IMG/VR virus record: IMGVR_UViG_3300032753_000083 | Coordinates: 1 to 38,317 of that record | Length of the DNA stretch: 38,317 bases | From: a virus | Reading direction: 5' to 3' (one strand) | Part shown: positions 1-38,317 of the stretch, piece after piece | Numbering within the stretch: position 1 is the stretch's first letter | How the letters are laid out: every line of letters begins with the position of its first letter | Notes under the pieces: generated by a model | Told to the model about the DNA's origin: nothing | The model's database searches: none | Seen by the model: only the letters and a program-made list of their open reading frames with translations | Program-made: the position numbers and the translations under genes

Positions 1-248
1 AACAAGGTGGTACATACCCAGGTACATTGTGCAAGCTAACAGCAGTTGCTGAAAGCAGTTTGACTACAGGTCAAATGGCAATCATTGCTACTGACAGTGC
101 TGGTGGTATCTATGCTGTATCTAAGTTAACAAACCGTAAGGCATACTTAACTCCAATTTCAGGTACACAGTTTACTACTGGACAAGCGGCCGCATGGAAC
201 TTAACAAGTCCAACAGCTAACGTTTCAGTAACACTAGATAACGCTTAA
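1..248 (+). CDS. C-terminal part of a virion structural protein (partial)
   Basis: The reading frame is open from the left edge (codons from base 3) to TAA at 246-248, giving about 81 residues of a longer protein. There is no ATG in the visible part; a TTG at 27 is in frame but has no ribosome-binding site and lies in continuous coding sequence, so I treat the gene as cut by the window edge. The fragment is rich in Thr, Ala, Ser and Gly, with short alternating beta-strand-like stretches, like the appendage proteins downstream. It ends just before a strong hairpin, so it is the last gene of its transcription unit. I do not recognise the family; a capsid- or tail-decorating protein is a guess from context. 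Confidence 0.6.
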   Translation, partial: QGGTYPGTLCKLTAVAESSLTTGQMAIIATDSAGGIYAVSKLTNRKAYLTPISGTQFTTGQAAAWNLTSPTANVSVTLDNA

Positions 249-257
249 TAAACTCAA

Positions 258-275
258 TGGGGACTTCGGTCCCCA
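258..275 (+). terminator. Hairpin terminator with UUCG tetraloop
   Basis: A perfect 7-bp stem (TGGGGAC / GTCCCCA) closes a TTCG tetraloop 10 bp after the stop of the first gene. C(UUCG)G loops are extra-stable and common in T4-type phage terminators. No long T-run follows (only AATTAG), so termination may be partial or the hairpin may mainly protect mRNA 3' ends. The next gene's AGGA ribosome-binding site lies immediately downstream. Confidence 0.75.
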
Positions 276-288
276 ATTAGGATTCTAA

Positions 289-1518
289 ATGACAAGAGTT
301 GTAAAAACAAACCAAGGCGATTACCACATATTAGTTCAAAACGGTGGGACAATTATTCTTGACCCTACTAGTTCTGGTCAGGTAACAGTCACTGGCAATC
401 TTGTTGTTAATGGTACAACTACTACAATTAATTCAAGTAATTTGAATGTTGAAGTAAACATATTACAAATTAATGCAGGACTAACTACCAATGGAATTCC
501 TAGTTCGTTAAGTTATCAATCAGGCCTTCAAGTAGATAGAGGTGTTGCACAACCAGCACAACTGATCTTTGATGAATCAGTAAGACATTATGATCCAACA
601 ACTTCTATAGCGGCTACAAGCTATACTGCAACAGGATCAGCAGTAACATTTAATTTTTCAACACAAGGTGCAGTACCATTTCCCGTAGCTTCAAACGGAA
701 GTACTGGATCAGTTATTGTAGTTGCAGGATTTAGTCCTTCAGCTTATAACGGAACATATACAGTAACAGCTTGCACTACAAGTTCTGTTACTTTTGCTAG
801 CACAACCACTAGCACAATTACAACATTAGGTACTATAACTTTAAACAAAGGTGGTACTTTTAAATTACAAACAGCAGACGGCATTTTAGGCGGACTGCAA
901 TTAAGAACATTAACAAATGATGGAAACAGTTACCTTGAAGTAGATTTACAAAAAGGAACTCCAACATTTAGATTAGCAAATTCAACAAACGGAGCAGGAA
1001 CTCCTTACTCATATCGTGCAGTAAACGCTGACGATATTGTAACAGTTGCATGGGTACAAAATTATATTGCAAGTAGTTGGAGTTCAGGTTCTCCAAGTGT
1101 GCAAGGTACAGCTACAGTTACAACTATTCAACAACCAGTTGGTGTAGCAATCGGATCTGCTAACTCTGCTATTCAAGCATTAAGTTCAAACATTCTTTTT
1201 CAAATTGCTGGATCAACTATCAGCACTTTGAGTTCAACTGGCTTGTTAACTGGTAACGTAAACATTGCAGGTGATACTGTTTCGAATACAACAAATGATT
1301 TGATACTAAGTGCAAATACTGGAAACGTTCAAGTAAATGCGGTGTTAGATTTAAATAATCAATCAACACCTACATATACAAGCGGCAAAACAAAGATATA
1401 TTCTAGTTCAACTATTGGACCAGGAAGAACAGGTGTGTACATTACAAACAGTACTGTACAAACTCCAGACGAATTGATTAGTAGACAACGAGCAACTTTG
1501 CTAAGTATTTTACTATAA
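289..1518 (+). CDS. Phage fibre/appendage structural protein (409 aa)
   Basis: The N-terminal 100 residues carry the repetitive beta-strand pattern of cyanophage-type fibre proteins (GQVTVTGNLVVNGTTTTINS, then a SGLQVDRG and LIFDES stretch), which usually marks a trimeric beta-structured shaft. Residues about 106-185 (bases about 606-838) form an Ig-like cassette with the signature GFSPSAYNGTYTVT. The same cassette occurs in three other proteins here and looks inserted between LIFDES and the following strand-rich part. The C-terminal 200 residues are again Thr/Asn/Ser-rich repeats. The start ATG is 6 bp after AGGA at 279-282. It is first in the unit after the terminator. The exact position in the virion is unknown. 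Confidence 0.75.
   Translation: MTRVVKTNQGDYHILVQNGGTIILDPTSSGQVTVTGNLVVNGTTTTINSSNLNVEVNILQINAGLTTNGIPSSLSYQSGLQVDRGVAQPAQLIFDESVRHYDPTTSIAATSYTATGSAVTFNFSTQGAVPFPVASNGSTGSVIVVAGFSPSAYNGTYTVTACTTSSVTFASTTTSTITTLGTITLNKGGTFKLQTADGILGGLQLRTLTNDGNSYLEVDLQKGTPTFRLANSTNGAGTPYSYRAVNADDIVTVAWVQNYIASSWSSGSPSVQGTATVTTIQQPVGVAIGSANSAIQALSSNILFQIAGSTISTLSSTGLLTGNVNIAGDTVSNTTNDLILSANTGNVQVNAVLDLNNQSTPTYTSGKTKIYSSSTIGPGRTGVYITNSTVQTPDELISRQRATLLSILL
606..838 (+). repeat. Family A Ig-like cassette, copy 1
   Basis: Protein-level repeat of roughly 70-80 residues with the pattern PF..G..I.V.GF.PS.YNG.YTVT..T..SV.YA....G....GTVT. It recurs at about 2400-2602, 7640-7860, 14275-14490, 15843-16080 and 18661-18882 in four different proteins. 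Boundaries are approximate. Confidence 0.7.
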
Positions 1519-1527
1519 GGATAGAAC

Positions 1528-1863
1528 ATGGCATTAACATCAACATTAATCGGAACAACAAACACAACAGTTTATACTAGTTCAGTAACCGCTCCACAGA
1601 TCGGTAATGCTATCACTTGCATGATTGTTTGCAACACAGGTGCAGTAAGTTCAAACTTAACATTATACGCAGTTCCTAACAATGCAGGATCTGTTGGAAC
1701 AGCAAGTTCATCAAACATGATTATAAACGCATTAGCAGTTCCTGCAGGTGAAACTGTAAGTCTAGATCAAGAAAAATTAGTATTAAGTGGAAACGATACA
1801 ATCGTAGCAGTTAGCAGTCAAGCTAGCACATTGAATATAACTTTAAGCACATTGCCAGTATAA
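1528..1863 (+). CDS. Small beta-sandwich virion protein, paralogue 1 (111 aa)
   Basis: A short Thr/Ser/Val-rich protein that starts 9 bp after the preceding gene, with AAGGAT as ribosome-binding site. It shares layout with the 110-residue product at 6428 and the 112-residue product at 27526: an N-terminal Thr-rich strand, a central hydrophobic strand followed by N-T and S-S, a PAG or PPN turn before the second half (here VPAGETVSLDQEKLVLSGND), and a C-terminal SS.A..... strand. All three sit directly before larger appendage genes. I infer a small decorating or adaptor protein. The TAATG junction at 1861-1865 overlaps the next start, implying translational coupling. The family function is not known to me. 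Confidence 0.65.
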   Translation: MALTSTLIGTTNTTVYTSSVTAPQIGNAITCMIVCNTGAVSSNLTLYAVPNNAGSVGTASSSNMIINALAVPAGETVSLDQEKLVLSGNDTIVAVSSQASTLNITLSTLPV

Positions 1864-3062
1864 TGAGATTCCTTAAACAACAAACTCTTAGTCGTCGAGC
1901 AATTTTTGATACTACTGTATACTCAGATACAGCAAATGCCAACGTCTATATAAAACCTACAGGTGCAGGAAGTTTAGTAGTTCCTAATGGTACAACTGGT
2001 CAACGTCCTGGCAGTCCAACAGCCGGAATGATGCGCTATAATACAACTACAAATGAAATTGAAGTATATCAAGGTAGTGCATGGCGTGCCTTAAGATTCA
2101 AAGAAGCTACTCAAGTTGTCCAACAAAACTTAGGAGCAGGTGACAGCTCTAGCACTTATTTTGGACCTCTAAACTCAGTATACTATAACCCAACAAATAT
2201 TTCAAGCGATGTTACAAACTTTGGCGCACAGAATATTTTAGTCTATGTTGAAAACATTCCTCAACTTTCTGGTATCAACTATAGTGTTGTACAAAACCCA
2301 ACAATCACTGGATCAACCTATACACCAACATTAAGTTATGCGGCTGTAAGCGGATCAACAACTTTATATTTTAATACAAGTCTTATTGCAACAACAGCTT
2401 CATGGTCAGCTAACGTAGTAACAATTTCATTTCCAGCACAAACACAACAACCATTTGCAACCGGTGCTACTATTACGGTAACAGGATTCACACCGAGTGG
2501 ATATAATGGTGTATTCACAGTTACAGGCGGATCATCAACTACTGTAACTTATGCACTAGCATCCAATCCAGGAACTATGACAGTAACAGGTACAGTAACA
2601 GCAAGCGGAACAACTCCAGCAGTTTTTGCGGCAAGTCAAAGTACAACTGTTACAGCTGGATCTTTTATATTAGGTACAACTTATACAATTACAACTGTTG
2701 GTACAACATCATTTACATCAATCGGTGCGTCAAACAATAACGTTGGTACAAGTTTTGTTGCAACAGGTGTTGGTAGCGGAACTGGTACAGCAACGACAGT
2801 TACTGGAGACATTCTTAATGCACAAGTTACAGGTACAAACATTCAAGCAAGTACCGTAGTAACAGCATTTACAACAGATCCAAATACAGATGCATTAACT
2901 AGTATTACACTAAGCAAAGCAACTACAACAAGTACTTTAGCAGTGAATACACAAATTACAATCGCAGATGTAAGCACACTTGAATCAGGATACTATTTGC
3001 AATTTACTGCACCAGTACCTTACGGAAAAACTGTCGTAGCATTGCTTGGTTTTGACCAGTAA
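1863..3062 (+). CDS. Phage appendage protein with cassette insertions (399 aa)
   Basis: The N-terminus has a fibre motif in which RPGSPTAGMMRYNTTTNEIE is followed by a YQG..W strand (residues about 47-75), a unit common in T4-type and cyanophage fibre proteins. The C-terminus ends in YYLQFTAPVPYGKTVVALLG, which I associate with cyanophage virion proteins. Between them sit a family A Ig-like cassette (about residues 180-247) and a second widespread phage module (about residues 262-310) with the pattern GSFILGTTYTITTVGTTSFT followed by IGA. The ATG overlaps the stop of the upstream gene (TAATG) and has no clear ribosome-binding site of its own, so translation probably depends on re-initiation. 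Location in the particle is unknown. Confidence 0.7.
   Translation: MRFLKQQTLSRRAIFDTTVYSDTANANVYIKPTGAGSLVVPNGTTGQRPGSPTAGMMRYNTTTNEIEVYQGSAWRALRFKEATQVVQQNLGAGDSSSTYFGPLNSVYYNPTNISSDVTNFGAQNILVYVENIPQLSGINYSVVQNPTITGSTYTPTLSYAAVSGSTTLYFNTSLIATTASWSANVVTISFPAQTQQPFATGATITVTGFTPSGYNGVFTVTGGSSTTVTYALASNPGTMTVTGTVTASGTTPAVFAASQSTTVTAGSFILGTTYTITTVGTTSFTSIGASNNNVGTSFVATGVGSGTGTATTVTGDILNAQVTGTNIQASTVVTAFTTDPNTDALTSITLSKATTTSTLAVNTQITIADVSTLESGYYLQFTAPVPYGKTVVALLGFDQ
2400..2602 (+). repeat. Family A Ig-like cassette, copy 2
   Basis: Carries GFTPSGYNGVFTVTGGSS followed by a TVTYA strand and ends in a GTVT strand. It is the same module as at 606-838. Confidence 0.7.
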
Positions 3063-3075
3063 TTAGGAGCCTACC

Positions 3076-4146
3076 ATGGGGCGAGAACTAGGTAGAATTA
3101 GCGGTCCGCTACTATCGGACAATCTGTTACGTAACGGTAATAATCTTGCCTTTGACACACAAGTTTTATATGTAGACGTTAATAACAAGCGTATTGGTTT
3201 TAATACTACAACACCTGTTAACGATTTATATACACCAAACGCAATTGACACAACTACCCTAATAGTCGATTCTACAGCTGATATTGGCAATTTTGTAATT
3301 AGTACCAATAACATTCAAAACGCAGTTGGTAACATTACTTTTAGTTCATCGAATACTGTAGTTGCACCCGGACTAACAACAAATAATCTATATTTGTATA
3401 GCAATAACATTACCGATACCGTAACCAATAATAGTATAAATGTTACAGCGAACGGGTCAGGAACCATTAATCTTGCCAATGGAAACGGGAATGTTCAAGT
3501 TACAGTTAGCGGAAATTTACATGCTACAGGTAACATAACTTTTGATGGAAATATTACTTTAGGAACAAGTTCGAGTAATACAATTAATTTTACAGCAGAA
3601 GTTAACAGTAATATTTTACCTTCAACTACTAATACATACACATTGGGTTCGGGCACAAATCGTTGGAATAATGTCTATACCAACACATTTTCTGTAAGTT
3701 CTACAACAGTTCCAACAACGTCAGCAACAACTTTAAATGCTGGTAATTTAAGTTTCAATGGAAGCACAATTACTAATAATAGTGCATCTGCTAACTTACA
3801 AATACTTCCAACAGGCACAGGAATTATTAGTCTAAACGGAACACAATTTACAGCAGTTAACCAAAATAGTATCACAAATCCGTCAAATGGTGCTTATACC
3901 CTAGCTGGTACTGCGGCAGGATATTATAAGTTTGCAGGTACAGCAGGTACAGCTATTCCAACAGGTACAACAGCCCAGCGTCCAGTTAATGCAACAACTG
4001 GTATGATTCGTTTCAATACGTCACTTGGCTATGGAGAATTTTATAATGGTAGTGCATGGAGCGCAATCGGTGGTGCAAGTGCTACTTTAAGTCTTGATCA
4101 AGTGACTAACATTATGATTACCGATGCCATAATCTTTGGTAGATAA
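3076..4146 (+). CDS. Fibre protein with shared GRISGPLL anchor (356 aa)
   Basis: The N-terminal 50 residues (GRISGPLLSDNLLRNG, then LAFDTQVLYVDVNN) are nearly the same as in the next gene, suggesting a common virion-anchoring domain. The middle is a beta-repeat shaft (VTANGSGTINL, GNLHATGNITFDGNITLG, NILPSTTNTYTLGSGTNRW). Near the C-terminus is the RP.N..TGMIRFNT....EFYNGSAW unit found in many phage fibres. The start has a strong AGGAG at 3065-3069, 6 bp upstream. The next gene looks like this one with a large lectin-like insertion. Probably a short fibre or collar appendage; the position is inferred. Confidence 0.7.
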   Translation: MGRELGRISGPLLSDNLLRNGNNLAFDTQVLYVDVNNKRIGFNTTTPVNDLYTPNAIDTTTLIVDSTADIGNFVISTNNIQNAVGNITFSSSNTVVAPGLTTNNLYLYSNNITDTVTNNSINVTANGSGTINLANGNGNVQVTVSGNLHATGNITFDGNITLGTSSSNTINFTAEVNSNILPSTTNTYTLGSGTNRWNNVYTNTFSVSSTTVPTTSATTLNAGNLSFNGSTITNNSASANLQILPTGTGIISLNGTQFTAVNQNSITNPSNGAYTLAGTAAGYYKFAGTAGTAIPTGTTAQRPVNATTGMIRFNTSLGYGEFYNGSAWSAIGGASATLSLDQVTNIMITDAIIFGR

Positions 4147-4164
4147 ACCCAAAAACTTAAAACA

Positions 4165-4173
4165 GCTAAATAC
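4165..4173 (+). promoter_or_regulatory. Possible late promoter (GCTAAATAC)
   Basis: The motif resembles the T4 late -10 element TATAAATA with two mismatches and matches GCTAAATAT upstream of the gp13-like gene. It lies in the only long gap of the window. By T4 spacing transcription would start near 4178, directly before the hairpin at 4180. The match is weak and this is a proposal. Confidence 0.35.
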
Positions 4174-4179
4174 ATTGAT

Positions 4180-4203
4180 TACGAAAAATGACCATTTTTC
4201 GTA
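4180..4203 (+). other. Perfect 11-bp inverted repeat in the leader of the next gene
   Basis: TACGAAAAATG and CATTTTTCGTA are separated by only two bases. As RNA this gives a stem of about 9-10 bp with a tight loop. It lies in the 139-bp gap 4147-4285, which has no gene. Two smaller hairpins follow in the gap: CGCT-AAG-AGCG (starting near 4214) and CCGTG-AAA-CACGG (4256-4268). It lacks a downstream T-run, so I do not call it a plain terminator. It may be a 5' stabilising hairpin, a processing site or a protein-binding palindrome. Confidence 0.6.
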
Positions 4204-4255
4204 TGGTTAAACAGTGGTAAACCCGCTAAGAGCGTACAGCTGAAAAAGTGGTTAA

Positions 4256-4268
4256 CCGTGAAACACGG
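4256..4268 (+). other. Small hairpin upstream of the ribosome-binding site
   Basis: CCGTG-AAA-CACGG is a perfect 5-bp stem with a three-base loop. It ends 7 bp before the GGGAG ribosome-binding site (4276-4280) of the 711-residue fibre gene and could affect its translation. This is the third hairpin in the gap. Confidence 0.4.
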
Positions 4269-4285
4269 GGTATACGGGAGCGTAA

Positions 4286-6421
4286 ATGGCTGTTGGTCGA
4301 ATTTCGGGTCCGCTCTTAAAGGATAATTTACTTCGTAATGGAGTGAACTTAGCCTTCGAGACGAGCCTTCTCTACTTGGATGTTAATAACAGCCGCGTCG
4401 GCATTAACACCACCACGCCCACAAATGATTTAAGTGTTAATGGCACAACCCGTACTACCAATTTATACATCAGTGGATCATCTACTCTAGGAAATATTAC
4501 CTTTACAGGTAGTACAATTTCTAGTACAGCTACTAATATCACATTCACACCAAGCGGTGGTAGTCCAGCAGTTAACATGACGACTGCCGCTATTGGTAAC
4601 TTGCAACTTACTGGAAATAACCTAAGTTCAACTAATACCAATGGCAATATTAATATTACGGCAAATGGTACTGGTGCAATTAATCTTAATAATAATGTTC
4701 TAGTAACAGGTAATTTACACGCTACTGGAACAATTACTGCTGATGGAAATATTACACTTGGAGCCGCAAGTAACGACACCGTTACATTCACAGGCGAAGT
4801 TAACAGTAACATTTTACCAGCAACTGATAATACATATACTTTAGGTTCAAATAGTTTAACTTGGGCAAACGTATACACCGCTGGCTTAACAACTAGTACA
4901 TTTTCATCAACAACACTAAACACAACAACATTTAATACTAGCAACTTAACAGTTTCTGGAAGTACTATTCAGGCTACCGGAACTAATACTAGTATCTATT
5001 TTAACTCTACTGGCACTGGCGGTATTGTGTTTGGTAATTTGCAATTTACAAATAATACTATTACTAATATTGTGCCAAATGCTGTGACACAATTCACAGA
5101 AACAACAAGTAGTGCAAGTTTTACAGGAACTATCGCACCAGGGACACCAATTGCAATTACAGCAAGTATCGCTGGTTCAGTATTGACTGTTTCACAAGTT
5201 CCATTTTGGGTTCCAGGCGGAAGTATTTCATTTGCTGGCTATACTCAGTATTTGAGTATGAGCCCAGGCATCATTGTTGGAAACGGCGCATTTACAGCAG
5301 AAGCATGGTTCTACATGACTACTGGTACACCAGCATTTATTTTTGGCGGATCATCAAATTATGGATTTGGATTACACATTGATTCAATGACTAGCATTTC
5401 GAGTTCAACATTCAATGTAACAAGTAACTCATACACCGTTCCAACAATGAATCTAAACACTTGGTATCATGTGGCTGTAACACGTAACAGCTCAGGAGTT
5501 GAGACATTATTTTTAAATGGAACACGTTCAACCACTGGTACAACAAGTACAAATTTAAACTATCAAGGGTTTACTTCATTAATTGGTGAGCAAGGTAACT
5601 TAGGATACTTTGCCGGAAGATTAACTAATTTAAGAATAGTAGTTGGCAGTAATGTCTATGACCCAACACAAACAACTATAACAGTTCCAAATAGTGCGTT
5701 GACTGCGGTAGCTAATACAAAATTGTTGTTAGATGCATCAACTCCATCTACTTACACAACAGATACATCTGGACCTTCAGGATACCAAACATTAACAGCA
5801 AATGGTCCAACTTTTTCAGTTGCAACACCGTATGCATCAGGAACCCCAACAATTATTCCTGGAATGGTATTAACTGGAAGTAGTATAACTAACGGTACAT
5901 TTATTGTAAACAATATTTCTGGATCAGGTACAAGCACTGGTACTTGGGGTATTAGCGTGTCATATGCAAATGCTATTAATAGTGAAACAATGACAGCCAC
6001 TCCAGTTATTTTAAATGTGTCAGCAGTTGCAAGTGGAACAATTTTAGCAGGTATGTCTTTAAGCGGTACAGGTATTACATCTGGAACTGGAATTGTCCAA
6101 GTCGGTACAGGATCTGGAGGAACAGGAACATATTACGTTGCGCCAAGTCAAACAGTATCTACTCCAACAACAATTTCTGGAACAAGTCAAGGATTTGTAC
6201 AATTTGCAGGAACAGGCGGTGTTGTAATTCCTGTTGGTAATAATAGTAACTATCCTAGCACACTTTATGAGCAAACTGGAATGATTCGTTTTAATACAGA
6301 TCAACAATATGTTGAGGTATATAATGGATCTGGTTGGGGAAGTGTTGCAGGTAGTAGCTCAGGTGTGACAACATCTACAGCAAACTCAATTGGAGCTGGT
6401 CTGGCACTAGCATTAGGATAA
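4286..6421 (+). CDS. Fibre protein with LamG-like lectin insertion (711 aa)
   Basis: The first 270 residues and last 70 residues parallel the 356-residue protein upstream: the same GRISGPLL anchor, ITANGTGAINL and GNLHATGTITADGNITLG shaft, and a TGMIRFNT....EVYNGSGW end. Between them lie about 350 extra residues. Residues about 305-485 read as a laminin-G/concanavalin-like jelly roll: AFTAEAWFYM, NTWYHVAVTRNSSG with LFLNGT, FAGRLTNLRIVVG and a final TKLLLD strand. Such domains in phage fibres usually bind glycans. Residues about 500-625 are further Gly/Thr/Ser beta modules (PGMVLTGSSITNGTFIV type). GGGAG at 4276 supports the start. Likely a receptor-binding or surface-adhering fibre; the ligand is unknown. 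Confidence 0.75.
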   Translation: MAVGRISGPLLKDNLLRNGVNLAFETSLLYLDVNNSRVGINTTTPTNDLSVNGTTRTTNLYISGSSTLGNITFTGSTISSTATNITFTPSGGSPAVNMTTAAIGNLQLTGNNLSSTNTNGNINITANGTGAINLNNNVLVTGNLHATGTITADGNITLGAASNDTVTFTGEVNSNILPATDNTYTLGSNSLTWANVYTAGLTTSTFSSTTLNTTTFNTSNLTVSGSTIQATGTNTSIYFNSTGTGGIVFGNLQFTNNTITNIVPNAVTQFTETTSSASFTGTIAPGTPIAITASIAGSVLTVSQVPFWVPGGSISFAGYTQYLSMSPGIIVGNGAFTAEAWFYMTTGTPAFIFGGSSNYGFGLHIDSMTSISSSTFNVTSNSYTVPTMNLNTWYHVAVTRNSSGVETLFLNGTRSTTGTTSTNLNYQGFTSLIGEQGNLGYFAGRLTNLRIVVGSNVYDPTQTTITVPNSALTAVANTKLLLDASTPSTYTTDTSGPSGYQTLTANGPTFSVATPYASGTPTIIPGMVLTGSSITNGTFIVNNISGSGTSTGTWGISVSYANAINSETMTATPVILNVSAVASGTILAGMSLSGTGITSGTGIVQVGTGSGGTGTYYVAPSQTVSTPTTISGTSQGFVQFAGTGGVVIPVGNNSNYPSTLYEQTGMIRFNTDQQYVEVYNGSGWGSVAGSSSGVTTSTANSIGAGLALALG

Positions 6422-6427
6422 GAGATT

Positions 6428-6760
6428 ATGGGAACAGTATTTAAAAACGCATTAGCAACAGGATTAGGAACAACTCCAACAACCGTATTGACAACTAACG
6501 GTAGTGCAACAACAACCGTTATTGGACTAAGTTTAACTAATACTACTAGCAGTATTATTCAAGCTAGCATTCAATTACAAGATACAGTAGCAGGAACACT
6601 TGCATATTTTATAAACAACATAACCATCCCGCCGAATAGTAGCGCACGGGTAGTTACAGGCGGTGAAAAATTAAATCTGGGACCACTCACTTATGTGATT
6701 ATTACATCAAATCTTGCTAGCAGTATAGATTTAGTAATGAGTTGGGTCGAGATCAGTTAA
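6428..6760 (+). CDS. Small beta-sandwich virion protein, paralogue 2 (110 aa)
   Basis: Same size and strand pattern as the products at 1528 and 27526: a Thr-rich start, a LSLTNTTSS strand, then ITIPPNSSARVVTGGEKLNL and a closing strand ending in ISWVEIS-like residues (actual end VMSWVEIS). It begins 6 bp after the previous stop with GAGA as a weak ribosome-binding site. It lies between the lectin-bearing fibre and the two giant fibres, which fits a connector or decoration role. That role is inferred from size, fold pattern and position only. Confidence 0.6.
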   Translation: MGTVFKNALATGLGTTPTTVLTTNGSATTTVIGLSLTNTTSSIIQASIQLQDTVAGTLAYFINNITIPPNSSARVVTGGEKLNLGPLTYVIITSNLASSIDLVMSWVEIS

Positions 6761-6775
6761 AGGATAATTACTATT

Positions 6776-7156
6776 ATGGCATATACAATTGGAACAGAAC
6801 TTAATCAAAGCGACAACTTAGGTGAAGGTAATCCCCGATATTTTTATGGATTACAACGTTTAGATGATGGTACATTATACTTTTACAAAATCGATCAGCT
6901 AACATCTAGTGCAACATTAACACTAAATGTCCCAGGACCAAACGGCTCAAACTTTGAACAATTTGAATATGGAGTTGATTTCTTTGACGGACGTTTGGCA
7001 ACAGATCATAGCCGTCCTTATCCTAACTTGATTTTTGATCAATATCGTTTTGATAATAAAAATTGTTATTATTATTTAGATAGTCAAGGCGAGTTAGTTG
7101 TACGTGTTAATCAAACATATACATATTCACAAGCACAAATTATTTCGTCGAACTAA
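6776..7156 (+). CDS. Conserved cyanophage-type virion protein (126 aa)
   Basis: It differs from its neighbours in being rich in aromatic and charged residues. Recognisable stretches are GNPRYFYGLQRLDDGTLYFY, KIDQL, a VDFFDGR motif, PNLIFDQYRFD and QGELVVRVNQTYTY. I recall very similar short proteins beside fibre genes in cyanophage-type myoviruses, annotated only as structural. No enzyme motif is visible. AAGGATA lies about 10 bp before the ATG. It directly precedes the giant fibre gene with 15 bp between them, so it may join the fibre to the baseplate or help it fold; that is inference. Confidence 0.6.
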   Translation: MAYTIGTELNQSDNLGEGNPRYFYGLQRLDDGTLYFYKIDQLTSSATLTLNVPGPNGSNFEQFEYGVDFFDGRLATDHSRPYPNLIFDQYRFDNKNCYYYLDSQGELVVRVNQTYTYSQAQIISSN

Positions 7157-7171
7157 TAGGAAAGACAAAAC

Positions 7172-10100
7172 ATGGCACAAGAATTTAAAATTGGAAGATT
7201 GCGTTTTACATGGGCAGGTGCATGGCTACCTGGAACTATGTACGCTCGAGATACTGTAGTTAGTTATCAAGGTAAAACCTATGTTTGTCTAGTACCAAAT
7301 ACATCTAGTTCAATAAGTTTTTATAATGACTTAAATGCATCCACACCATTATGGAATTTAATTTTAGATGGTAAATCATTTTTAGGAATATGGTCGACTG
7401 GAACATATTATAGTCTAGGTAACATTGTTATCTTTGGCGGATTTGTATACTACTGTAATACTCCGCACACTTCTACAACATTCGTCAGTCAATCCGGTAA
7501 CTGGAGTATCTACACAGAATTTACACACTGGTTATTGTCATGGCAACCAAACACAGTCTACGGTGTTAATGACGTTGTAACTTACGGCGGAACAGTATAT
7601 AAGTGTATTGCTGATCATACTTCTGCTGGTACATTACAAGCTACCGGTGCTGTAGCAACAGGTTCTCAATTAACAATTAACTTTAATGCGTATACTGTAC
7701 CTGTTTTTGCAACTGGTACTAGTGTTACATTATCGGGATTTGTTCCAACACAAATTAACGGAGTTTATACTGTTGTATCAAGTACAATTAGTAGTGTTAC
7801 ATTTAATTCTAGTATTGTTTTAGGCGGAAATATTTCAACAGCTGGTATTGCCGTCGGTGTTTCACAGTTAGGTTTAGAATTAAATCAAAGTGCATGGACT
7901 GTACTAGATCAGGGTGTTAGTTATACAGGAGCATGGACTCCGAATACTCGTTACAAATTAAACGACATTGTACAAGTCGGCGGTAATTTATATATTTGTA
8001 CTCAGTATTTTGTTTCAGCATCTTCATTCTCTTACCCAACTTCATCTAGTTGGACTACAAACTGGTCAGTTTGGATTCCAGATGAACGTTACATGAGTGC
8101 TTGGAATTCAAGTTCAGTATATCAAGTAGGCGATATTGTAACCTATGGTGGTAATAACTATATCAATAATACTATTGGTAATCAAAATAACGTTCCTCCA
8201 TTTGATACTACAGATTGGACGTTAATTGTTCCTGGATCGACAACTCCTGTCGACTGGATTGTTGGCGGATCTTACACTATTGGAACAGTTGTTCGTAGAA
8301 ACGGTCAGTTATTCCAAGCAGTCATTGATAATACTGCACAAGATCCAACTGCAATTAGTATTGCAACAACTTATACCGCGGCAGGAAGTTCGGGTACAAC
8401 TATGGTTGTTGCTAGTACAACTGGTGTTCAAGTTGGAATGATTGTTATTGGTGCCGGATTTAGTCTTGGTCAAGCAGTTAACGCGATCCCAGTAGCAGGT
8501 ACAGTTACGTTAAATTATGCCCCAGATGGAACATTAACTAATGGTCAAGCAATTAATTTTGTAGGTATTAACTATACATATTGGAAACTTTTAAATCCAG
8601 GTGTGCTATGGACTAATCGCTGGGCAACAGGAAACTCATACGCCGTTGGCGACCTTGTTATCTGGCAAAATGCAACATACCAATGTGACCAAACACATAC
8701 ATCAACTGCATTAAATCGTCCAGATTTAGATGTGGCAAACACATATTGGAAAATTTACGTTGACCATTTTAGAAAAAATGCGTTGAATACATTAGGTGAT
8801 ATTGAATCATACAAGAACGGTTCTTATAATGCAATATCAGCAGGTACTACAGGATTTGTTTTACGTAGTACAAGCAACTATCCAACATGGAGTCAAATCA
8901 ACACAAGTAATAACGTATTTTATGTGTCAACACTTACTGGTCTTGATTCTCCAAACTACGGAAGAAGTTGGGATCGTCCTTGGAAAACTATTGCCTATGC
9001 GGCCGCATTTGTTGGCGCAGGAACACAAAATCCAAACGCTGTTGCTTTATTAACATCTAACAAATCATGGATGTTAGCAGAGATGGTGCAATGGGCAAAT
9101 TATCAAATTAATAATAATATTAGTCCGTATACAACATCGTATGCATTTAATTCAACAAAAGCCGCACGTGACGCAGGTTTAATTATCGATGCAATCGCAT
9201 ATGATCTTGCACGTGGAGGCAACAGTCAAACTGTAGCGGCCGCACTAAGTTTCTTTGCTTACGGCCAAACAAATACATTTATTAGCACAGCAGTAGCCGC
9301 AGATGTTCCGTACTATCTTCCAATGTTAAGTTATTTGAATAACTTAATAAGTTATGCATTAGGTCAAGTTGCACCTGGAACTAGTTATCAATCAGTTAAC
9401 GGAATAAATCCTGTTGTTTATCAAAATACTTCTGGTCCTGCGGCTGAAGGAACAACAGTAGTTCAAGCTTCGAGTCTATTCACTTATATCTATACAGCAT
9501 TGACAAATCAAAGTACAGCATTGTTACCAACACAGAACCAAGGTGTAGCATGTACTATTTTTGTTAAGACTGGAAATTATTACGAAACATTACCAATTGT
9601 TGTTCCAGCTAACGTTGCAATTATTGGAGACGAATTAAGAGGAGTAGTTGTACAACCACGTACAAATATTTTCACAACATGTACTGCTACAACTGCTGGA
9701 ACAAACTTATTTACAGTTACAAGTACAAACGGATTAGCAGATCAAATGCCAATTCAGTTTGCCGACCCAACAATATCAACAACAGCAGTTTATACAGCTA
9801 TTGGTGGTAACGTTGTTGCAGGCCAAACATATTATGTCATTGGATCAACAATAACTTCAACACAATTTAGTGTTGCACAAAGTCCGACAACAACATTTAC
9901 TGGTAATACAACAATAAACAGTCAAACAATTACAGATGTTCCAAATATTATTGGACTTGCTGTAGGCGCCACAATTACAGGAGCTGGAATTCAATCTGGT
10001 ACTACAATTACAAATATCACAACAGCACCAAGTAATTCAAGTTTGAATTCAATTACTATCAGTACAGCGGCAACAGCGACAGCTATTGGAATAACTCTTG

Positions 10101-13100
10101 TTTCAACAGGAGCAGTATTGCCATTAACCACTGCTACTGGAACAATGAACGTTTATGCAGGCGACTGTTTGAAAGATATGTTCCGTGTACGTAACGGTAC
10201 TGGTGTTCGTAACATGACATTAACTGGATTGCAAGGAACATTGCTAGCACCAGATGCATATCAAATTCAACGCCCAAGCGGCGGATCTTATTGTGCGTTT
10301 GATCCAGGAACTGGTCCAAACGATTCTACAACTTGGATCGTTAGACGCAGTCCGTTCTTTGAAAACGTAACAACATTTGGAAACGGTGCTTCAGGCGCAA
10401 AGATCGACGGTACACTACACAATGGCGGAAATAAATCCATGGTGTTTAATGACTTTACACAAGTTATTAACGATGGTATTGGTATTTGGTGTACAGGTCC
10501 AGGAGCGTTGACTGAGTGTATTAGTGTGTTCTGCTATTACGGATACACTGGTTACTTTGCAGAAGCAGGCGGACGTATACGTGCGGCCAATGGTAATAGT
10601 TCATATGGTTCATACGGTGTTATTTCAGAAGGTTACGACCTAACAGAAACTCCTGTAATCGGAACAATTTACAACCAATCAAGCCAAGTTCAAGCTAGTG
10701 TCCAAAGTAGTTTAGGATCTGCGGCTCAATTGATTAAATTAAACTATTCAAACGCTGGTTCTGCTTACAACACTACAACAACTAACTTATTAAATTATAG
10801 TAACAACTTCTTAGGAAGTAGTTGGAATACTGATGGTAACATCATATTCACTAAAACATTTACAGCGCCAACCGGTAACGTTGAAGCCTATACTATGACA
10901 GGTACTGGTGCTTCGTCAACTGGCTATATCTATCAGAATATTTCTATAAATCCAGCAGGTGCAACATATACTAACGTACCTTCAACTACTATCAGCGGTA
11001 CTGGTGGCGGAGCTACTTTTAACGTTACCGTTACTAATACTTCATACGTCGTTACTGTTAATAACGGAGGTACTGGATATGCAATTGGTAACCAAGTTAG
11101 TATTTCTGGAGCATTACTAGGAGGTAAAGCTAGTGTCAATGATTGTATTATTACAGTAAACTCTTTATCTGGCAACAGTATTTTATCTATTGTTAGTGCA
11201 GGAACTATACCAACAGGCAGTGCTCAAAATTATACTGCTAGTGTTTATGTGTATCAAGGAACTTCTACACAAATCGATATTCAAGCAATTTATTCTGGAA
11301 CAAGTACTCGTACAAGTGCAATCAACTACAATTTTACAACTGGTGTGGTTACTCCAAGTAATGCTAACAGCGGATTTTTACCAACACAATACGGCGCACA
11401 AGTTACACTAGTAACTGGCTGGTATAGACTATGGTTTGCATTTAATGACTCAAGCGGTTTAAATAATGCCATCCAATTGAGAATTTATCCTAAAGGACTA
11501 ACTGGTTCTGCAAACACATACAATTATTTGTATGGCGCTCAGTTAGAAATTTCTCCATCAACATTTAGTCCAAGTTTTTATTTAGAAACTCAAGCAACGA
11601 GATATTCTGCTTATGCAAACTATAATATCACTGGAGCAGGTACCGGAGCATCATTACTTGGAGACGAATTAAGATCTAGTGGTATATTCCAAAGTTTAGT
11701 AACAACTGGCGGTTCTGGATATTTGACTGCAAGTAATAACGCCCAAGGTGGTACCAATCAATACGTTACGCTATCGGCATCAGATGTAAATCAGCCAAGC
11801 AACTATATTGGTATGCGTGTGTTCATTCAGTCAGGCACAGGTGCTGGTCAGTATGGATATATTGCAAGTTTCAATACTACAAGTAAACAAGCCTACGTAT
11901 TGAGAGAATCATTTACTCCTTTACAAATTGCAAGTTCAAGCGCAGTAACTGGAGCATTTACGCTTGCATCCAATTCATCAACAAATTCGTTGTATGTAGG
12001 TATGCCAGCGCAGTTTATTCCAACATACTATACTACATCTGTTACATCAACTTCTTTATCACAGACGACTGTAACACAAGCAACTGGCGGAACAACAAAC
12101 ACTCTTACAGTATCTAGTACAGTTGGTTTAACTGTTAATATGCCAGTATATTTTACAGCAGGTAGCGGAGCAGTATTCAGTAACGTTACAGTAGGATATA
12201 CATATTATATTGCAACAATCGTTAATAGTACAACAATTCAAATTGCTACACAATCATTTGGTGCAGTATGGCCATTGACTAGTGCAAGTGGTACTATGGT
12301 ATTAAACTTTACTTCTGGTACAAGTTATATACAAGCAAGTACATCGAATATGACTGTAAATTATCCAATTCAATTTACAGGAACATCAATCGGTGGACTA
12401 AGTATTGGAACTACATACTATATTAATGACGTTATTGATAGTAATGACTTTACAATTTCTAATGCAACTGTAAGCGTTACCGTAACTGCAACTAATTCTG
12501 TTAATAATGGATTAACTGTTGCATCAACAGCTAACCTTGCAATATTAAACCCTATTGTGTTTACTGCACCAGCAATTTCTGGTAGTGGCATCGCTGATAC
12601 AACAAAATATTATATCAGCACAATTATAGATGCATTTACATTTACAATTTCATCTTCAATTATTACACAACCAGTAACTGTTACAACCGGCGGAACAAAC
12701 TTAATTACTACAACAAGTACAAGTAATTTTGTTGTTAATCAACCTGTTATTTTCACAGGAACAAGTTTTGGTGGAATTCAAACAGAAACAGTTTATTACA
12801 TTTCAAGTATTAGCGGAGATGGAGTGACATTTACAGTTAGTCAAACACTAGGCGGCGGTACATTAGTATTATCAAGTGCTACTGGGGCAATGGTACTAAG
12901 AACTTGTCCAGCACCGTTGACGCTTACAACTACTTCTGGTAGTTCGATGGTTGGAGTAAGCACCAGCAAGAAAATTTCTGTAAACTTAGGGTTAGGCACA
13001 ATGACTGGTACATTCTCAACATCATTATTTGGGGGTGTAAGTCCAGCAACTACATATTATATTGCATCAATTGTAACACCTGGTACTGGTGGACAATTTA

Positions 13101-15505
13101 CATTGAGTTCAACATCAAACTTAGCAACACCAGTTACGTTACTAACAAAAACAGGTACAATGAACGTTGCGGCTTGCGGATGGGATCATGTTATTTCAGG
13201 ATATCCTATTGTTCCAAGTTTAGATTCTACTAGCGTATATTATATCGAACCAAGACCTACATTTAGTGCTCCTGGATTCTATCAATCTGTTGCTAGTGCA
13301 ACAGTAACACTAGCGAATTCAGTGAACTGGATTGCAATTGGCTACGGTAATAATACATTTATTGCATTACCAAGTGCAAATGCTGTTGGAGCAGTAAGTA
13401 CTGATGGAAGTTTATGGTCAAGTCTAGCATTACCATATAGTGCAAGTTGGACTGGAATTGCGTTTGGTAACAACTATTTTGTTGCAATTAATTCTACAAA
13501 TAGTAACGTAGCTTATTCAAATAGCAACGGAGCAGGTTGGAGAACTAGCACATTACCTAGCAACCCATCTGGTGGTTGGGGATTTGTTGCATACGGTAAC
13601 GGAACGTTTGTTGCTCTTAATAAGGGCGGAACATCTGCGGCATATTCTACTAACTTTGGCTTAACATGGACTTCTGCAACAATGCCAGTTAATCAAACAC
13701 AATGGACTGGTTTAGCATGGGGCGGCGGTGTTTGGATCGCAGTAGCAAATAATTCGTCTACAGTATGTTATAGCTTAGATGGAATTACTTGGGTAACTTC
13801 GTTAACCATCAACGGTTTAGTAACACCGTTAGTGCTACCAACATCTAGCGCATGGAGCGGAATAGCATACGGTAATGGTCGTTTTGTTGTTGTAGCAAGT
13901 GACGGATCAGCACCATCTTATAGCTTTGATGGTATTAACTGGAACCAAGCTAATATAGGAGTAGTTGCAACACTAATAAAATATGGTCAAGGTTCTTTCG
14001 TTGCAGTAAGTAACGGAGCCACTGTTGCATATAACAGTGAAAACGGATTAGATTGGACTATAAGAACAGTTACAAATGACGGATATACTTCGTTAGGATT
14101 TGGGTTTACTTCTGGAAATAATGGAGTATTCCCAACCTTGAGCGGACAAAACGTAGGTAGTGTAATCGTGTCTGGAGTTCGTGCAAAAGGACGTCCACAG
14201 ATTACTTCTGGAGGAATGGTATCAGTGAGTGAATTTGAACCAGGATCTGGATATATTACACAAACAATATCTTCATTTGTGAGTGCAACAGCAAGCGGAG
14301 GAACCGCAGTTTTAACATTCTCTTCAACGCAAAATTCTGTTCCATACTTTAATGGATCAACGATTGTAGTAAGTGGATTTACTCCATCTGCACTTAATGG
14401 AACATTTATTGTTACTGCAAGTTCAACAACATCTGTAAGTTATTCGCTAGCAGGATCTTATACTGCAACAGTATTTGGATCAGTATCATCTTTAGCTACA
14501 TTATCATTTACGGATCCAAACGTAACAAGTTTAGCTTCTGTAACAGTTCGTTCAAGTAACGGTGTACTAGGAAATCCAACATTTGTTAATAAAGGTACTG
14601 GATACAATAGTACAACTACTTCTGTTGCAATTACTGGTAATGGTTATGCGGATACATATCAAGTTGGATTGAATTTAGTTGTTAATAATCTTACATTATT
14701 ACCAAGTCAAGGTTCAAACTTAACAATTGCCGGCAACACTACACAAGTGTATAAAATTACTAGTGCAACAGCCGTATTTGGAACTGTTGCACCAACGCTT
14801 CAGGCAAACATTGCAATTAGTCCGGCTATGACATTAGCATTAAGTCCAGGAAACGGTGCAGTAGTTACTATTCGTCAGAAATATAGTCAATGTCGTATTA
14901 CTAACCATGACTTCTTGAATATTGGTTACGGTGACCAGGCAAACAGTAATTACCCAGGATATCCAGCCGCTGGTTATTCGAGTATACCAGGAAACCAAGT
15001 AGTTGAAGTTAACTTTGGTCGTGTGTTCTTTACATCAACTGACCAGGATGGTAACTTTAAAGTCGGTAACTTGTTTGGTGTTCAACAAGCAACTGGTATT
15101 GTTACATTGAGTGCAAGTCAATTTGGATTAAGCGGATTGAGTGCATTGAGTTTGGGCGGTATTAGTGTAGGCGGATCAAGCGTACAAGTTAATCAGTTTA
15201 GTACTGACGGAACTTTTACTGCAAACAGCGATGCAATTATTCCTACGCAGAAAGCTATTAGAACTTACTTAACCAGTCGTTTAAGTCAAGGTGGATCAAA
15301 CACCTTTACTGGATTGATTACAGCAGGTACAGTTCAGATTGGCGGACCAAACTTTATTCGTTCAAGTATTCCTAACGGACAAACTGGTTCCGTAGTGAAA
15401 ATGGTGAATAAAGTGTATGTAAATGCTAGCGGAGTTGACGGAAATATGGTGGCGTTAGACTTCTTTATGAACAATAGCGTACATAAGAGCACATCTCAGC
15501 AATAA
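7172..15505 (+). CDS. Giant modular fibre/adhesin, paralogue 1 (2777 aa)
   Basis: Residues about 10-530 hold seven chitin-binding-type (CBM5/12-like) repeats of the form W..G..Y..GD.V.YGG..Y.C...HTS. Residues about 570-1200 read as a pectin-lyase-like beta-helix: DRPWKTIAYA, TIFVKTGNYYETLPIVVPAN, IIGDELRG and later GTGVRNMTLTG, GGRIRAANGNSSYGSYGVIS. Residues about 1205-1480 resemble a carbohydrate-binding jelly roll (LLNYSNNFLGSSW, NYTASVYVYQG, GWYRLWFAF) interrupted by a family C cassette. About 1634-2000 is a tandem array of five family B cassettes. About 2045-2320 holds Asp-box-like repeats (AYGNG.FVAL, S.DG..W). The last 200 residues carry FTSTDQDGNFKVGNLFGVQQ and IIPTQKAI, shared with the next gene. 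AGGAAAG precedes the ATG. Probably a long host- or glycan-binding fibre. Confidence 0.75.
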   Translation: MAQEFKIGRLRFTWAGAWLPGTMYARDTVVSYQGKTYVCLVPNTSSSISFYNDLNASTPLWNLILDGKSFLGIWSTGTYYSLGNIVIFGGFVYYCNTPHTSTTFVSQSGNWSIYTEFTHWLLSWQPNTVYGVNDVVTYGGTVYKCIADHTSAGTLQATGAVATGSQLTINFNAYTVPVFATGTSVTLSGFVPTQINGVYTVVSSTISSVTFNSSIVLGGNISTAGIAVGVSQLGLELNQSAWTVLDQGVSYTGAWTPNTRYKLNDIVQVGGNLYICTQYFVSASSFSYPTSSSWTTNWSVWIPDERYMSAWNSSSVYQVGDIVTYGGNNYINNTIGNQNNVPPFDTTDWTLIVPGSTTPVDWIVGGSYTIGTVVRRNGQLFQAVIDNTAQDPTAISIATTYTAAGSSGTTMVVASTTGVQVGMIVIGAGFSLGQAVNAIPVAGTVTLNYAPDGTLTNGQAINFVGINYTYWKLLNPGVLWTNRWATGNSYAVGDLVIWQNATYQCDQTHTSTALNRPDLDVANTYWKIYVDHFRKNALNTLGDIESYKNGSYNAISAGTTGFVLRSTSNYPTWSQINTSNNVFYVSTLTGLDSPNYGRSWDRPWKTIAYAAAFVGAGTQNPNAVALLTSNKSWMLAEMVQWANYQINNNISPYTTSYAFNSTKAARDAGLIIDAIAYDLARGGNSQTVAAALSFFAYGQTNTFISTAVAADVPYYLPMLSYLNNLISYALGQVAPGTSYQSVNGINPVVYQNTSGPAAEGTTVVQASSLFTYIYTALTNQSTALLPTQNQGVACTIFVKTGNYYETLPIVVPANVAIIGDELRGVVVQPRTNIFTTCTATTAGTNLFTVTSTNGLADQMPIQFADPTISTTAVYTAIGGNVVAGQTYYVIGSTITSTQFSVAQSPTTTFTGNTTINSQTITDVPNIIGLAVGATITGAGIQSGTTITNITTAPSNSSLNSITISTAATATAIGITLVSTGAVLPLTTATGTMNVYAGDCLKDMFRVRNGTGVRNMTLTGLQGTLLAPDAYQIQRPSGGSYCAFDPGTGPNDSTTWIVRRSPFFENVTTFGNGASGAKIDGTLHNGGNKSMVFNDFTQVINDGIGIWCTGPGALTECISVFCYYGYTGYFAEAGGRIRAANGNSSYGSYGVISEGYDLTETPVIGTIYNQSSQVQASVQSSLGSAAQLIKLNYSNAGSAYNTTTTNLLNYSNNFLGSSWNTDGNIIFTKTFTAPTGNVEAYTMTGTGASSTGYIYQNISINPAGATYTNVPSTTISGTGGGATFNVTVTNTSYVVTVNNGGTGYAIGNQVSISGALLGGKASVNDCIITVNSLSGNSILSIVSAGTIPTGSAQNYTASVYVYQGTSTQIDIQAIYSGTSTRTSAINYNFTTGVVTPSNANSGFLPTQYGAQVTLVTGWYRLWFAFNDSSGLNNAIQLRIYPKGLTGSANTYNYLYGAQLEISPSTFSPSFYLETQATRYSAYANYNITGAGTGASLLGDELRSSGIFQSLVTTGGSGYLTASNNAQGGTNQYVTLSASDVNQPSNYIGMRVFIQSGTGAGQYGYIASFNTTSKQAYVLRESFTPLQIASSSAVTGAFTLASNSSTNSLYVGMPAQFIPTYYTTSVTSTSLSQTTVTQATGGTTNTLTVSSTVGLTVNMPVYFTAGSGAVFSNVTVGYTYYIATIVNSTTIQIATQSFGAVWPLTSASGTMVLNFTSGTSYIQASTSNMTVNYPIQFTGTSIGGLSIGTTYYINDVIDSNDFTISNATVSVTVTATNSVNNGLTVASTANLAILNPIVFTAPAISGSGIADTTKYYISTIIDAFTFTISSSIITQPVTVTTGGTNLITTTSTSNFVVNQPVIFTGTSFGGIQTETVYYISSISGDGVTFTVSQTLGGGTLVLSSATGAMVLRTCPAPLTLTTTSGSSMVGVSTSKKISVNLGLGTMTGTFSTSLFGGVSPATTYYIASIVTPGTGGQFTLSSTSNLATPVTLLTKTGTMNVAACGWDHVISGYPIVPSLDSTSVYYIEPRPTFSAPGFYQSVASATVTLANSVNWIAIGYGNNTFIALPSANAVGAVSTDGSLWSSLALPYSASWTGIAFGNNYFVAINSTNSNVAYSNSNGAGWRTSTLPSNPSGGWGFVAYGNGTFVALNKGGTSAAYSTNFGLTWTSATMPVNQTQWTGLAWGGGVWIAVANNSSTVCYSLDGITWVTSLTINGLVTPLVLPTSSAWSGIAYGNGRFVVVASDGSAPSYSFDGINWNQANIGVVATLIKYGQGSFVAVSNGATVAYNSENGLDWTIRTVTNDGYTSLGFGFTSGNNGVFPTLSGQNVGSVIVSGVRAKGRPQITSGGMVSVSEFEPGSGYITQTISSFVSATASGGTAVLTFSSTQNSVPYFNGSTIVVSGFTPSALNGTFIVTASSTTSVSYSLAGSYTATVFGSVSSLATLSFTDPNVTSLASVTVRSSNGVLGNPTFVNKGTGYNSTTTSVAITGNGYADTYQVGLNLVVNNLTLLPSQGSNLTIAGNTTQVYKITSATAVFGTVAPTLQANIAISPAMTLALSPGNGAVVTIRQKYSQCRITNHDFLNIGYGDQANSNYPGYPAAGYSSIPGNQVVEVNFGRVFFTSTDQDGNFKVGNLFGVQQATGIVTLSASQFGLSGLSALSLGGISVGGSSVQVNQFSTDGTFTANSDAIIPTQKAIRTYLTSRLSQGGSNTFTGLITAGTVQIGGPNFIRSSIPNGQTGSVVKMVNKVYVNASGVDGNMVALDFFMNNSVHKSTSQQ
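7640..7860 (+). repeat. Family A Ig-like cassette, copy 3
   Basis: Contains GFVPTQINGVYTVVSS. It interrupts the third chitin-binding-like repeat between HTSAG and LGLELNQSAW. The paralogue at 15843-16080 carries a family A copy at the same site. Confidence 0.65.
10948..11210 (+). repeat. Family C cassette inside a carbohydrate-binding-like domain
   Basis: A module of about 88 residues with GTGGGATFNVTV, a GGTGYAIGNQVSISG strand and an LGG..SVND element. It separates IYQNISI from AQNYTASVYV, two strands that normally run together in this type of domain. Related copies lie at about 17001-17273 and 28555-28775. Confidence 0.65.
12073..13170 (+). repeat. Tandem array of five family B cassettes
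   Basis: Five diverged copies of about 65-75 residues follow one another. The pattern is TNL.TV.ST.G..VN.PV.FTG.SFGGI..GT.YYI..I..ST.FT.S...GG......ATGTM.V. Single copies also lie near 9680-9890 in this gene. Up to ten are scattered in the next gene. Confidence 0.65.
14275..14490 (+). repeat. Family A Ig-like cassette, copy 4
   Basis: Contains GFTPSALNGTFIVTASS followed by a SVSYS strand. It lies near the C-terminal part of the 2777-residue fibre. Confidence 0.65.
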
Positions 15506-15514
15506 GATAAATAT
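15506..15514 (+). promoter_or_regulatory. T4-type late promoter (GATAAATAT)
   Basis: It matches seven of eight bases of the T4 late -10 box TATAAATA and begins one base after the stop of the 2777-residue gene. With T4 spacing transcription would start near 15519. That leaves a leader of about 20 bases containing AGAGGAA (15524-15530) before the ATG at 15540. The same GATAAATAY word occurs upstream of the 306-residue gene and the gp14-like gene. Confidence 0.6.
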
Positions 15515-15539
15515 TAACAGACCAGAGGAATGAAATAAA

Positions 15540-18500
15540 ATGGCAGAATTTAAATTAGGTAGAATTAAGTTTGTTTACCAAGGTACATGGACTATCGGTA
15601 CTTCTTACGTTGTAGACGACGTAGTTACAGTTGGTGGTAAAACATACATTTGTACGCAAAGTAACACAGCATCTGCGTTATTTGCAACAGACTTAAATTC
15701 CGGATACTGGAGTATTGTAGCAGACGGTTCTCGCTGGACCGGCAACTGGGCAAACAGTACTTATTATCTTGTTGGCGACCAAGTACTTTACGGCGGTATT
15801 ATTTATCAATGTACAACTGCTCATACAAGTGCAAGCTCAACAGCAACATTAACCGCTACTGCCGCAACAGCTAATGGAACTACTGCAACAATTACATTTA
15901 ATGCATTAAGTTCAAACATCCAACCATTCCTCGTTGGAGCTAGTATTACTGTTAGCGGATTTACTGCACAATCTGCATTTAACGGAACATATACTGTAAC
16001 CGCATGTACTCCTACAACTGTTAGCTATGCATTGTCTCAAACATTAACTGGTACCGTAATGGGTACAGTAAGCGGCACAGGTACATTAGGTTTAGAAGTT
16101 AATCAAACTAGCTGGACAGCTTTTGCAAACAATTTAAATTGGACCAATACATGGTCAACAAACACACGATATAAAGTTCGTGACTTAGTATCTTACGGCG
16201 GTTACACATATTTGTGTAATACTGCACACGTTTCTGCTAATACAACTGCTTCAGGATTAGAAGCTAACCAAAGTAGCTGGGATGTATTCAATGCAGGCAT
16301 AGCATATCAAGGTGCATGGAGCGGTAGTAGTGTACATTATCGTTTAAATGACATTGTAAAATATGGTGCTAGTTTATGGATTTGTACAACTCCTCATACA
16401 TCAACATCAACATTTGCAACTGCAAACTTTAGTGTTTTTGTAAACGGTTTAGAATATGTAACAGGTAGTTGGTCAGGTTCAACAACATACGTAACAGGCG
16501 ACATTGTTAACTATGGTGGTAACTTATATACTGCGATTGCTGTTAACACTAACCAAATTCCAAGCACACAATCTGCATCTTGGCAAATTTTTAACCAAGG
16601 TTTTAGCTTTGTAGGTGACTGGTCAAATGCACTAAGCTATAAAGTTGGTCAAGTTGTGCGCCAAGGCGGATATACTTACTTGTGTACCGCAGATAATACA
16701 GTATTAACTATCACAGCAACAGCAACTACATCAGGAACAAATTCTGTTACTGTTAGTTCTACCACTGGATTAGCCGCAGGTGTTCCGATTATTTTCACAG
16801 GAACAAGTTTTGGTAACATTACTTCTGGAACACAATTTTATATTCTTTCTGTAATTGACAGTACACACATTACATTAAGTGCAACTTCTGGTGGAGCAGT
16901 TCTTAACGTTACTTCAGCTACAGGTAGCTTAACAGGCGTTACACAAGTACAACCTCCATTTACCGGATATTGGACACGTTTAAATTCTGGTATTCGCTGG
17001 AATCCAGGAACTGCTACTTATACAAACATTGCAGGAACAAACATTACTGGTTCAGGAACTGGTGCAACATTTGATATCACAGCAAGTAAAACTTATTATA
17101 CTGTAACTGTGCATAGTGGTTCTGCTGGTTCAGGTTATGCATCTACCAACACAATTAAAATCTTAGGATCACAAGTTGGCGGTATTAGTCCAGCTAACGA
17201 TATTACAATTACTGTAACAGGTGTATCTACTGGAGCAATTTCAACAATTACTTCAACTGGTTATAGTGTTACTTGGGTATCTGGTGCAACTTATGTACTA
17301 GGTGATACAGTTTATTTTGGTGCTAACACTTATATTTGTGTATCTGCACATACTTCATTAACTGGAAATAGACCAGATAACGATGCAACTGGCGCATACT
17401 GGAACGTATTAGCAAGCGGTGCTGAATCGGCAGTATTGACAACACAAGGTGACATGTTCTATTACGGATCAACAGGTCCAACACGTTTACCAATTGGTAC
17501 AGATGGACAAGTTCTTCGTGTAAACGGCAACGTGCCAGCATGGCAATACTATGGCCAAATTAACAATATCGTTTATGTTGGCCCAGCAGGTGTAGATACT
17601 GTTGCCGCAAGTCAAGGTACAAGTATTGACAAACCTTGGGCAACAATTCGTTATGCTTGTTACCAAGTTGAAAATGGCTATTTGAATACAAACTCAACAG
17701 CACTATTACAACTTAATAAACAATTCTTATTAAAAGAAATCAATAACTATGTTTACTATCAATATAGTTTTAACGTAACTGGAACATCATCGACAACATT
17801 AACTGTTGGCGGATCTAGCTCGGTAGCACAAACAACTACTACCAACATGTATGTTGGTATGCCAATAGTGTTTACAACCAGTTCAGGTAGTATTGTTGCA
17901 GGTACAGTATATTATGTACAAGCAATTGGAAGCTCAACAACTTTCTCAATTAGTGCAACTTTTGGTGGTTCAGTGTTTACAGTTGGAACAGGTACAGCAA
18001 ACGTAGGTACTTATTCTTATAACCAAGCTAAGACAGAACGTGATACTGGAATTATTGTAGACGGATTAATTTCTGACATTGGAAGAGGCGGTACATTAAA
18101 AACTACCCAAGCAGTACAAGCATATTTTGCAACTAGCTCATCGTTTGCAACAAACGTAAACTCATACGATATTGTTCCATTTGTATCAGCATTAAATTAT
18201 CTTGGAACACTTGCAGGTAACGTTCTTGCTAATACTGCACCAGGCACAAATTACCAAACAGTTTTAGGTGTTCCATCTGGAAGCAGAGCACAACAACAGA
18301 TTAATACAACATACACAGCAGAAACTACTATACCTGCAAGAATTTTACAGTTATTAGCAATCATCACTGGTCCGCTACAACTTGGAAATACAAATAGTTT
18401 GTTACCAGCTGTTACTCCTAACACAACGATTTTTGTTAAGACAGGTACATACAACGAAGTATTACCAATTGTTGTTCCAGCATACACAGCTATTATTGGT

Positions 18501-21500
18501 GACGAACTTCGTGGTACTGTTGTACAACCAGCAAATGCTAACTTAAACTTAGTTAATGATAGACCAAAATCTATTAACTCATTAACACGTATTCAAAGTT
18601 TAATTCCAAACTTGTTACAAAATACAGTTATAACAGGAACAACTGGAAATACACAAGTACTAGCGACTACAGCCACAACTGGAACAGGTACAGTTGCAAC
18701 AATTAGTTTTGCAACTCAAACATCTGCACCATTTGTTGTAGGACAATACATTACAGTTAGCGGTGTAACTCCAAGTGGTTATAACGGAAGTTATGTTGTC
18801 ACAGCAGTAACAACAAATAGTGTAAGCTATGCAAACACAACAACTGCAAGCCAATCAGTTGCAGGTATTGTAAGTAGTCAAGTAACAGGATTGCCAGCAG
18901 GTGATGTTGGTAGTACAACTGCGGTAAACACAGTAAACACAAACGTACAGTTAATCAATAACATGATTTACAACGGTTTACCACAAACTCCTGCATTTAG
19001 TATTCCTGCCGTAACTAACTATAACACATATTATTTGAATGGATTTAGTTATGGTGTAACACAATTACAAAATAACTATAACTTTATCAAAGCAGAAATT
19101 GCGGCCTACTTAAACACATATTATAGTTCTGTATGGACTACATTTGGTAGCACAAACCAAACAGAAACTTTACGTGATGTTGGTTTTGTAGTAGACGGAT
19201 TACAATATGATATGGCTTATGGTTGTAACAACCAAAGTATCATCAATGGTAGTTCATACTATTCCTTGAATATTCCACAAATTTTAACAGCATATAGTCC
19301 AGCGACAGTTGGCGCATTACAAAGATTACAAGCAATCGTAAGTCAGATTGTTCAAGGTCAATCAGTTACAGCTACTTCTGGTAACAGCGTAACACAGTCA
19401 ACTGGTGGTAGTGCTGGTTCTGCGGCGGCTGGTGCATTTGCTGGAGCTCGTGTTGCTGACGTAATTTACTGGTTACAAAACGGTTATGCAAACTCAACTG
19501 TTAATAATATTACTGGTTCAATTAGCGGAACAACATTGACAGTTACAGCGGCTACATCGACTGTAGCTACTGGTGCGTTGTTAACTGGTACAGTATTAAC
19601 AACAACTGCAACAGCTACTAACAGTGGTACAGGTTTAGTATCTCTAGCTAGTACTACTGGCTTGTCAGCTGGTATGGCTATTACATTTACCGCAACATAC
19701 GGTTCTGGTAACCAATCAACATTTGGTGGGTTGTCACAAACAACTTATACAATTAACACAGTTTCAGCAGGTTCAGGTGTTACATTATACAACTATGGCA
19801 CATCAACACCTGCAACATTAACAACTGGTACAGGCTTAATGACTGCAACAGCAGGCGTTGCACCAGGTACTTATATTGTTAACCAAATTACAAGTATAGC
19901 AAGTGCCCAAGCCGCAACTACATTAGCAAGCGGTGGTTCAAGTGGTACTAACACATTTGTAGTATCAAGTGCAACTGGTATTGCGGCAGGTCAACTTGTA
20001 ACAGGTACTGGTATTCCAGCTGGTTCATATGTTATTTCAACATATACTTCTGGAACAACTGTTACTCTTGTTACAGCGGCAGGTGCTCCAAGCAACTTTA
20101 CAACTAACGGTTCCGGTGCATACTTATTCTACCCAGCAGGTTCAACAGGTACTTACACAGTTAACGTAAGTCAAACTATTACTGGTATTGCATTATCAAC
20201 TAACGCAACATTTACTCCAATCACATCTGGTGCATTTAGTTTCGCAAGTTCAACAGCATTGCAAACAGCTTACAATGCTTTAGTTGCACGTCAAAGCGAA
20301 ATTGCATCAGACGCTCAAGCATGGGTGGCAAAATACAATCAAGCATACAATATTAGTGCAACATTAAGTAACCGCGATGCTGGTTATATTTCAACTGCAT
20401 TAGCGTATGACATTTTGTTTGGATCAAACTTTAACAGTATTGCTTGTGGTCGTGCATTTAACCGTTTGAATACAAGTGCTCAAGCGTTGTTAGCAAACAC
20501 AAATAATGAATTGTATGCAACAACTGGTGCAATTACATTTATTGGATTCAAAGCGAAAGAAATCGCGGCAAGCGGTGCAACAGTTCAAGCAAGTACATTG
20601 ATTGATGATATTGTAACTAAGATTAACGGACAAGTTACAACTACATTGTCTACCGCTACAACAAGTACAAACGTATTAACAGTAGCAAGTACAACCGGTA
20701 TGGCAGTAAACATGCCAATCACATTCACCGGATTGCCAAGCCCAATCACAACAACTGCTACAATTACAGCTACTTCAACTAACTTAATTACTGTTGCCAA
20801 CTCAACAGGATTTGCTGTTGGACAACAAATTTACTTTACTAGTACAGTATTTGGTAACATTGTTCCAAGTCAATTGTATTACATTGCAAGTTTAAGTGGT
20901 AGCACTATCACCGTAAGTTTAACTTACGGTGGCGCCGCAGTTGCATTGGTTAACGGTACTGGTTCTATGAACGTTACAGTTAATAATGCTGGCGGTTTAT
21001 GGAACAATAACACCTATTGGATCAACAGCATTCCAAGCGGAACAACTATTACTATTACAAACAGTTTCAAGAGCGGAACTCCATACACAATTACTAACAC
21101 AGTAACAAGTATGACAGCCGCAGTTACAGCAGGTGCAACAGTCACATGGCCATATTCAAATAACCCAATGATTAACGGATCATTAACATATAATGATACA
21201 TTAACGACCATTCAGGGTGCTGAAATTTTACGTGCAAATATCTCATTCCTTGCATACGAAGCCGCGGCTTATACTCTTGCAAGTTATGGTGGTACAGTAA
21301 CAGCTACTACATCAAGCACAAACGTATTCACAACAAGCAGTAATCACAACTTTGTGGTTGGAGACCCAGTTGTGTTTAGCGGAACTGTAGCTGGCGGTGT
21401 TGTTGCAGGAACTACATATTATGTGTTGACAGTTCCAAACTCAACTACATTCTCAGTAAGTTCTACTCAAGCAGGTACAGGAACCCAAGCCGCATTGTCA

Positions 21501-24500
21501 TTGACTACAACATCTAGCGATAGTTTCACAGTAAGCTATTACTACAATACTGCTAAGTGTGTACGTGATACTACAAACTTTATTAACGCATTGATATATG
21601 ACTTAAATTACACAGGTAACTATAAGTCAATGAGAGCGGCTGAGCTTTATGTTAATGCTATTACAGGTTCGTTGACACAAAACTTCTACCTAGTAAGAAA
21701 TGCTTGCGGTATACGTAACCAAACAATGAACGGTTTGACAGGCACACTAAGTTCTGCAAACGCTTATGGTACAAAACGTCCAACAGCAGGTGCTTATACA
21801 AGTTTAGATCCAGGATTTGGTCCAAACGATAGTAACTCATGGGTATTCTCACGTAGTACATTCGTACAAAACTGTACAATGTTTGGATATGCATGTTCTG
21901 GTGCAAAAGTTGACGGAGCATTACACGCTGGCGGTTACAAGTCGATGGTTGCTAACGACTATACTTGTGTAATTGGTGATGGTATTGGTTGGTGGACAAC
22001 AGGTACCGGTTCATTATCAGAACTTGTTTCAGTGTTTAACTACTACTCATACGCAGGTTACTTGAGTGAGCTAGGCGGACGCATTCGTGCTACTAACGGT
22101 AACAGCTCATATGGTACATACGGTGTTATTGCTGAAGGCGTTGATACATACGAAACTCCAATTTACGGTACAGTAAACAACAGAAGTTTTGGTCCACAAA
22201 TTACCAACGTACTTACAGATAGTACAACACAAATTTTACGTCTAGAGTATGAAAATGCCGGACAAAACTATACAAACGCCGTACCAGTAGTAAGCGGATC
22301 TGGTTACAACATTATTTCATATCAAGATGAATATCGCGATGCCGCAGTATTTGAAACACGTTTAATCGACCTTAACAATGGTCAAGGTGTTGGCGGTTCA
22401 GCTTATGTTAGCGCAGTAAACGTTGGTCAAACTAATACATTAGGTGTTGGTTACCATCAAATTGCGGCGGCTGATACAGCATTGACTAGTGCATACAACG
22501 GTATGAGAATCTTAATTACTGCTGGTACAGGTGTTGGACAATATGCAAATATTTTAACATACACTAACGGTAGTAAAATTGCACAGATTGTTCGTCCAAC
22601 ATTTGTAACATTAACAGTTACAGGTTCAACAACTACAGTATTGCAAGTTGCAAGTACAAGTACATTATATGTAAATCAACCAATATACCTAAGTGCAACA
22701 ACAGCTGGTGTGTTTAGTGCGTACACAGTTTACTATGTACAGTCTATTCCTAACTTAACAACATTCACATTAAGCGCAACATCAAACGGTGCGGCAATTA
22801 CTGGTTTAACATCAACAAGCGCACAAACTATTAGTTTATATGCCGCTGGTTGGGACCATGTTGTTCCAGGAACACCAATCAATAATACAACTGACTTAAC
22901 AAGTGCTTATATTATTGAACCGGCAGTTTCATATACAAGCCCAGGTTATACTGCTACTGCAAGAACATTAAGTTCAAGTGTAAACTGGAGTTCTGTGGCA
23001 TCCGGTGCAGGGTACTACATGGCTGTTGCTACAGCTAGTACTGCAACAGCATACAGCACAACTGGTAAAACATGGACAGCAGGTGGAGCATTGCCAAGTT
23101 CGACAACATGGAATAACGTTGTATTTGGCGGCGGATCTGGCGCTCAAGCAACTGTTACATTAGGCGGTTTTGGTGGATCTGGTGCAGTATTAACAGCAAC
23201 TTTAGGATCTGGATTAACAGCAGGTCAGGTTGTTAGTGTAACTGTTGTTAACGGTGGATATAACTACACAACAGCACCAACAGTTCAATTTGTTGGTTCT
23301 GGTACAGGAGCGGCCGCAACAGCAGTTGTTCTTAACGGTGTAATTCAATCGGTCACTGTTACAGTTAACGGTTCTGGTTATGCTTCAGCTCCAACAGTTA
23401 ACGTAGTAACAAGTGCAGTAACAGCAGTAACTCCAATTACATGGGGACGTGGTTATCAAACAACTCCAACAGTTGTTATTGCTCCTCCATTCAGCGGTAC
23501 AGTTTGGAGTAACGGTGGAAGTGTAACAAGTGGACAATATTACTATTACTACTATGCTACAACACAAGCAACTAACTACTACCTTGCAACATCAAGCGGA
23601 ACATTTAGTTCAACACCTCCATCATTCACATCTGGTACAGGTGCATCAGGAACTTATGGTGTAAACTTAACTTATGTCGGTACACAAGCAACTGTAACAC
23701 CGACATTGACTAATACAGGTGTAAGTAGCTATGCTATTAACCAAATTGGTTATGGTTATACAAGCACACCAACTATTACAATTACAGACTTAGCGGCAAA
23801 ATTTGTTGCAATTTCTGGAACTACTGCAACTGCATATCTTGCTCCGAGTAGCATTGGATCTGCATGGACAGCAGGCAACGGTTTACCAACAGCAGGCTTT
23901 ACAGGCCTAGCATATGGTAACGGTGTATATGTTGCTGTTGGTATCTATTCAGGAACTAGTGCTATTGCATCGAGTACTGATGGTATTACTTGGGTTAACA
24001 GAACTGCTCCAGGCGTTGCTACTCAAGTATACAGTTCTGTAGCATTTGGACAAATGGGCCCAGGATCAAGCGCAACAACAACAGGTATGTTTGTTGCAGT
24101 TACATCTGGTTCTAACGTAACAGCCTATAGTACAAACGGCGTTTCATGGGTAGCTGGCGGTAACTTACCAAGTGTTGCTAGCTGGTCAAGTGTAACATAC
24201 GGTAACGGACGTTTTGTTGCAGTAGCATCTGGTAGCAACTTAACTGCTTACAGTAACAACGGTGGTGTTACATGGTATGCAAGTACAGCTAACGGCGGAT
24301 CAAACTTACCATTATCACAAAACTGGAGTGGTGTAAAATACGCAGAAGGATTGTTTGTAGCAACAGCTACTAGCCCAACTCCAACAGTTACTACAACTAC
24401 TCCTGTTTCAAACGTGATTACTTTGTCAAGTACAGCTGGTATTAACATTGGTAACACTTTTGTACCAACAGCAGTAACACAAAGTACAACAGCAACAGCA

Positions 24501-27500
24501 AGTTCTAACTCTACTGCAAGTAATAATAACGCAATTATTATTCCAACAACTACAACAGCTGGTACAGTTTTAAGTCCAATGGGAACAACAACTGGTACAT
24601 GGCTTGCAGGTATGGCATTAACTAGTACTGGTACTGTAACATCTGGTACCTGGGTAACTGCTCTTAATGCTGGTACAGTAACAACAACCGGTATTGCAAG
24701 TACTGTTGCAAGTACAACAGGTACAATTGGTGCATCAATTACAGGTTCAGGTACATTTGCCAGTCCATGGGTTGCAACAATTAGCGGTTTAAGTAGTGTT
24801 GCAACATTCGTAGTTGGCGCACAAATTACTGCAACATCAGGAACAGGTACATTATATGGTAGTACACCAACTAGTGTAACAGTAACAAGTATTGTTAACT
24901 CAACAACTATTACATATTCTGTAGTTGGCGGTACAACACCAACAGCAGGTACAGTAACCAACATCAGTCAAACTGTATTGACAGCAAGCGCATCGAGCAA
25001 CTTGTTACCAGGTATGGCTTTAACTGGCGGTGCTGTAACAGCAAGTTATGTAGCTGGACAGATTAGTTCAACAGGTACAGCATTAGCAACAGCATTGTTC
25101 ACTGGAACAACTGGAACTAACACAATCGTTCTAAGTTCGTTCACAGTTGGTACTATTGCTTCTGTGGCAGTTGGACAATTTGTTGCTCCAATAGCAGGTA
25201 TTCCAGCTAACACATTTGTTACAGCGGTTAACACAACTACAAGCACAATCACTATTAGTGCTAACTTGTATAGTTCAATTTCTGGATCAACTAGCACTTA
25301 TGCGGCTGGTACTGGTGCTGGAACTTATGCGTTAACTCCGTTAACAACTGGTACAATTACTGGAACACCAACTACAGGTACAAGTTATTCAGTAAGTATT
25401 ACTCAAACACAGGCCGCGGCTACTGTAACCGGTACGCAAAACTCAATTACAGTTGGTAGTACAGCTGGTATGGTTGCAGGCGAATCAATTGTATTCACTG
25501 GAACAAGTTTTGGTAACATTGTAGCAAGCACAACATACTACATTACTGAAGTTATTAGCTCAACATTGTTATCAGTTAGTTCAACTTACGGTGGTACAAA
25601 CTTTGTAGTAACTGCTGGTTCAGGTACAATGACTGCAACTGCTGGTTCTGTACTAGGCGGTTTAACTTCAGGTACAACATATTATGTTGTAAGTGTAAGT
25701 GGTAACCAAATTACAGTAAGTTTAAGTAACACATTAACTCCAGTATACTCTGTATCAAGTGGTAACGGTTCATGGAATAGCTTAACTGGTAACAACTTTG
25801 CGGCAACAAGTTGGGATGGTTTAAACTGGACTCAACAGTTATTGCCAACAAACGCAAGTTGGAGTGCTCCAGCATTTGGTAATATTCAAGCAAGTAACGT
25901 TGGATATAATCCATTATGGGTAACACTAGCACAGGCTGTACCTGGTACAATTATTTCTGTAGCAAGTTCATCTGGTACAACATTAACTTTAGGCTCTGCG
26001 GCTACACTAGTTGCAGGCCAAGCAATTACATTTGGTACAAGTTTTGGTAACATTGTTGCTGGAACAATTTACTATGTACAAGCATCCATTACTTCAAGTA
26101 CAAGTTTAACAATTAGTGCAACATACCTAGGAGGTGCGTTCACAGTTGGAACAGCATCTATTGCAAGTATTGGTACTGTTCTATCTACAACTACTGCGGC
26201 AAGTATGCATACTGGCGCAACACCATTAGGTCGTGCAAAAGTAGCAAGTGGTGCAATTACTGAAATTCGTATGATTGAACCAGGTAGCGGTTTCCCTAAA
26301 GGTAACGTTACTGCAACTACATCAGGAACTAACATTATTACTGTAGATAATACAGAAAACTTAATTGCTTTACAACCAGTAGAGTTTAATACAGTTAGTG
26401 CTGGAGGTTTATCAGTTCAAACAACTTACTATGTAATTGGTTCAAGCATTACTTCTAACTCGTTCCAAGTTGCGGCATCGGCGGCTCTAGCGACAATTGG
26501 TACAGCAGTAACTTTAACAACAAGTAGTCCAACTGGAATGATTTATACGGCTAGTCCGATTGTAACTATTACTGATCCAAACCACGTTAATACTGCGGCT
26601 ACTCGTGTACGTACAGGCGACGGTGTACTAGGTAACCCAAGTTTCCCTAACCGTGGTGCTGGTAACGCGACTGCAACTGCAAGTTCAGGTGGTGATGGTT
26701 ATGCAGATATCTATCAAAACACAGCATACATTAACATCGCTGGATTATATGCAATTCCACAAGCTGGTGCAAACGTACAGTTCTCAAATATTCCAAATGC
26801 TTGGTACAAACTAGTTATTGTAACCAACCAGTTGGGACAAGCAGGAAACTACACAGCACAGTTCCAAGTTAGCCCAAGTTTAACAACTTACCTTGCTCCA
26901 AACCATGGTGTACTAGTTACAACAAGATTGAAGTACAGTCAGGTTCGTTTAACTGGACATGACTTCTTGTATGTAGGTTCGGGTAACCAAACACAAACAA
27001 ACTATCCAAACGTTACAACTGCTAACGCAATACAAGCCAACCAAACATTCCCAAATATTGGTGGTCGTGTGTTCTTTACAGCTACTGACCAAGACGGTAA
27101 CTTTAACGTTGGTAACTTGTTCGGTGTACAACAAGCGACTGGTACTGCTACATTGAATGCTAACGCATTTAACTTAGCTGGTTTGCAGAGCTTGACACTT
27201 GGTTCTGTTAACTTAGGAGTTGGTTCAGCAACTATTACACAATTTAGTACTGATCCTTACTTTACTGCTAACAGTGACAACATTCTACCAACACAAAAGG
27301 CTATTAAGAGCTTTATTACAGCCCAAATTGGTGGCGGATCAAGTAGTTTGAACGTAAATACACTAACATCTGGTCAAATCTATGTTGCAAATAACAGCAT
27401 TTCTAACATTAACGGAACCCAGATTTATGTCAGCAGTAAAATGCTGTTCACAGGCGGAATTGATGGGGCACCTGTTGCTCTTGTATTCTTTGCATCAAGA

Positions 27501-27503
27501 TAA
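15540..27503 (+). CDS. Giant modular fibre/adhesin, paralogue 2 (3987 aa)
   Basis: One uninterrupted frame of 12 kb, with AGAGGAA upstream. The scaffold parallels the preceding gene: seven chitin-binding-type repeats (residues about 10-650), a pectin-lyase-like beta-helix (IFVKTGTYNEVLPIVVPA, IIGDELRG, later GIRNQTMNGLTG and GGRIRATNGNSSYGTYGVIA), Asp-box-like repeats near residues 2480-2930, and the same C-terminal TATDQDGNFNVGNLFGVQQ and ILPTQKAI. It is longer mainly because about 1000 residues are inserted in the beta-helix after DELRGTVVQP (about 18530-21685), with more further on. Family B cassettes lie near 16720-16935, 17775-18010, 19600-19850, 20640-20970 (two), 21296-21530, 22610-22840, 25430-25700, 25965-26175 and 26310-26540. 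Another widespread module (GGYNYTTAPTVQF type) lies near 23190-23410. Likely a very long fibre or sheet-like adhesin. Confidence 0.75.
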   Translation: MAEFKLGRIKFVYQGTWTIGTSYVVDDVVTVGGKTYICTQSNTASALFATDLNSGYWSIVADGSRWTGNWANSTYYLVGDQVLYGGIIYQCTTAHTSASSTATLTATAATANGTTATITFNALSSNIQPFLVGASITVSGFTAQSAFNGTYTVTACTPTTVSYALSQTLTGTVMGTVSGTGTLGLEVNQTSWTAFANNLNWTNTWSTNTRYKVRDLVSYGGYTYLCNTAHVSANTTASGLEANQSSWDVFNAGIAYQGAWSGSSVHYRLNDIVKYGASLWICTTPHTSTSTFATANFSVFVNGLEYVTGSWSGSTTYVTGDIVNYGGNLYTAIAVNTNQIPSTQSASWQIFNQGFSFVGDWSNALSYKVGQVVRQGGYTYLCTADNTVLTITATATTSGTNSVTVSSTTGLAAGVPIIFTGTSFGNITSGTQFYILSVIDSTHITLSATSGGAVLNVTSATGSLTGVTQVQPPFTGYWTRLNSGIRWNPGTATYTNIAGTNITGSGTGATFDITASKTYYTVTVHSGSAGSGYASTNTIKILGSQVGGISPANDITITVTGVSTGAISTITSTGYSVTWVSGATYVLGDTVYFGANTYICVSAHTSLTGNRPDNDATGAYWNVLASGAESAVLTTQGDMFYYGSTGPTRLPIGTDGQVLRVNGNVPAWQYYGQINNIVYVGPAGVDTVAASQGTSIDKPWATIRYACYQVENGYLNTNSTALLQLNKQFLLKEINNYVYYQYSFNVTGTSSTTLTVGGSSSVAQTTTTNMYVGMPIVFTTSSGSIVAGTVYYVQAIGSSTTFSISATFGGSVFTVGTGTANVGTYSYNQAKTERDTGIIVDGLISDIGRGGTLKTTQAVQAYFATSSSFATNVNSYDIVPFVSALNYLGTLAGNVLANTAPGTNYQTVLGVPSGSRAQQQINTTYTAETTIPARILQLLAIITGPLQLGNTNSLLPAVTPNTTIFVKTGTYNEVLPIVVPAYTAIIGDELRGTVVQPANANLNLVNDRPKSINSLTRIQSLIPNLLQNTVITGTTGNTQVLATTATTGTGTVATISFATQTSAPFVVGQYITVSGVTPSGYNGSYVVTAVTTNSVSYANTTTASQSVAGIVSSQVTGLPAGDVGSTTAVNTVNTNVQLINNMIYNGLPQTPAFSIPAVTNYNTYYLNGFSYGVTQLQNNYNFIKAEIAAYLNTYYSSVWTTFGSTNQTETLRDVGFVVDGLQYDMAYGCNNQSIINGSSYYSLNIPQILTAYSPATVGALQRLQAIVSQIVQGQSVTATSGNSVTQSTGGSAGSAAAGAFAGARVADVIYWLQNGYANSTVNNITGSISGTTLTVTAATSTVATGALLTGTVLTTTATATNSGTGLVSLASTTGLSAGMAITFTATYGSGNQSTFGGLSQTTYTINTVSAGSGVTLYNYGTSTPATLTTGTGLMTATAGVAPGTYIVNQITSIASAQAATTLASGGSSGTNTFVVSSATGIAAGQLVTGTGIPAGSYVISTYTSGTTVTLVTAAGAPSNFTTNGSGAYLFYPAGSTGTYTVNVSQTITGIALSTNATFTPITSGAFSFASSTALQTAYNALVARQSEIASDAQAWVAKYNQAYNISATLSNRDAGYISTALAYDILFGSNFNSIACGRAFNRLNTSAQALLANTNNELYATTGAITFIGFKAKEIAASGATVQASTLIDDIVTKINGQVTTTLSTATTSTNVLTVASTTGMAVNMPITFTGLPSPITTTATITATSTNLITVANSTGFAVGQQIYFTSTVFGNIVPSQLYYIASLSGSTITVSLTYGGAAVALVNGTGSMNVTVNNAGGLWNNNTYWINSIPSGTTITITNSFKSGTPYTITNTVTSMTAAVTAGATVTWPYSNNPMINGSLTYNDTLTTIQGAEILRANISFLAYEAAAYTLASYGGTVTATTSSTNVFTTSSNHNFVVGDPVVFSGTVAGGVVAGTTYYVLTVPNSTTFSVSSTQAGTGTQAALSLTTTSSDSFTVSYYYNTAKCVRDTTNFINALIYDLNYTGNYKSMRAAELYVNAITGSLTQNFYLVRNACGIRNQTMNGLTGTLSSANAYGTKRPTAGAYTSLDPGFGPNDSNSWVFSRSTFVQNCTMFGYACSGAKVDGALHAGGYKSMVANDYTCVIGDGIGWWTTGTGSLSELVSVFNYYSYAGYLSELGGRIRATNGNSSYGTYGVIAEGVDTYETPIYGTVNNRSFGPQITNVLTDSTTQILRLEYENAGQNYTNAVPVVSGSGYNIISYQDEYRDAAVFETRLIDLNNGQGVGGSAYVSAVNVGQTNTLGVGYHQIAAADTALTSAYNGMRILITAGTGVGQYANILTYTNGSKIAQIVRPTFVTLTVTGSTTTVLQVASTSTLYVNQPIYLSATTAGVFSAYTVYYVQSIPNLTTFTLSATSNGAAITGLTSTSAQTISLYAAGWDHVVPGTPINNTTDLTSAYIIEPAVSYTSPGYTATARTLSSSVNWSSVASGAGYYMAVATASTATAYSTTGKTWTAGGALPSSTTWNNVVFGGGSGAQATVTLGGFGGSGAVLTATLGSGLTAGQVVSVTVVNGGYNYTTAPTVQFVGSGTGAAATAVVLNGVIQSVTVTVNGSGYASAPTVNVVTSAVTAVTPITWGRGYQTTPTVVIAPPFSGTVWSNGGSVTSGQYYYYYYATTQATNYYLATSSGTFSSTPPSFTSGTGASGTYGVNLTYVGTQATVTPTLTNTGVSSYAINQIGYGYTSTPTITITDLAAKFVAISGTTATAYLAPSSIGSAWTAGNGLPTAGFTGLAYGNGVYVAVGIYSGTSAIASSTDGITWVNRTAPGVATQVYSSVAFGQMGPGSSATTTGMFVAVTSGSNVTAYSTNGVSWVAGGNLPSVASWSSVTYGNGRFVAVASGSNLTAYSNNGGVTWYASTANGGSNLPLSQNWSGVKYAEGLFVATATSPTPTVTTTTPVSNVITLSSTAGINIGNTFVPTAVTQSTTATASSNSTASNNNAIIIPTTTTAGTVLSPMGTTTGTWLAGMALTSTGTVTSGTWVTALNAGTVTTTGIASTVASTTGTIGASITGSGTFASPWVATISGLSSVATFVVGAQITATSGTGTLYGSTPTSVTVTSIVNSTTITYSVVGGTTPTAGTVTNISQTVLTASASSNLLPGMALTGGAVTASYVAGQISSTGTALATALFTGTTGTNTIVLSSFTVGTIASVAVGQFVAPIAGIPANTFVTAVNTTTSTITISANLYSSISGSTSTYAAGTGAGTYALTPLTTGTITGTPTTGTSYSVSITQTQAAATVTGTQNSITVGSTAGMVAGESIVFTGTSFGNIVASTTYYITEVISSTLLSVSSTYGGTNFVVTAGSGTMTATAGSVLGGLTSGTTYYVVSVSGNQITVSLSNTLTPVYSVSSGNGSWNSLTGNNFAATSWDGLNWTQQLLPTNASWSAPAFGNIQASNVGYNPLWVTLAQAVPGTIISVASSSGTTLTLGSAATLVAGQAITFGTSFGNIVAGTIYYVQASITSSTSLTISATYLGGAFTVGTASIASIGTVLSTTTAASMHTGATPLGRAKVASGAITEIRMIEPGSGFPKGNVTATTSGTNIITVDNTENLIALQPVEFNTVSAGGLSVQTTYYVIGSSITSNSFQVAASAALATIGTAVTLTTSSPTGMIYTASPIVTITDPNHVNTAATRVRTGDGVLGNPSFPNRGAGNATATASSGGDGYADIYQNTAYINIAGLYAIPQAGANVQFSNIPNAWYKLVIVTNQLGQAGNYTAQFQVSPSLTTYLAPNHGVLVTTRLKYSQVRLTGHDFLYVGSGNQTQTNYPNVTTANAIQANQTFPNIGGRVFFTATDQDGNFNVGNLFGVQQATGTATLNANAFNLAGLQSLTLGSVNLGVGSATITQFSTDPYFTANSDNILPTQKAIKSFITAQIGGGSSSLNVNTLTSGQIYVANNSISNINGTQIYVSSKMLFTGGIDGAPVALVFFASR
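15843..16080 (+). repeat. Family A Ig-like cassette, copy 5
   Basis: Contains a VSGFTAQSAFNGTYTVT stretch. It splits the second chitin-binding-like repeat between HTSAS and LGLEVNQTSW. An undisrupted sister repeat in the same protein reads HVSANTTASGLEANQSSW. Confidence 0.7.
17001..17273 (+). repeat. Family C cassette inserted at a precise site
   Basis: About 91 codons with GSGTGATFDIT, GSAGSGYASTNTIKILGS and GGISPANDITITVTGV. It falls between GIRW and the WVSGATYVLGDTVYFG strand of the seventh chitin-binding-like repeat. The paralogous protein reads straight through as GVLWTNRWATGNSYAVGDLV. Confidence 0.7.
18661..18882 (+). repeat. Family A Ig-like cassette, copy 6
   Basis: Contains GVTPSGYNGSYVVTAVTT followed by a SVSYA strand. 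It is part of the large expansion inside the beta-helix region of the 3987-residue protein. Confidence 0.65.
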
Positions 27504-27525
27504 AACATTATTGGAGAAATAAAAA

Positions 27526-27864
27526 ATGGCTGGATCAGGAAATAAAGCAACGACACAATTAAACGCAGGTAGCCAAACAGCTTACAGTTTAATTTACACA
27601 GTACCAACAGGCTACTATGGTGTTTATAACATTTCGTTTACAAACACAAGTAGCTCTGCGGCAACTATCAGATTATATATTGGAGCAAGTACAGCGGGTT
27701 CACAAAACGCAAGCGAATGCTACGAATATCTAACTACAGTTGTAGGCTATGGTGTATTTGAACGTACTGGTATTGTTATGGCCGCAGGTGCTAACATCGT
27801 TGCATCTTCAAGCATTGCCGGTGTGAACGTTAACGTTTACGGCATTGAAACATCAACATCATAA
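27526..27864 (+). CDS. Small beta-sandwich virion protein, paralogue 3 (112 aa)
   Basis: Similar in length and strand pattern to the products at 1528 and 6428: LIYTVPTGYYGVYNISFTNT, a TIRLYIG strand, a MAAGANIVASSS turn region and a final VNVNVYGIETS strand. The start is supported by TTGGAGAA about 9 bp upstream. It sits between the giant fibre and the S74 fibre. Again a small decorating or connecting protein is the simplest guess. No signal peptide, membrane segment or catalytic motif is visible. Confidence 0.6.
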   Translation: MAGSGNKATTQLNAGSQTAYSLIYTVPTGYYGVYNISFTNTSSSAATIRLYIGASTAGSQNASECYEYLTTVVGYGVFERTGIVMAAGANIVASSSIAGVNVNVYGIETSTS

Positions 27865-27888
27865 TCAGGAAATAAGCGAGAATAAAAT

Positions 27889-29832
27889 ATGGCACGTTAT
27901 AATACCACACTAGCGACAGAAATAGTCTCTGGAGCACAAACACTCTTGTCACCAGCACAAGGTGGATACACAGAATTTCAAGGTACTGCACCTTATACTG
28001 TAACAATTCCAGGACCATCGTTGTTCCTAGGTCAGACACAAAGTTATTTTAATAACACATCTGGCATAGTTACACTTCAAACGCCAGCTGGTGTCATTAA
28101 CGGTCCTGGTTCAACAAGTTCTAACACAATAGCTTTGCCAGCAGGTAGCAGTATTATTATTGCATCTGATGGCACAAACTACAGCGTTATTACTTTTCCA
28201 GGCGGCCCACAATATGGAGTTACTGGAACATTTTCAAGCGATTTAATTAGTACCAACACAGGTACTGTTAACGTTTTTAATACTAACGCAACAGCAATCA
28301 ACGCATTTGGTAATGCAAGTACAATTAACATTGGTTCAAGTACTGGTACAACAACAATTAATAACTCACTATTAGTTAAGGGCGGTATTACTACAGTTAA
28401 CTCAAGTTCAGTATTAGTTGAAGACAAGAACATTGAAATTGGTTATGTTAACCCAGTTAGTTATGGTGGCGGTACTATTGGTACTATTACTGGTTCATTG
28501 GGCTCGAGTACAACATTTACAAGTATTACTGGTACTAAAGTAACAGCCGCAAGTACATATAGTGGTGTTAGTCAATTCGCAACAAGTGGTGTTGGTACCG
28601 GTGCAACATTTAACATAACAACTACTGGTGCAGGTACAACATATACTGGCGTAACTACAATTACATTAGTTAACCCGGGTTCAGGATATGCAATTAACGA
28701 TACAATTACTATTGGTGGTAGTTCTTTAGGCGGTACAACTAGCCCAAACAACTTAACATTTACAGTTAGTAACGTAATTTACTCACCATGGACTGCAACT
28801 GTTACTCTTATGACCAACACAACCAACTTGGTCGCTGGTCAATCAGTTAGTGCAACTAACGGTACAGGTAGCTTAGGAGGCGGCGGTACAAGTTATATTA
28901 TTTCTAACGTTCCAAGTTCAACAAGTATACAAGTAACTGCAACAGGTGGTACAACTCCAACAGCAGGTACTATTACAGCAATTATTCCAGGTAGTGCTGA
29001 TACATTTGCCAACGGCGGCGGCATTAAATTATACGGATCAACTAATCACTTATTAACATGGAACAGCGCCGCAAACGGACCAGCTAACGGTAACCAAAAC
29101 CCAGCATGGGTAAGTACTGAAGGTTTAATGATTAGTACTTCTAACGGTTTTGGTATTCAAAATACCGGTAACGTTAACTTTAACATTTTAACCAACGGAC
29201 AGGCAACAGGTACTGTATCTATTGCAACTAACGCGGGTACAGGTAACTTGTTTACTAACGCAAGTTCGGGCGTTTCAATTGGTGCTAGCGGTGGTACTGC
29301 TACAATTAGTAACACTAACCTTACAGTTGGACAGTCTGGTGGTACAGTTACTTTCAACGGTATTACAACTTTCACAATGAACAGCGTAACATCGTTTAAC
29401 TTAACTGGCGGTGGTACAATGAACGCTGGTAGTACATATGGTTATTTTAGTTCTCTAGGCGTTGGTACTAACACTAACGGTGGCGGCGGTACAATTTATG
29501 CTTCAAACAACATTGTTGCTTACTATTCTGATGATAGATTAAAGACACGTTTGGGCAAAATTGAAGATGCTCTTGCTAAATTAGAAACATTAAATGGTTT
29601 CTACTTCGAAGCTAACCAAACTGCTCAAGATTTGGGCTATACCGTTCAACGTGAAGTTGGAGTTTCGGCTCAAGAAGTCAACGCAATCCTGCCAGAAATT
29701 ATTAAACCAGCTCCGATTGACGCTAAGTACATGACAGTTCAATACGAAAAGTTATTACCTTTAGTAATTGAAGCAGTTAAGGAATTGTCAGCCCAAGTTA
29801 AAGAATTGAAAAAACAAATTAACAAAGAGTAA
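27889..29832 (+). CDS. Tail fibre with C-terminal S74 intramolecular chaperone (647 aa)
   Basis: The N-terminus (FQGTAPYTVTIPGP, then QSYFNNTSGIVTLQTP and SIIIASDGTNYSVIT) is a common phage fibre attachment module. The middle is a beta shaft interrupted by a family C cassette (about 28555-28775) and more Gly/Thr modules. The last 101 residues are a peptidase S74 (endosialidase-type) chaperone domain: YYSDDRLKTRLGKIEDALAK, GFYFEAN, a GVSAQEV motif, LPEII and MTVQYEKLLPLVIEAVKEL, ending in a short coiled coil. In this family the domain drives trimerisation and then cleaves itself off using a Ser-Lys dyad; here Ser547 and Lys552 fit, with cleavage expected just before Ser547. Only 3 bp separate it from the Asn/Cys-rich gene. 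Confidence 0.9.
   Translation: MARYNTTLATEIVSGAQTLLSPAQGGYTEFQGTAPYTVTIPGPSLFLGQTQSYFNNTSGIVTLQTPAGVINGPGSTSSNTIALPAGSSIIIASDGTNYSVITFPGGPQYGVTGTFSSDLISTNTGTVNVFNTNATAINAFGNASTINIGSSTGTTTINNSLLVKGGITTVNSSSVLVEDKNIEIGYVNPVSYGGGTIGTITGSLGSSTTFTSITGTKVTAASTYSGVSQFATSGVGTGATFNITTTGAGTTYTGVTTITLVNPGSGYAINDTITIGGSSLGGTTSPNNLTFTVSNVIYSPWTATVTLMTNTTNLVAGQSVSATNGTGSLGGGGTSYIISNVPSSTSIQVTATGGTTPTAGTITAIIPGSADTFANGGGIKLYGSTNHLLTWNSAANGPANGNQNPAWVSTEGLMISTSNGFGIQNTGNVNFNILTNGQATGTVSIATNAGTGNLFTNASSGVSIGASGGTATISNTNLTVGQSGGTVTFNGITTFTMNSVTSFNLTGGGTMNAGSTYGYFSSLGVGTNTNGGGGTIYASNNIVAYYSDDRLKTRLGKIEDALAKLETLNGFYFEANQTAQDLGYTVQREVGVSAQEVNAILPEIIKPAPIDAKYMTVQYEKLLPLVIEAVKELSAQVKELKKQINKE
28555..28775 (+). repeat. 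Family C cassette, copy 3
   Basis: Contains GVGTGATFNITTTGAG, NPGSGYAINDTITIGGSSLG and SPNNLTFTV. It is inserted in the shaft of the S74 fibre between its IEIGYVNP strand and the FANGGGIKLYGSTN strand. Confidence 0.65.
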
Positions 29833-29835
29833 AAA

Positions 29836-30225
29836 ATGACAACACCTTCCGGAACAATATACATCAGCCAAGTTGACGGCGAAATTGGACTACCAAATAG
29901 TAGTCCATATTCTAACCTAAGTTTCTTGAACGGCTATGTTATTCCTGGTCAGCGCGATTCATATCCTGATATGAACGAAATGCGTAACAGAGCATACTAC
30001 CAGTCAAATAACAAAGGCAACTGTAACAACGGTAACTGCGGAAATTGTAATTGTAATTGCGGTAATATCTGTTGCTATAACTGTTATATTAATGGTCACA
30101 TTAATTGTACAAACTGCGACGGACAAAACTGGTTACAAAACAACTGTAATTGTAACTGTACCTATAATTGCAATTATGCTTCAGGATCATATAACTGTAA
30201 TTGTAATTGTAACTGTAATTGTTAA
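29836..30225 (+). CDS. Asn/Cys-repeat protein, putative virion-borne substrate of the radical SAM enzyme (129 aa)
   Basis: Residues 1-56 (PSGTIYISQVDGEIGLPNSS, then LSFLNGYVIPG) resemble the short N-terminal domain of many phage appendage proteins (SG.I..S.I..E.G..S....SL). Residues 57-129 are dominated by Asn and Cys: 19 Cys at 63, 68, 71, 73, 75, 79, 80, 83, 91, 94, 104, 106, 108, 112, 121, 123, 125, 127 and 129, ending in five Asn-Cys pairs. A single Trp (W99) lies in this tail. The gene begins 3 bp after the S74 fibre gene and is followed 16 bp later by a radical SAM/SPASM enzyme, the usual order of precursor and maturase in RiPP clusters. I infer that the tail is cross-linked or otherwise modified. 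Metal binding or disulphide packing are alternatives. I do not recognise a named family. Confidence 0.7.
   Translation: MTTPSGTIYISQVDGEIGLPNSSPYSNLSFLNGYVIPGQRDSYPDMNEMRNRAYYQSNNKGNCNNGNCGNCNCNCGNICCYNCYINGHINCTNCDGQNWLQNNCNCNCTYNCNYASGSYNCNCNCNCNC
30193..30222 (+). repeat. (AAYTGT)5 hexanucleotide repeat encoding (Asn-Cys)5
   Basis: Five in-frame AAY-TGT units end the Asn/Cys-rich gene just before its TAA. Shorter in-frame runs of the same unit lie at 30043-30060 and 30142-30159. Gain or loss of whole units by slippage would change the number of Asn-Cys pairs without breaking the frame. Confidence 0.85.
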
Positions 30226-30241
30226 CAAGACAAGGAACAAC

Positions 30242-31720
30242 ATGATTTTTGAAATTCTGGCAGAAAGATATGGTACTGGCGTTACCGATCAAAAGACATT
30301 TTTTTACGATAACGAAAAAAATATCTTAAGTGATGAAACTGGTTATATCTGGGAATATCCTAACACCTACGCTAATTCAACATTTATACAAGATGTTCCA
30401 TATAAGCCATTTGATAAAAATAATCCTTTGAAAAAATCAAAGGATGTACGTACAGTAAAAATTCAAATGGGGTTATCTTGTAATTACAGTTGTGATTATT
30501 GCAGTCAGAAATTTGTCGAACGTCCACGTGAAACTAACGCTAAAGATATTGAAAACTTTATGGAGTTATTCAATAACTTAAATTTTAGCGAAGATCGTGG
30601 ATTACGTGTTGAGTTCTGGGGCGGCGAGCCATTTGTTTATTGGAAAACAATGAAACCATTGGCCGAAGCTATTGCAGAAAGATTTAAAGACTGGAAAAAT
30701 AAACCATCATTTAGCGTTATTACTAATGGTAGTTTGTTAACAGAAGAAAATTGTGCATGGTTATATAGCATGGGATTCCACGTTGCTGTCAGTCACGACG
30801 GTCCTGGACAATTCACTCGCGGACCAGACCCGTTTGAAGATCCTAAAAAACGTGAAGTTGTATTAGATTTATATCAAATTTTACGTCCTTTAAACCGTAT
30901 GAGCTTTAACTCTATGTTAAGTTATAAAAATCAAAGTCGTAAAGCAATTTATGATTGGTTTGTCGACTTTACAAATGATCCAAGTGTATTGTTAGGCGAA
31001 GGAACATTTGTAGATGCATACGATGAAGACGGTTTAGAAAATTCACTTAAAACAAAAGCAGATCATTTTGCCTTTAGACAACGTTCTTTTGGGGAAATAT
31101 TTGGAACTAATGGAGAAATTGGTTTTACAGGTATACTTGGTAAGATTGATAATTTTACAGAAGACTTGTTAACACATCGAGAAGCAGATTATCTCGGTCA
31201 AAAATGCGGCATGGACAGTGAAGAAACTGTTGCATTTGACCTACGTGGAAATGTAATTACATGTCAAAACGTAAGTGCATTAGAAACAGGTAAAAATGGT
31301 GAACCACATTTAAGCGGTAACATTGCAAATATCGAAGATGTTTCAATTTCAACAAGTACACACTGGTCAAACCGTAAAGAATGTCCAGAGTGCCCCGTAT
31401 TACATATTTGTAAAGGTGCATGTATGTTCTTAGATGGCGTTTACTGGAAAGCTAGTTGTAACAATGCCTACTCAGATAACGTGCCATTGTTCGCCGCAAG
31501 TATTGAAAAAATTACAGGCTACATTCCTGTATTAATTAAGAGCGATACATTACCTTTAGATCGTCAAGATATCTGGGGTAATATATACAAACACGAAGAA
31601 GAACAACCAAAGAAAATTATACCAATTAAGGTAGTCAGTGAAAAAGTTGCGGTAATCGATAACATCGAAGTTTACGGCAAAAGTTCCCTGATAAATACTA
31701 CAGAAGAATCAGGAGCATGA
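30242..31720 (+). CDS. Radical SAM/SPASM peptide-maturase-like enzyme (492 aa)
   Basis: The canonical CNYSCDYC motif (Cys80, Cys84, Cys87) binds the catalytic [4Fe-4S] cluster and S-adenosylmethionine; the SAM-binding WGGEP follows at residues 126-130. The C-terminal half has the full SPASM cysteine pattern for auxiliary clusters: Cys322, then G336-X4-Cys341, then Cys381-X2-Cys384-X5-Cys390-X3-Cys394 and Cys406. Enzymes of this class modify ribosomal peptides (thioether or C-C cross-links, epimerisation) or activate sulphatases. The start is ATG 30242, preceded by AAGGAAC; an earlier in-frame ATG at 30092 lies inside the Asn/Cys gene and is rejected. Residues 1-70 might bind a leader, but I see no clear PqqD-like fold. 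The position beside a Cys-rich small protein argues for a peptide substrate. Confidence 0.88.
   Translation: MIFEILAERYGTGVTDQKTFFYDNEKNILSDETGYIWEYPNTYANSTFIQDVPYKPFDKNNPLKKSKDVRTVKIQMGLSCNYSCDYCSQKFVERPRETNAKDIENFMELFNNLNFSEDRGLRVEFWGGEPFVYWKTMKPLAEAIAERFKDWKNKPSFSVITNGSLLTEENCAWLYSMGFHVAVSHDGPGQFTRGPDPFEDPKKREVVLDLYQILRPLNRMSFNSMLSYKNQSRKAIYDWFVDFTNDPSVLLGEGTFVDAYDEDGLENSLKTKADHFAFRQRSFGEIFGTNGEIGFTGILGKIDNFTEDLLTHREADYLGQKCGMDSEETVAFDLRGNVITCQNVSALETGKNGEPHLSGNIANIEDVSISTSTHWSNRKECPECPVLHICKGACMFLDGVYWKASCNNAYSDNVPLFAASIEKITGYIPVLIKSDTLPLDRQDIWGNIYKHEEEQPKKIIPIKVVSEKVAVIDNIEVYGKSSLINTTEESGA
31690..31698 (+). promoter_or_regulatory. T4-type late promoter (GATAAATAC) inside the radical SAM gene end
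   Basis: Seven of eight bases match TATAAATA. Predicted transcription start is near 31703, giving a short leader with AGGAG at 31711-31715 before the ATG at 31722. The spacing to ribosome-binding site and start resembles that at 15506. It would give the 306-residue protein and the halogenase-like gene extra late expression. Confidence 0.5.
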
Positions 31721-31721
31721 A

Positions 31722-32642
31722 ATGAATTTATACTTGGCAAACGGAACTAACAGATTATATGCATTATCAATTCAACTTGACGAGTCAAGTTTGACTTATA
31801 AGACATATGATGTGTATGAAACAATTAAATTAAAGCAATTCTGGGAAACACAAACAGGTAACGTATTACCTGGATCTTTATTTGATAAAGCACCTACACC
31901 TGCTATAACACCTGCATGGGTTACTGAAACATATTCAGTTTACGAAAGCCAATCACCTGAATCGCAAACTATTAATTTTTCGGACATTCAAGGTTTATCT
32001 GATTTTTCAGATCACGGTATTTTCATGTTGTATTCACCAGATTCTCCGTCTTATGTTTCTCCGATTAGACCAACGGCTCCTTCTTCGGTGCCAGCAGGAA
32101 AAACATCGATTAGAGTTCCACTTCATAACGGATACGCACTGACTACTGGTTCAAAAATGAGTCCATTTGTTCATAGTGCATTTAATAACAATATTGCTAT
32201 GATTGCAATATGTGTGCCATTTGCAAGTGCTCCAGTTGATCAATGGTCAATTGTGTTTAACGTGAAAGATTCTAGTTTGTTTAAGTTAACATCTGGACAA
32301 GCAACAACACCAATGCAAGGAAATAGCGTTGGTAAATTTACAAAAAGTTTATTACCTAAAGTATGGTTTACTAATAAAACTATGACTGTAACTGCTGATG
32401 GATTTGTTGATGTTCCTTTTTACTTAGGAGATTCAACAGGAAATCCTATCACACAATCAGATGCAACTGTATATTTGAAAACCACAGCAGGACAGTTAAA
32501 CAAACAACAAGTTACCACAATTAATGGTCAAGGTACTGTTCGTTTAATTGCAAGTCATTTAGTTTCTGGAGAAACTGCAACTATTAGTTGCGGATTTAAA
32601 TTATTCTCGGGAACAGACGATTGCGTTGTCACTGTAAATTAA
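31722..32642 (+). CDS. Unrecognised protein with Ig-like C-terminal domain (306 aa)
   Basis: I do not recognise the family. Residues 1-55 are mixed alpha/beta (MNLYLANGTNRLYALSIQLD), and residues 70-210 are aromatic- and Ser/Pro-rich with strand-like stretches. Residues about 214-306 read as a bacterial Ig-like domain (VWFTNKTMTVTADGFVDVPF, ITQSDATVYLKTTAGQL, GQGTVRLIASHL, ending in a CVVTVN strand). There is no catalytic motif, signal peptide or membrane segment. Composition is closer to the virion proteins than to the enzymes around it. It begins 1 bp after the radical SAM stop with AGGAG upstream and is followed 7 bp later by the halogenase-like gene. It could be a second virion substrate, a scaffold presenting the substrate, or an unrelated appendage protein. 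Confidence 0.6.
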   Translation: MNLYLANGTNRLYALSIQLDESSLTYKTYDVYETIKLKQFWETQTGNVLPGSLFDKAPTPAITPAWVTETYSVYESQSPESQTINFSDIQGLSDFSDHGIFMLYSPDSPSYVSPIRPTAPSSVPAGKTSIRVPLHNGYALTTGSKMSPFVHSAFNNNIAMIAICVPFASAPVDQWSIVFNVKDSSLFKLTSGQATTPMQGNSVGKFTKSLLPKVWFTNKTMTVTADGFVDVPFYLGDSTGNPITQSDATVYLKTTAGQLNKQQVTTINGQGTVRLIASHLVSGETATISCGFKLFSGTDDCVVTVN

Positions 32643-32649
32643 GGAAAAT

Positions 32650-33861
32650 ATGAAAATAGGAATTGTAGGTTCTGGAACCGCCAGCGCAGTTTCACTATTA
32701 AAAATATTTGAACAACTCGAAAAACATCAATGTAAGCATGTTGATGTTTTTTGCATTTATGATCCTAACATTCCTATCACTACGGTAGGGGAAAGCACTA
32801 GTTCGTTATTGCCAATCTTGTTATACAACGTAGCAAATTTTTCAATAACCGAAGAAATGCAACATTTTGATGGTACATTAAGATGGGGTACTCGATACTA
32901 TTGGAAAGATGCTAACGATACAGAGTTTTTTGTTAAAAACGGTATACCAGGTTTGCACGTTAATAGTGAAAAATTTAGTAGATTTGTAATTAATAGGCTA
33001 GATGAAATTTACGAAAACTTTAGCCAGATACATGGCAACGTATCTAGTATGACACAAGATGCATATAAAGTTACGGCAGTCATCGATGATGTTGAACATA
33101 AATTTGATTTTTTAATCGATTGCAGAGGAAATCCAACAGAAGAAGAATTGAATAGTGGCGCATACAGCTTTCCTCAATTTGAAACAGTTAATTCTGTTAT
33201 ATTATATCCAGATTTTAAAGAATATAATGAAGATATTACATCAGCGTATGTACATGAAGATGGGTGGATGTTCGGAGTTCCACTAACACATCGAAAAGCG
33301 TTTGGATATTTGTACAATAAAAACTTTACAAGTCACGAAGAAGCAAGTGAAAAATTTGCAAAATTAAAAGGTATCGATACAATTAATCTAAGAAGATTCA
33401 GTTGGAGACAGTATTATAAAAATACTGCTATGGACGGAAGAATTATGTCTATGGGAAATCGATTACAATTCTTTGAACCTGCACAAGCATTGCCGTTACA
33501 TTATTACATTAATTTAACAATGGAATTCATTAGTCGAATTATTAATAATAATTTAGACGTACATAAGATGAATATACAATTAAATTTTGACCATAGAAAA
33601 AATATAGAAGGAATGCAAAATTTAATTGCATTAAATTATTGCGGGTCTTGTAATATTAAAAGTCCGTTCTGGGAATATGCTACAATTAACTCAAGAAAAC
33701 GTCTAAAAAATTCTCAACAGTTTCAACAATATTTAAGAGACTGTGAAAAATCTGAAAAAATTGAAATATACTGGTGGCATAACGCCCAGTTAATGAAAGA
33801 ATACATTGACGGATTTGGAATTAAATTAGATCAACTAAGTCAAAAACAGTCTGCAACTTAG
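32650..33861 (+). CDS. Flavin-dependent tryptophan-halogenase-like protein (403 aa)
   Basis: The N-terminal GIVGSGTASA (residues 4-13) is the FAD-binding loop, followed by TTVGESTSSLL (residues 44-54), as in tryptophan halogenases. Residues 205-211 (GWMFGVP) occupy the place of the family's GWxWxIP motif, with Phe for the second Trp, followed by GYLYNKNFTSHEEA (usual GYVYS..F.S..EA). NRLQFFEPAQALPLHYY (residues 270-286) matches the F.EPLESTS region. Where halogenases have the catalytic Lys in FK.., this protein has TLRWGTRYYW with Arg78, so chlorinating activity is uncertain. Halogenase-like genes are known in cyanophage-type myoviruses. The AAGGAAA start signal lies 7 bp after the previous gene. 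Its last 41 bp overlap the Nudix gene on the other strand. Possible roles are peptide Trp halogenation or another flavin oxidation. Confidence 0.75.
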   Translation: MKIGIVGSGTASAVSLLKIFEQLEKHQCKHVDVFCIYDPNIPITTVGESTSSLLPILLYNVANFSITEEMQHFDGTLRWGTRYYWKDANDTEFFVKNGIPGLHVNSEKFSRFVINRLDEIYENFSQIHGNVSSMTQDAYKVTAVIDDVEHKFDFLIDCRGNPTEEELNSGAYSFPQFETVNSVILYPDFKEYNEDITSAYVHEDGWMFGVPLTHRKAFGYLYNKNFTSHEEASEKFAKLKGIDTINLRRFSWRQYYKNTAMDGRIMSMGNRLQFFEPAQALPLHYYINLTMEFISRIINNNLDVHKMNIQLNFDHRKNIEGMQNLIALNYCGSCNIKSPFWEYATINSRKRLKNSQQFQQYLRDCEKSEKIEIYWWHNAQLMKEYIDGFGIKLDQLSQKQSAT

Positions 33862-34270
33862 TTCTTATTGTTTTGCTACTAAAACTGTTACGTAACCCTT
33901 GGTGCAAAGGTTTAGGAGCACGATCGATAGTAGTCCATGCCCATCCAATATGTTCGTCACTTAGTGTTGGAATAAATTCAGATTCTATCACACACAAGTA
34001 TGTGTGGAAATTAAAAACTTTGTCGTTACTAACAAATGTTTCTAGAGGTATAGTTTTAATTATATTAGGTACAGCGCCTATTTCTTCTTTAATTTCACGT
34101 TGTAAACCTTGCCAAGGTGTTTCTCCAGTGATATTAGTACCACCTACTAGCCCCCAAGTGCCTTCGTGTTTACCGTGACTTTTTTGAAGAAGTAAAAATC
34201 GTTGTGTAGACTTTGCATAAAACAATGCACCACTACAAACAATTTGTTCTTTTACAATACTATTTTCCAT
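33821..34270 (-). CDS. Nudix hydrolase (149 aa)
   Basis: A complete Nudix box, GGTNITGETPWQGLQREIKE followed by EIGA (GX5EX7REUXEEXG), follows an MutT-like beta strand (RFLLLQKSHGKHEGTWGLVG). The Glu residues of REIKEE would bind Mg2+ for hydrolysis of a nucleoside diphosphate linked to another group. Small Nudix enzymes of T4-type phages act on damaged or host nucleotides, or on ADP-ribose/NAD-type substrates; the substrate here cannot be told. The ATG is 19 bp inside the end of the gp15-like gene, so the two are co-transcribed and coupled. At the other end the gene runs 41 bp into the convergent halogenase-like gene, leaving no room for a terminator between them. Confidence 0.88.
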   Translation of the reverse strand: MENSIVKEQIVCSGALFYAKSTQRFLLLQKSHGKHEGTWGLVGGTNITGETPWQGLQREIKEEIGAVPNIIKTIPLETFVSNDKVFNFHTYLCVIESEFIPTLSDEHIGWAWTTIDRAPKPLHQGLRNSFSSKTIRTKLQTVFDLVDLI

Positions 34271-35712
34271 TGGCCGGCACCATATTCACCTTCAAAGCTC
34301 TTAACCCATGAAACACCATTCCATGTGTATTGAACTCCAGTGTATATATTCGTTTGCCATACCATAGTATCCGATTCTTGACTTGCATTAAAAATAACAT
34401 GCCATGCAGATCCGGTATATTCTATAATATCGTTTGCATGTGCTACTAAATTACCCCACACAACCGCAGGTGTTGTATTGCTTGCATTTCCAATATCTTC
34501 AATAATTAAATATCTAGTACCAGCAGTAGGGCTATTAGGTGTATATGTTTGTGGATTAATAATAGCATCAAATGTACCAGGACTGTTTGGTCTATAACTA
34601 GTAGATGCATTATATCCAGCATCTGTTTCTAGTTTACCAGTACTATCTATACCAGTATTTGATGTAAGTGTATCTGGATTCCAATTAACTTGTAGTACTG
34701 TTGGGTTAGTAGGATTAACAGCAATAGTTCCGATAACATAAGTACCATTCGGTTGCAATAAGTATAGCATACTCGATCCTGCAACATATTGACCAGTGAA
34801 TAATTGGAACAAACTTAACCAATCTTGGGGCGTACCGGTGGCTGTTGGAATACTCAGTGTTGGTTCTGGAGGAACTATACCTGCTGTACTTTCTAATAAT
34901 GTTGCTTGATTGTCGTAAACTTGAATTTTAAATCCGGTAACAGTAACAGTTTCTGAAGAAATTAAATCACTAAAAGACGGACTATTTCCATCTGTTTGCA
35001 ATGTTGGATCTATACCAAGTCCATCAATGTACCCTGCAGGATAATTTGAATTGTTGCTGTATAAACTTGTGATAATTTTTGTAATAACACCAAGATGTTT
35101 GACCTTAACTGGAGGACTAATCCATATAGGAGTATCTAAAGTCAGCGTTGCAACATCAATTGGAGTATCGGTACCAACGGGCACTTGTTTACTACCCCAT
35201 ACTACGTCACCTAAATTAAGAACAGTTAAGCTGGTCCAGTCAATGTAGTTGTCTGTAGTTTGTAATTCTAAACTAGGATTGAATAATACCAATACTTGTT
35301 CAAGTATTTGTAATTTTTGATCAGTACTACTTGTCCAAATATCGCATTTCATTTTTAAATTAAACGGAGTTGGCATTAGGCGTTCAACAGTATAGTTACG
35401 TCCTTGCGCTCCAGTATAACTTCCATCGTTAACATCTCTTTCACGGAAATTTAATTTTCCAACATACGTTTGATCAGCAAGACGATTGCGGTCTAATTCT
35501 AAACCTGTTATGTAAACACTAATACGTGGAATACTATTAACAGCATTTTCACTGTTCATACGCATGATACTAGCTACTTGTCTGTCTGCATCTCCGTACA
35601 AAACAGGTACTTGATGTAGTGTTCCGTCACCATATTTGACCACAAAATTGCTAAACACACGCATTGTTTGTGTCAAATATCTTCTTACTTGTCCGTCATA
35701 GAACCATTGCAT
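34252..35712 (-). CDS. gp15: gp15-like tail sheath stabiliser and completion protein, extended (486 aa)
   Basis: Residues 1-220 follow T4 gp15: WFYDGQVRRYLTQTMRVFSN, VPVLYGDADRQ, IPRISVYITGLEL, a PTPFNLKMKCDIWTSSTDQK core then ILEQVLVLFNPSLELQ, and DTPIWISPPV. T4 gp15 forms the hexameric ring that caps the tail tube and sheath and joins the tail to the neck. T4 gp15 is about 270 residues; this protein has some 210 more. Residues about 250-380 are irregular, and the last 100 are beta-rich and Trp-rich (GTRYLIIEDIGNAS, EYTGSAWHVIFNAS, YTWNGVSWVKS), possibly a surface decoration. The start overlaps the gp14-like stop (TAATG), so the two are translationally coupled. Confidence 0.82.
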   Translation of the reverse strand: MQWFYDGQVRRYLTQTMRVFSNFVVKYGDGTLHQVPVLYGDADRQVASIMRMNSENAVNSIPRISVYITGLELDRNRLADQTYVGKLNFRERDVNDGSYTGAQGRNYTVERLMPTPFNLKMKCDIWTSSTDQKLQILEQVLVLFNPSLELQTTDNYIDWTSLTVLNLGDVVWGSKQVPVGTDTPIDVATLTLDTPIWISPPVKVKHLGVITKIITSLYSNNSNYPAGYIDGLGIDPTLQTDGNSPSFSDLISSETVTVTGFKIQVYDNQATLLESTAGIVPPEPTLSIPTATGTPQDWLSLFQLFTGQYVAGSSMLYLLQPNGTYVIGTIAVNPTNPTVLQVNWNPDTLTSNTGIDSTGKLETDAGYNASTSYRPNSPGTFDAIINPQTYTPNSPTAGTRYLIIEDIGNASNTTPAVVWGNLVAHANDIIEYTGSAWHVIFNASQESDTMVWQTNIYTGVQYTWNGVSWVKSFEGEYGAGQWKIVL

Positions 35713-37172
35713 TATAAATCCGCCCTAGGTTTAAGAGCAGTAGACAAACTTTGTCGTTGTGCATCTCTTGTGTTATATAGTGTCACAGTCCATTGACCAT
35801 CACTAGGTATGGTTTGTTGTGTATCGTCAATTACAGGCAACGTAATTCTTAAACAAGTAGTTTGTATTCCTGCTGGACTTGTGTAAACATATGAACTATA
35901 CAACGATGGATAATCGCTTAATGCAAATTCAAGTTGTGTTGGACCAGATTTAATAACAGCATATGGAATTGCATTATTGATTGCAAATAAAATTCTAGTG
36001 TTTACTTGAGTCGCCCCTTGTGTTAGTGTAACAACATCACTGGCCACTTGACTATTATATGTGTAACTGGTGTTATTGATAAAGCCAGTTTTTAGTGTTT
36101 GTCTTGTATCATTGTTTGTCATATTCATTCTAACAGCATCTTCAACTTTAATCCACCCACTTGATTTTTGATCAAAGCGGAATAATCTGTTAGGTAAAAA
36201 ATCTGTGCGTAAAAAGAAATCATCTGCACCTGGATTTTCAGGAAATTGAATACCAAATCCAAATGCATAACCGTTAACAGGATAACCATCACCGATTAAG
36301 TAACCAGTATAACCTGTACGTACAGGTCTAGCATTATTTTCGTTAGCAAGATAACTAACCTGACTTGCATCTAATGATGTTTCATCGACGGTTTCTAATA
36401 ATGGTTTGCCAGTATTAGGATCGACAGCAAGCGTATAAAATTGTCTAGTTTCATATCCACTCTTAGGAGCATCGGCTTCTGCTTGTGCTACAATCTGCTG
36501 ATTAATTTCGATTTCTTTATTAAACGTACTCAGCAAATCTTTTAGAGTTACATTAGCACCCACAATAGGATCACCGTTAGCATCTGTAGCTTGTTGATTA
36601 AAGATAGTATCAAATTGTTGGCTATCTGTAACACGTTTAAGTTTTAATCTATATAAATGTGGGAACCAAGTTACACTAAATCCTTCACTTGCACGACCTA
36701 CATCAGTAACAGTATAGTATCTTGGCAAACTAACATCATAATTATTAAGAGCAAAATCATCTCTTAAATGGGGTAACTCTAATACATCGCCGCTAATAGG
36801 TTTACGTCCTATAGTTTTAACAATGTCATTAATATGTACGGTCATGTACAATGTGTCATTATCAATAAACAAACCAAATTGACTTAAATTAAAATCAATA
36901 TTTTGTACATTGTACATGCCTCGAATTCTGTAAATTTCATTATCGTACGTGCTATCGCGATTTTCCAAGAAAAGCAAATCTTGAATATTTGTAGGTTGGG
37001 CACTAGGATAATTAGGCTGATCAGCAGTGGCATTTGTTGGGTCGGTATTAGCACCTAAATACTTGTGCCAATAGACATCGGTTCCTCCCGCTTGGAACAT
37101 TTCGCTAGCTTGACGATCTATGAATTTATAGTCGTTGCCTTTTTCTGGTTTGTATAAGGATAATCGTGGCAT
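35712..37172 (-). CDS. gp14: gp14-like neck protein, extended (486 aa)
   Basis: Residues 1-200 follow the T4 gp14 pattern: EMFQAGGTDVYWHKYLG, a DLLFLENRDSTYDNEIYRIRG stretch split by IR, FNLSQFGLFIDNDTLYMTVH, GRKPISGDVLELPHLRDD and TWFPHLYRLKLKRV. In T4, gp13 and gp14 form the neck that completes filled heads before tail joining. T4 gp14 has about 256 residues; this one carries some 230 more, including a coiled stretch near residues 220-260 and a beta-rich C-terminus. The ATG at 37172 begins a conserved MPRLSLYKPEKGNDYKF end, so I trust it, yet no ribosome-binding site precedes it (see the promoter at 37177). It is transcribed together with the gp15-like and Nudix genes. Confidence 0.78.
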   Translation of the reverse strand: MPRLSLYKPEKGNDYKFIDRQASEMFQAGGTDVYWHKYLGANTDPTNATADQPNYPSAQPTNIQDLLFLENRDSTYDNEIYRIRGMYNVQNIDFNLSQFGLFIDNDTLYMTVHINDIVKTIGRKPISGDVLELPHLRDDFALNNYDVSLPRYYTVTDVGRASEGFSVTWFPHLYRLKLKRVTDSQQFDTIFNQQATDANGDPIVGANVTLKDLLSTFNKEIEINQQIVAQAEADAPKSGYETRQFYTLAVDPNTGKPLLETVDETSLDASQVSYLANENNARPVRTGYTGYLIGDGYPVNGYAFGFGIQFPENPGADDFFLRTDFLPNRLFRFDQKSSGWIKVEDAVRMNMTNNDTRQTLKTGFINNTSYTYNSQVASDVVTLTQGATQVNTRILFAINNAIPYAVIKSGPTQLEFALSDYPSLYSSYVYTSPAGIQTTCLRITLPVIDDTQQTIPSDGQWTVTLYNTRDAQRQSLSTALKPRADL

Positions 37173-37176
37173 ATTG

Positions 37177-37185
37177 ATATTTATC
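37177..37185 (-). promoter_or_regulatory. T4-type late promoter for the gp14-gp15-Nudix operon
   Basis: On the minus strand the sequence is GATAAATAT followed by CAAT and then the gp14-like ATG at 37172. If the usual T4 distance applies (box at about -13 to -6), transcription would begin at the A of the start codon. No Shine-Dalgarno sequence lies between. Late promoters of this type need no -35 element. Confidence 0.5.
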
Positions 37186-37189
37186 GTTA

Positions 37190-37198
37190 GCTAAATAT
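37190..37198 (+). promoter_or_regulatory. Possible divergent late promoter (GCTAAATAT) for the gp13-like gene
   Basis: This weaker late-type box lies back to back with the minus-strand promoter, with 4 bp between them. A start near 37203 would leave a 12-base leader with GGAGAG before the ATG at 37215. An alternative sigma-70-like -10, TATACT, lies at 37196-37201. Confidence 0.4.
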
Positions 37199-37214
37199 AC
37201 TAGGAGAGTAAAAA

Positions 37215-38000
37215 ATGGACGATTTACCATCAACTACGCAGAGTAATTCCACTGTAGAAAGAAATAAGGTTTTTGACTATATAAAAACCATGCTTGGCGA
37301 CGGCATGATTGATGTCGAATTAGATCCTAAACATATGGAAATTGCGTTAGATCGTGCATTAACTCGTTATCGTCAAAGAAGTAGTAATAGCGTAGAAGAA
37401 AGTTATTTGTTTTTAGAACTCATACAGGATCAAAACGAATATAGATTACCCGACGAAGTTATAAGTGTTAGACAAGTATTTCGTCGAGCTATTGGTTCAA
37501 GAAGTGGTATAGGTGCAGGCGGAACATTGTTCGAGCCGTTCAACTTGGCGTACACTAACACTTACTTGATGTCAGGTAGTATGATGGGTGGCCTAGCAAC
37601 TTATGATGCTTTTGCTGGCTATCAAAAATTAGTAGGACGTATGTTTGGTAGTTATATCGAATTCCTCTGGAAACCAACCACACATATTTTAAATATTTTA
37701 CAACGTCCTTTTGCTCAAGGCGAACAAATTCTCATTCAAAGCTATAATTATCGTCCCGACTGGGTTCTGTTACAAGATCCTTATGCTAAACAGTGGTTAA
37801 AGGACTATGCACTTGCCACAGCTAAAGGCATGCTAGGAGAAGCACGTAGTAAATTTGGGTCAATTGCAGGTCCCGGTAGTCCTATTACACTAAATGGAAC
37901 TGCCCTTTTAACTGATTCAAAAGCCGAATTAGAAAAATTAGACAAAGAAATTGAAACTCTAGTTAGCGGCGGAACGGGCTATTATTTCATAACTGGCTAA
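37215..38000 (+). CDS. gp13: gp13-like neck / head-completion protein (261 aa)
   Basis: It matches the gp13-type neck protein of cyanophage-like myoviruses as I know it: VFDYIKTMLGDGMIDVELDP, ALTRYRQRSSNSVEESYLFL, EYRLPDEVISVRQVFRRAIG, a GGLATYDAF....LVGRMFGSYIEFLW core, YNYRPDWVLLQDPYAKQWLKD and GEARSKFGSIAGPGSPITLN. In T4, gp13 with gp14 seals the packaged head and offers the surface for tail docking. AGGAG stands 9 bp before the ATG. In T4, genes 13, 14 and 15 run in one direction; here the gp13-like gene is divergent from 14 and 15. The family's overall hydrophilic, helical N-terminus and acidic C-terminus are present, and I see no truncation. Confidence 0.75.
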   Translation: MDDLPSTTQSNSTVERNKVFDYIKTMLGDGMIDVELDPKHMEIALDRALTRYRQRSSNSVEESYLFLELIQDQNEYRLPDEVISVRQVFRRAIGSRSGIGAGGTLFEPFNLAYTNTYLMSGSMMGGLATYDAFAGYQKLVGRMFGSYIEFLWKPTTHILNILQRPFAQGEQILIQSYNYRPDWVLLQDPYAKQWLKDYALATAKGMLGEARSKFGSIAGPGSPITLNGTALLTDSKAELEKLDKEIETLVSGGTGYYFITG

Positions 38001-38008
38001 GAAAATTC

Positions 38009-38038
38009 TTGACCCCTGTAATAAAAGTGTTATATACT
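38009..38038 (+). promoter_or_regulatory. Sigma-70-like promoter of the kinase gene
   Basis: TTGACC (38009-38014) and TATACT (38033-38038) are separated by 18 bp, close to the TTGACA/TATAAT consensus. Start is expected near 38045. This is the only good host-type promoter I see, which fits an early or middle nucleotide-metabolism gene placed after late genes. Confidence 0.7.
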
Positions 38039-38055
38039 AGCACTACTTACAGGGG
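38013..38055 (+). promoter_or_regulatory. 8-bp inverted repeat spanning the promoter and the ribosome-binding site
   Basis: CCCCTGTA (38013-38020) and TACAGGGG (38048-38055) are perfect inverse complements 27 bp apart. The left arm overlaps the -35 box. The right arm contains the AGGGG ribosome-binding site of the kinase gene. It could be an operator or, in read-through RNA only, a hairpin that hides the ribosome-binding site. Confidence 0.65.
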
Positions 38056-38061
38056 ATTCTT

Positions 38062-38317
38062 ATGATTATTGGTGTATGCGGTTTTATCGGTTCTGGCAAA
38101 GATACTATTGCCGATTACTTAACTAACTTTCACGGTTTTCGACGAGAATCCTTTGCAAATAGTCTTAAAGATGCAGTAAGCTATGTGTTTGGCTGGGATC
38201 GAACCATGTTAGAAGGACGCACAAAACAAGCCCGTGAATGGCGCGAACAAGTTGATCCATGGTGGGCAGAACGCTTAAACATGCCTAATTTAACACCACG
38301 TTGGGTATTACAATACT
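38062..38317 (+). CDS. Deoxynucleoside monophosphate kinase (partial, first 85 aa)
   Basis: The start MIIGVCGFIGSGKDTIADYL holds a P-loop (GFIGSGKDT, residues 7-15) in the form typical of phage deoxynucleotide monophosphate kinases such as T4 gp1. It continues with ESFANSLKDAVSYVFGW, the segment that in this family leads into the nucleotide-binding lid. The enzyme would phosphorylate dNMPs to dNDPs for phage DNA synthesis. The gene is cut by the right window edge. AGGGGA lies 6-11 bp before the ATG, inside an inverted repeat, and the gene has its own sigma-70-like promoter. An adenylate-kinase-like relative is the main alternative. Confidence 0.78.
   Translation, partial: MIIGVCGFIGSGKDTIADYLTNFHGFRRESFANSLKDAVSYVFGWDRTMLEGRTKQAREWREQVDPWWAERLNMPNLTPRWVLQY

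Follow-up and report, generated by a model that had tools for sequence, protein, structure and literature searches.

Phage tail fibres ending in Asn-Cys repeats adjoin a radical SAM/SPASM enzyme that probably remodels the fibre tip

Radical SAM/SPASM maturases, such as PapB, CteB, QhpD and the SCIFF maturases, work on Cys-rich peptides, in which they form thioethers. PapB joins Cys to an Asp when 0 to 6 residues separate the two, and failed on the reversed order, in which Asp precedes Cys (PMC9413430). TvgB is a repeat-modifying enzyme that forms carbon–carbon bonds (PMC9062424). The arrangement closest to the one described here is SSN cluster 59, in which an Asp-Cys repeat precursor with up to six X-Cys dipeptides is located beside a SPASM enzyme (Kostenko et al. 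2022, PMC9062424); the peptides of this cluster occur with a recombinase, and are described without a tie to phages or a known product. Our literature search, which reached few subscription papers, returned no paper that links radical SAM enzymes to phage tail fibres.

In this study, a viral sequence of 38,317 nucleotides (IMG/VR record IMGVR_UViG_3300032753_000083, positions 1 to 38,317; hereafter, the window) was investigated, together with related loci in other phages. An earlier note on this DNA had described four genes directly following an S74 tail fibre and separated by 1–16 bp, and their order and positions were confirmed. The spacers from the S74 fibre through the flavoprotein are 3, 16, 1 and 7 bp, and the features are as follows:

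27889 to 29832, plus strand: S74 tail fibre with a C-terminal S74 chaperone domain (PF13884, 2.5e-8; PHROG tail fibre/baseplate families)
29836 to 30225, plus strand: Asn/Cys protein, 129 aa, putative substrate (ORF; homologues adjoin the enzyme across loci)
30193 to 30222, plus strand: C-terminal (Asn-Cys)5 tract, residues 120–129, presumed modification site
30242 to 31720, plus strand: radical SAM/SPASM enzyme, 492 aa, PHROG 1802 (PF04055, 2.1e-9; phrog_1802, 5.4e-60)
30479 to 30502, plus strand: CNYSCDYC, radical SAM [4Fe-4S] motif (C80, C84 and C87), invariant in the family
31205 to 31459, plus strand: SPASM seven-Cys region (alignment to the SPASM domains of CteB and anSMEcpe)
31722 to 32642, plus strand: Ig-fold partner with a C-terminal Ig-like domain and a novel N-terminal part (homology across lineages; AF2)
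32650 to 33861, plus strand: flavoprotein with a tryptophan-halogenase fold and an altered active site, optional neighbour (PF04820, 6.5e-29)

A longer reading frame for the radical SAM gene opens at 30092, and the alignments of its relatives begin at 30242.

The linkage between tract and enzyme was analysed in both directions. When DNA was scanned blindly for four Asn-Cys codon pairs, 105 in-frame ORFs were recovered, of which 66 were testable, having 3.5 kb or more of sequence downstream. A nearby same-strand radical SAM gene of one family (PHROG 1802) accompanied 60 of these 66 NCNCNCNC ORFs, and five of the six exceptions were implausible ORFs. When the search started from the enzyme, a tract was found nearby in 44 of 49 lineages (dereplicated at 70% identity), and in 31 of 36 dereplicated lineages after the loci found through their tract had been removed. 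X-Cys tracts beside the enzyme far exceed chance: ORFs with at least four X-Cys units numbered 95 on the same strand and 2 on the opposite strand across 163 loci. A few distant lineages, including Variovorax and Sulfuricella, carry the enzyme with no visible tract. The enzyme family is rare in isolates, being present in two phages (three records) among 50,697 records, namely, Achromobacter phages JWF and 2-1. In JWF, the corresponding gene pair is PJWF_00028/00030. This two-way linkage matches the RiPP-type arrangement of a dedicated precursor adjoining its maturase, and bears out the earlier proposal that, within a late region of tail-fibre genes, a precursor-like protein is encoded next to a SPASM enzyme; the pair recurs in many related phages. 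The proposed four-gene cassette stood in part: the first three genes (fibre or Asn/Cys protein, radical SAM enzyme and Ig protein) form a real and widespread module, of which the flavoprotein is not a core member. The true unit, comprising an X-Cys-tailed fibre, the Ig protein and the radical SAM enzyme, is wider than the cassette and often includes a 2OG-Fe(II) oxygenase.

We interpret this unit as a phage-encoded module for the maturation of the tail-fibre tip, with a probability of roughly 0.7. The tip of the attachment fibre is probably chemically altered material, because the gene for an Asn-Cys repeat adjoins the gene for a peptide-remodelling radical enzyme. The small Asn/Cys protein, or elsewhere the tail fibre itself, would bear the terminal (Asn/Asp/Ala-Cys)n tail, on which the enzyme would work inside the infected cell; modification of this tail by the enzyme is highly probable. 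Most likely, the enzyme would remove hydrogen from the residues that separate the cysteines and bond Cys sulphur to carbon, and the resulting thioether cross-links may be located within one chain or between the chains of the fibre trimer; we propose the thioether tentatively, at slightly below even odds. The Ig-fold protein may be an assembly partner or part of the tip, and present or cap the tail, the 2OG-Fe(II) oxygenase may tailor the tail further in many phages, and self-cleavage of the Hint-fused versions would free the tail as a C-terminus. The product would probably be a fibre tip, hardened or functionalised in this way, that is rigid, resists oxidation or contacts the receptor; we infer that it is present in virions, and contact of the modified tip with the host surface has about an even chance. 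Taken jointly, it is somewhat more probable than this that a wide range of proteobacterial phages end their tail fibres with a genetically encoded Asn-Cys tail that is covalently remodelled by a phage radical SAM enzyme into a cross-linked, synthetic-like, host-facing tip, which would be the first case of a virus particle modified by a radical enzyme.

The CxxxCxxC cluster motif of the enzyme (C80, C84 and C87) is conserved without exception across 18 diverse members, and the SPASM seven-Cys pattern for two auxiliary clusters is present (C322-x13-G-x4-C341; C381-x2-C384-x5-C390-x3-C394-x11-C406), in which C322, C341, C381, C384, C390 and C394 are invariant and C406 is conserved in at least 90%. 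The best NCBIfam similarities are to peptide maturases, thioether formers among them (geopeptide, PapB, QHNDH and SCIFF), at scores under the curated cut-offs (73 bits versus 400 for geopeptide, the best, and 71 versus 340 for PapB); no cut-off is reached, and thus the chemistry is not readable from family membership. In the AF2 model (mean pLDDT 82.9), the nearest folds are anSMEcpe, CteB, ChlB and TigE, and the N-terminus contains strands without the three helices of a full RRE; the annotated neighbours gave no RRE match. That the enzyme modifies the tail in another manner, by epimerisation, by carbon–carbon bonds or by forming formylglycine from Cys, the reaction of sulphatase maturases, is rather unlikely. 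The top PDB fold match is anSMEcpe (TMt 0.62–0.66), the nearest PDB sequences are TigE, the closest, and anSMEcpe, and the enzyme of phage JWF is annotated as an anaerobic sulphatase maturase. The analogy with TigE and with TvgB, which forms its bonds on repeats (PMC9062424), suggests that carbon–carbon chemistry is possible too, and a strict X-C-X-C pattern would fit the alternating D/L residues of polytheonamide-like helices. However, Cys is strictly conserved, which favours sulphur chemistry. Formylglycine formation is specifically disfavoured, because the residue after the second AuxI Cys is Gln342, nearly invariant in the family, where anSMEcpe has Asp277, which we take to be catalytic. 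The earlier note had allowed for an enzyme that belongs with sulphatase activators; as far as tested, the nearest fold is indeed such a maturase, but the catalytic Asp position holds Gln and no sulphatase was seen nearby.

The Asn/Cys protein of the window contains 31 Asn and 19 Cys among 129 aa and matched no entry in Pfam, PHROG or NCBIfam; its putative tail role rests on its position after the S74 fibre and on homology to other tract proteins. Synonymous codons are mixed in the Asn-Cys run of the window (AAC 17 and AAT 14; TGC 5 and TGT 14), and therefore the run is maintained as protein sequence rather than as a DNA microsatellite, which rules out a DNA-repeat origin. The N-terminal domain matched no known appendage domain among isolate phages, and a weak match to Acinetobacter phage Minot proved antisense. 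Across 173 homologous tracts, X is Asn in 69%, Ala in 13% and Asp in 10%, and the tract lies at the C-terminus in 158 and directly ahead of a self-processing Hint domain in 8. The bodies that bear the tract belong to at least 8 unrelated families, mostly tail fibres by PHROG, and most tracts are borne on tail fibres 300–600 aa in length; among the long tract proteins, 9 of 10 match PHROG tail-fibre families, and one (L143) has no match.

The Ig-fold protein is a partner in 33 of 49 lineages and is homologous across lineages (hhalign 98.4%); its AF2 model has a pLDDT of 88.6, and the Ig domain resembles intimin D0-D1/GH2. This partner was found in no isolate phage, and its alignment was too diverse for Ig-first scanning of viral contigs. 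The 2OG-Fe(II) oxygenase sits between the tract gene and the enzyme in 65 of 173 loci, and was rejected as a strict partner because it occurs in only 16 of 49 lineages. In phages that lack the module, enzymes of the 2OG type were also observed close to halogenase genes, and the tendency of halogenase and 2OG genes to exclude each other was not significant (p = 0.12, 90% dereplication).

The tract could instead form a metal-binding or disulphide tip with no covalent modification, and the enzyme, merely linked to it, would target the Ig protein or another substrate. Known phage fibre and spike tips, such as T4 gp37 and P2 gpV, bind Fe via His; Cys-rich tails could bind metal, and in some fibres the tail is immediately preceded by a His cluster (DPHHHH..NCNCNC). 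This reading is unlikely, because the enzyme accompanies the tract on unrelated protein bodies, and does so even in loci for which no Ig protein was detected. Moreover, the tract is absent from related fibres in phages without a detected enzyme: the fibres of phages Dolphis and Itty13 contain 0 and 2 Cys, respectively, and no radical SAM enzyme of the family was found in either phage.

The flavoprotein matches the halogenase fold and not the halogenase active site: in an alignment with RebH, R78, Q279 and A280 occupy the positions of the catalytic Lys, Glu and Ser, as in the rest of its clade. For the GxGxxG and WxWxIP motifs of halogenases, the flavoprotein has GSGTAS and WMFGVP, respectively. 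Halogenation of the Asn/Cys protein by this flavoprotein, for example at the Trp of the WLQ motif, is unlikely. Its tight operon position within the window clade would suit such a role, and a canonical halogenase (WVWKIP, with Lys and Glu present) adjoins the enzyme in contig L205; however, Lys79 of Thal is irreplaceable (PMC7948982), homologues at about 49% identity occur without the cassette, and WLQ is also found in loci without the flavoprotein gene. A dedicated peptide halogenase, as the earlier note had suggested, was not upheld for a gene that is confined to one clade and has lost its catalytic residues, and a halogenase-first scan, which returned relatives without the module, together with the active-site check ruled out the halogenase as a core member.

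A separate, secreted bacteriocin-like RiPP located in the tail operon by chance is very improbable, although the precursor adjoins a SPASM maturase and Asp-Cys repeat peptides accompanied by a radical SAM enzyme are listed as putative RiPPs (Kostenko 2022, PMC9062424), because the substrates are mostly tail fibres, the gene order follows the tail genes, and no leader peptidase or transporter was seen among the annotated cassette genes and neighbour families, so that a modified virion component, as had been proposed, is the better reading.

If the proposed tip maturation is true, it would represent new chemistry for virus particles, in which an adhesin tip arises from radical post-translational modification rather than from sequence alone. 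It would explain the orphan radical SAM family PHROG 1802, and establish a new family of peptide-cross-linking enzymes with a very simple repeat substrate. Recombinant receptor-binding proteins of such phages would lack the modification, and their expression and study would have to change. The module spans phages of Polynucleobacter, Limnohabitans, Burkholderia, roseobacters, Magnetospirillum and others, and is amenable to testing in the existing isolates JWF and 2-1.

Among known systems, cluster 59, by its description, shares with the module an X-Cys repeat precursor adjoining a SPASM enzyme, whereas the phage tract is mostly Asn-Cys and lies at a tail-fibre C-terminus, unlike the cluster as described (PMC9062424). 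The ranthipeptide/sactipeptide maturases (PapB, CteB, QhpD and SCIFF) are similar in combining radical SAM and SPASM domains, with detectable sequence/fold similarity; by contrast, the module enzyme is far under every curated cut-off and without full RRE helices, its Cys spacing is one residue, and its substrate would be a fibre or tip protein. The anSME enzymes provide the closest solved fold and the same SPASM layout, but the module has Gln for the catalytic Asp, and no sulphatase or CxPxR-type substrate was seen. The flavoprotein shares its fold with VirX1 and the cyanophage flavin halogenases and has phage relatives, but is without their active-site Lys/Glu/Ser; both cyanophage halogenase homologues that were inspected are distant from fibre genes. 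Finally, the Asn/Cys protein resembles T-even gp38-like distal tip proteins, such as Dolphis gp34, in its position directly after an S74 fibre and in a similar PSGTI.ISQ start, a likeness with Dolphis gp34 that is seen by eye and is not significant by HMM; these tip proteins are Gly-rich, whereas the window protein is rich in Asn and Cys.

Tracts of repeated X-Cys dipeptides (X mostly Asn), usually located at a protein C-terminus, form a real pairing with radical SAM/SPASM enzymes of one family (PHROG 1802). The window (38,317 bases) has the character of a T4-like myovirus, and genes for giant fibre proteins, a head-tail adaptor and a homologue of the sheath stabiliser flank its cassette region. 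The four genes of the RiPP-like cassette proposed in the earlier note were all confirmed directly after the S74 fibre, as follows:

29836-30225, Asn/Cys protein (129 aa), directly after the S74 fibre
30242-31720, radical SAM/SPASM enzyme, start set by relatives
31722-32642, Ig-fold protein
32650-33861, halogenase-fold flavoprotein

The enzyme start was taken from an alignment of relatives; the longest ORF would open at 30092. A pair of giant tail-fibre proteins, both matching phrog_9851, lies at 7172-15505 (2777 aa) and 15540-27503 (3987 aa). A NUDIX hydrolase gene on the opposite strand (33821-34270, minus) overlaps the end of the flavoprotein gene, and this placement is kept across the window clade (L002-L012).

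An enzyme-first scan of viral contigs yielded at least 80 loci, almost all with a Cys-rich X-Cys-repeat protein within a few kilobases. The reverse test was blind, using a DNA pattern for Asn-Cys ×4 as the sole query. At least 105 stretches encoded the tract in frame, and among the matches listed, a same-strand enzyme of one radical SAM family accompanied 77 of 105 in-frame stretches and 60 of the 66 followed by 3.5 kb or more of sequence; five of the six lacking it were implausible ORFs. After dereplication of the enzymes at 70% identity, the tract was present in 44 of the 49 lineages with 4 kb or more on both sides, and in 31 of 36 once tract-found loci were left out (manual count from the lineage table); the contigs examined are partly fragments, and some distant lineages have no visible tract. 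Of 163 loci, 95 have an ORF of four or more X-Cys units near the enzyme on its own strand, and two have one on the opposite strand. Tandem pairs of family radical SAM genes occur in L274, L283 and L245, and in one phage lineage the module is closely followed by a gene for a DctP-family solute-binding protein (PF03480; L071:9684-10631 and relatives).

A search of 50,697 isolate phage records turned up family members only in Achromobacter phages JWF and 2-1; in each of these, a gene with an X-Cys tract lies two genes upstream of the enzyme. The annotation of the JWF enzyme (KP202971.1 PJWF_00030) as an anaerobic sulphatase-maturating enzyme is probably wrong. Copies on bacterial genome contigs (Polynucleobacter, Limnohabitans, Burkholderia paludis, Paraburkholderia, Bradyrhizobium, roseobacters and Magnetospirillum) are likely prophage.

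The co-occurrence of cassette genes in relatives extended to tract and enzyme, linked in both directions, and to the Ig-fold protein, which is homologous across lineages and present in 33 of 49, but not to the clade-restricted halogenase. The C-terminal domain of the Ig-fold protein resembles intimin and GH2 Ig domains. In 65 of 173 loci, the tract gene and the enzyme gene are separated by one for a 2OG-Fe(II) oxygenase (PF13759/PF13640), and some module loci also hold an Asp/Asn beta-hydroxylase family protein. Within the module, the halogenase is limited to the window clade and one distinct copy (L205); homologues at 46-49% identity (L292-L294) have neither enzyme nor tract nearby, and the two cyanophage homologues inspected sit away from fibre genes. 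Lys79, Glu357 and Ser358 of RebH align with R78, Q279 and A280 in the window flavoprotein, and Lys79 cannot be replaced in Thal (PMC7948982). The L205 halogenase (2196-3431), which adjoins the same radical SAM family, is canonical (WVWKIP, Lys and Glu kept), whereas the window flavoprotein is degenerate. The latter is an optional flavoprotein.

The tract ends within 10 residues of the protein end in 158 of 173 tract proteins, and X is Asn in 69%, Ala in 13% and Asp in 10%. Carrier bodies are of at least eight unrelated types, and nine of ten long tract proteins tested match tail-fibre families. Domain-sharing fibres of Pseudomonas phages Dolphis and Itty13, in which the enzyme family was not found, contain zero and two Cys, respectively. 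In the window, the carrier is a separate protein rather than the fibre itself, and its position after the S74 fibre and homology to other tract proteins make it a putative tip protein. Eight of the nine internal tracts lead directly into the CFPAGT with which a Hint domain begins, which suggests that self-cleavage would free the tract as a C-terminus. Such direct fusions (CFPAGT..) were observed in tail fibres of JWF (L082:5799-7250), L208, L240, L271, L273, L275 and L276. In L015-L052 (e.g. L018:9487-10395), Asn/Cys proteins are followed by a conserved domain of ~170 aa (start SKIICTKLF..), which has a possible C-terminal membrane segment and no Pfam match. A separate family of ~67-aa proteins (..HTHIFYDDYSTACNCNCNCNC..) bears the same tract in other phages (L131:6394-6597, L139, L155, L090 and L096).

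The enzyme has the CxxxCxxC motif and the complete SPASM seven-Cys pattern, and the folds nearest to its AF2 model (mean pLDDT 82.9) are anSMEcpe, CteB, ChlB and TigE. Peptide maturases, including several that form thioethers, head its NCBIfam similarities; no curated cut-off was reached, and it could be placed in no curated maturase family. The second AuxI Cys is followed by Gln, in contrast to the catalytic Asp of sulphatase maturases. The N-terminus has strands in the AF2 model and no full RRE. With neither leader-processing nor export genes seen among the annotated cassette and neighbour families, the module does not qualify as a RiPP cluster.

We propose that the whole system is a fibre-tip maturation module. 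The enzyme would act on the repeat at the C-terminus, with thioether formation as the likeliest reaction; the Ig-fold protein would be a tip or assembly partner, oxygenases may contribute tailoring, and Hint-fused versions would release the tail through self-cleavage. Linkage and anatomy are established by the data above; the reaction on the repeat, its timing and the presence of the product in virions are inferred. A precedent is PapB, which forms Cys-Asp cross-links at spacings of 0-6 residues but did not process the reversed order (PMC9413430), so the thioether assignment is tentative. The module is not described in the literature searched. The closest earlier mention is an entry in a published list, for Asp-Cys repeat peptides (Kostenko 2022, PMC9062424), which are likewise paired with a radical SAM enzyme but without the link to phage fibres.

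Follow-up and report, generated by a model that had tools for sequence, protein, structure and literature searches.

An Asn/Cys-repeat appendage protein and its radical SAM/SPASM enzyme form a conserved pair in phages and prophages: a candidate system for chemical modification of virion appendages

The window analysed here is a 38,317-nucleotide stretch of viral DNA (IMG/VR record IMGVR_UViG_3300032753_000083, positions 1 to 38,317). An earlier note had described four genes in a row at 29836-33861 on the plus strand, separated by 1-16 bp and lying right after an S74 tail-fibre gene, and this order was confirmed, with the following features.

27889..29832, plus strand: tail-fibre protein with S74 chaperone (PF13884 Peptidase_S74, 2.5e-8; PHROG matches to 4e-26)
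29836..30225, plus strand: NCp, 129 aa with 19 Cys; fibre-type N-terminal domain and Asn/Cys-rich region
30192..30222, plus strand: C-terminal NC repeat of NCp (DNA period 6, 5.2 copies)
30242..31720, plus strand: radical SAM/SPASM enzyme (rSAM), 492 aa (PF04055; phrog_1802, 5e-60)
31722..32642, plus strand: IgP, 306 aa, with a C-terminal Ig-like domain (model pLDDT 84.6)
32650..33861, plus strand: flavoprotein of the tryptophan-halogenase family, 403 aa (PF04820, 6.5e-29; phrog_2928)

The intergenic gaps are 3 bp (S74 fibre-NCp), 16 bp (NCp-rSAM), 1 bp (rSAM-IgP) and 7 bp (IgP-flavoprotein). The start of the rSAM gene was taken as 30242; the start in the ORF list, 30092, is a mechanical extension into the NCp gene. 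The PHROG matches of the S74 protein, the best at 4e-26, are tail fibre or baseplate wedge proteins, and the genes flanking the cassette are structural. Promoter-like sites around the cassette were no more frequent than in shuffled sequence, and a terminator scan of the region gave no clear boundary signal.

The C-terminal end of NCp reads YNCNCNCNCNC. Since the synonymous codons of the repeat are mixed (AAC or AAT for Asn, TGT or TGC for Cys) and the same Asn/Cys protein pattern is met again in phages other than this one, in prophages and in bacterial genomes, the repeat is under constraint at the level of protein. The homologues of NCp are alignable and share one conserved internal Trp, within QNWLQ, while the N-terminal domain is also found in Cys-poor phage proteins. 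Direct homology searches in annotated phages gave no matches for NCp, because the NC repeat is of low complexity, and none for IgP, because IgP diverges. The NC repeat of the window belongs to a small protein of its own and is not fused to a fibre.

For an unbiased estimate of the association between NC tail and enzyme, DNA able to encode YNCNCNC was scanned and the contigs were split by in-frame and out-of-frame reading. The gene for this rSAM was present on 42 of the 43 contigs with the pattern in frame versus 0 of the 37 with the pattern out of frame. Among GTDB loci with enough flanking sequence, an NC ORF was found on the same strand in 44/53 and on the opposite strand in 2/53; the corresponding counts for IMG/VR loci were 26/40 and 0/40, the remaining 14 having either the Cys-rich homologue or a fibre that ends in NCRNCNC. 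The association is far above chance, and a specific, widely conserved pair of NC tail and rSAM is supported. The genes do co-occur in related phages, so that the first condition named by the earlier note as refuting its idea does not apply. Besides this virus, hundreds of its viral and prophage relatives have fibre or appendage proteins with an NC repeat and a dedicated rSAM. The complete four-gene set is limited to a small group of loci; the unit found in general consists of NC tail and rSAM, often accompanied by an Ig-domain protein. IgP homologues, a frequent third partner, adjoin rSAMs that are 44-76% identical. The structure model of IgP supports the C-terminal Ig-like fold, and a fold search with this model returned Ig-like matches only, with no structural match for the long N-terminal region. 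At some loci with distant rSAM homologues in bacterial genomes (for example Bacteriovorax L265, L272, L273 and L268) no NC tail or fibre gene was in view, and one contig (L039) ends shortly after the rSAM gene. A human-gut match (L003) was rejected as a family member, as it looks like a separate SCIFF-like locus.

The tail of the rSAM partner usually follows the pattern N-C-[N/D/A]-C-[N/D/A]-C, with the number of repeats varying from 3 to 10. It forms the C-terminus of tail fibres or small appendage proteins, or else comes just ahead of a C-terminal domain of the Hint, S74 or another type. Unrelated types of fibre protein ending in ...NCNCNC are encoded 1-3 kb from the rSAM gene on the same strand, and the motif-bearing fibres in relatives are 200-1000 aa in length with the motif at the C-terminus. 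In the isolated Achromobacter phages JWF and 2-1, NCNCDCNC...C stands directly before the Hint domain of the fibre, which is encoded two genes upstream of rSAM. The location of the tail on fibres and appendages therefore makes a virion appendage, rather than a secreted peptide, the most likely substrate, in agreement with the earlier suggestion of a modified virion component. NCp itself is probably a component of the virion, as judged from its N-terminal domain, its operon and its fibre-fused homologues.

The same note had also seen in this locus the precursor-maturase arrangement of a RiPP. The conserved pair holds, but a RiPP in the strict sense, with leader removal and export, is unsupported because the four cassette genes include neither protease nor exporter; Pfam, NCBIfam and PHROG scans detected no protease or exporter among the cassette genes and their immediate neighbours, and no transporter or immunity gene is found among the four. 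That the small Cys protein is the leader-core precursor of a secreted peptide against bacteria or phages would agree with its precursor-like size and with the adjoining rSAM/SPASM enzyme, the relatives of which are RiPP maturases. Against this, the N-terminus of NCp is a fibre-type domain, the neighbouring genes are structural and the relatives place the motif at the end of long fibres, making a conventional RiPP most improbable.

Computation places the enzyme in the radical SAM/SPASM class with all ten cluster-binding cysteines invariant in alignments of 20 and 28 rows. These are C80, C84 and C87 of the CX3CX2C cluster motif and C322, C341, C381, C384, C390, C394 and C406 of the SPASM domain, the latter following the pattern CX9-15GX4C...CX2CX5CX3C...C as C322-X13-G336-X4-C341, C381-X2-C384-X5-C390-X3-C394 and C406. 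The score was below the cut-off of every curated NCBIfam rSAM family, the best being 73 bits against 400 (TIGR04280), with 71 against 340 for PapB (NF047865), 57.8 against 453 for QhpD (TIGR03906), 44.5 against 425 for CteB (TIGR03974) and 41 against 349 for sulfatase_rSAM (TIGR03942). As these scores are far under the cut-offs, the reaction cannot be transferred from the curated families. PHROG 1802, the phage family that contains the enzyme (5e-60), is uncurated and carries just the annotation "radical SAM domain protein", with no assigned substrate. The nearest characterised families are the ranthipeptide/SCIFF maturases, QhpD and the anaerobic sulfatase-maturating enzymes (anSME).

The AlphaFold model of rSAM (pLDDT 86.5) has anSME and CteB as its nearest folds. 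The top Foldseek matches are anSMEcpe with Cys peptide, and the closest fold match (PDB 4K39) belongs to a family that acts on Cys of a protein and makes formylglycine, not thioethers. Since TIGR03942 is also among the profile matches and the JWF homologue is annotated as "anaerobic sulfatase-maturating enzyme", one or more Cys of the tail could be converted to formylglycine, giving an aldehyde tip that could react with amines of the host surface. We regard this as unlikely: the curated anSME cut-off is not approached, the NCp sequence lacks the CxPxR motif, no sulfatase is found among the scanned or annotated neighbour genes, the model matches anSME and CteB, a thioether enzyme, with similar TM-scores, and the repetitive Cys pattern resembles a multi-site cross-linking substrate. 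The likeness to ranthipeptide/SCIFF maturases (PapB; CteB, PDB 5WHY) includes the CX3CX2C and SPASM cysteines, an adjacent gene for a Cys-dense substrate and the fold match, the difference being that the putative substrate of the phage enzyme is a virion protein.

Iron-bound, His-rich fibre tips are known in other phages. The density of Cys, together with a His-rich stretch immediately N-terminal to the tail in one clade (DPHHHHNNCTNCNCNC), might mean that metal or Fe-S is bound by the NC tail at the fibre tip, which rSAM merely prepares or supplies with cofactor. However, the related SPASM families consist of peptide-modifying enzymes, and the alternating N/A/D-C pattern tolerates changes in repeat number, unlike a fixed metal site; we hold this reading to be quite unlikely. 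Chemical modification of the Asn/Cys repeat by rSAM is the preferred reading and very probable, and thioether cross-linking centred on Cys is our best guess for the reaction.

Maturation of a protein subunit by a SPASM enzyme has a precedent in QhpC, in which cross-linking by the rSAM QhpD is followed by oxidation of Trp by the flavoprotein QhpG (PMC7876137). As proposed for the cassette, the enzyme is encoded together with its substrate, a protein subunit and not a secreted peptide (PMC7876137), and an rSAM is paired with a halogenase-like flavoprotein. TIGR03906 matches all of the 20 aligned phage rSAMs, though far below its cut-off. In contrast to Qhp-type maturation, with its QhpD-family rSAM, QhpE protease and quinoprotein subunits, the four cassette genes include no QhpE-type (subtilisin-like) protease or ABC transporter, the putative substrate is the Cys repeat of a phage appendage, and the flavoprotein is by sequence of the tryptophan-halogenase family (PF04820, 101.5 bits against a cut-off of 21).

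The residues of this flavoprotein were read off alignments with RebH, VirX1 and phage homologues. Arg78 stands in place of the catalytic Lys (RebH K79), and Gln279, in EPAQA, in place of the catalytic Glu (PrnA E346 / RebH E357, in EPLES); both substitutions are present in all intact cassette homologues checked (window, L008, L010 and L016). At the WxWxIP position the window reads GWMFGVP, with one aromatic and one aliphatic change, and the Lys-retaining phage relative S-SSM5 reads GWMFGIP. Because the catalytic residues are substituted and the NC tail of the window contains no Trp, the halogenation of peptide Trp proposed earlier is unsupported here, and the flavoprotein was rejected as a working halogenase. 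Halogenation of NCp by an unusual mechanism, for instance at the Trp in QNWLQ, would draw on the family membership and on sister loci in which intact halogenases co-occur with Trp tails, but the internal Trp of NCp type is also present in loci devoid of a flavoprotein gene, and with both catalytic residues lost we consider it very unlikely. Where sister phages have an intact halogenase, Trp appears in the tail, as in CWICACACW, and there the halogenation idea fits the sequences. This pairing has only about two origins; as two Trp-tail changes suffice on the rSAM tree, the covariation is weakened as independent proof. VirX1 (PDB 6QGM, PMC8407142) and the cyanophage Trp halogenases are likewise phage-encoded and share the flavoprotein family with the window (phrog_2928). 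In the two cyanophage loci inspected both enzymes, unlike that of the window, keep the catalytic Lys; the cyanophage halogenases were rejected as evidence for the cassette since no rSAM adjoins them in these two loci. Some other lineages of NC-tail loci contain 2OG-Fe oxygenases.

Taken as a whole, we find it likely that the product of the cassette is a virion appendage, chemically modified by the action of rSAM on the Asn/Cys repeat. The enzyme would introduce Cys-centred cross-links, most likely thioethers from the Cys sulphur to neighbouring Asn, Ala or Asp, into the repeat that a fibre or appendage protein carries, so that the tail may become a rigid, reduction-proof tip at the distal (C-terminal) end of the appendage. 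The tail as substrate, the type of bond, the location on the particle and any role in adsorption are each what we infer from these data. IgP is probably a helper, be it a chaperone, an adaptor or a tip protein that is assembled along with the appendage. Lineage-specific oxidative enzymes may tailor the tail, intact flavin halogenases where it carries Trp and 2OG-Fe oxygenases elsewhere; the halogenase relative of the window probably performs another flavin-dependent oxidation, or nothing. More tentatively, and with somewhat less than even confidence, widespread tailed phages and prophages may share a scheme in which a dedicated rSAM stitches the Asn/Cys repeat at the mature C-terminus of the fibre. 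In some lineages self-cleavage of Hint or S74 would expose this end, and its decoration would fall to lineage-specific halogenases or oxygenases.

In the open-access literature we found no published case of a radical SAM enzyme maturing a phage fibre, nor a description of such peptide-modifying chemistry on virus particles. The tips of phage fibres set the host range, and the proposed chemistry, if true, would be a general means to harden or diversify receptor-binding tips. It would also give an orphan phage enzyme family a likely substrate, extend to virus particles the protein-level rSAM maturation so far found in systems like QhpC, and provide phage tryptophan halogenases, in at least one lineage, with a candidate target, the Trp of the Cys tail. 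Material for direct tests exists in two isolated phages, JWF and 2-1, and in cultured hosts, Limnohabitans among them.

The source of the 38,317-base IMG/VR window is a tailed, contractile phage. The four genes of the cassette and their order, as proposed in the earlier note, were borne out, with gaps of 3, 16, 1 and 7 bp from the S74 fibre gene onward.

Features of the window
7-27 kb: giant fibre-like genes
15540-27503: predicted low-complexity, repeat-rich protein of 3987 aa, probably a giant fibre or adhesin
27889-29832: S74 tail-fibre gene
29836-30225, + strand: NCp, Asn/Cys-repeat protein (129 aa) ending in the NC tail
30242-31720, + strand: rSAM, radical SAM/SPASM enzyme (492 aa)
31722-32642, + strand: IgP, Ig-domain protein (306 aa)
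32650-33861, + strand: flavoprotein of the tryptophan-halogenase family (403 aa)
33821-34270, - strand: Nudix hydrolase gene (PF00293, 1.8e-16), converging on the flavoprotein gene with about 40 bp of 3'-end overlap
34-38 kb: matches to tail sheath, sheath stabiliser and head-tail adaptor

The rSAM gene starts at 30242, the ORF start at 30092 being a mechanical extension into the preceding gene. A similar Nudix hydrolase neighbour was found alongside in the related locus L282.

Two independent searches, one starting from the enzyme and the other from the motif, agreed on the NC tail as the presumed substrate of rSAM. After inspection of 80 IMG/VR and 80 GTDB loci collected with the enzyme, an NC-motif ORF was detected on the same strand in 44 of the 53 GTDB loci with enough flanking sequence (opposite strand, 2/53) and in 26 of the 40 such IMG/VR loci (opposite strand, 0/40). 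The 14 IMG/VR loci lacking this ORF included 12 with a homologous Cys-rich protein (BLAST) and two with fibres ending in NCRNCNC. For the motif-first search, IMG/VR was scanned for DNA able to encode YNCNCNC, giving 80 loci. Of the 43 contigs with the motif in frame, 42 also encode rSAM, against 0 of the 37 in which the pattern is out of frame. The sole in-frame exception (L098) is a 7.7-kb contig with an IgP match. The contexts varied, and the association gave a Fisher value of 4e-22, which overstates independence because related contigs were counted.

In Rhodobacteraceae genomes (L240, L244, L246, L252, L269 and others), short proteins ending in NCNCNCRC are encoded about 0.6 kb upstream of an rSAM with 35-38% identity, with several copies per genome in Thalassobacter stenotrophicus. 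These loci may belong to a prophage or another phage-like element.

The rSAM protein carries a CX3CX2C motif and the full seven-cysteine SPASM pattern, and all ten cysteines are invariant in alignments of 20 and 28 diverse homologues. It is a member of phrog_1802 (5e-60); in the profile scan no curated NCBIfam family claimed it, the best score being 73 bits against 400, with 71 bits for PapB (340 required) and 58 bits for QhpD (453 required). The structures closest to its model (pLDDT 86.5) were anSME (4K39) and the thioether-forming CteB (5WHY). The cysteines, the PHROG membership, the sub-cut-off scores and the model mark rSAM as a SPASM enzyme that modifies peptides or proteins and whose family is uncurated. 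Homologous enzymes in Bacteriovorax-type genomes and one other proteobacterial genome (L265, L268, L272, L273) have neither an NC tail nor a fibre gene in the stretch inspected and are possibly a cellular branch of the family. In L113, L117 and L135, the radical SAM genes adjoining the NC-tail proteins diverge further from the family model (E about 1e-25 to 1e-30) and may represent another kind of maturase; L135 carries both types.

In related loci the NC tail forms the end of fibres or proteins resembling them (about 200-1080 aa), and it also terminates small proteins such as NCp, the N-terminal domain of which is found in Cys-poor phage proteins as well. A Hint domain comes after the NC tail in the Achromobacter phages JWF and 2-1 and in L045, L108 and L257-L260, an S74 domain in L146, L376 and L124, and a helical CSKIICTKL domain in L019-L056. 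Self-cleavage of Hint and S74 domains is known from other cases, so by analogy the NC tail may again be the mature C-terminus of these proteins. The domain shared by L019-L056 (CSKIICTKLY..GLM..IF.ADQ..G) lies directly behind the Cys region; two of these proteins were scanned, without a Pfam or PHROG match. Among 149 distinct contexts, Asn occupies position 1 in 121, and Asn, Ala or Asp occupies position 3 in 141; the composition at position 2 is biased by the search filter. The fibre ends of one clade (L063-L084) have a His-rich stretch (DPHHHHNNCTNCNCNC) ahead of the tail, which suggests possible metal binding at the tip.

Most likely, rSAM would modify an appendage protein at its NC repeat, either ahead of assembly or while it proceeds. 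The preferred chemistry, by analogy, would be thioether cross-linking centred on Cys, because this is what the closest characterised relatives acting on Cys-dense substrates do, and because QhpD likewise introduces thioether cross-links into a protein subunit, after which the halogenase-like flavoprotein QhpG acts on Trp (PMC7876137). Formation of formylglycine in the NC tail and preparation of a metal site there are both live rivals to thioether cross-linking.

The earlier note also raised halogenation. The window flavoprotein belongs to the tryptophan-halogenase family, but is unlikely to halogenate, because Arg78 and Gln279 align with the catalytic RebH K79 and E357 (PrnA E346). Both replacements recur in every intact cassette homologue checked (L008, L010, L016); the Lys is kept in the cyanophage relatives S-SSM5 and S-SSM7. 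Other loci carry a distinct, canonical halogenase downstream of rSAM, and their Cys tails contain Trp (CWICACACW, PWICACACW, FVCACACW, or FW directly ahead of S74). All Trp-tail loci with a complete halogenase gene retain Lys, Glu and WxWxIP. Among loci with 4 kb of downstream sequence, a halogenase was found in 13 of 14 with a Trp tail versus 5 of 134 others, four of these five being of the residue-lost window type. For L124 a halogenase was forecast from the FW tail, and the full contig bears one after rSAM. The pairing is suggestive rather than independent proof, because two changes on the rSAM tree suffice to account for the Trp tail. In L359 and L381, scanned in detail, the canonical halogenase lies with 2OG-Fe oxygenases and an additional radical SAM gene (L359, 4996-6522, with a weak B12-binding match; L381, 9231-10748), and together with the NC protein and maturase this looks like a larger tailoring island.

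The cassette is not classed as a RiPP, halogenase or Qhp system, because for each of these some defining features were looked for and found absent. Full-text searches of open-access papers found no account of radical-SAM maturation of phage fibres, nor is it mentioned in the passages searched of papers that treat natural products and RiPPs in the biology of phages. A radical SAM/SPASM maturase with a dedicated substrate is a known arrangement; the setting here is new, and the enzyme family is uncurated.

A relative of IgP was located no more than 3 kb away in 28 of 53 IMG/VR loci and in 41 of 61 GTDB loci; most of these have fibre-fused NC tails. The IgP model (pLDDT 84.6) matched known structures through its C-terminal Ig-like domain only. 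A role as chaperone, adaptor or tip partner is suggested.

Follow-up and report, generated by a model that had tools for sequence, protein, structure and literature searches.

Radical SAM maturases are familiar as makers of small peptide antibiotics and of cofactors. Among the systems closest to the locus described here, QhpD acts on a structural subunit, in which it forms three Cys-Asp/Glu thioethers (PMC7876137), and PapB joins Cys to an Asp or Glu that lies 0–6 residues downstream (PMC9413430). In CteB, Aux I leaves one site open, where a Cys of the substrate binds; the Aux I of anSME is fully ligated (PMC6231123). A search of the open-access literature found no paper on radical SAM enzymes in the maturation or modification of phage fibres. 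Read from its sequence, the present locus would place a known kind of system, a radical SAM/SPASM maturase with a Cys-rich substrate, in a new setting, the phage fibre. It lies in a window (the whole stretch of DNA that was analysed, 38,317 nucleotides) that is a 38-kb virus record with T4-like tail genes, among them the gene for the gp15 sheath stabiliser, and a 61.6-kb contig carries the same locus at 100% identity.

A comparison with the QhpD–QhpC pair reveals a likeness of plan. In both cases the substrate of the radical SAM enzyme would be a multi-Cys structural protein, here the product of an Asn-Cys ORF and there the gamma subunit of quinohemoprotein amine dehydrogenase, and no secreted peptide. 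The QhpD–QhpC operon includes a flavoprotein, QhpG (PMC7876137), as the cassette in the window includes a Trp-halogenase-like flavoprotein, and the QhpD model TIGR03906 is the third-best NCBIfam match of the enzyme, yet at 57.8 bits against a cut-off of 453. The substrates differ: that of the window is unrelated to QhpC, presumably sits on a phage appendage, carries Asn beside its Cys in place of Asp or Glu, and is not known to have a cleaved leader. With the ranthipeptide maturases PapB and CteB (SCIFF) the locus shares a Cys-rich substrate that adjoins its enzyme; CteB, a thioether synthase, is furthermore the nearest fold and has an identical Aux I ligand pattern, and the PapB model NF047865 matches the enzyme at 9e-20, below the curated cut-off. 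Unlike these two systems, the window enzyme shows no complete RRE in its model, its presumed substrate is a C-terminal tail carried on unrelated bodies, and the acceptor would be Asn, Ala or Asp. The linkage range of PapB and the cross-links that QhpD makes in a structural subunit render an Asn/Asp-Cys ladder chemically plausible.

The Asn-Cys protein and its cassette

Five co-directional genes with gaps of 1–16 nt form an apparent operon (Table 1): the S74 fibre/baseplate gene, whose stop lies 3 nt ahead of the start of the Asn-Cys gene, the Asn-Cys ORF itself, and the genes for the radical SAM/SPASM enzyme, the Ig-like protein and the flavoprotein. The last is found in nine of the 11 closest loci, and its product may act on the same substrate as the maturase.

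Table 1. Features of the window, with position, strand and remarks
Feature	Position	Strand	Remarks
Giant fibre-like ORF, 2777 aa	7172..15505	+	
Giant fibre-like ORF, 3987 aa	15540..27503	+	
Tail fibre/baseplate protein, C-terminal S74 chaperone domain	27889..29832	+	upstream neighbour
Asn-Cys tail protein, 129 aa	29836..30225	+	presumed maturase substrate
N-terminal region without Cys, residues 1–60	29836..30015	+	family motif SGxIxxSDIxxEiGxxxxxSxxLxFLN
Cys/Asn region	30016..30222	+	conserved core (GNCNNGNC...NCTNCDGQNWLQNNCNCNCTYNC), then terminal (NC)5
Radical SAM/SPASM maturase, 492 aa from ATG at 30242	30242..31720	+	PF04055 2e-9; phrog_1802 5.7e-60; invariant Cys; model nearest CteB
Radical SAM motif CX3CX2C (C80, C84, C87)	30479..30502	+	invariant in 35 aligned sequences
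SPASM region C322...C341...CX2CX5CX3C...C406	31205..31459	+	all seven Cys invariant in 35 sequences
Accessory protein, 306 aa, C-terminal Ig-like domain	31722..32642	+	third gene of the usual cassette; model and fold search
Trp-halogenase-like flavoprotein	32650..33861	+	PF04820 6.5e-29; optional
NUDIX hydrolase	33821..34270	-	flanked by the cassette and by the gp15 sheath-stabiliser gene; conserved across 12 loci

The Asn-Cys ORF opens with MTTPSGTIYISQVDGEIGLPNSSPYSNLSFLNGYVIPGQRDSYPDMNEMRNRAYYQSNNKG, runs on into a stretch that holds 19 Cys and some 26 Asn, and ends in NCNCNCNCNC. A preliminary description of this DNA had placed 19 Cys within the last 67 residues, and this is borne out: the ORF translates as described, with every Cys in that stretch, and the chance of at least 19 Cys in 67 residues is 8.6e-30, about 1e-29, against the 0.41% Cys of ten large ORFs of the window. 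The same description had the Cys mostly alternating with Asn, which fits the terminal (NC)n; the alternation is not pure, since a conserved core, NCxNCDxQxWLQxNCNCxCTYNC, precedes it. The residue before the tail Cys is Asn in 307 instances, Ala in 52 and Asp in 40. The Cys codons are mixed (14 TGT, 5 TGC). A relative on a freshwater-type contig (L018) is 79% identical and keeps 18 of 18 aligned Cys at pN 0.11 and pS 0.85, with synonymous sites saturated, and the Cys core is retained in a family of 27 aligned relatives. Together, these three observations exclude slippage or repeat noise and, by comparison of the sequences, indicate that the ORF is a protein under selection.

The N-terminal region had been described as a virion-type domain. 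The protein, N-terminus included, has no Pfam, PHROG or NCBIfam match, and neither the whole protein nor its N-terminus found anything by tblastn against annotated phages, so that in these terms the label was a guess. Some ground for it comes from an N-terminal profile of the protein's family, whose sole match outside that family is the N-terminal module of a glycine-rich phage adhesin-like ORF (MTTPSGQISLSQVNTELGFS...; L051:2718-3761; E 0.0013), an ORF that itself matches PHROG families, one of them tail-fibre, and from the occurrence of the same tail on bona fide tail-fibre families. Homology to tail-fibre families is present for the tail-bearing proteins of other phages, which match them in PHROG; the 129-residue protein shows only a distant N-terminal similarity. 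On these comparisons, and with a tail-fibre gene ending 3 nt upstream, the tail protein is likely displayed in the virion. A PDB profile match of the protein to a designed cytochrome trimer (2e-4) was taken as compositional and rejected.

The radical SAM/SPASM enzyme

The product of the next gene has the CX3CX2C motif of the radical SAM superfamily and matches PF04055 at 38.2 bits against a gathering cut-off of 29.5. The pattern that defines SPASM, CX9-15GX4C ... CX2CX5CX3C ... C, is present as C322-X13-G336-X4-C341, C381-C384-C390-C394 and C406, all invariant. The enzyme falls in PHROG 1802 (radical SAM domain-containing protein), a family catalogued without function or substrate, for which the present analysis supplies a candidate substrate. 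Its AlphaFold model (mean pLDDT 82.9) ranks CteB as the nearest fold with a Z of 20.2, followed by anSME (17.4), ChlB (17.2) and TigE (17.0), with EpeE at 11.4. The best single PDB sequence match is TigE (8vpo), which to our knowledge is not a thioether synthase. The curated NCBIfam maturase models (PapB, SCIFF, geopeptide, CcpM and QhpD) all score far below their cut-offs, the best at 73.0 bits against 400. The N-terminus of the model contains three strands and one short helix; a complete RRE, taken as a leader-binding unit of three strands and three helices, is not seen there, the helical part being incomplete.

The likeness to anSME lies in the SPASM architecture and the fold, and one record labels a homologue in phage JWF a sulfatase maturase. 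An anaerobic sulfatase maturase was taken to have a catalytic Asp after Aux I Cys276 and four Cys ligands in Aux I. In the window enzyme, by contrast, the alignment places an invariant Gln342 at the position of anSME Asp277, which we take to be the catalytic base, and finds no equivalent of C261, so that neither the catalytic Asp nor the fourth Aux I Cys is present. The resulting three-Cys pattern is that of CteB, which in the alignment likewise has neither a C261 equivalent nor Asp277. Because the C261 equivalent is missing, the Aux I of the enzyme would have an open site, as in CteB (PMC6231123), and this pattern favours a thioether-type chemistry, as far as sequence can indicate it.

Linkage of tail and enzyme

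Two collections were drawn from IMG/VR, one of 80 loci found with the enzyme as query and one of 106 stretches of DNA encoding NCNCNC followed by a stop. From tail to enzyme, the test set comprised in-frame tails on fibre-like ORFs that are 60 aa or longer and have 4 kb or more of downstream sequence. All 36 fibre-like tails with sufficient flank have a radical SAM enzyme alongside, against none of 15 control NCNCNC matches, which have no ORF of at least 60 aa or belong to non-fibre families (Fisher 3e-13, contigs being counted regardless of relatedness). No enzyme accompanies the 21 NCNCNC stretches without a 60-aa ORF or the non-fibre families ending in NCNCNC. The fibre-like tails that have no enzyme all lie within 1.5 kb of a sequence end; L152, counted in this group although its type is non-fibre, is the exception at 2.8 kb. 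From enzyme to tail, there are 51 non-redundant viral enzyme loci, 28 of them flanked by 3 kb or more on either side. Every one of these 28 has a tail, 26 by pattern or family and two (L079 and L088) through a fibre-sized ORF ending INCRNCNC. Linkage of tail and enzyme is thereby shown in both directions.

The fibre body of L080, stripped of its tail, served as query for a covariation test. Among related fibre modules, the five with a tail all have the enzyme and the 41 without a tail all lack it (p 7e-7, relatedness not factored in); many of these sequences have only a repeat module in common with the query. In a second fibre family (L065), tail and enzyme occur together in all 39 loci with enough flank, two irregular tails counted. 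By single-linkage clustering, one large group takes in most of the fibre bodies, and the rest fall into several unrelated smaller groups. Since the proteins paired with the enzyme belong to several unrelated body families, the tail is their common element, and the enzyme tracks the tail and not the fibre body.

The association spans more than 100 related phage sequences, in viromes and in bacterial genomes of Burkholderiales, Rhodobacteraceae and Rhodospirillales. Most of the loci from bacterial genomes, which are prophages or binned phage contigs, have tails down to about 35% enzyme identity; among the more distant bacterial enzymes, several with 33–38% identity lack a recognised tail protein in their vicinity. 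In some phages (L025–L064) the gene pair is distant from recognisable tail genes, many of them having an internal tail ahead of a domain of about 170 aa.

The neighbours of the enzyme are either relatives of the Asn-Cys ORF, sharing the N-terminal SGxIxxSDIxxEiG motif and the Cys core, or quite different tail-fibre proteins that terminate in NCNCNC or NCNCNCACDCCC. Beyond the core, three endings occur: the bare repeat, as in the window ORF, where no HINT domain is found and the tail is the end of the protein; a domain that begins SKIICTKLY and is about 170 aa long; or a HINT domain. Phages JWF and 2-1, like loci in bacterial genomes, have this autoprocessing HINT domain immediately behind the tail. 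In JWF it belongs to gp028 (L094:11799-13250; PF05203, 3e-12), and it also directly follows the Asn-Cys tail of tail-fibre proteins in L095, L204, L237 and L059. The domain of about 170 aa, SKIICTKLYxxGMM...ADQxYGEWLKK, lies behind the Cys core at the C-terminus of the L027–L062 tail proteins and has no Pfam or PHROG match; in these loci, which are situated away from tail genes, the Ig-like gene is missing.

Other arrangements were also seen. Two or three tandem proteins of about 90–170 aa, each ending NCNCNC, stand ahead of one enzyme gene in L178, L183, L191 and L145. Extreme tails with 29–31 Cys (CACVDCACACDC...) and with Ala or Asp replacing Asn occur in L026, L038 and L040. Two further families end in NCNCNC with no enzyme nearby, one of about 185 aa (L105, L141, L152, L188) and one of about 203 aa (L108, L130, L159, L170), possibly by chance or for another use.

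Proposed modification and alternative explanations

It seems reasonably probable that the ORF product belongs to a phage appendage, as a fibre-associated protein, that its C-terminal Asn-Cys region is modified by the adjacent maturase, probably with thioethers, and that its tip is probably displayed. A fibre or appendage protein would be made with a C-terminal ladder of Cys and Asn, Asp or Ala, the ladder itself being observed, and the partner enzyme would act on this ladder, as the tests in both directions and the covariation test strongly imply. Because the bodies are unrelated, recognition would proceed through the tail itself or through the Ig-like helper, which would assist in most phages. 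Several intramolecular thioethers, each linking the sulphur of a Cys to a carbon of an Asn, Asp or Ala nearby, would then probably make the flexible Cys-rich tail a compact tip stable to redox and protease. This would be a RiPP-like chemistry carried out on a structural protein. In the HINT variants, what is known of this domain suggests that cleavage before the HINT Cys would leave the ladder as the new C-terminus. Finally, the rigid tip would remain on the protein and be shown at the end of the appendage, where it may cap the fibre or contact the host. Bridges from Cys to carbon had already been put forward for this protein; a maturase encoded directly next to it and the co-occurrence of enzyme and tail across phages make a thioether-type modification the best reading, and we infer the type of bond from sequence.

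A broader proposal, to which we give a little less than an even chance, is that the Asn-Cys tip, the Ig-like helper and the dedicated enzyme form a portable cassette, present in several unrelated fibre lineages and recognising the tip rather than a leader, that makes cross-linked appendage tips and so represents a new class of virion modification. It seems that phages chemically modify their host-binding fibres at the tips, probably by cross-linking. If true, this would provide a new route to a stable, possibly receptor-contacting tip, assign a function to PHROG 1802, and offer a natural system that might cross-link proteins ending in a short Asn-Cys tail. In that case, moreover, sequence alone would not suffice to predict the host-binding tips of phages.

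A different radical chemistry on the same tail is unlikely; the candidates are epimerisation of alternate residues into a D/L strand, C–C or other bonds, or conversion of Cys to formylglycine aldehydes that could bind host amines. The strict two-residue periodicity suits an alternate-residue chemistry, the epimerase EpeE/YydG is among the radical SAM matches, TigE is the best sequence match, and the JWF homologue bears its sulfatase maturase annotation. Epimerisation needs no Cys, yet Cys is the conserved feature of the tail, and EpeE stands at a Z of 11.4 against 20.2 for CteB. Formylglycine formation is judged unlikely in view of the invariant Gln in place of Asp277 and the missing fourth Aux I ligand. 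Metal-bearing spike tips are known, and CxC repeats are classic metal ligands, so the tail might instead form a metallothionein-like metal or Fe-S binding tip, with the enzyme needed indirectly or acting elsewhere. This would leave unexplained why the enzyme is present with the tail (36/36 and 39/39) and absent without it (41/41), and is regarded as improbable.

The usual RiPP layout of a short precursor beside a radical SAM maturase raises the idea of a secreted, phage-encoded bacteriocin or signal cut from its precursor. That idea is very improbable: Pfam and PHROG searches find no protease or exporter in the cassette, the tail elsewhere terminates tail-fibre proteins of about 300–1,000 aa, and cleavage of the HINT fusions would leave the tail exposed on the fibre and not release it. 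Equally hard to credit is the proposal that the Ig-like protein is the true substrate and the Asn-Cys tail a linked passenger. The Ig-like protein does occur in 40 of 41 non-redundant tail and enzyme loci ending in (NC)3, most commonly in the order tail, Ig-like, enzyme. Its gene is nevertheless missing from all 40 loci L025–L064, which keep the enzyme and in 38 cases the tail-protein family, and an obligate role as substrate was therefore rejected. Fold searches with the Ig-like protein, a putative helper, returned only generic Ig-like domains from the PDB and mostly uncharacterised phage proteins from a viral library. In marine-type loci (L071, L072 and L080–L090) the enzyme is followed by a conserved run of genes for a protein of 104 aa, a DctP-like solute-binding protein and a PP-loop ATPase; the latter two are found in 12 of 41 loci.

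Follow-up and report, generated by a model that had tools for sequence, protein, structure and literature searches.

A radical SAM/SPASM enzyme of phages that probably matures the asparagine-cysteine tails of fibre-type virion proteins

Introduction

What would a phage do with a radical SAM enzyme of the SPASM type, encoded among its late genes? The question is raised by the gene at 30242-31720 in a viral DNA of 38,317 nucleotides (IMG/VR record IMGVR_UViG_3300032753_000083), the whole of which we call the window. Radical SAM genes in phages have already been catalogued. Here we ask whether this one is a peptide maturase and, if so, what its substrate might be. The reading at which we arrive is that of a SPASM peptide maturase with a virion protein as its substrate, to which we assign a probability of about 0.7.

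Results

The enzyme and its cysteines

The gene at 30242-31720 (+) is an open reading frame of 492 amino acids that translates without an internal stop, with a Shine-Dalgarno-like AAGGAA (30232-30237, +) ahead of its ATG. A longer reading frame of 542 amino acids from 30092 was rejected as the true protein, because it starts within the upstream cysteine-rich gene in another frame and overlaps it, and because the relatives begin near the ATG at 30242. The protein belongs to the radical SAM superfamily by its match to PF04055 (2.1e-9, 38.2 bits against a cut-off of 29.5), and it matches phrog_1802, 'radical SAM domain-containing protein', with 204.8 bits (E 5.4e-60). These matches, ten invariant cluster cysteines and an AlphaFold2 model together identify it as a radical SAM/SPASM enzyme of the phrog_1802 family.

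The CX3CX2C motif of the SAM-cleaving [4Fe-4S] cluster occupies residues 80-87 (cysteines 80, 84 and 87; 30479-30502, +). The SPASM region, residues 322-406 (31205-31459, +), contains seven cysteines, at 322 and 341 (CX13GX4C, with G336), at 381, 384, 390 and 394 (CX2CX5CX3C) and at 406. This arrangement fits the published SPASM motif CX9-15GX4C-Xn-CX2CX5CX3C-Xn-C (PMC5715301) and places the protein among the SPASM enzymes; two auxiliary clusters are expected in the region. Only one further cysteine, Cys171, lies outside the ten cluster positions. Both motifs were found in all 37 diverse relatives that we aligned, with all ten cysteines invariant; not one of 20,000 shuffled versions of the window protein has the two together. 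We infer from this conservation that the enzyme is functional.

Fold, profiles and phylogeny

The AlphaFold2 model, built on the alignment of 37 sequences, has a pLDDT of 87.6 and a pTM of 0.85. Its top structural match is CteB (Z 24.1 over 328 residues, 3.4 Å), followed by ChlB (20.6), anSMEcpe (20.4), TigE (18.2) and SuiB (15.1). All five are SPASM enzymes that act on peptides or proteins; viperins and further enzymes with small-molecule substrates rank below them. The N-terminal part of the model (residues 2-49), made up of three strands and a short helix, aligns in part with the N-terminal region of CteB; neither the model nor the structural comparison revealed a complete RiPP recognition element.

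The leading profiles are those of the geopeptide, PapB and QhpD maturases, all far below their cut-offs. The window protein scores 71.2 bits against 340 for the PapB ranthipeptide maturases (NF047865), 57.8 against 453 for QhpD (TIGR03906), 44.5 against 425 for the SCIFF maturases (TIGR03974) and 41.3 against 349 for anSME (TIGR03942). It falls below every curated NCBIfam cut-off, and filing it under a named SPASM family was therefore rejected. Across the whole family the PapB profile is the best, matching 37 of 37 members with E values down to 2.7e-25. In a maximum-likelihood tree of 66 clusters of the family, with two QhpD sequences as the sole references from a named family, a long branch with 100/100 support splits the 66 clusters from the references.

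A sequence-only reading of this DNA had proposed a complete radical SAM and SPASM cysteine set in an enzyme of the peptide-maturase type. Every cysteine was found where that reading had put it. The assignment to the peptide maturases is supported, since peptide or protein maturases make up almost all of the nearest profiles and folds; the window protein did not fall into any characterised subfamily with a non-peptide substrate.

Genomic setting of the window gene

The enzyme gene starts 16 bases after the end of a gene at 29836-30225 (+) for a cysteine-rich protein of 129 amino acids, the presumed substrate, whose homologues lie beside the enzyme in 52 loci. This protein has a short N-terminal domain of structural type followed by a C-terminal half rich in cysteine and asparagine (residues 63-129; 30022-30222, +) with 19 cysteines. 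Its C-terminus is NCNCNCNCNC, including an (Asn-Cys)5 run in mixed codons (30193-30222, +), which is the part that recurs in the family's other tail proteins. A direct search gave no homologues of the 129-residue protein among named phages, to which low-complexity filtering may contribute, and PHROGs gave no recognition of this small protein as a fibre.

Directly upstream of the cysteine-rich gene lies a tail-fibre gene with an S74 intramolecular chaperone (27889-29832, +; PF13884, 2.5e-8; tail PHROGs). Downstream of the enzyme the window encodes a gp15-like tail-sheath stabiliser, a virion structural protein and a neck-type protein, by their Pfam and PHROGs matches. The neighbouring genes thus give a T4-like late and tail-fibre setting, in agreement with the phage late region named earlier. 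The same late region contains two giant reading frames, of 3987 amino acids (15540-27503, +; rich in Ser, Thr and Gly, and repetitive) and 2777 amino acids (7172-15505, +).

Linkage from enzyme to tail

Is the cysteine-rich neighbour a peculiarity of the window? Relatives of the enzyme were collected from 80 viral contigs, which together with bacterial contigs gave 66 non-redundant clusters at 80% identity. We looked within 6 kb of each enzyme gene for a reading frame with the strict tail motif [NDASTG]C[NDAST]C[NDASTR]C. Such a frame lies on the same strand in 53 of the 66 clusters. By the general criterion for a RiPP system, a nearby ribosomal precursor with repeated modifiable residues is therefore present in these 53, as the gene with the Asn-Cys tail. 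On the opposite strand the motif occurs in three clusters of the 66, all antisense shadows of a true tail. The 13 clusters lacking the strict tail comprise five with variant cysteine tails (L039-L048; L066/L075, with INCRNCNC; L262; L267/L273; L281), four at a contig edge (L203, L234, L241 and L250) and four distant ones (L249, L264, L275 and L276) where a recognisable tail is absent. Altogether a tail of some form occurs in about 58 of the 66.

The form and place of the tail protein vary. In the group nearest to the window, the enzyme is immediately preceded by the homologue of the 129-residue protein. A second group has a cysteine-rich homologue that is fused to a domain we call SKIIC and follows the enzyme, and one copy carries a fused Hint domain. 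Among more distant relatives (44-49% identity) an obvious cysteine-rich protein is missing, and a tail-fibre-type gene of 320-440 amino acids located 2-2.5 kb upstream ends likewise, for example in HHHHNNCTNCNCNC or YNFNCNCNCACDCCC. The pairing of enzyme and tail spans phages and prophages of very different kinds. The members that lack a tail are scattered among the tailed ones in the tree, which suggests that the family had the tail from the start and that its absence in these members is secondary.

Some loci depart from the simple pairing. A tandem pair of Asn-Cys-tailed genes precedes a single enzyme in three (L161, L173 and L181), and in another (L165) two genes like that of the enzyme flank one tailed gene. 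The genome of Thalassobacter stenotrophicus (L248, G003) contains three full-length copies of the enzyme and one partial copy, which suggests several prophages with the system. In Sulfuritalea a distant member (L249:5797-7161) lies downstream of ABC-transporter-like and HlyD-type export-like genes and has no Asn-Cys tail; it possibly belongs to a cellular peptide pathway.

Linkage from tail to enzyme

The association was also examined in the reverse direction. Viral contigs were scanned, blind to the enzyme, with a DNA pattern for Asn-Cys-Asn-Cys-Asn-Cys-stop. Among the matches listed, the enzyme lay near 41 of the 64 reading frames ending in NCNCNC, compared with none of 54 sites where the pattern was out of frame. 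For the newly met contigs alone, the listed matches gave 25 of 45 in frame and 0 of 54 out of frame. Where at least 3.5 kb of DNA was present beyond the tail, the enzyme was found in 29 of 32 listed matches, always on the same strand.

The three long-flanked frames lacking the enzyme (L143, L154 and L162) belong to other phage proteins. No other radical SAM gene was found near the unaccompanied NCNCNC proteins of L154, L162 and L185, and the neighbourhood of L143 contains a single unrelated CX3CX2C stretch. Two other families of phage late proteins, one of 202 amino acids (L098, L136, L162 and L185) and one of 184-190 (L095, L154 and L174), end in NCNCNC in stretches examined that have no such enzyme. 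An origin of the tails by chance or as a simple hexanucleotide repeat was rejected on the basis of the out-of-frame control, the strand control, the mixed codons and the recurrence of the same residues across many bacterial hosts.

The partner proposed by the sequence-only reading, residues 57-129 of the upstream protein, is supported by the same-strand (Asn-Cys)n gene beside relatives of the enzyme and by the recovery of the enzyme in a search for the tail alone. The cysteine-rich part (from residue 63) stands, while the tail-fibre C-terminal form of the partner and its wide spread had been missed.

These data bear on the possibility that the enzyme is a hitch-hiking metabolic gene, with a small molecule or host molecules as its target. 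Phages do carry other radical SAM genes, such as those resembling QueE, and for pelagimyophages radical SAM cassettes have been mentioned in the host recognition cluster with neither function nor substrate (PMC7029224). However, a steady linkage to the tail of a structural protein across unlike phages and prophages, together with a peptide-maturase fold, makes this explanation hardly credible. Adjacency alone is no proof of catalysis. Nevertheless the genomic linkage in both directions, the motifs of the enzyme, its predicted fold and the position of the run argue that the (Asn-Cys)n tail is very probably its substrate.

Anatomy of the tail

Successive cysteines are mostly two residues apart, in 377 cases over 99 distinct tails. 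The residue between them is Asn in 282, Ala in 38 and Asp in 34, and the residue ahead of the run is Asn in 84 tails. In 43 clusters the run closes the protein; in seven it precedes a Hint domain and in five the SKIIC domain. The Hint domain abuts the run in phages JWF and 2-1 and in Burkholderia paludis MSh1 (in JWF as NCNCDCNCNCS-CFPAGT). Hint domains self-cleave, and by analogy cleavage in these three could free the run at or near a new C-terminus. When ten of the tailed proteins were tested, seven matched tail PHROGs, as tail fibres; one of the seven is collagen-like.

Might the run simply hold metal? CXC repeats are classic metal ligands, some fibre tips bind iron through HxH sites, and in one group of the tails HHHH or DPHHHH stands directly ahead of the run. 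The run could then be the metal-binding, metallothionein-like tip of a trimeric fibre, with the enzyme making some other change or aiding metal loading. To our knowledge the metal-binding tips of known fibres need no radical SAM enzyme, and this explanation leaves the near-constant, intact SPASM maturase unaccounted for; we consider it unlikely.

Alternatively, the enzyme could convert tail cysteines into formylglycine, as does anSME, or epimerise or oxidise residues in the manner of EpeE, forming no cross-links. The structural closeness of anSME is in keeping with this, and the JWF copy is annotated as an anaerobic sulfatase-maturating enzyme. Yet the sulfatase motif C-X-[A/P]-X-R occurs in none of 112 tails, which makes formylglycine formation less likely, and the window protein scores far under the anSME cut-off. 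The regular alternation of Asn and Cys moreover suggests pairing, and modification of this kind is improbable.

Accessory genes

The gene that follows the enzyme (31722-32642, +) encodes a partner protein of 306 amino acids with an Ig-like domain at residues 211-306. In its AlphaFold2 model (pLDDT 89.5) that domain, the last 96 residues, matches bacterial Ig domains, among them those of intimin/invasin type. Homologues occur in 33 of the 66 clusters, often immediately ahead of the enzyme, as might be expected if the Ig-like protein or some other neighbour were the true substrate and the tailed fibre merely shared the host-recognition cluster. Against this, the tail is found also in clusters that have no Ig-like gene (JWF, 2-1 and L012-L034), the tail alone predicts the enzyme, and no repeated modifiable motif is common to the Ig-like proteins. 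We regard such a substrate as very improbable.

A gene of the 2OG-FeII_Oxy_5 type lies near the enzyme in 25 clusters, often between fibre and enzyme. In the window's lineage only, comprising five clusters, the pair of enzyme and Ig-like genes is followed by a flavin-dependent halogenase of tryptophan type (32650-33861, +, in the window; PF04820, 6.5e-29). A GWMFGVP stretch in this protein resembles a variant of the WxWxIP motif, and among named proteins it is closest to cyanophage halogenases, with about 32% identity. The halogenase, the oxygenase and the Ig-like protein may be further tailoring or assembly factors, and no accessory gene equals the tail in constancy beside the enzyme.

Other neighbours were seen in particular lineages. 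A Nudix hydrolase gene on the opposite strand (33821-34270, -) shares 41 bases with the end of the halogenase gene and is 84-91% conserved in 11 related contigs. In a group of aquatic phages (L058-L079) the enzyme is followed closely by a gene for a DctP-type solute-binding protein (L069:7526-8470; PF03480, 6.8e-44) and by one of 351 amino acids with an SGGIDST motif.

Discussion

How might enzyme and tail work together? We propose that the late products of the phage include a tail-fibre-type protein with an alternating Asn/Cys run at its C-terminus, or before a Hint or SKIIC domain. The enzyme from the same gene cluster would reductively cleave SAM at its CX3CX2C cluster and abstract a hydrogen from a residue of the run, and its two SPASM clusters would be used to form a covalent modification there. 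This would most likely be a thioether from the cysteine sulfur to carbons of the neighbouring Asn, Asp or Ala, so that the fibre tip would carry a compact, cross-linked cap. For this mechanism as a whole, a phage SPASM maturase that modifies a cysteine-rich fibre tip, most likely through thioethers, the probability of about 0.7 given above applies. Its parts differ in strength. The thioether product is suggested by the relatives, since CteB, which has the closest fold, forms thioethers, and it has about an even chance of being correct. By analogy, the 1:1 alternation of Cys with Asn, Asp or Ala would suit pairwise cross-links. The purpose, a stable or a receptor-binding fibre tip, we would put at even odds.

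Known systems resemble this one in part. The CteB/SCIFF maturases (TIGR03974; PDB 5wgg, 5why) offer the closest solved fold, have three clusters and act on a cysteine-rich ribosomal peptide encoded nearby. However, their substrate is a small free precursor peptide, whereas here a phage structural protein ends in the cysteine run. The window enzyme differs further by its low score, and no complete N-terminal recognition domain was recognised in it. In the PapB-type systems (NF047865), as here, there are many cysteines each with an Asp/Asn-type neighbour. PapB joins each cysteine to a carbon of Asp or Glu, tolerating Cys-Xn-Asp spacings of n = 0-6 (PMC9413430). In the phage tails the acceptors would be mostly Asn and the spacing is C-X-C rather than CX3D. 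Since just 20 of 112 tails contain CX3[DE], and Asn is what mostly separates the cysteines, the PapB reaction is not simply transferable. The protein-acting SPASM enzyme anSME (PDB 4k36-4k39) is similar in fold and gives a long profile alignment, but differs in score and in the target motif that is missing from the tails.

A named relative is gp30 of Achromobacter phage JWF, of the same phrog_1802 family and in the same arrangement with an Asn-Cys-tailed fibre, gp28. It differs in that a Hint domain follows the run, and its annotation is only that of a radical SAM protein or sulfatase maturase, with no description of the link to the tail. JWF is a cultured temperate siphovirus (PMC3899368), and the prediction is therefore testable on existing virions. 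The pelagimyophage cassettes are comparable by enzyme class and location alone, as radical SAM genes of T4-like aquatic phages that lie in the tail-fibre region. We found no paper in the open-access literature linking phage radical SAM genes to tail fibres or to the NCNCNC tail, although an earlier description elsewhere is possible.

We know of no virion with Cys-Asn thioether chemistry. If our reading is right, phages build a part of the virion by RiPP-type radical chemistry at the point where contact with the host is expected. An unnamed PHROG family would gain a function, virions would have a predictable pattern of modified residues, and peptide cross-linking enzymes would have a new, C-terminal substrate tag. 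There would also be a hint of where to seek the role that halogenases and oxygenases play in aquatic phages. The broadest form of the proposal is that a widespread, previously unrecognised phage system cross-links Asn-Cys fibre tips, its maturase being joined in some cases by a 2OG-Fe(II) oxygenase or a flavin halogenase. We see the chances of this as evenly divided; if true, it would define a class of post-translationally matured viral adhesins.
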